Virus record (IMG/VR): IMGVR_UViG_3300025853_012229
Span: 1 to 21,914 of that record
Length of the DNA: 21,914 nucleotides
Direction: 5' to 3' (one strand)
DNA from: a virus
The stretch's first letter is position 1; every line of letters starts with the position of its first letter. Under the pieces are notes generated by a model. The model saw only the letters and a program-made list of their open reading frames with translations. It was not told the origin of the DNA and made no database searches. Positions 1 to 21,914 of the stretch are shown here, piece after piece. The position numbers and the translations under genes were made by a program.

Positions 1-17
1 AGACTAAATACTAATCC

Positions 18-27
18 TTACGTAAAC
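18..27 (+). promoter_or_regulatory. Repeated upstream 10-mer TTACGTAAAC (possible promoter element)
   Basis: The 10-mer TTACGTAAAC, with palindromic core TTACGTAA, lies 11 bases before the start of the phosphomannomutase gene. It occurs again at 2370-2379, eight bases before another gene start, directly after a terminator. The sharing suggests a transcription-start or operator element. The TATATTT box that precedes the second copy is not present here, so this is a weak call. Confidence 0.25.
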
Positions 28-38
28 CAATTTTTTAT

Positions 39-764
39 ATGATTTATATTTTTGATATAGACGGAACATTAACTCCCAGTAGAAACAAAATGGATAAACA
101 ATTTCAAGAATTGTTTAAAAACTTTATATCTACTTATCGTGTATGGCTAATTTCAGGTAGCGACCATACTAAAACAATAGAACAAATAGGTGTTGATATA
201 TGGAAAGATGTAGAAAGAGCTTATCAATGTTCTGGTAATCAACTTTTTCAAAAAGGATCTTTAATTAGAAGTAGTGATTGGGAATTACCTATAGCAACTA
301 GATGGTGTTTAGAGAAATTTTTAGAACAATCTAAATACCCACATAGATATGGAAATCATATAGAAGAAAGACCAGGTATGGTTAATTTCTCTATTGTAGG
401 GAGAGATTGTACTCAAGAACAAAGAGAAGAATACTTTAAATGGGATAATGAACACAAAGAAAGAATTGAATTTTCTAAAGAATTAAAAGAAAGATATCTT
501 GGTTTAGATGCTGTAGTAGGTGGAGAAATTAGTATTGACATTTACCCAAGAGGTAAAGATAAGGGACAAATTGTAGATGAATTAAAAGATGATAAATTTA
601 TGTTTTTTGGAGACAGGCTAGAGCCAGGAGGAAATGATTATTCTATGAAATTAGCTACAATACATAATAAATTAAAAGGTAATGAATTTTTCCATGTAAA
701 AAGTTGGAAAGACACAAGAAATTTATTAATTTCCATAATACAACAAGACGCAGGCATAGTATGA
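39..764 (+). CDS. Eukaryotic-type (HAD-superfamily) phosphomannomutase
   Basis: Likely interconverts mannose-6-phosphate and mannose-1-phosphate in the cytoplasm, the entry step to GDP-mannose. The N-terminal HAD motif FDIDGTLTPSR (residues 5-15) carries the nucleophile D6 and acid/base D8. LISGSD (37-42) fits HAD motif II. The cap region keeps PMM-family segments: RPGMVNFSIVGRD (111-123) and GGEISIDIYP (161-170) followed by KDK. The C-terminal Mg-binding motif GDRLEPGGND is at 191-200. Length 241 matches human PMM2 (about 246), and the order of motifs is that of the alpha-PMM family, not of the bacterial ManB/AlgC mutases. It ends in an ATGA overlap with the next gene. It probably feeds the GDP-mannose 4,6-dehydratase and fucose synthase encoded downstream, but no mannose-1-phosphate guanylyltransferase is visible in this window. 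A general HAD sugar phosphatase is the alternative. Confidence 0.88.
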   Translation: MIYIFDIDGTLTPSRNKMDKQFQELFKNFISTYRVWLISGSDHTKTIEQIGVDIWKDVERAYQCSGNQLFQKGSLIRSSDWELPIATRWCLEKFLEQSKYPHRYGNHIEERPGMVNFSIVGRDCTQEQREEYFKWDNEHKERIEFSKELKERYLGLDAVVGGEISIDIYPRGKDKGQIVDELKDDKFMFFGDRLEPGGNDYSMKLATIHNKLKGNEFFHVKSWKDTRNLLISIIQQDAGIV

Positions 765-1141
765 AAATAGAAGTATCTAACGGAGAATTAATTGATAAAT
801 TAACTATATTAGAAATTAAATTAAATAAAATTTTTGATAAAGATAAATTAACAAATCTTATGAATGAATGGGAATATATTAATTCCCAAACTATTTCTTT
901 GTATCAAATATTCGGAACTAAAATTATGGAATTAACTGATCAATTAGAATCTACTAATAAAGAATTATGGTGGGTAGAAGATCAATTAAGATTATGTGAG
1001 AAAGAACAACGATTTGATAAAGAATTCGTGGAGCTAGCAAGATCTGTTTATAAATTAAACGATGAAAGACATGCTATAAAAAAAAATATAGATAAATTAA
1101 CAAATTCAAAATTTAGTGAAGAAAAGTCATATAGTAAATAA
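761..1141 (+). CDS. DUF6165-like protein
   Basis: A 126-residue protein starting with MKIEVSNGELIDKLTILEIK, which resembles my recollection of the DUF6165 family found in lipopolysaccharide and glycosyltransferase loci; its biochemical function is unknown. The start at 761 is chosen because it overlaps the upstream stop as ATGA and matches the family N-terminus; an in-frame ATG at 704 would add 19 unlike residues. Most of the rest (roughly residues 25-115) is charged and helical, with probable coiled-coil stretches. No signal peptide or membrane segment is visible. Its position after phosphomannomutase fits a glycan-related role. The 3' end overlaps the sliding-clamp gene by 26 bases. Confidence 0.7.
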   Translation: MKIEVSNGELIDKLTILEIKLNKIFDKDKLTNLMNEWEYINSQTISLYQIFGTKIMELTDQLESTNKELWWVEDQLRLCEKEQRFDKEFVELARSVYKLNDERHAIKKNIDKLTNSKFSEEKSYSK

Positions 1142-1823
1142 TATAGAAAAATATTACTTAGGGGGGTTATCTAAATCTGTTTTATGGGAAGTAGCTGATA
1201 AAAAAGTTACAATTAACTTTAGTACAGAAGCTAAAAATGCTGTTGGCACCCTCTCATTTGATTTAGATCTACCGGATTGTACTTTGGCTATATATAATAC
1301 AGATGCTTTGTTACGTTTAATTAATGTAACAAATGAAGATATTGACATTATAATTAGTGAAGATAATCAAAAAATAAAAATACAAGATAATAAATTTGAT
1401 TTAATTTATCATTTAAGTGAAAAAGATGCAATACCAACAGTGCCTAAAGTAACCGAAACAGATTATGATTTTAAATTTAATGTAAATGATGAATTTATTA
1501 ATAAGTTTTTAAAAGCTCATAACGCTTTAGAAAAAACAGAAGAAGTTACTTTAAATAGTATCTCTATTAAAGGAGATGATGTAGTAGAAATTGTATTAGG
1601 GGAAAGATCTCAACATTCACATAAAATTAAATTTACAGAACCTGCTATATTTGACACTCCAAGTACTTTGCTACCCTTCCCAGCTAATGTATTACGTGAA
1701 ATATTAGCAGCTAATAAAGGTACTGAAGGAACAATATATGTAAGTGATAAAGGGTTAATGAAGTTAGAATTTAATGGAAATAAAAACCCATCAAAATATT
1801 TTGTTGTAAGACAACAAATGTAA
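1116..1823 (+). CDS. 45: T4-type DNA polymerase sliding clamp (gp45-like)
   Basis: Trimeric ring clamp that holds the phage DNA polymerase on DNA and, in T4, also activates late transcription. The 235-residue product is close to T4 gp45 (228). The N-domain segment LAIYNTDALLRLINV (about 57-71), then IIISEDNQKIKIQD, follows the T4 pattern AIYDLNGFLGIL...SQSEDGNIKIAD. A second domain begins near residue 115 and the protein ends in a beta-rich C-terminus (KYFVVRQQM). The start is a GTG at 1116 inside the preceding gene; the frame is closed by a stop at 1098, so only GTG 1116 or an ATT at 1104 is available. No ribosome-binding site is seen, so translation is probably coupled to the upstream gene. 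The partner clamp-loader genes lie 3-4 kb downstream. Confidence 0.85.
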   Translation: MKKSHIVNNIEKYYLGGLSKSVLWEVADKKVTINFSTEAKNAVGTLSFDLDLPDCTLAIYNTDALLRLINVTNEDIDIIISEDNQKIKIQDNKFDLIYHLSEKDAIPTVPKVTETDYDFKFNVNDEFINKFLKAHNALEKTEEVTLNSISIKGDDVVEIVLGERSQHSHKIKFTEPAIFDTPSTLLPFPANVLREILAANKGTEGTIYVSDKGLMKLEFNGNKNPSKYFVVRQQM

Positions 1824-1911
1824 TATTTATAATAAATGACTGAGACTCTAGGGCGAGCAGTTATAGTTTTATGTTTAACCGGTGAGCTAAGCCACCACAA
1901 ATTTTAATGAT
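1824..1911. other. Intergenic gap with GC-richer segment, short ORF and hairpin before hsp20
   Basis: This 88-base gap is the longest non-coding stretch of the window. From about 1841 to 1898 it is clearly richer in G+C than its surroundings. It contains GGTGAGCTAAGCCACC (1881-1896), which can fold as a six-pair stem with one bulged A and a three-base loop just before the hsp20 start. A 23-codon frame runs from ATG 1836 to TAA 1905-1907 without homology I recognise. No T-run follows the hairpin, so it is not an obvious terminator. The region could hold the hsp20 promoter, a leader peptide or a structured 5' leader. Confidence 0.35.
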
Positions 1912-2322
1912 ATGAGTACATTTATTTACGAACGTACACCGTTCGACATTTTATTTAGAAATTTCTTCCAAGACGGAAGCACCTACAACCCAGTTGTAGA
2001 AACCAAACTTTCCCACCCAGTAGATATTTACACTTCAGACAAAGGGCTAACATTTGAAATTGCCTGTACTGGGATCTCTAAAAATGATATCGAGTTACTT
2101 ACTCAAGATAATGTTTTAAGAGTTAATTATACTAAATCCAAAGATAGTGATAATTTAGATTATATCCATAGGGGTATTGCTAAAAGATCCTTTAATTTAG
2201 GATGGAAAATTGATGGTAAATTCGATTTATCTAAAGCAAATGCAAACTTTGCTGATGGGTTATTAACAATTGAAGTACCATTTTCTAAAGGTTCGGAGTT
2301 AAAAAAGTTACAAATTAAGTAA
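1912..2322 (+). CDS. Small heat-shock protein, Hsp20/alpha-crystallin family
   Basis: ATP-independent holdase chaperone. The 136-residue protein has a short N-terminal arm with aromatic residues (FIYERTPFDILFRNFF region, 4-19). An alpha-crystallin domain spans about 35-123, including the ADGLLTIEVP strand (114-123), equivalent to the family A-x-x-x-G-x-L signature. The tail ends in KLQIK, similar to the I-x-I anchor that links dimers. The gene stands apart from its neighbours: an 88-base gap precedes it and a factor-independent terminator starts right after the stop. It may therefore be expressed as its own short unit. Hsp20 genes are common in marine T4-like phages; here it joins GroES and GroEL nearby, giving the phage a three-protein folding set. 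Confidence 0.9.
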   Translation: MSTFIYERTPFDILFRNFFQDGSTYNPVVETKLSHPVDIYTSDKGLTFEIACTGISKNDIELLTQDNVLRVNYTKSKDSDNLDYIHRGIAKRSFNLGWKIDGKFDLSKANANFADGLLTIEVPFSKGSELKKLQIK

Positions 2323-2350
2323 ATCAAGTTTGCCCTAGAGCTTGGTTTTT
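2323..2350 (+). terminator. Factor-independent terminator after hsp20
   Basis: Immediately after the hsp20 stop, ATCAAGTT (2323-2330) pairs with AGCTTGGT (2339-2346), giving eight pairs including two G-U, around the loop TGCCCTAG. It is followed by a short T-run (2347-2350), with more Ts at 2358-2362. Confidence 0.7.
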
Positions 2351-2379
2351 AATTAAATTTTTCGTATATTTACGTAAAC
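2342..2379 (+). promoter_or_regulatory. Candidate Bacteroidota-type promoter
   Basis: Located between the hsp20 terminator and the next gene start (2388). A TATATTTA box (2365-2372) matches seven of eight positions of the Bacteroidota -7 consensus TAnnTTTG. A TTG at 2342-2344 lies 20 bases upstream, as in the -33 element. The core AATTTTTCGTATATT (2356-2370) recurs at 4709 and, slightly changed, at 10055. It is followed by TTACGTAAAC, also present at 18-27. This is inference from position and repetition; the consensus itself is established for Bacteroidota. Confidence 0.5.
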
Positions 2380-2387
2380 AAAAAGTT

Positions 2388-2669
2388 ATGGCAAATCCAA
2401 ATTTTAAAGGTAGACCTGTTGGATCAGGTAAATCAACATTTATCGAAGACCCGTTATTGGGTGATTACAAAATAACAATTGATGAATACAGTTATAATGT
2501 ATTTGACACTGTTAAGAACAAAACTGTAGGTTTTCACACTACATTAGAGCAAGCTGTCATATCAATAGCTAGAAAGTTAATGTTACAAGAAAAAACTTAT
2601 AGTTTAGAAGAATTCGCTAAAGAGTTTAAACAAACACATACTAATCTTAAGGAAGCAATTTTAAAATGA
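2388..2669 (+). CDS. Hypothetical protein with basic GRPVGSGK N-terminus
   Basis: A 93-residue protein I do not recognise with certainty. The N-terminus (about residues 6-15, KGRPVGSGKS) is basic and glycine-rich, somewhat like an AT-hook GRP core. It is followed by a compact region in which GFHTTLEQAVISIARKLML (49-67) resembles the 'GY-x-sL-x2-Al' strand-helix pattern of small hypothetical phage proteins. The last 25 residues are helical and charged. It is the first gene after a terminator and candidate promoter, so it heads the transcript that includes GroES and GroEL. The start ATG lies in AAAAAGTTATG with no Shine-Dalgarno. The stop overlaps the next start as ATGA. Confidence 0.6.
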   Translation: MANPNFKGRPVGSGKSTFIEDPLLGDYKITIDEYSYNVFDTVKNKTVGFHTTLEQAVISIARKLMLQEKTYSLEEFAKEFKQTHTNLKEAILK

Positions 2670-2779
2670 GTAAAGCACGTGGACAATCTTTAATGCGTAA
2701 AGCAAAAAGAATGAATAGGTTTAAAATAACCTCTAATATAGGAAATAAGATAAATACTATAAAAAATAGAAAAAAATGA
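2666..2779 (+). CDS. Small basic protein of 37 residues
   Basis: A short frame that begins MSKARGQSLMRKAKRMNRFK and ends in KNRKK. It overlaps the previous stop as ATGA at 2666-2669 and the GroES start as ATGA at 2776-2779. That double four-base coupling is strong evidence of real translation. About a third of residues are Lys or Arg and there is no acidic residue at all, which suggests nucleic acid or ribosome binding; that is inference. No family is recognised. Confidence 0.6.
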   Translation: MSKARGQSLMRKAKRMNRFKITSNIGNKINTIKNRKK

Positions 2780-3066
2780 GTAAATTAAGACCAGTTAATG
2801 GAAATGTTATCCTTAGACCTATAGAGGAAGAGGAACAAATAGCAGGAAATATTATTATTCCTGATATGGGTAAAGAAAGACCTGAAATGGGAGAGATTGT
2901 AGCAATTTCAAATGTTTATAATTTTAATAAAGGTGAATATGCACCTACAACTTTAGAAGTTGGTATGAAAGTTTTAATTCCAAAAATGGGTGCACAAGCA
3001 ATTACCATTGATGGGGAGGAATATTATATTACATCACAAAATTCAGTTTTATCAATCGTAGAATAA
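2776..3066 (+). CDS. groES: Co-chaperonin GroES-like protein
   Basis: Heptameric lid of the GroEL folding chamber. The 96-residue product has normal GroES length. It opens with LRPVNGNVILRPIEEEEQ (4-21), followed by the mobile loop and the hydrophobic contact IIIPD (26-30), where E. coli has IVL. The family G-E-(I/V)-V-A-(I/V) strand is at 39-44 and a GMKVLIPKMGAQ turn lies near 73-84. The start overlaps the 37-residue gene as ATGA, and its stop TAA overlaps the GroEL start by one base. T4 carries the unrelated-looking GroES substitute gp31 for folding its capsid protein; this phage instead carries a recognisable GroES with its own GroEL. Confidence 0.9.
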   Translation: MSKLRPVNGNVILRPIEEEEQIAGNIIIPDMGKERPEMGEIVAISNVYNFNKGEYAPTTLEVGMKVLIPKMGAQAITIDGEEYYITSQNSVLSIVE

Positions 3067-4706
3067 TGACAGAAACAAGTTTCGGAACAGAATTAAAAAA
3101 TAAGCTTTTAGAGGGAGTTCAAAAGCTTAATAACAGTGTATCATCAACTTTAGGACCTGCTGGAAGAACAGTACTAATTAAAGACGATACTGGTGAAATT
3201 AAAGTAACAAAAGATGGAGTTACCGTTGCAAAAGCATTTAAAGAACTAGAAGATCAAACTGAATCTATAGGTGCCGAGTTAGCTAAAAAAGTATCTACAA
3301 AATGTGCTAATGAAGTAGGAGATGGTACTACAACCTCAACAGTATTAGCTACTGCTATTTTAGAAGAAGGAATTAGACAAATTAATGAAGGTTCTAATCC
3401 TGTAAATATTAAAAAAGGTATAGATGAAGCTGTAGCAACAGTAGTAAATAGACTAAAAGAAATGTCTACTGAAATTACAGACGATATTCAAATTAGAGAA
3501 GTAGCAACTATATCAGGTAATAATGATGTTGAAATAGGTAATTTAATTTCTACTGCTTTAGATAAAGTTGGTAGAGATGGGATTGTTACTATTGAAGAAT
3601 CTAAAACAGGTGAAACTTCACTTGAAGTAGTTGAAGGTATGCAATTTGATAGAGGTTTTAAATCTCCATATTTTGTTACAGATAATAATACAATGCAAGC
3701 TGTATTAGATGATCCTTATATATTAATTTATGATGGTAGAATTACACAAGCATCAGAATTAATTAATGTATTAAATAAAGCGAGTGGTGAATCTAAACCT
3801 ATTTTAATTGTAGCAGAAGATATTGATGGTGAAGCATTAGCAACATTAATTGTTAACAAAATGAGAGGTACTGTTAAAGCAGTAGCTGTCAAAGCACCAG
3901 AATTTGGAGATAGAAGAACTATGGCTTTAGAAGATTTAGCTACAGTTACAGGTGGACAAGTTTTATCTAAAAATAAAGGACATAAACTTGATAAAATGTC
4001 TCCTGTTCAATTTAATGAATTGTTAGGTTCAGCTAGAAAAGTAACAGTTGAAAAAGAAATAACTACTATTATAGATGGTAAAGGTGGAGAAGAAGCTATT
4101 ACTGCTAGAGCTGAAGAAATTAAAACACAACTTGATAATGCTAGTTCTGCATTTGAAAAAGAAAAACTACAAGAAAGATTAGGTAAACTAATCGGTGGTG
4201 TAGCAATTATTAATGTTGGTGGTAATTCAGAAATTGAAATTAGAGAGAAAAAAGATAGAGTAGAAGACGCATTATTTGCTACTAAAGCTGCTTTAGATGA
4301 AGGTATTATAATTGGTGGTGGTACTGCTTTATTATATGCCGCAAATGTTATTAATACAATCTCTGAAAATAAAGATATAGCTATTGGTAGAAGAATTGTC
4401 AAATCAGCTATACAAGAACCATTTTTAAAAATATTAAGTAATGCAGGACATGAAGTAAATGATGTTAGATTTGCATCTTATGGATTAAATGCTGCCGATC
4501 CTAATTTTTGGTTAGGATTAGATTATAAAAGTTTAGAAATGGTTAACTTTAAAGAGTTAGGAATTATTGATCCTAAAAAAGTAACTAGAATTGCATTAGA
4601 AAATGCTGCCTCAATAGCGGGTACTATTCTTACTACTGAATCTGTTGTCTATGAAAAAAGAACAGATAAAGAAGAAGAAACTAACCCAATGGCGGGGATG
4701 ATGTAA
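3066..4706 (+). CDS. groEL: Chaperonin GroEL (60 kDa)
   Basis: ATP-driven folding chamber, 546 residues, full length (E. coli 548). Visible family landmarks are [11 protein letters not shown] (28-38) in the nucleotide site and GDGTTT (85-90) with the Mg/ATP aspartate D86. The apical domain fills the middle. [16 protein letters not shown] holds the hydrolysis aspartate equivalent to E. coli D398, and GGGTALL follows. The C-terminal tail is shortened to NPMAGMM rather than a long GGM repeat. No truncation or missing catalytic residue is seen. It is coupled to GroES and sits between the clamp and clamp-loader genes. Possible clients are the phage major capsid protein or replisome; this is inference. 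Phage GroELs are known but uncommon. Confidence 0.95.
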
Positions 4707-4708
4707 TT

Positions 4709-4724
4709 AATTTTTGTATATTAG
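4709..4724 (+). promoter_or_regulatory. Candidate promoter upstream of the clamp-loader gene
   Basis: AATTTTTGTATATTAG repeats the core of the element at 2356-2370 (AATTTTTCGTATATT), lacking one base. It falls in the 22-base gap between the GroEL stop and the gp44 start. TATATTAG matches six of eight positions of TAnnTTTG, and no TTG is seen at the -33 distance. The start codon follows within five bases, so any transcript would have almost no leader. Confidence 0.35.
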
Positions 4725-4728
4725 ATAT

Positions 4729-5649
4729 ATGCTTAAAGAACACACTTTATTTACTGAAAAATTTAGACCAACTAATCCTAATGATTATATTGGCAATGAA
4801 GTATTTAAAGCTAGTTTAAACCAATGGATTAAACAACAGGATATTCCACATATCTTGTTGTATGGTCCTGCAGGTACTGGTAAAACTACTGCTGCTAAAT
4901 TAATTGTAGCTAACCTAGATTGTGATTCAATTTATATAAATTGTTCTGATGAAAATGGTATAGAAACAATTAGAGAAAAAGTAAAATCATTTGCTTCTGC
5001 TGCAACATTCCGCGAATTAAAGGTAGTTATAATGGATGAAGCAGATTTTTTAACGATTAACGCACAAGCAGCTTTACGTAATGTTATTGAAGCATTTTCA
5101 AAAACAACACGTTTCATTTTTACTTGTAATTATATAGAACGTATAATTGACCCTATCCAATCTAGAACCTCAGTATTTGAAATATTACCACCTTCTAAAA
5201 AAGAAATAGCAAAACGTTGCTCTGCTATTTTAGATTCAGAAGCTTGTAATCGTGCCCCTGCTGATATAGTAGAAATTGTAAATAAAACCTATCCTGATAT
5301 TAGAAAGACACTTAATTTATTACAATCATGTATAGTGTCTGAACCTGCAGGTACATTCTTACAATTAAATAAAGATATTGTTAATCAAAAACAATACACA
5401 GATCAAATTATTGATTTAATTAAATCAAATGATGCTAAGGCATTTAACCAAATTAGACAAATTGTAGCCGATTCAAATATAAGAGACTACAATGAATTAT
5501 ATAGAGCTTTATTCGAAAACTTAGATTCATTTCATAACCCAGTATTAGGTACTATTATTATAGCAGAATCACAGTACCAATCAGTTATGGCTCCTGATAA
5601 AGAAATTACTTTTATGGGATGTATCGCTAAATTAATTAAACCTTTCTAA
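4729..5649 (+). CDS. 44: T4-type clamp-loader large subunit (gp44-like AAA+ ATPase)
   Basis: ATPase subunit that, with gp62, opens and loads the gp45 clamp. The 306-residue product (T4 gp44 is 319) has Walker A GPAGTGKT (46-53) and Walker B IMDEAD (101-106). It also has sensor-1 FTCNY (131-135) and the SRT sequence (145-147) at the clamp-loader SRC arginine-finger position. The lid and collar domains fill the rest. ATG 4729 is preferred over an in-frame TTG at 4714, which lies inside the promoter-like element. The KFRP motif near the N-terminus is typical of clamp-loader ATPases. The next gene begins one base after the stop. Confidence 0.93.
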   Translation: MLKEHTLFTEKFRPTNPNDYIGNEVFKASLNQWIKQQDIPHILLYGPAGTGKTTAAKLIVANLDCDSIYINCSDENGIETIREKVKSFASAATFRELKVVIMDEADFLTINAQAALRNVIEAFSKTTRFIFTCNYIERIIDPIQSRTSVFEILPPSKKEIAKRCSAILDSEACNRAPADIVEIVNKTYPDIRKTLNLLQSCIVSEPAGTFLQLNKDIVNQKQYTDQIIDLIKSNDAKAFNQIRQIVADSNIRDYNELYRALFENLDSFHNPVLGTIIIAESQYQSVMAPDKEITFMGCIAKLIKPF

Positions 5650-5650
5650 C

Positions 5651-5911
5651 ATGAATTACCCAGAAAATGCGGCTTCACTGCCTGTAAACACTATTAATGT
5701 TGATTTATCAAAAACAGAACCTATTCTAACTGAAAAAGGAGGGAATATTTGGAAAGCCGGAGTTATACTTCGTAAAGCCTCTAAATTTGTAGCAGGTACT
5801 GCCGAGGACGTTATTGTACCTATTTCAGTATTTTATGACCCAGACACAGGTCAAATATTAGAAGATGTTATTCCAACAGATTTAAGAGAAGAATTTGGAG
5901 TTAAAGAATAA
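5651..5911 (+). CDS. Hypothetical protein between clamp-loader subunits
   Basis: An 86-residue acidic protein of unknown function. It shows alternating strand-like segments (NINVDLSKTEPILTEKGGN region, then VIVPISVFYDPDTGQIL at about 55-71) and no membrane segment or zinc site. It begins one base after the gp44 stop and its TAA overlaps the gp62 start by one base, so it is co-translated with both subunits. T4 has genes 44 and 62 directly adjacent. Its fixed position suggests a link to the clamp loader or replisome, but that is inference. Confidence 0.6.
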   Translation: MNYPENAASLPVNTINVDLSKTEPILTEKGGNIWKAGVILRKASKFVAGTAEDVIVPISVFYDPDTGQILEDVIPTDLREEFGVKE

Positions 5912-6318
5912 TGACAATTTTTGATTGGTTAAATGAAATTAGTTATAATAAAAGACCATGGTCTTCTTTTAGTAGTAAAGACCATGATTCTTTTAATTCT
6001 TATATGATTAATCGATTTATATCAATGAAAGAAGATTATATTGATTTTGTTAATATAATTCAAAAATATTCACTTAATAAAAAGTCTCTTTATAATTACT
6101 ATTGTCAACTTATACCAAAAAGAAAAACATTTTTTAAATATATTAAACCTAAAAAAAGTATATTAAATACTCAATTAATTACTATTTTAGCTAAACACTT
6201 TGAATTAAGTGAAAGAGAAATAAAAGATAATTACCATTTAATAGGAAAAAATTTATCACAAAGTATACTTCAAAGTATAGGTATCGATGATAAACAAATT
6301 AAAACACTATTAAAATGA
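5911..6318 (+). CDS. 62: T4-type clamp-loader small subunit (gp62-like)
   Basis: Non-ATPase subunit that bridges the gp44 ring of the T4-type clamp loader. The 135-residue protein is shorter than T4 gp62 (187) but near the length I recall for marine T4-like phages. It has the N-terminal DWLNEISYNKRPW and YMINRFISM segments (about 5-17 and 31-39). A central IPKRKTFFKYIK (about 69-80) aligns with T4 VPRGKRYGKWAK. The C-terminal helical part ends in KTLLK. Context after gp44 supports the call. It overlaps the next gene by four bases. Confidence 0.72.
   Translation: MTIFDWLNEISYNKRPWSSFSSKDHDSFNSYMINRFISMKEDYIDFVNIIQKYSLNKKSLYNYYCQLIPKRKTFFKYIKPKKSILNTQLITILAKHFELSEREIKDNYHLIGKNLSQSILQSIGIDDKQIKTLLK
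5957..5986 (+). other. Nine-pair hairpin early in the gp62 coding region
   Basis: CATGGTCTT (5957-5965) and AAGACCATG (5978-5986) are perfect inverted repeats around a 12-base loop. The 5' arm also belongs to the 14-base palindrome AAGACCATGGTCTT (5952-5965), and AAAGACCATG is directly repeated at 5951 and 5977. It starts 46 bases inside the gene. It may only reflect codons for RPWSSF...KDHD, but could affect translation. Confidence 0.4.
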
Positions 6319-6794
6319 TAAAAGAAGATAATTTTATATTTAATAATGTTGATATTATTCTTGAAGAAGAAAATATTAAAATTAAAAAACATTTTAAAAA
6401 ACAAAAAAAAGATAATTATCAATGTTTTTATCCTCTTTCAATTACTAATGAATTTCTTTTTAAACTAAATTCTAAAATTAATGATTATATTATTAAATTA
6501 GGTGAAGATAGATTACTTGATTTTCATTTAGCAAAAGAATTTTATATTCAAAATATTAAAAATAATATTTTTAATTATAATGAATATGATACTAAAAATC
6601 TTCTTATTACTAATAGAATTTTTAATTATATTTTATTTTTAGACCCTGGAAAAATCAAATTTATTAATTTAAACCATACTGAAAATGTTTTAAAAAACTC
6701 ATTGTTAATTTTTCCTGAAGAATATACTCACAATTTTGAATTTGTTAATTCAAAAGATATAGTTATATTAAATGGATTTGTAAACTTTATATAA
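6315..6794 (+). CDS. Degenerate prolyl-4-hydroxylase-like protein
   Basis: A 159-residue protein whose C-terminal half appears to align with the oxygenases at 7032 and 8565. ITNRIFNYILFLDPG (about 98-112) matches their beta-strand with YLNDVEEGG, and LLIFPEEYTH (130-139) matches CIFPAGYTH, keeping the distal metal His (H139). INGFV-like NGFVNF ends it, as TGW does in the others. The H-x-E metal motif is absent (the position reads NYNE) and the 2-oxoglutarate-binding Lys/Arg is not visible. It is therefore probably a non-catalytic relative. It overlaps gp62 by four bases, where T4 has the translational repressor regA; the sequence does not resemble RegA. The alignment is by eye and the paralogy is inference. 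Confidence 0.5.
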   Translation: MIKEDNFIFNNVDIILEEENIKIKKHFKKQKKDNYQCFYPLSITNEFLFKLNSKINDYIIKLGEDRLLDFHLAKEFYIQNIKNNIFNYNEYDTKNLLITNRIFNYILFLDPGKIKFINLNHTENVLKNSLLIFPEEYTHNFEFVNSKDIVILNGFVNFI

Positions 6795-6801
6795 AAAAAT
6801 T

Positions 6802-7032
6802 ATGGATAAAACTTTATACAAAATGTTAAAATCATCTGCACAAGCAGATAAAGATAAAGCACTATTATCTTTAGAATTATTAGGAAATAAAGCAGTTGGT
6901 ATTGGAGATCACTCAACTGAAGATTTTTACAATAATGCAAACGAAGCACTTACAATGTTAGTCGATGCCGATGATAAATTAAAAGCCTTAGATTATTATT
7001 TTACTCCCTCATCAGATAATTTAAGAGGATAA
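6802..7032 (+). CDS. Small hypothetical protein
   Basis: A 76-residue protein, mostly helical and acidic, with a central VGIGDHSTEDFYNNA segment (about 32-46) and LVDADDKL further on. The look is that of small conserved hypothetical proteins of marine T4-like phages, but I cannot assign a function. The start is AAAAAAATTATG with no ribosome-binding site. Its TAA overlaps the next ATG by one base. Confidence 0.6.
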   Translation: MDKTLYKMLKSSAQADKDKALLSLELLGNKAVGIGDHSTEDFYNNANEALTMLVDADDKLKALDYYFTPSSDNLRG

Positions 7033-7625
7033 TGGAATCAATTTTTAATCAACAGATAGGTATATTTAAAAACGTTGCTTCACAAGAGTTTTGTAATCAA
7101 ATTATAGAAGGATTTGAAAAAAATATTGATAAAACTTATAATAGACAAGACCCAACTTTAAAATCAAAACGTTTATATTCTTCTAGTGCTGATAAAAAAG
7201 ATTTATCTATTGATATAAATGAAATTGATAGAGAATTAGGCCACAAATTTGTAGATAATTGTATAAATCCAACATGGAAATTATATAGAAATAAGTATGA
7301 GATTTTAAATGACCACGGCTTTAAAAATTTTGGAATACATTCTTTAAAAGTTCAAAAAACTAATCCTGGTGGGGGTTACCATACTTTTCATTGTGAGCAG
7401 GGGGCTTCCTTTACAGCCCAAAGATTTGGAGTATATACTTTTTATTTAAATGATGTAGAAGAAGGAGGAGAAACAGAATTTTTATACCAAAATTTTAGGG
7501 TTTCTCCTGAAAGAGGTATGATGTGTTATTTTCCTGCTTCGTGGAGCCACACTCATAGAGGAAATCCTCCACTAAGTAATGTTAAATATATAGTAACAGG
7601 ATGGATGATTTTTAATGAAAAATAA
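7032..7625 (+). CDS. 2-oxoglutarate/Fe(II) oxygenase, prolyl-4-hydroxylase-like
   Basis: Probable non-haem iron hydroxylase of 197 residues. The double-stranded beta-helix shows metal ligands H120 and E122 (FHCE, an H-x-E variant of H-x-D) and distal H173 (FPASWSH). A Lys 12 residues later (K185) is suited to bind the 2-oxoglutarate carboxylate. YLNDVEEGGETEF (138-150) is the typical strand-turn of phage members. The substrate is unknown: a protein side chain, glycan or other. It overlaps the next gene by 11 bases and shares a 48-base identical stretch with the paralog at 8565. Metal and cosubstrate residues are all present, so activity is expected. Confidence 0.85.
   Translation: MESIFNQQIGIFKNVASQEFCNQIIEGFEKNIDKTYNRQDPTLKSKRLYSSSADKKDLSIDINEIDRELGHKFVDNCINPTWKLYRNKYEILNDHGFKNFGIHSLKVQKTNPGGGYHTFHCEQGASFTAQRFGVYTFYLNDVEEGGETEFLYQNFRVSPERGMMCYFPASWSHTHRGNPPLSNVKYIVTGWMIFNEK
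7443..7490 (+). repeat. 48-base perfect direct repeat, copy 1
   Basis: Identical to 8937-8984. It encodes the YLNDVEEGGETEFLYQ segment of the first active-looking oxygenase paralog. Confidence 0.95.
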
Positions 7626-8169
7626 TTTAATACTTACATATAAAAATTTATTTGATAGTAATTTTTGTGAAGAAATTATTAAATTTTTTAATGAAAATTC
7701 TTCTTTACATGAAAGTAGAAATTTTAATACAGTAAAAACTACATTAAAGCTTCAAGATACTTTTTTACCTATAAATTACCAAAACCCTATTATTGAAAAA
7801 TTTTCTTCATCATTTTCTAAATTTATAATGCCTGATTATTTAGGTAAAAATAAAATTAGAAATTTCCATTTATTAAAACTAAACCCTTACCACCAAATTC
7901 AAAAAATCAACCCTACAGAGGGAAAACACTATTTTTATTGTGAAAGGTGTATCCCATCTTCATCTCATTTGGTATTAGGTTATACTTTATTTTTAAATGA
8001 CATAGAAGAGGGAGGAGAATTAGAATTTTTAAACCAATCCCATAGAATAAAAGCCACTCAGGGATCCATTAGTTTATTTCCTGTTGGTTTAACCCATCTA
8101 CAAAGAGATAATACTCCTCTTCAAAATGTTCGTTATACAATGAGTGGATGGTTGGGATATTTTAATTAA
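7615..8169 (+). CDS. Prolyl-4-hydroxylase-like protein lacking a metal ligand
   Basis: A 184-residue paralog of its two flanking oxygenases, with the same fold landmarks: FLNDIEEGGELEF (126-138), LFPVGLTH (154-161) and a final SGW. The distal His (H161) and a 2-oxoglutarate-type Arg (R173) are kept. The first ligand of the H-x-E motif is Tyr (Y108-C-E110), so the iron site looks broken. It may be a binding-only partner of its neighbours, bind metal in an unusual way, or have lost function. The reading frame is intact and overlaps the upstream gene by 11 bases, which argues against simple decay. Confidence 0.75.
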   Translation: MKNNLILTYKNLFDSNFCEEIIKFFNENSSLHESRNFNTVKTTLKLQDTFLPINYQNPIIEKFSSSFSKFIMPDYLGKNKIRNFHLLKLNPYHQIQKINPTEGKHYFYCERCIPSSSHLVLGYTLFLNDIEEGGELEFLNQSHRIKATQGSISLFPVGLTHLQRDNTPLQNVRYTMSGWLGYFN

Positions 8170-8178
8170 ATTATACTT

Positions 8179-8565
8179 ATGAGTGATACTGTAACAAAAT
8201 TTAAAGAAATAAACCAAACTAAGTCAAAACTAACTGCAAGAGATATTTTAAAAAAAGAATATCCCTTAATTTATACATCATATAAAGAAATAATCGATGA
8301 ACAGTTCGAATTATTCGCAAAAAAACATCTTGATTATGGAATGGGTAATGTGTCAGCAGGTACACAACTCGTTAATGATGAAGAAAAAGATTTTGCTATG
8401 ACTGGGTTATGGTATAGATTATCTGATAAGATTAATAGATGGAAGAATATGATATTAACTAGTAGAAAAGTGCAAAATGAAACTCTTATAGACACTTTTC
8501 AAGATATAACAAATTATGGAATAATAGCACAATTAGTTGAAAATAATAAATGGAAAGAAAAATAA
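8179..8565 (+). CDS. Nmad1/DUF1599-type protein
   Basis: A 128-residue protein with the landmarks of DUF1599, named nucleotide modification associated domain 1: HLDYGMGNVS (about 50-59), GLWYRLSDKINRWKNM (about 76-91), and ETLIDTFQDITNYGIIA (about 101-117). The role is unproven; members are common in phages, and a nucleotide or modified-base function has been proposed from gene context. It lies between two oxygenase paralogs. Its TAA overlaps the next start by one base. Related all-alpha nucleotide pyrophosphatase folds are the main alternative. Confidence 0.75.
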   Translation: MSDTVTKFKEINQTKSKLTARDILKKEYPLIYTSYKEIIDEQFELFAKKHLDYGMGNVSAGTQLVNDEEKDFAMTGLWYRLSDKINRWKNMILTSRKVQNETLIDTFQDITNYGIIAQLVENNKWKEK

Positions 8566-9128
8566 TGGAATATATTCATGACCAACATATAGGAATTTAC
8601 AAAAACGGTATGAGTAATGAGTGGTGTGATGCAGTTATAGACCACTTTGAATCAAATATCCATAGGGTAATGAGAAGGAGTGAAGAAGATTTAAAAAATA
8701 ATGTAAAAGACCATTTTCTCCAATTAGAAGATCCTCAATTAATTCATGAATTTAATATTCTTTTTCTTGAAAAATTTTTAAATGCCTATTCTAGTCATTT
8801 TATGTTTTTCCCTTCTAATTTAGACATAAATCATTATCAGATACAAAAAACATTACCAACTGAAGGATTCTTTCCTTACCATTGTGAATATAGAATGGAT
8901 GGAAATTTTTGGAGAAGAGTAGGTGCATATAGTGTATATTTAAATGATGTAGAAGAAGGAGGAGAAACAGAATTTTTATACCAATTAAAAAGAATTAAAC
9001 CTGAAAAAGGAACAGTTTGTATATTCCCAGCTGGTTATACTCATATTCATAGAGGAAACACCCCTTTTTCTGGAGAAAAATATATAATGACAGGATGGCT
9101 TGAAATGCCTCCCGAATATGGAAATTAA
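8565..9128 (+). CDS. 2-oxoglutarate/Fe(II) oxygenase, prolyl-4-hydroxylase-like (second copy)
   Basis: 187 residues from ATG 8565, chosen over an in-frame ATG at 8550 because it gives the TAATG coupling and the same N-terminus type as the paralog at 7032 (ME-x2-x-Q-x-IGI-KN). The metal site is H106-C-E108 and H160 (FPAGYTH), with K172 as likely 2-oxoglutarate ligand and YLNDVEEGGETEF at 125-137. All catalytic positions are present. It is probably related by duplication to 7032, with a 48-base identical stretch. Its 3' end overlaps the nuclease gene by 11 bases. The substrate is unknown. Confidence 0.85.
   Translation: MEYIHDQHIGIYKNGMSNEWCDAVIDHFESNIHRVMRRSEEDLKNNVKDHFLQLEDPQLIHEFNILFLEKFLNAYSSHFMFFPSNLDINHYQIQKTLPTEGFFPYHCEYRMDGNFWRRVGAYSVYLNDVEEGGETEFLYQLKRIKPEKGTVCIFPAGYTHIHRGNTPFSGEKYIMTGWLEMPPEYGN
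8937..8984 (+). repeat. 48-base perfect direct repeat, copy 2
   Basis: Identical to 7443-7490, 1494 bases apart. Identity is interrupted just outside, while the intervening paralog (7615) is diverged at this site, which suggests recent conversion or duplication. Confidence 0.95.
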
Positions 9129-10056
9129 TTACGCTACAGATAAGGTTGTATCTTTTTCACAATATTCTACTTATAAATCTTGCCCCCATAAATGGTACTT
9201 AGAATACGTAAAAGGACATAGGGACGAAAAACCCAACATGTATTTCGTTTTTGGAACTGCTATACATGAGGCATTACAACATTATTTACAAACCATGTTT
9301 GATACATCAGCTAAAAAAGCTGATGATTTAAATTTAAATTTATTCTTTAAAGAAAAAATGATTGAAGAATATACTAAATACAAGAAAAAACATGGACATT
9401 TTGCTACACCAGAATTATTAAATGAATTTTATTCAGATGGTGTAGGAATATTAGATTGGTTTAAAAAACATAAACGTGGTAGAAGAAATTATTTCTCATC
9501 TCGTAAACATGAATTAAAAGGTATAGAGGTTCCTTTAATAACTAATCCTATTAAAGAACGTCCTAATATCAAGTATATGGGTTATATAGATTTAATTATC
9601 TATGATAAACGAAGTGAAGAATATACTATATTTGATATTAAAACATCAACTAAGGGATGGAGTAAATGGGAAAAAGGAGATAAAGTAAAACATAACCAAC
9701 TTTATCTTTATAAACAATATTATTCAGAATTATTTAAAGTTCCTTTAAGTAAAATAAATGTAGAATTTTATATTGTTAAACGTAAAGTATTAAATTTTGA
9801 TGATGAAAATATTAAATCACCTCATCAAGCATATCGTGTACAAAATTTCAAACCAGTTGATAATAAAAAACGTTTAAAAGAAGCTAAAGAAGATTTTATA
9901 AATTTTATTCGTGAATGTTATACACCAGAGGGTTATCCTATAGATAAAGAGTTTAATAAAAAAATTGATAAACCTTGTGATTGGTGTGAGTTTGGAAAAA
10001 ATAAAGATTTGTGTGGAGCTACATTAGCTCCTGATGAAAAATTTTTTAGTTTTTAA
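9118..10056 (+). CDS. PD-(D/E)XK nuclease with probable Fe-S cluster (RecB/Cas4-like)
   Basis: A 312-residue exonuclease-type protein. Motifs in order: VSFSQYSTYKSCPHKW (11-26) and FGTAIHEAL (45-53, with H50). The core is GYIDLI (D158) followed by FDIKTS (D173, K175), then QLYLYKQYY (the Q-x3-Y motif, 195-203). One cysteine near the N-terminus (C22) and three near the C-terminus (C287, C290, C299) match the split 4Fe-4S arrangement of Cas4/AddB nucleases. ATG 9118 is chosen over 9100 because MEINYATDKVVSFSQ fits family starts. The likely role is DNA end processing or host DNA degradation during recombination. It overlaps the preceding oxygenase by 11 bases and ends its transcription block. 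Confidence 0.85.
   Translation: MEINYATDKVVSFSQYSTYKSCPHKWYLEYVKGHRDEKPNMYFVFGTAIHEALQHYLQTMFDTSAKKADDLNLNLFFKEKMIEEYTKYKKKHGHFATPELLNEFYSDGVGILDWFKKHKRGRRNYFSSRKHELKGIEVPLITNPIKERPNIKYMGYIDLIIYDKRSEEYTIFDIKTSTKGWSKWEKGDKVKHNQLYLYKQYYSELFKVPLSKINVEFYIVKRKVLNFDDENIKSPHQAYRVQNFKPVDNKKRLKEAKEDFINFIRECYTPEGYPIDKEFNKKIDKPCDWCEFGKNKDLCGATLAPDEKFFSF
10015..10047 (+). terminator. Possible terminator at the end of the nuclease gene
   Basis: GGAGCT (10015-10020) and AGCTCC (10026-10031) form a perfect six-pair stem with a five-base loop. The T-run (10042-10047) follows after a ten-base spacer, longer than usual, and the stem is inside the coding region. A candidate promoter lies just downstream. Confidence 0.3.
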
Positions 10057-10078
10057 TTTTTTATATATTTATATACGT
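10055..10078 (+). promoter_or_regulatory. Candidate promoter upstream of the ribbon-helix-helix gene
   Basis: AATTTTTTATATATTTATA (10055-10073) resembles the elements at 2356 and 4709. TATATTTA (10064-10071) matches seven of eight positions of the Bacteroidota TAnnTTTG box. It sits in a 38-base gap before the start at 10095. No TTG is visible at the -33 position. Confidence 0.4.
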
Positions 10079-10094
10079 TATAAAAAAATAGATT

Positions 10095-10286
10095 ATGATA
10101 AAAAAAGAGTTACAACTAACCAGCGTAAAGGTTCACAAACATTTATTTGAAGAATTTAAAATAGAATGTGTAAAAACAAAATTCTCATTCCAAAAACTTG
10201 CAGATCGAGCTATTTGTTTGTATCTTACAGACGAAAATTTTAGAAAACAAGTTCACAATCAAACGAACCTAACTATAGACAATTAA
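10095..10286 (+). CDS. Ribbon-helix-helix (Arc/MetJ-type) protein
   Basis: A 63-residue protein in which LTSVKVHKHLFEEFKIECVK (8-27) fits the DNA-binding strand plus first helix, and FSFQKLADRAICLYLTDE (30-47) the turn and second helix of ribbon-helix-helix dimers. Such proteins are usually DNA-binding repressors. It is first in a new transcript after a candidate promoter and precedes the glycosyltransferase block, so it might regulate that block or itself; this is inference. No effector domain is present. Confidence 0.65.
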   Translation: MIKKELQLTSVKVHKHLFEEFKIECVKTKFSFQKLADRAICLYLTDENFRKQVHNQTNLTIDN

Positions 10287-10293
10287 AAATTTT

Positions 10294-11730
10294 ATGAAAG
10301 AAGGTTATTTACCAAAAGAACAAAGAAAAAAAATACTACTTCTTTGTGACGACATTCGCATGCATTCAGGAGTTGCTACTATGGCAAGAGAAATAGTAAT
10401 GGGAACATGTCATAAATACAATTGGGTTAATATAGGTGCCGCTATTAACCATCCTGAAGTAGGAAAAAAATTAGATTTAAGTCAAGATACTGGAAATAGA
10501 TCCAACGTTGAGGACGCTTATGTTTTCCTATATCCTCAAAATGGATATGGTGACGCTACTATTTTAAGAAATATGATGGCTCAAGAAAAACCAGATGCTG
10601 TATTTATTTTTACAGATCCTAGATATTGGGAATGGTTGTTTCAAATTGAAAACGAAATTAGAGTAAAATGTCCATTAATTTATTTAAATATTTGGGATGA
10701 TCTACCTGCACCATTATATAATAAATCTTATTATGAATCTTGTGATGCATTATTAGGTATTTCTAAACAAACTGAAAATATTAATAGGTTAGTTTTAGGA
10801 GATAAAGCAAAAGATAAAGTTATAGCATATGTTCCTCATGGTATAAATGAAGAACAATTTTATCCAATTGATAAAAATCATGAACAGTGGAATAATTTAC
10901 AAACAGCTAAAAAGCAATTATTTGGGGATAAAGAATATAAACATGTGTTTTTCTTTAATTCAAGAAATATTAGAAGAAAAATGCCCTCTGATTTGATGGC
11001 AGCTTATAAATTATTTAAAGATAAATTACCTGAAAATGAAAAAAATAATGTAGCTTTAGTATTACATACTCAGCCTGTAGATAATAATGGAACTGACTTA
11101 ATAGCAGTAAAAAATTTATTATTAGGTGATGATGATAGTGTTAGATTTTCTACAGCAAAACTATCTACAGAAGGCATGAATTATTTATATAATTTAGCAG
11201 ATATAACTGTATTACCATCTTCAAATGAAGGTTGGGGATTAGCTTTAACTGAAAGTATGATGGCTGGTACTATGATTATGGCTACTGTTACAGGTGGAAT
11301 GCAAGATCAAATGAGATTTGAAGATGAAAATGGTGATTGGATTAAATTTGATGAAAATTTCCCATCTAACCATTTTGGCACATATAAAAAGTGTGGTAAA
11401 TGGGCTTTACCAGTATTCCCTTCTAATACGGCAATGGTAGGTTCACCAAAAACTCCTTATATTTGGGATGATAGACTAGATTTTAGAGAATTAGCAAATA
11501 CTTTAATGGAATCATATAAAATGTCTAAAGAAGAAATAAAAGAAAGAGGATTAGCAGGTAGAGAATGGGTTACCTCAGATGAATCTATGCAATCTGCAAG
11601 AAAAATGTGTGAAAACATTATTACAAATGTAGATAAAACAATAGAAGTTTGGAAACCTCGTAAGAAATTTTATTTTACCAAAGTAGAAACCCCACCAGTT
11701 AAAACATTAACACATAAATTAGTATATTAG
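10294..11730 (+). CDS. GT4-like (GT-B fold) glycosyltransferase
   Basis: A 478-residue putative retaining glycosyltransferase. The N-terminal Rossmann domain starts KILLLCDDIRMHSGVATMAR, with the glycine-containing acceptor loop typical of GT4. The C-terminal domain has FNSRNIRRKMPSDLMAAY, then the sugar-nucleotide E-x7-E motif EGWGLALTE (E312 to E320) and an ESMMAGTMIMATVTGG turn. An insertion around 340-390 (WIKFDENFPSNHFGTY region) separates the last helices. No signal peptide is seen, so it is cytoplasmic. It is followed two bases later by a second GT4. Donor and acceptor are not predictable; the phage's own GDP- or nucleotide-deoxysugars are candidates. Confidence 0.85.
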   Translation: MKEGYLPKEQRKKILLLCDDIRMHSGVATMAREIVMGTCHKYNWVNIGAAINHPEVGKKLDLSQDTGNRSNVEDAYVFLYPQNGYGDATILRNMMAQEKPDAVFIFTDPRYWEWLFQIENEIRVKCPLIYLNIWDDLPAPLYNKSYYESCDALLGISKQTENINRLVLGDKAKDKVIAYVPHGINEEQFYPIDKNHEQWNNLQTAKKQLFGDKEYKHVFFFNSRNIRRKMPSDLMAAYKLFKDKLPENEKNNVALVLHTQPVDNNGTDLIAVKNLLLGDDDSVRFSTAKLSTEGMNYLYNLADITVLPSSNEGWGLALTESMMAGTMIMATVTGGMQDQMRFEDENGDWIKFDENFPSNHFGTYKKCGKWALPVFPSNTAMVGSPKTPYIWDDRLDFRELANTLMESYKMSKEEIKERGLAGREWVTSDESMQSARKMCENIITNVDKTIEVWKPRKKFYFTKVETPPVKTLTHKLVY

Positions 11731-11732
11731 TT

Positions 11733-13025
11733 ATGAGTAAACCTTTTATAGTAGTAAGTTGTCCTATCGATACTTACTCTGGTTATGGATCAAGAGCCAG
11801 AGATGTAGTCAGAGCATTAATGAGATCTGATAAATATGATGTAAAAATTTTATCACAAAGATGGGGTAATACACCTTATGGGTTTTTAGATGAAAATAAC
11901 CCTGAAGAGAAAAAAATGAAGGATGCTATTATTCCTTCACCATTACAAAGACAACCTGATGTTTGGATTCAAATCTCAGTACCTGATGAATTTCAAAAAA
12001 TAGGTAAATTTAATATTGGTATTACAGCGGGTATTGAAACTGATTTATGTGATGTAAGGTTTATTCAAGGAGCTAATAATATGGATTTAATATTAGGTTC
12101 TTCTAATCACAGCTTACTTGCTTTAAAACAATCAGTTTATGAACAAAAAAATAAAGCTGGCCAAGTAGTAGGAACTATTAAATTAGAAACACCTACTGAT
12201 ATATTATTTGAAGGCTTAGATCTAGAAAAATATTATCATATTGAACCTAAAAACTTACCTAAAACTGAATTAGTAGAGTCATTAGATACAATTGATGAGG
12301 ATTTTTGTTTTTTATATGTAGGACATTGGTTAAGAGGTGCTATGGGTGAAGATAGAAAAAATACTAGCTTACTTGTTAAAACATTTTTAGAAACATTTAA
12401 AAATGTAAAGAAAAAACCTGCATTAATTATAAAAACTATGACAGGTCCTGCCTCCATAATGGATAGAGAAGAAGTATTAAGAAAGATAAATGAAATAAGA
12501 CAAAATGTAGGTGGAACTATTCCAAATATTTACTTAATACATGGTGAAATTGAAGATATAGATATGAATTATTTGTATAACCATCCCAAAGTTAAAGCTA
12601 TGGTTAGCTTGACTAAAGGAGAAGGATTTGGTAGGCCATTACTTGAATTTACTAGAAGTAAAAAACCAATTATAGCATCTAATTGGAGTGGCCATTTAGA
12701 TTTTTTAAATGCTGAATTTACTAGTTTAGTTCCTGGTGAAATAAAACCAGTTCATGAATCAGTAATTCAAGATAGATTAATTCTTAAAGATTCAAAGTGG
12801 TTTTCTCCTGATATTAGTTTTGCTTCATTATTAATGAAAGATTATATAAATAGCTATAAAGGATACCAAGTTAAAGGTAAACGTTTAGCTCATTATTGTA
12901 TGGAAAATTTTTCATTTGAAAAAATGCAAGAAAAATTAGAGGCAATTATGGATAAAAATGCTCCTAAAAAAGTAGAAATAAAATTACCAAATATAAAGAA
13001 AATTTCATTACCTGAAAGATCATGA
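11733..13025 (+). CDS. GT4-like glycosyltransferase, second tandem copy
   Basis: A 430-residue GT-B protein. The N-terminus SCPIDTYSGYGSRARDVVRA (9-28) has the GT4 glycine loop. The C-terminal domain has LYVGHWLRGAMGEDRKN, and the E-x7-E motif GEGFGRPLLE (E297 to E305) followed by SKKPIIASNWSGHLDFL. It shares architecture but little direct sequence with the preceding transferase, so the pair probably adds successive sugars rather than being a recent duplicate. The stop overlaps the next start as ATGA. No Shine-Dalgarno is seen before its TTATG start. Confidence 0.85.
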   Translation: MSKPFIVVSCPIDTYSGYGSRARDVVRALMRSDKYDVKILSQRWGNTPYGFLDENNPEEKKMKDAIIPSPLQRQPDVWIQISVPDEFQKIGKFNIGITAGIETDLCDVRFIQGANNMDLILGSSNHSLLALKQSVYEQKNKAGQVVGTIKLETPTDILFEGLDLEKYYHIEPKNLPKTELVESLDTIDEDFCFLYVGHWLRGAMGEDRKNTSLLVKTFLETFKNVKKKPALIIKTMTGPASIMDREEVLRKINEIRQNVGGTIPNIYLIHGEIEDIDMNYLYNHPKVKAMVSLTKGEGFGRPLLEFTRSKKPIIASNWSGHLDFLNAEFTSLVPGEIKPVHESVIQDRLILKDSKWFSPDISFASLLMKDYINSYKGYQVKGKRLAHYCMENFSFEKMQEKLEAIMDKNAPKKVEIKLPNIKKISLPERS

Positions 13026-13480
13026 CAAAAGATAATCTTGAAAACTGTCCTAAATGTGGTGGAGATGCTTGTTATACTACTAAACTAAACGCTACAGCTA
13101 AAAACTATTTTTGTTTTGGTTGTGGTTTTACCTCTAATGATTTAATGTATATTGGTGAGTTTGATTTTGAACGATATGAGGAAACATTACCTGAATTATA
13201 TAAAGATATTAAAGTTGATGATGGTTCAGGACGTGTTTGGTACCCTATTGTAATTAATATAGAAAATAAAGGTACTGTATTTGCTAAAGGTACTAATTAT
13301 ACAAATTGGCAATGGGCTGGAATTAAAGTAAAAGAAGTATCAAAAGAAGAACAAGAAAAATTTAAAATACCTGGTACTGATAAAGTATATAAATATAAAA
13401 CTGATATGTCAACTTTACAAGAATATGGGCAACGTGATTTTATGGATGCTCTTGATTATATTGGTTTTTTTCAAAATTAA
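13022..13480 (+). CDS. Zinc-ribbon hypothetical protein
   Basis: A 152-residue protein with an N-terminal zinc ribbon made of C9-P-K-C12 and C31-F-G-C34. The following domain has conserved-looking GRVWYPIVINIENKG (about 70-84), NWQWAGIKVKEV (about 97-108) and an aromatic C-terminus DALDYIGFF. I recall similar conserved proteins in marine T4-like phages, without a known function. Two ATGA-type junctions bracket its upstream side, and the next gene starts three bases after its stop. Being among glycosyltransferases does not by itself imply a sugar role. Confidence 0.6.
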   Translation: MTKDNLENCPKCGGDACYTTKLNATAKNYFCFGCGFTSNDLMYIGEFDFERYEETLPELYKDIKVDDGSGRVWYPIVINIENKGTVFAKGTNYTNWQWAGIKVKEVSKEEQEKFKIPGTDKVYKYKTDMSTLQEYGQRDFMDALDYIGFFQN

Positions 13481-13483
13481 ATT

Positions 13484-14119
13484 ATGGGAATAAGTTTTGC
13501 AATTACAGCTTATAACGAGCACGAGGAATTAAAACAACTACTAACTCAGTTAGTACCAATTATTAAAACTGATGATGAAATTGTTATCCAGTTAGATAAT
13601 AAAGCAACTGAAGAAGTAATTAAAGTTGTTGATTATTATTTTGAAAAATATAATAAAGATATTACTATTAAAAAGACATTTTTTGGTTTAGATAATCATT
13701 TTGCTAATTTTAAAAACAATTTAAAACAACATTGTGCTAAAGATTGGATATTCCAAATAGATGCTGATGAAACTTTAAGTGAAACATTTAGTACTATCAT
13801 ACACCAGGTATTAGAAGCTAATGAAGAAGTTGATTTAATAGCTGTACCTCGTGTTAATATAGTTAAAGGTTTAACCCAAGAAGATGTTATTCAATGGCAT
13901 TGGCAATTAAATAGTCAAGGATGGGTAAATTGGCCAGATAACCAACATAGAATTTTTAGAAACAAACCAGAAATAGGGTGGGTAAATAAAGTACATGAAA
14001 AAATAGTTGGGTGGAAAACTTACGCTGAATTGCCATCTGAAGATGATTCATATGCTTTATACCATATAAAAGATATAGATAGACAAAGAGCACAAAACGC
14101 ATTTTATTCAACAATATGA
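13484..14119 (+). CDS. GT2-family glycosyltransferase
   Basis: A 211-residue GT-A transferase. It begins ISFAITAYNE (3-12), the usual GT2 N-terminus. A DxD-type metal/nucleotide motif lies in FQIDADETLS (90-99). The C-terminal part has the pattern of LPS-type GT2 enzymes (HRIFRNKPEIGWVNKVHEKI, about 155-174), where VHE is characteristic. No membrane segment is seen. It is translationally coupled to the GDP-fucose synthase gene by an ATGA overlap, which supports a role in the same glycan pathway. The donor sugar is unknown. Confidence 0.83.
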   Translation: MGISFAITAYNEHEELKQLLTQLVPIIKTDDEIVIQLDNKATEEVIKVVDYYFEKYNKDITIKKTFFGLDNHFANFKNNLKQHCAKDWIFQIDADETLSETFSTIIHQVLEANEEVDLIAVPRVNIVKGLTQEDVIQWHWQLNSQGWVNWPDNQHRIFRNKPEIGWVNKVHEKIVGWKTYAELPSEDDSYALYHIKDIDRQRAQNAFYSTI

Positions 14120-15021
14120 AAAAGGTATTAATTACGGGGGGTTATGGTATGGTAGGTTCTGCTATGGAATCTCAAATTAAATTATCAAGAGAAACTTGTG
14201 ATTTAACTAACCCTAAACAAACAGAAAAATTATTCCAAATTATTAAACCTGATGGTGTAATACATTGTGCAGGTAAAGTTGGAGGTATAGGTGGAAATTC
14301 AAATTATAAAGGTGAATACTTTTATGATAACTTAATGATTAATACTAATGTAATTGAAGCATCTAGAAAAGCTGGCGTCAAAAACTTAGTAGCATTTTTA
14401 TCTACTTGTGTATTCCCAGATAAAGTAAAATACCCACTTACAGTTGATCAAATTCAATTAGGTGAACCTCATGAATCAAATTACCCATATGCTTATGCTA
14501 AAAGAATGGCTGATGTGCAAATTAGAGCTTATAGAGAACAGTATGGTATAAATTATACGTCAATTATTCCATCTAACATTTATGGTCCAAATGATAATTT
14601 TTCACTAGAACATGGACATGTAATGCCTATGTTAATTCATAAACTATATTTAGCTAAACAAAATAAAACAGACTTTGTTGTATGGGGAAGTGGGAAACCG
14701 TTAAGAGAATTCATATATTCCAAGGATATAGCCAAAATAGCAGAATGGGCTTTATTTAACTATGAAGGTACAGATCCTTTAATTATAAGTGGTGATGAAG
14801 AAATATCAATTAAAGATTTAGTTGGATTATTAGTTGATGAATTTAAATTTAAAGGTAAAGTTGTATTTGATAAAACAAAACCAGATGGACAATTAAGAAA
14901 ACCATCTGATAATTCTAAAATAAAAGAATTACTACCAGATTTTAAATACACTCCATTTGAACAAGGTATAAAAGAAACAGTTAATTGGTTTATAGAAAAT
15001 TATGACACAGCAAGAAAATAA
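14116..15021 (+). CDS. fcl: GDP-L-fucose synthase (or ColC-like epimerase/reductase)
   Basis: Expected to convert GDP-4-keto-6-deoxy-D-mannose to GDP-L-fucose using NADPH. The 301-residue short-chain dehydrogenase (E. coli 321) has the nucleotide motif GGYGMVG (8-14) and the family signature AGKVGGIGGN (52-61). The epimerase acid/base pair is present: C98 in STCVFPD and H168 in GHVMPML. The Tyr-Lys pair is Y125-x3-K129 in YAYAK. These four residues are those of the E. coli enzyme. ColC, which makes GDP-colitose from the 3-deoxy substrate, belongs to the same family, and a 3-dehydratase is encoded nearby, so substrate choice is uncertain. It overlaps the dehydratase gene by 20 bases. Confidence 0.88.
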   Translation: MKKVLITGGYGMVGSAMESQIKLSRETCDLTNPKQTEKLFQIIKPDGVIHCAGKVGGIGGNSNYKGEYFYDNLMINTNVIEASRKAGVKNLVAFLSTCVFPDKVKYPLTVDQIQLGEPHESNYPYAYAKRMADVQIRAYREQYGINYTSIIPSNIYGPNDNFSLEHGHVMPMLIHKLYLAKQNKTDFVVWGSGKPLREFIYSKDIAKIAEWALFNYEGTDPLIISGDEEISIKDLVGLLVDEFKFKGKVVFDKTKPDGQLRKPSDNSKIKELLPDFKYTPFEQGIKETVNWFIENYDTARK

Positions 15022-15985
15022 AGTAGCACTTATAACAGGTATAAATGGTCAAGATGGATCATATTTAGCCGAATTTCTATTAGAAAAAGGTTATGAAGTA
15101 TGGGGTACAATTAAACGTAACTCTGTAGCTGAAAATCAAACATCTAGACTAGATGAAATTTATCCACAATTATTAGGTAAATTACAATATGCTGATTTAA
15201 CAGATTTAGCATCTTTAATTTCTATTATACAACAATGTCAACCAGATGAAATATATAACTTAGCAGCACAATCTCATGTTAGAATTTCATTTGACCAACC
15301 AATTTATACTGCACAGGCAACTGGTATTGGAACATTAAATTTATTAGAAGCAATTAGGTTAACTAAACCTGATACTAAAATGTATCAAGCATCAAGTAGT
15401 GAAATGTTTGGTAATAACATAGATGAAGATGGTTTCCAAAGAGAAACTACACCATTATCCCCAGTATCTCCTTATGGTTGTGCTAAAGTATATTCTTATA
15501 ATATTTGTAATAATTATAAAAATTCTTATAATTTATTTATTTCAAATGGTATTTTATTTAACCATGAATCACCAAGAAGAGGAACTAATTTTGTTACAAA
15601 TAAGGTAGTTAAAACAGCAGTTGAAATTAAAAAAGGATTACGTAATGAATTAGTATTAGGTAATTTAGAGGCAACTAGAGATTGGGGACATGCTAAAGAT
15701 TATGTTAAAGCAATGTGGATGATTCTACAACAAGACAAACCAGATAATTTTGTATGTGCAACTGGTATTTCTCATTCAGTACAAGATTTAGTAGAGTATA
15801 CTTTTAATAAATTAGATTTAGATTGGACCCAATATGTTAAAACAGACGCTAAATACTTACGCCCTGAAGAATTAAAAGATTTAAAAGGTGATTCATCTAA
15901 ATTAAGAGAATTAGGTTGGACAGCTGATTATACATTTGAAACAATGATAGATGAAATGATTGAATATTGGATGGAAATATTATGA
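15002..15985 (+). CDS. gmd: GDP-mannose 4,6-dehydratase
   Basis: Converts GDP-D-mannose to GDP-4-keto-6-deoxy-D-mannose, the substrate of the upstream fucose synthase. The 327-residue protein (E. coli 373) has ITGINGQDGSYLAEFLLEKG (11-30), binding NADP. The catalytic SSSEMFG is at 131-137 and the pair Y158-x3-K162 in SPYGCAKVY. The Gmd-specific NGILFNHESPRRG (182-194) is also present. RDWGHAKDYVKAMW is near 223-236. All are close to E. coli Gmd. The C-terminal end is shorter than in E. coli, but the conserved LRPEELKDLKGDSSKLRELGW region is kept. It ends in an ATGA overlap with the fucosyltransferase-like gene. Confidence 0.95.
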   Translation: MTQQENKVALITGINGQDGSYLAEFLLEKGYEVWGTIKRNSVAENQTSRLDEIYPQLLGKLQYADLTDLASLISIIQQCQPDEIYNLAAQSHVRISFDQPIYTAQATGIGTLNLLEAIRLTKPDTKMYQASSSEMFGNNIDEDGFQRETTPLSPVSPYGCAKVYSYNICNNYKNSYNLFISNGILFNHESPRRGTNFVTNKVVKTAVEIKKGLRNELVLGNLEATRDWGHAKDYVKAMWMILQQDKPDNFVCATGISHSVQDLVEYTFNKLDLDWTQYVKTDAKYLRPEELKDLKGDSSKLRELGWTADYTFETMIDEMIEYWMEIL

Positions 15986-16791
15986 GGTTAAAAATTAAAC
16001 ATTTTGATACTAAAGTATTTGAATCAAAGATGCAACATCTTAAAGATATTGATTTTACATTGTTTGTAGATGACGTACCACAATCCCAAGATGAATTAAC
16101 TGATTTAAATGTTTTAGTATTACAAGAACCAAATGAATATTTTGGCTTACACGATTGGGCAATTCAAAACCAAGATTTATTTTCAATTATATTAACTTGG
16201 GATAATAAAGTATTGAATAATTGTAAGCAAGCGGCATTTTTGCCTTTTGGTCATACTTGGATGACACCTCATTTTTGGAATAAAACTTATGATAAAAAGT
16301 ATCAAGTATCTCATTTAGCAGGTGCTTTAAATAAAACATATGGTCATAGTTTAAGACATGAATTACTAGCTAGAAAAGATGAAATAAAAATAGATAAAGT
16401 ATTTCACCACACCTATGGTAATAGACATGATTTAGAAAATGCTAGAATGGGTAAAGTTGAAATATTCAGTAATAGCCAATATGGTGTAGCAATAGAAAAT
16501 ACATCACATAGGGGATATTTTACAGAAAAAATACTAGATTTATTATTACTAAAAACAATTCCAGTATATTGGGGGTGTTCAAATATAGAAAAACATTTTA
16601 ATACTGCAGGAATTATACGTGTTGAAAATGTAGATGATATAATTTATCAAGTTAATGATCTTTCTCCTCAACTATATGATTCTATATCAGATGTAATAGA
16701 AGAAAATTTCCAATTAGCATTAAAATATGTCGATTATGAACAAAGAATAGTAGATTATATAACTAAAATATTTACAGAAAATGGAATATAA
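15982..16791 (+). CDS. GT10-like (alpha-fucosyltransferase family) glycosyltransferase
   Basis: A 269-residue protein carrying the donor-site signature of family GT10. GVAIENTSHRGYFTEK (168-183) is followed by LLLKTIPVYWG (188-198), matching the fucosyltransferase pattern FEN...YxTEK...G(T/S)VPVY. The N-terminal half (1-130) is the acceptor-binding domain and is not alignable by eye. ATG 15982 is used because it overlaps the gmd stop as ATGA; an upstream TTG is less likely. Following Gmd and Fcl directly, GDP-fucose is the natural donor. No transmembrane anchor is seen, unlike eukaryotic members, so it acts in the infected cell's cytoplasm. The acceptor is unknown. Confidence 0.8.
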   Translation: MRLKIKHFDTKVFESKMQHLKDIDFTLFVDDVPQSQDELTDLNVLVLQEPNEYFGLHDWAIQNQDLFSIILTWDNKVLNNCKQAAFLPFGHTWMTPHFWNKTYDKKYQVSHLAGALNKTYGHSLRHELLARKDEIKIDKVFHHTYGNRHDLENARMGKVEIFSNSQYGVAIENTSHRGYFTEKILDLLLLKTIPVYWGCSNIEKHFNTAGIIRVENVDDIIYQVNDLSPQLYDSISDVIEENFQLALKYVDYEQRIVDYITKIFTENGI

Positions 16792-17407
16792 AATTTCCTC
16801 AGATCAATATTTCTTTAATCCAAAACCACTTACAACTTGGAACCATCACTTTACTAAAAATAATGCATTTAATAGTGAAGAACTAAAAGAAATAGAAAAT
16901 ATGGTTAAAGATAAACCTTTTAAAAAAGGTTTAACTATTGGTCAAGATGAAAACGATGACGATAAAATTATAAATGAAAGTAATTATAGAAAAGTTATTT
17001 ATATAGATCCTAATGACACTAATAAATGGTTATTTCAAAAATTAATTACTTTAGCACTTGAAGCAAATGTAGTAGCATATAATTTTGATATACAAACTAT
17101 TACTGATCCTCTTCACTATGTAGTTTACCCTAAAGATGGAGGCCATCTTGATTGGCATATGGATATAGGAACAGGAGAAGTTAATAACAGAAAAATGGCT
17201 GTGACTGTTCAATTATCAAATCGAGATGAATACGAAGGGGGTCATTTTCAAATTTGGAGGGGAGGAGATCAACAATTTTTAACTGTAAGCAAAAATAAAG
17301 GAGATGCAATTATATTTCCTTCATTTCTAATGCATAGAGTCACTCCAATAACTAAAGGAGAAAGAAAAGCTTTAGTATTTTGGGTTGGGGGTACTCCTTT
17401 TAAATAA
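16781..17407 (+). CDS. 2-oxoglutarate/Fe(II) oxygenase, canonical H-x-D type
   Basis: A 208-residue hydroxylase-type protein, distinct from the H-x-E cluster upstream. The metal ligands are H126-M-D128 and H185 (FPSFLMH), and R195 (TKGER) binds the 2-oxoglutarate carboxylate ten residues later. The glycine pair in EGGHFQIW (152-159) is also family-typical. The N-terminal 100 residues form the usual helical and strand preface. It lies within the nucleotide-sugar block, overlapping the GT10 gene by 11 bases and the methyltransferase-like gene by one base, so a glycan or glycoprotein substrate is possible; this is inference. Confidence 0.85.
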   Translation: MEYKISSDQYFFNPKPLTTWNHHFTKNNAFNSEELKEIENMVKDKPFKKGLTIGQDENDDDKIINESNYRKVIYIDPNDTNKWLFQKLITLALEANVVAYNFDIQTITDPLHYVVYPKDGGHLDWHMDIGTGEVNNRKMAVTVQLSNRDEYEGGHFQIWRGGDQQFLTVSKNKGDAIIFPSFLMHRVTPITKGERKALVFWVGGTPFK

Positions 17408-17898
17408 TGGGATATTGGCCTTATAATATATTATTTGAAAAATATAAAGCAGACTGCACAGTTTTCTTTGAAACAGGAACTTATAAAGGTGATTCAGTAC
17501 AAGATGCTTATGATTTAGGTTTTGAACGTATTATATCAATTGAAATAAATGAAGATTTTTACAATCACTGTATGGAACGTTTTCAACCTTTAGATGCTTG
17601 GGAACAAATAAAATTATTTTTGGGTAGAACAGAGGATAATATTGAAAAATTAGTACAAGAATGGGTTAACGGTAGAGCAATGTTTTGGTTAGATGCCCAC
17701 GAGACTAATAGCCCTTATAAATTAGAAATAGAAGCAATAATGAAACATGAGCGCAATGACCATGTTATAATAATAGACGATATAGACAAGTATGGAATAG
17801 ATACAAATTGGATTAAAGATATCTTGTCTAAGCATAATCCTTTATATACATTTAACACATATGAGAAGAAAAGTTTGGTATGCTCCTTACAAACATGA
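17407..17898 (+). CDS. SAM-dependent methyltransferase-like protein
   Basis: A 163-residue Rossmann-fold protein. TVFFETGTYKGDSVQDA (18-34) corresponds to methyltransferase motif I, ISIEINEDFYNHC (43-55) ends strand 2 with the acidic residue that holds the SAM ribose, and FWLDAHE (about 93-99) plus VIIIDDIDKYG (about 119-129) match proteins with ETGTY...WLDAH...IDD common in sugar loci. It is short, lacking an extended C-terminal domain. A sugar O-methyltransferase would fit the setting. The 3' end overlaps the aminotransferase-fold gene by 38 bases, the longest overlap here. Confidence 0.7.
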   Translation: MGYWPYNILFEKYKADCTVFFETGTYKGDSVQDAYDLGFERIISIEINEDFYNHCMERFQPLDAWEQIKLFLGRTEDNIEKLVQEWVNGRAMFWLDAHETNSPYKLEIEAIMKHERNDHVIIIDDIDKYGIDTNWIKDILSKHNPLYTFNTYEKKSLVCSLQT

Positions 17899-19015
17899 AT
17901 CGTTTGGAGAAGCAGAAATTAAAGCAGTAGAAGAATCACTTAGAGATGGGTGGTTAGCAGGTTTTGGGCCTCGTACTGTAGAATTTGAAGAAAAAATTGC
18001 TAAGGAATTTGGCAAAAAATATGGTGTATTTGTTAATTCAGGTTCATCAGCATGTTTATTAGCATTAGCGGCTTTAGATTTAGAAAAAGGTAGTGAGGTA
18101 ATTACACCCGCACTTACATTTTCTACTACATTAGCCCCTATTTTACAATTAGGATACAAACCTAAATTTATAGATAGCGAATTAATTACTTATGTGCCTA
18201 GTGTATCTACAATTATACGTGCTATTAGTAGCTATACTAAAGCAATCATGGTACCTAATTTAATTGGTAACACCCCTGATTGGGAAGGATTACGTAGCGA
18301 ATTAAAACGTATTGGCAGAGAAGATATCTATGTAATTGAAGATTCAGCAGATACAATTACATATTCACCATCAACAGATGTAGCAACAACTAGTTTTTAT
18401 GCTTCACACGTTATTACAGCTGGTGGAATGGGAGGTATGGTAATGTTTAATGACGAAAAACACGTTAAACGTGCCTTAATGTATCGTGATTGGGGACGTA
18501 TTGGAGATAATAACGAAGATATGAGTGAGCGATTTGCACACGATGTAGATGGTATCCCTTACGACTATAAATTCTTATATGGTGTATTAGGATATAATAT
18601 GAAATGCACTGAAGCATCAGCAGCATTTGGTTTAGTTCAATTAGAAAAATTCCAAACATATAAAGATGTAAGACGTAAGAATATAGAACGTTACTTAGAA
18701 CGTTTAAAAAATATTAAAGAAATAACTTTACCTGATGATAGTAGAAAACCAAATTGGTTAGCTATACCACTACAAACAGAATGTAGATTAGAGTTATTAA
18801 CATTCTTAGAAGAAAACAATATACAAACACGAGTTACATTTGCTGGCAATGTCACTAGACATCCAGCATATAGAGAATATTTACAAGAATTTAAAGTAGC
18901 AGATGAAGTAATGAAAAATGGTTTCTTATTAGGTGCCCACCATGGGATGGACACTTATGATGTAGATTATGTTTGTGATAAAATAGAAGAATTTTTTGGA
19001 TACGATTATGACTAA
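17861..19015 (+). CDS. DegT-fold nucleotide-sugar 3-dehydratase (RfbH/ColD-like)
   Basis: A 384-residue member of the sugar aminotransferase fold in which the PLP-binding lysine is His183 (TSFYASHVITAGGMGG, 177-192). That substitution is the hallmark of the 3-dehydratases ColD and RfbH/AscC (E1), which remove the C3 hydroxyl from 4-keto-6-deoxysugars. Other PLP-site features remain: SGSSA (60-64) and the aspartate in IEDSAD (D161). RDWGR (209-213), LGYNMK (243-248) and RVTFAGNVTRHPAY (324-337) resemble RfbH. However, the four cysteines of the E1 [2Fe-2S] cluster are absent; the loop after RDWGR has none, and the protein has only C65, C249, C308 and C372. Mechanism may thus be ColD-like. It is followed immediately by a 4,6-dehydratase that could supply substrate; GDP-4-keto-6-deoxymannose from Gmd is the other option. 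Confidence 0.82.
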   Translation: MRRKVWYAPYKHESFGEAEIKAVEESLRDGWLAGFGPRTVEFEEKIAKEFGKKYGVFVNSGSSACLLALAALDLEKGSEVITPALTFSTTLAPILQLGYKPKFIDSELITYVPSVSTIIRAISSYTKAIMVPNLIGNTPDWEGLRSELKRIGREDIYVIEDSADTITYSPSTDVATTSFYASHVITAGGMGGMVMFNDEKHVKRALMYRDWGRIGDNNEDMSERFAHDVDGIPYDYKFLYGVLGYNMKCTEASAAFGLVQLEKFQTYKDVRRKNIERYLERLKNIKEITLPDDSRKPNWLAIPLQTECRLELLTFLEENNIQTRVTFAGNVTRHPAYREYLQEFKVADEVMKNGFLLGAHHGMDTYDVDYVCDKIEEFFGYDYD

Positions 19016-19991
19016 ATCAGTATACATAACAGGTTGTTTTGGTTTTATAGGTAGTTATGTAACTAGAGCTTGTTTAGAAAAAGGATGGCACGTTTATGGT
19101 GTTGATAAAATGACATATGCTTCATTTAAAGATGCATATAAAGAATTTGCACAACATCCTAATTTTGAATGGGAAGTTAGTGATATAAATGATTTAGAAT
19201 TTTTACATGAATGTGATTACATAATTAATACAGCTGCTGAAACACATGTTGGTAATTCTATAGTTAAAAGTGAAGATTTTTTACATTCAAATGTAAATGG
19301 AGTTCATAATTTACTTGAATTAATTAGAAATTATAGAGCAGAAGGTAAAGTTAAACCTATATTATTACATTTTTCAACCGATGAAGTATATGGAGATATA
19401 ACCGAAGGTGAACATTTAGAAACTGATTTATTAAAACCTTCTAACCCATATTCAGCAACTAAAGCAGCAGCTGACCAACTAATTACAGCTTGGGGGCGTA
19501 CTTATGATTTACCTTATATAATATTAAGACCAACTAATAATTATGGTATTGGTCAATATGTAGAAAAATTAATACCTAAAGCTACTAAATATCTTTCTTT
19601 AGGTAAAAAAATACCATTACATAATGATGGAACACCAATTAGAAATTGGTTACACGCTAGTGATACTGCTACAGCAGTAATTAAAATAATTGAATCCGGT
19701 GTTAAAAATGAAATTTACAATATTTGTGGAGGTTATGAGCAAACTAATTTGGATACAGTAAGTAAAATTATTAAATTATATTATCCTGATACTGTACTTG
19801 AAAATGATTTTCCATTATATGATCAAGATATAAGCCAATATTTGGATTTATCTTATTCTAGACAAGGTCAAGATGTTAGATATGCTTTAAATGATGATAA
19901 ATTAAGAGCTTTAGGATGGGAACCAAAAGCCGTATTTGATAAAGAGTTACCTGTTATAATTGAATATTATAAAAATAATTTTATATGGTAA
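19008..19991 (+). CDS. RmlB-like nucleotide-sugar 4,6-dehydratase
   Basis: A 327-residue extended short-chain dehydrogenase. It has NAD motif GCFGFIG (9-15), the dehydratase triad segment STDEVYGD (123-130, with T124, D125, E126), and Y148-x3-K152 in NPYSATK. RPTNNYGIGQYVEKLIPKA and IRNWLHASDTA follow as in RmlB. It most likely forms a 4-keto-6-deoxyhexose from a nucleotide-activated glucose; whether the carrier is dTDP, CDP or other cannot be told. ATG 19008 is chosen since it gives MTKSVYITG and an eight-base overlap with the 3-dehydratase; ATG 18996 is possible. Context: precedes the ThDP pair. Confidence 0.83.
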   Translation: MTKSVYITGCFGFIGSYVTRACLEKGWHVYGVDKMTYASFKDAYKEFAQHPNFEWEVSDINDLEFLHECDYIINTAAETHVGNSIVKSEDFLHSNVNGVHNLLELIRNYRAEGKVKPILLHFSTDEVYGDITEGEHLETDLLKPSNPYSATKAAADQLITAWGRTYDLPYIILRPTNNYGIGQYVEKLIPKATKYLSLGKKIPLHNDGTPIRNWLHASDTATAVIKIIESGVKNEIYNICGGYEQTNLDTVSKIIKLYYPDTVLENDFPLYDQDISQYLDLSYSRQGQDVRYALNDDKLRALGWEPKAVFDKELPVIIEYYKNNFIW

Positions 19992-20614
19992 GTAAAGAAA
20001 ATTTAATTGCATTTGAAAAAAAAATAGGTGATAAATTTAACAATGCCGAAATAAAATCACCTATACATCTATATAGTGGAAATGAAGATGAAATTATAGA
20101 AGTATTTAAAGATATTGATATAAAAAATGATTGGGTGTGTTGTACTTGGAGAAACCATTATCAAGGCCTATTAAAAGGTATACCTGCGGAAATAATGGAA
20201 ACTAATATTATAGATGGTAAATCTATGGTAGCTAACCTCCCAGAATATAAATTTATTTGTAGTTCAATTGTAGGGGGTATTCCTCCAATAGCAGCAGGTA
20301 TTGCCTTATCAATTAAACTCCAAAATAAATCAAACCATGTTTGGTGTTGGGTTGGGGATATGAGTGCCGAAACAGGAATATTCCATGAAGCATACAAATA
20401 TAGTTTAAACCATGATTTACCAATTACTTTTATAGTCGAAGATAACCAAAAATCAGTTTGTACTCCTACACCAGATATATGGGGTAGAACTCAACCTTAT
20501 TACCTTGAATCAGAATATAAAGGTGGTATTTTAAGACAAAAAAATTTAATTTATTATCAATATAGTAACGAAAAATACCCTCATGCTGGGGCAGGAGTAA
20601 GAGTACAATTTTAA
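19985..20614 (+). CDS. Miniature ThDP-binding protein, pyruvate dehydrogenase E1-alpha-like
   Basis: A 209-residue protein covering the thiamine-diphosphate PP domain. WRNHYQGLLKGIPAEIM (55-71) matches the E1-alpha HRxH...G..P segment, SIVGGIPPIAAGIALS (94-109) the conserved H-(I/V)-VGG-P.G.G stretch, and GDMSAETGIFHEA (124-136) through EDNQ (N154) the metal/diphosphate motif, usually GDG...NN. Here the third position is Met. E1-alpha subunits are normally about 330-360 residues, so this is a cut-down form. It overlaps the RmlB-like gene by seven bases and is paired with an E1-beta-like gene. In deoxysugar loci such pairs can transfer a two-carbon unit to a keto sugar; that role is inferred. 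Confidence 0.8.
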   Translation: MVSKENLIAFEKKIGDKFNNAEIKSPIHLYSGNEDEIIEVFKDIDIKNDWVCCTWRNHYQGLLKGIPAEIMETNIIDGKSMVANLPEYKFICSSIVGGIPPIAAGIALSIKLQNKSNHVWCWVGDMSAETGIFHEAYKYSLNHDLPITFIVEDNQKSVCTPTPDIWGRTQPYYLESEYKGGILRQKNLIYYQYSNEKYPHAGAGVRVQF

Positions 20615-20618
20615 TTAT

Positions 20619-21155
20619 ATGAAATATCTAGATGAAATAAAAAAGGCAATGAGCTTATTAGCAGAACATCCTAAAACTTATTTTATAGGACAAGCTGTAG
20701 AATATGAAGGAACAGGACTATATGATAGTTTAAAACATATTCCTAGCAGTAAGCGTTTAGAGTTACCTGTAGCAGAACATTTGCAAAGTGGTTTAGCTAA
20801 TGGAATGGCAATTGAGGGGATGATTCCGGTATCTACATTTCCTAGATGGAATTTTTTATTAATGGGTACTGATCAAATTGTTAATCATTTAGATAAATTT
20901 CCTACTATGTCTAATGGGAAGTTAACTCCTAAAGTTATAATTAGAGTAGCTGTTGGAAGTGAATCACCTATTGATCCCCAATGCCAACACAAAGGTAATT
21001 TTACAGAAGCCTTTAAAAGTTTAACTCAAAATCTCGATATAATACAATTAAATGAACCCGAAGACATATTACCATCTTATAAAAAAGCTTTAAATAGGGA
21101 AGATGGTAAAAGTACTATATTAGTAGAATTTGCTGATTATTGTAAAACAAAATGA
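20619..21155 (+). CDS. Miniature ThDP-enzyme PYR-domain protein, E1-beta-like
   Basis: A 178-residue partner of the preceding gene. It corresponds to the PYR domain of E1-beta/transketolase: LELPVAEHLQSGLANGMAIE (47-66) holds the catalytic glutamate E53 that activates the thiazolium. PVSTFPRWNFLLMGTDQIVN (70-89) follows as in E1-beta. The C-terminal transketolase-C domain (about 140 residues in E1-beta) is absent. With the alpha-like gene it would provide one complete ThDP site at a subunit interface. The start lies four bases after the upstream stop with no ribosome-binding site; the stop overlaps the next start as ATGA. Confidence 0.8.
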   Translation: MKYLDEIKKAMSLLAEHPKTYFIGQAVEYEGTGLYDSLKHIPSSKRLELPVAEHLQSGLANGMAIEGMIPVSTFPRWNFLLMGTDQIVNHLDKFPTMSNGKLTPKVIIRVAVGSESPIDPQCQHKGNFTEAFKSLTQNLDIIQLNEPEDILPSYKKALNREDGKSTILVEFADYCKTK

Positions 21156-21914
21156 AAATATTAATAACAGGTAGTAATGGTTTTGTAGGTAGAAATTTAG
21201 TAAAAGCGTTAGAAAAAGATTATGATATCTTTTCTCCTACATCTTCTCAATTAGATTTAACTGATGAAAAATCAGTAGAAGAATATTTACGTAATAAGTT
21301 TTTTGATGTAGTAATTCATTGTGCTATTAAAGGTGGTAGGAGAAATGTAGAAGATTCTGCATTTACACTTCAAGATAATCTTAGAATGTTCTTTAACTTA
21401 ATGAACAATAAAAACAGATTTGATAAATTTATTAATTTCTCTTCAGGTGCTGACTTTGATAAAACTAAAAATGTAAATAACAATAACCACAATTTAAAAG
21501 AAAGTTATCCTACTAAACCATATGATATGTCTAAAAATATCATTAGTAGAGTATTAAAAGATTGTTCTCGTTGTTATAATTTTAGAATATATGGGGTATT
21601 TGGAGTAGATGAAGCTGAAGATAGATTTATACTTTCAAATATTAAAAGATATAAAAACCAACAACCTATGGAAATTCATAAAAATAGGTATTGGGATTTT
21701 ATTTATATTAAAGATTTAGTAAATATAATAAAATATTATATTAATAATCCTACTTTAGATTTAGATAATGAAATGGATTTAGTTTACCAAGATCTTTTAT
21801 CATTAATGGACATAGCAGTAATAATTAATAATTTAGATAGACATAGAGTTGGAATAAAACTAGATAGTAATTCTAGAGATTTAGATTATTTAGGTAACAA
21901 AAGTTTTGGAATTA
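21152..21914 (+). CDS. NAD-dependent epimerase/reductase, partial (continues past the window)
   Basis: An open frame from an ATGA-coupled start to the window edge (254 codons seen, no stop). It is an extended short-chain dehydrogenase: ITGSNGFVGRNL (5-16) binds NAD(P), LDLTD at 35-39, FSSGADFD (96-103) and Y124-x3-K128 in YDMSK are catalytic. It resembles Fcl/RmlD-type reductases in general shape but lacks the Fcl STC cysteine motif, so reduction rather than epimerisation is likely. By position it would be the last step of the deoxysugar route, reducing the 4-keto group; the substrate is not proven. Confidence 0.8.
   Translation, partial: MKILITGSNGFVGRNLVKALEKDYDIFSPTSSQLDLTDEKSVEEYLRNKFFDVVIHCAIKGGRRNVEDSAFTLQDNLRMFFNLMNNKNRFDKFINFSSGADFDKTKNVNNNNHNLKESYPTKPYDMSKNIISRVLKDCSRCYNFRIYGVFGVDEAEDRFILSNIKRYKNQQPMEIHKNRYWDFIYIKDLVNIIKYYINNPTLDLDNEMDLVYQDLLSLMDIAVIINNLDRHRVGIKLDSNSRDLDYLGNKSFGI

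Follow-up and report, generated by a model that had tools for sequence, protein, structure and literature searches.

A candidate phage cassette for a yersiniose-like branched sugar, built around a short E1-type ThDP enzyme pair

What might a phage make with two sugar dehydratases, two proteins resembling subunits of pyruvate dehydrogenase E1 and an SDR, all encoded end to end? The question is raised by a 21,914-nucleotide stretch of viral DNA (IMG/VR record IMGVR_UViG_3300025853_012229; hereafter ‘the window’), in which five ORFs run in tandem on the + strand from 17861 to the window end at 21914 (Table 1). The first-pass annotation had described five consecutive, coupled genes here and this is borne out: all five ORFs are present with family matches, joined by overlaps of 8, 7 and 4 bases, or by a gap of 4 bases between alpha and beta. 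These overlaps take the RmlB-like gene to begin at ATG 19008, inside the end of the 3-dehydratase gene, which is a likelier start than the mechanical one at TTG 18996. Our answer, which we hold to be probable, is that the five gene products together build a nucleotide-linked 3,6-dideoxy sugar, branched at C4 and similar to yersiniose; the gene families, their conserved catalytic residues and the linkage of the cassette can be read from the sequence itself.

Table 1. The five genes of the cassette, in window coordinates.
Feature	Coordinates	Strand	Assignment
3-dehydratase	17861..19015	+	RfbH/ColD-like NDP-4-keto-6-deoxyhexose 3-dehydratase, DegT fold, 384 aa
4,6-dehydratase	19008..19991	+	RmlB-like dTDP-glucose 4,6-dehydratase
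ThDP subunit alpha	19985..20614	+	E1-type PP domain, 209 aa
ThDP subunit beta	20619..21155	+	E1-type Pyr domain alone, 178 aa
Extended SDR	21152..21914	+	RmlD/epimerase type; 254 aa, incomplete at window end

The same genes recur together in uncultured viruses. Eighty IMG/VR loci were fetched by their alpha gene, and the counts that follow refer to the fetched stretch: beta is found in 79, a close RmlB-like relative (>300 bits) in 74 (missing from 6), an SDR in 73 (missing from 7) and a DegT relative in 68, with all five genes present in 57, on which ground we reject chance clustering. Alpha and beta are adjacent in 81 of 83 copies, and beta and the SDR in 64. In these 57 loci the five-gene content is shared, but the gene order varies. 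Among the 12 loci with no DegT gene in the fetched flank, four carry a full-size DegT (436-454 aa) elsewhere on the contig, one has a clear DegT piece and one a weak 33-residue tail, again elsewhere on the contig; the remaining six are short records of 5-23 kb.

The product of the first gene belongs to the DegT/DnrJ family (Pfam PF01041, 1.2e-72), in which His183 replaces the PLP lysine, as does a histidine in all 78 aligned DegT rows (one of these being the window copy); an ordinary aminotransferase was rejected for this reason. It shares the DegT fold and the His-for-Lys exchange with RfbH (E1), and is nearer to it in sequence than to ColD (best PDB match 3bcx, Yersinia E1, at 191.7 bits; ColD at 135.6 bits), but scores below the NF011936 RfbH cut-off of 423 (252 bits; the relative from locus L031 reaches 463) and lacks the four [2Fe-2S] cysteines, with Ala163 and gaps in the columns concerned. 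Two kinds of dehydratase thus occupy this slot of the cassette: 55 long relatives, all of which have the four cysteines (55/55), and 11 of the window type, which have none. A histidine in place of lysine together with absent Fe-S ligands is the combination found in ColD, and the window dehydratase, having no Fe-S ligands, is therefore probably hydrolytic, like ColD.

The second product matches GDP_Man_Dehyd (1.8e-53), and its best NCBIfam model is that of dTDP-glucose 4,6-dehydratase (TIGR01181; 294.7 bits, under the cut-off of 365), with PDB entry 2hun at 221.9 bits; its translation contains TDE and Y-x3-K motifs, which we take to be catalytic. As for the fifth gene, earlier called a reductase, assignment to the extended SDRs stands (PF01370 Epimerase, 1.9e-27; PF04321, 2.8e-15), with Tyr124 and Lys128 kept in 74 of 74 rows, but the gene is truncated by the window end and its role is less secure; it is presumably a ketoreductase acting on the branch, though it could act elsewhere.

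Between these genes sits the ThDP pair. Alpha matches PF00676 E1_dh (4e-14) and the human PDH E1 alpha profile (6.9e-17), and stops just past the E1 loop histidine; beta matches PF02779 Transket_pyr (2.3e-7) with no second Pfam domain, and its best profile match is an E1 beta chain (5.3e-14). Both are predicted with high AlphaFold2 scores (pLDDT 92.5 for alpha and 94.9 for beta), and in VIA comparisons of the predicted structures alpha superposes on 1ni4_A (Z 18.6, 2.3 Å, 191 residues) and beta on 1um9_B (Z 24.1, 1.7 Å, 172 residues), where it covers residues 4-180 of a 323-residue chain, the C-terminal transketolase domain being missing. On this evidence the two subunits correspond to a pyruvate-dehydrogenase E1 reduced to its catalytic part. 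Alpha H28, R56, H58, G124, D125, N154 and H200 are found in 83 of 83 viral copies, and beta E53 and H124 in 82 of 82; among 44 bacterial rows the D125 position is held by Asp in 31, Glu in 12 and Gly in 1. Alpha residue 200 is aligned by VIA to residue 263 of E1 alpha in 3exh_A, and we take the histidines of the pair to be those of the H63 and H263 types in E1 alpha and of the H128 type in E1 beta. The pair is thus predicted to possess the ThDP ligands and catalytic Glu of the E1/TK superfamily, and the earlier proposal of a ThDP site gains from both the invariance of these residues in viral rows and the E1-like fold of both predicted subunits. No assay of such a short pair is described in the papers we consulted.

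Could the pair nonetheless be a central-metabolism enzyme? Like the E1 components of pyruvate and branched-chain 2-oxo acid dehydrogenases it has PP and Pyr domains, a ThDP site and the catalytic histidines, but beta lacks the C-terminal domain, alpha lacks the part past the loop histidine, and the two groups form separate clades: in a tree of alpha sequences, 60 short rows make up one branch (97/97; length 1.51) apart from nine canonical E1 rows, with a long-branch warning that makes deep placement rough. Furthermore, 11 genomes of bacteria and archaea that carry a short alpha were compared: eight have a long E1_dh match above 230 bits as well; a ninth has its long match solely in one 968-aa frame, probably 2-oxoglutarate dehydrogenase, and the other two (G018 and G023) have none. 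From tree position and small size we reject identity with PDH E1, and the distinction drawn in the first-pass annotation is upheld, given that a long E1 coexists with the short alpha in most of these genomes.

The chemistry we propose has precedents of two kinds. In the YerE route, according to PMC12247030 and PMC4753412, the product of a 3-dehydratase accepts a two-carbon unit via ThDP, with reduction of the branch presumed to come later; the phage cassette resembles the synthesis of yersiniose A in Yersinia in each of these respects. YerE is, according to PMC4753412 and PMC10338323, a single-chain, TPP-dependent flavoprotein of the acetolactate-synthase type. Where YerE has one chain and a CDP-linked acceptor, the phage encodes two short subunits of E1 type along with a dehydratase like RmlB; membership of the YerE family was rejected on this architecture, the two genes being of E1_dh and Transket_pyr type apart from a weak TPP_enzyme_C match below cut-off. 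The second precedent is that of the alpha-KADH2 pairs (AviB1/AviB2, Pau11/Pau12 and KbDH-alpha/beta), which likewise place an E1-like alpha and beta beside nucleotide-sugar genes, and for the known members of which the use of pyruvate on ketones has been proposed or shown. That said, Pau11 and Pau12 are full-length proteins of 325 and 345 aa (PMC4425429) as against 209 and 178 aa in the phage, the paulomycin route uses a 2,3-dehydratase rather than a 3-dehydratase, and the known pairs serve specialised natural products such as antibiotics; the phage pair is set apart from AviB1/AviB2 by description. We infer a function like that of YerE or AviB1/AviB2, yet with the architecture of neither.

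These comparisons also supply the best-surviving alternative, namely that the pair is a carboligase acting on a keto-deoxysugar with another donor, such as the hydroxyacetyl unit of a transketolase-like reaction or a longer 2-oxo acid, or that it branches the sugar at C3. According to PMC12247030, longer donors are preferred by ErwE, C3 is the branching site for some E1-type pairs, and the routes to miharamycin and amipurimycin are proposed to use split transketolases; moreover, a fused alpha-beta relative in the isolated cyanophages S-SM2 and P-TIM68 carries the annotation ‘transketolase central region’. The phage pair, however, is nearer to E1 than to transketolase in sequence and in fold (VIA Z 18.6 vs 14.4 with split transketolase for alpha, and 24.1 vs 18.4 for beta) and keeps the E1-type histidines, and in the view of the review PMC12247030 E1-type pairs appear to be specialised for C2 branches. 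We regard another donor or site as unlikely.

More improbable still, in our view, is that the product of the cassette is a plain 3,6-dideoxyhexose and the pair serves a separate purpose, for instance formation of acetaldehyde or acetoin, or another carboligation. The case for this comes from phages in which the two are uncoupled: Synechococcus phages RB11-B and S-H68 have RfbH-like and dehydratase- or epimerase-like genes without the pair, while in S-SM2 and P-TIM68 the ~14 kb to each side of the gene for the fused protein contain no DegT match, and the pair is therefore not tied to 3-deoxy sugars everywhere. That protein is a single gene with homologous alpha and beta parts, lying in cyanophage sugar-gene islands, but is only 35-39% (alpha) and 33-37% (beta) identical to the window’s subunits and has different neighbours (Zn-alcohol dehydrogenase, carbohydrate kinase and phosphoheptose isomerase); we found no literature linking the S-SM2 transketolase of cyanophages with lipopolysaccharide. 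Against a plain sugar, most viral loci have the pair next to the genes for the dehydratases and the SDR or in between them, and bacteria whose gene sets differ again show it in the company of His-type dehydratases. Across all 42 DegT matches of ten bacterial genomes, those beside the short alpha have the histidine in 10 of 10 cases, compared with 2 of 32 elsewhere (Lys 29, Ser 1; Fisher p 4.5e-8), and it is found in 33 of 34 DegT rows from bacterial loci; for 20 of 53 loci from bacteria and archaea, the fetched stretch contains no His-type DegT. The two His-type proteins away from the pair are one of the window-like kind on another contig in Pelagibacter, and one 14 kb off in Prochlorococcus. 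Within ~7 kb around the pair, Prochlorococcus MIT 9314 has a glucose-1-phosphate cytidylyltransferase (439.9 bits, cut-off 300), a CDP-glucose 4,6-dehydratase (433.3 bits, cut-off 278), an SDR and an RfbH-like His-type dehydratase, a set that, judged by these matches, is the precursor route of yersiniose. The two exceptions and these CDP-glucose genes pull in opposite directions on the branched-sugar reading. That homologues have nucleotide-sugar neighbours is nevertheless clear, above all from the His-type 3-dehydratases and the CDP-glucose pair in Prochlorococcus.

A passively carried host polysaccharide cassette, or mis-binned bacterial contigs, would suit the sugar kinase, nucleotidyltransferase and SDR genes among which the bacterial relatives sit, but is scarcely credible given that the window also encodes a PD-(D/E)XK nuclease and two clamp-loader proteins and has a weak match to a sliding clamp, that the 12 cassette alphas included in the tree share a branch made up of viral sequences alone (100/100), that dN/dS is 0.04-0.12 for the four complete cassette genes (window vs locus L006), and that a relative, of 52-54% identity, occurs in just 2 of 249 sampled genomes of one phylum, one of the two being the Pelagibacter on which the sample was centred. 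In bacteria, the full cassette was looked for among the contig matches listed and in these 249 genomes. Among the plasmid matches listed (15 of 63 records) there was no close relative of alpha; identities were 26-32%, and those with an annotation were named as E1 or ThDP enzymes.

Synthesising these findings, we favour the branched 3,6-dideoxy sugar and propose the following model for its assembly. The RmlB-like enzyme would convert dTDP-glucose to dTDP-4-keto-6-deoxyglucose, from which the His-type, PMP-dependent dehydratase would strip the 3-OH to give dTDP-4-keto-3,6-dideoxyglucose; the window enzyme would probably do so hydrolytically, in the manner of ColD and with glutamate as recharger, while in most relatives the dehydratase would be of the Fe-S type, with electrons probably coming from the host. 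A Fer2-type reductase was found in none of 12 cassette-bearing phage records, some of which are fragments. Alpha and beta, with ThDP, would then decarboxylate pyruvate and transfer an acetyl-anion equivalent onto the C4 ketone, and the SDR would reduce the branch ketone to yield a yersiniose-like 4-C-(1-hydroxyethyl)-3,6-dideoxyhexose, which glycosyltransferases may transfer to an acceptor on the virion or the host surface. RmlA-like genes occur in 2 of the 12 phage records and NTP transferases in 5; the RmlA gene would therefore lie mostly outside those records. The branched-deoxysugar pathway first suggested for this DNA thus draws support from the gene families, the ThDP residues and the His-type linkage; its nucleotide, donor, branching site, SDR role, product and final acceptor are as our model would have them.

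The first-pass annotation had considered a complete set in a T4-like phage to be new. This fits the deposited phage records: among 50,697 of them (records very near the window’s own genome may be left out) the nearest relative of alpha is a protein 39% identical with other neighbours. In uncultured viral contigs, though, the cassette is common. A literature search on branched-chain sugars in bacteriophage returned a food paper and a paulomycin paper.

More tentatively, as a possibility that we would not yet back in full, we speculate that alpha and beta represent an undescribed, minimal ThDP carboligase family of one PP and one Pyr domain (387 aa in total), which in phages and environmental bacteria follows the His-type 3-dehydratase in the pathway and acts on dTDP-, CDP- and perhaps GDP-linked acceptors; that uncultured phages, at least some of them T4-like, make with its help a dTDP-linked octose similar to yersiniose, either for their own virions or for recoating of the infected cell; and that in some lineages the Fe-S dehydratase has been replaced by one that is free of Fe-S and independent of an electron donor.

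If the branched-sugar reading is right, the pair would be a further enzyme architecture for two-carbon branching of sugars, small enough to attract interest as a biocatalyst, and the cassette a phage route to a type of sugar hitherto known from O-antigens and antibiotics. Phage glycan islands would also be tied, in a way open to testing, to one defined chemical product, and the signature of a short alpha/beta pair beside a His-type 3-dehydratase would predict branched 3-deoxy sugars in Pelagibacter, SAR116, Nitrospira, Prochlorococcus and other bacteria.

The reading frames of the window hold five real and tightly coupled cassette genes, whose Pfam/NCBIfam families (DegT/RfbH-like, RmlB-like, E1 alpha-like (PP), E1 beta-like (Pyr) and extended SDR) agree with the first-pass annotation, in which they had been read as a pathway to a branched-chain deoxysugar. 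We find that pathway to be well supported as far as the gene set, its linkage and the catalytic residues go; the product, which we infer, would be yersiniose-like. The description of the phage as T4-like also seems fair, given two clamp-loader proteins (phrog_168, 2.6e-77; phrog_225, 6.8e-16) and weak matches to a processivity factor (1.3e-6) and the Gp44 lid in this virus record of 21,914 bases, which has no listed completeness.

Published accounts, sampled in excerpt, offer several precedents. YerE uses pyruvate as the source of the unit that it adds to CDP-3,6-dideoxy-4-keto-glucose; E1-like alpha-KADH2 pairs place branches on the sugars of aldgamycin, kibdelomycin and other products and appear to be specialists for C2 branches, with some 120 clusters known (PMC12247030). 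The AviB-like Pau11 and Pau12 have 325 and 345 aa, with a ketoreductase acting next (PMC4425429, PMC4753412), and EvdU5/EvdS3 are hypothesised to be the enzymes for eurekanate (PMC10338323). The cassette pair would work as YerE and AviB1/AviB2 do, but differs from both in architecture. Among viruses, rfbH/ddhC is counted with marine viral metabolic genes (PMC10653327) and rfbH occurs in viruses of sargassum bacteria (PMC11295528), whilst the part of the literature sampled holds no account of the short pair or the cassette in a phage. Relatives of alpha occur in 6 of 50,697 deposited phage records (three distinct genomes), at most 39% identical, and the Synechococcus phages RB11-B and S-H68 lack the pair but carry an RfbH-like gene along with dehydratase- or epimerase-like ones.

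The alpha profile (78 sequences) matches human PDH E1 alpha at 6.9e-17, and the beta profile (77 sequences) matches E1 beta chains, with a best value of 5.3e-14. The AlphaFold2 models are confident (pLDDT 92.5 for alpha, 94.9 for beta) and, by VIA, are predicted to lie closest to E1 (alpha with 1ni4_A, Z 18.6, 2.3 Å over 191 residues; beta with 1um9_B, Z 24.1, 1.7 Å over 172), transketolase/DXS rows being lower (Z about 14 with alpha, 17-19 with beta). Beta covers residues 4-180 of the 323-residue 1um9_B chain, and therefore lacks the C-terminal domain; nor does Pfam find one. Five alpha residues (H28, R56, H58, D125 and N154) pair with like residues in the profile alignment to human E1 alpha and, together with H200, are invariant across 83 viral alpha copies, as are E53 and H124 across 82 viral beta copies. 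In human numbering we take these to be H63, R90, H92, D167, N196 and H263 of E1 alpha, and E59 and H128 of E1 beta; the final aligned pair in the VIA comparison with 3exh_A joins alpha residue 200 with 263. Bacterial alpha rows, some of them weak matches, have Glu (12 of 44) or Gly (1 of 44) at the D125 position.

That the pair might simply be a host PDH, or group with central-metabolism enzymes, is contradicted by a tree of 72 rows, in which the 60 short alphas cluster together (97/97), with nine E1 rows and three transketolases outside; here the program warns of long branches, and the fused S-SM2 and P-TIM68 genes were left out. Moreover, 8 of the 11 short-alpha genomes searched have a long E1_dh match (>230 bits) as well; the sole one in G019 lies in a 968-aa frame, and the E1_dh search found none in G018 and G023. 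Within the short-alpha branch, 12 chosen cassette alphas form an all-viral branch (100/100), and the copy from viral locus L004 clusters with fused forms. Natural alpha-beta fusions, single genes of about 400 aa, occur at five loci; those of two cyanophages adjoin a Zn-alcohol dehydrogenase, and a third (L135) has a His-type DegT, one with His replacing the PLP lysine, 7 kb off. A second alpha/beta copy on viral contig L018, whose tree partner is a bacterial row, adjoins its own His-type, ColD-like DegT.

Across the best 80 of 100 IMG/VR relatives from one scan, many of them cut by contig ends, beta was found at 79, a close RmlB-like gene at 74, the SDR at 73 and a DegT relative at 68, with all five inside the fetched stretch at 57. 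Alpha adjoins beta in 81/83 copies. Gene order varies by lineage, chiefly between dehydratase-RmlB-alpha-beta-SDR and dehydratase-alpha-beta-SDR-RmlB, and genes that are shuffled yet retained argue for a shared pathway. Four of the 12 loci without DegT in the fetched stretch have a full-size DegT elsewhere on the contig, confirmed as His-type with Fe-S cysteines in L215-L217 and without a pattern match in L214; the match is a piece, of His-type, in L218 and a weak tail in L219. Three loci have a putative methyltransferase between the RmlB-like and alpha genes.

The 3-dehydratase comes in two kinds. All 78 aligned DegT rows, the window copy included, have His at the PLP-lysine position, a change that excerpts of one account give as the mark of the 3-dehydratases E1, ColD and SpnQ; a [2Fe-2S] cluster is part of E1 and SpnQ but missing from ColD, which glutamate recharges (PMC8987622). 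Four cysteines are all present in 55 long rows (about 440 aa) and all absent from 11 window-type rows (about 380 aa, window included), the remainder being two truncated long rows and nine other ColD-like ones. The window enzyme therefore probably follows a ColD type of cycle. No Fer2-type reductase was found in the 12 phage records searched, so that the Fe-S-type relatives probably draw their electrons from the host.

As to the nucleotide, the window 4,6-dehydratase is nearest to TIGR01181 (RmlB; 294.7 bits, under the family cut-off), as first annotated, and scores only 61.9 bits against the CDP-glucose family; RmlA-like genes occur in 2 of 12 phage records (320 and 250 bits, both under the cut-off of 361). 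Together, these favour, but do not prove, dTDP. Upstream of the cassette, the phosphomannomutase, GDP-fucose-synthase-like, GDP-mannose 4,6-dehydratase-like and GT10 genes would make up much of a GDP-L-fucose route. The oxygenase-like genes lie close to the sugar genes and could possibly hydroxylate protein or sugar.

Coordinates of features in the window and in related loci
Feature	Location	Match or remark
Cassette	window 17861-21914	five genes
Alpha	window 19985-20614	209 aa
Beta	window 20619-21155	178 aa
Eukaryotic-type phosphomannomutase	window 39-764	PF03332
Hsp20-like	window 1912-2322	
GroES (Cpn10)-like	window 2776-3066	
GroEL (Cpn60)-like	window 3066-4706	
2OG-Fe(II) oxygenase-like, four genes	window 7032-7625, 7615-8169, 8550-9128, 16781-17407	one under cut-off
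GDP-fucose-synthase-like SDR	window 14116-15021	
GDP-mannose 4,6-dehydratase-like	window 15002-15985	TIGR01472 396.8 bits, cut-off 415
GT10 fucosyltransferase-like	window 15967-16791	
Alpha-beta fusions	L002 13986-15194, L003 13983-15191, L135 9986, L136 9986, L133 2630	L002, L003 cyanophages
Second alpha/beta copy	L018 16324-17465	
Putative methyltransferase	L013 9289-9990, L044 9280-9981, L051 9292-9996	
B12-binding radical SAM	L118 13311-14855	and relatives
His-type DegT, contig other than pair's	L235 8334-9536	G014, Pelagibacter

A scan of species genomes gave at least 53 loci with relatives of the pair, two records being archaeal; by record title, the matches listed include Pelagibacteraceae, SAR116, Nitrospira, Prochlorococcus, Verrucomicrobia and others. 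Nucleotide-sugar neighbours, whose constant absence from homologues elsewhere would have counted against the first-pass annotation, are present: among the matches listed, GHMP kinase, NTP transferase, B12-dependent radical SAM and SDR recur beside the bacterial pair, and 33 of 34 DegT rows are His-type, the exception lying 7 kb off the pair in a locus (L114) that also holds a His-type DegT. The B12-binding radical SAM protein lies near the pair in 25 of the 53 bacterial/archaeal loci among the matches listed, and its recurrence suggests an additional modification, for example methylation. A control reading covered every one of the 42 DegT matches in ten of the short-alpha bacterial genomes: those beside the short alpha have His in 10/10, against 29 Lys, 1 Ser and 2 His among the 32 elsewhere (Fisher's test for 10/10 vs 2/32, 4.5e-8, the genomes being a non-random sample). 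One of the two His-type exceptions, from Prochlorococcus, is 14 kb from the pair; the other, from Pelagibacter, resembles the window protein and scores 403 bits with the viral profile; an RmlB-like gene lies some 4.4 kb from it, and the surrounding 15 kb that were read show no alpha/beta match.

In Prochlorococcus marinus MIT 9314 (L120, L237), the pair adjoins a His-type, RfbH-like dehydratase without the Lys, and an SDR, a CDP-glucose 4,6-dehydratase (433.3 bits, cut-off 278) and a glucose-1-phosphate cytidylyltransferase (439.9 bits, cut-off 300) lie 5-7 kb away on the same strand as the pair. Judged by family assignment, these CDP-glucose genes supply the steps that lead to CDP-4-keto-3,6-dideoxyglucose, the YerE acceptor in the account excerpted (PMC12247030). 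It is these genes, along with the DegT control, that speak most strongly for the pair acting downstream of a 3-dehydratase.
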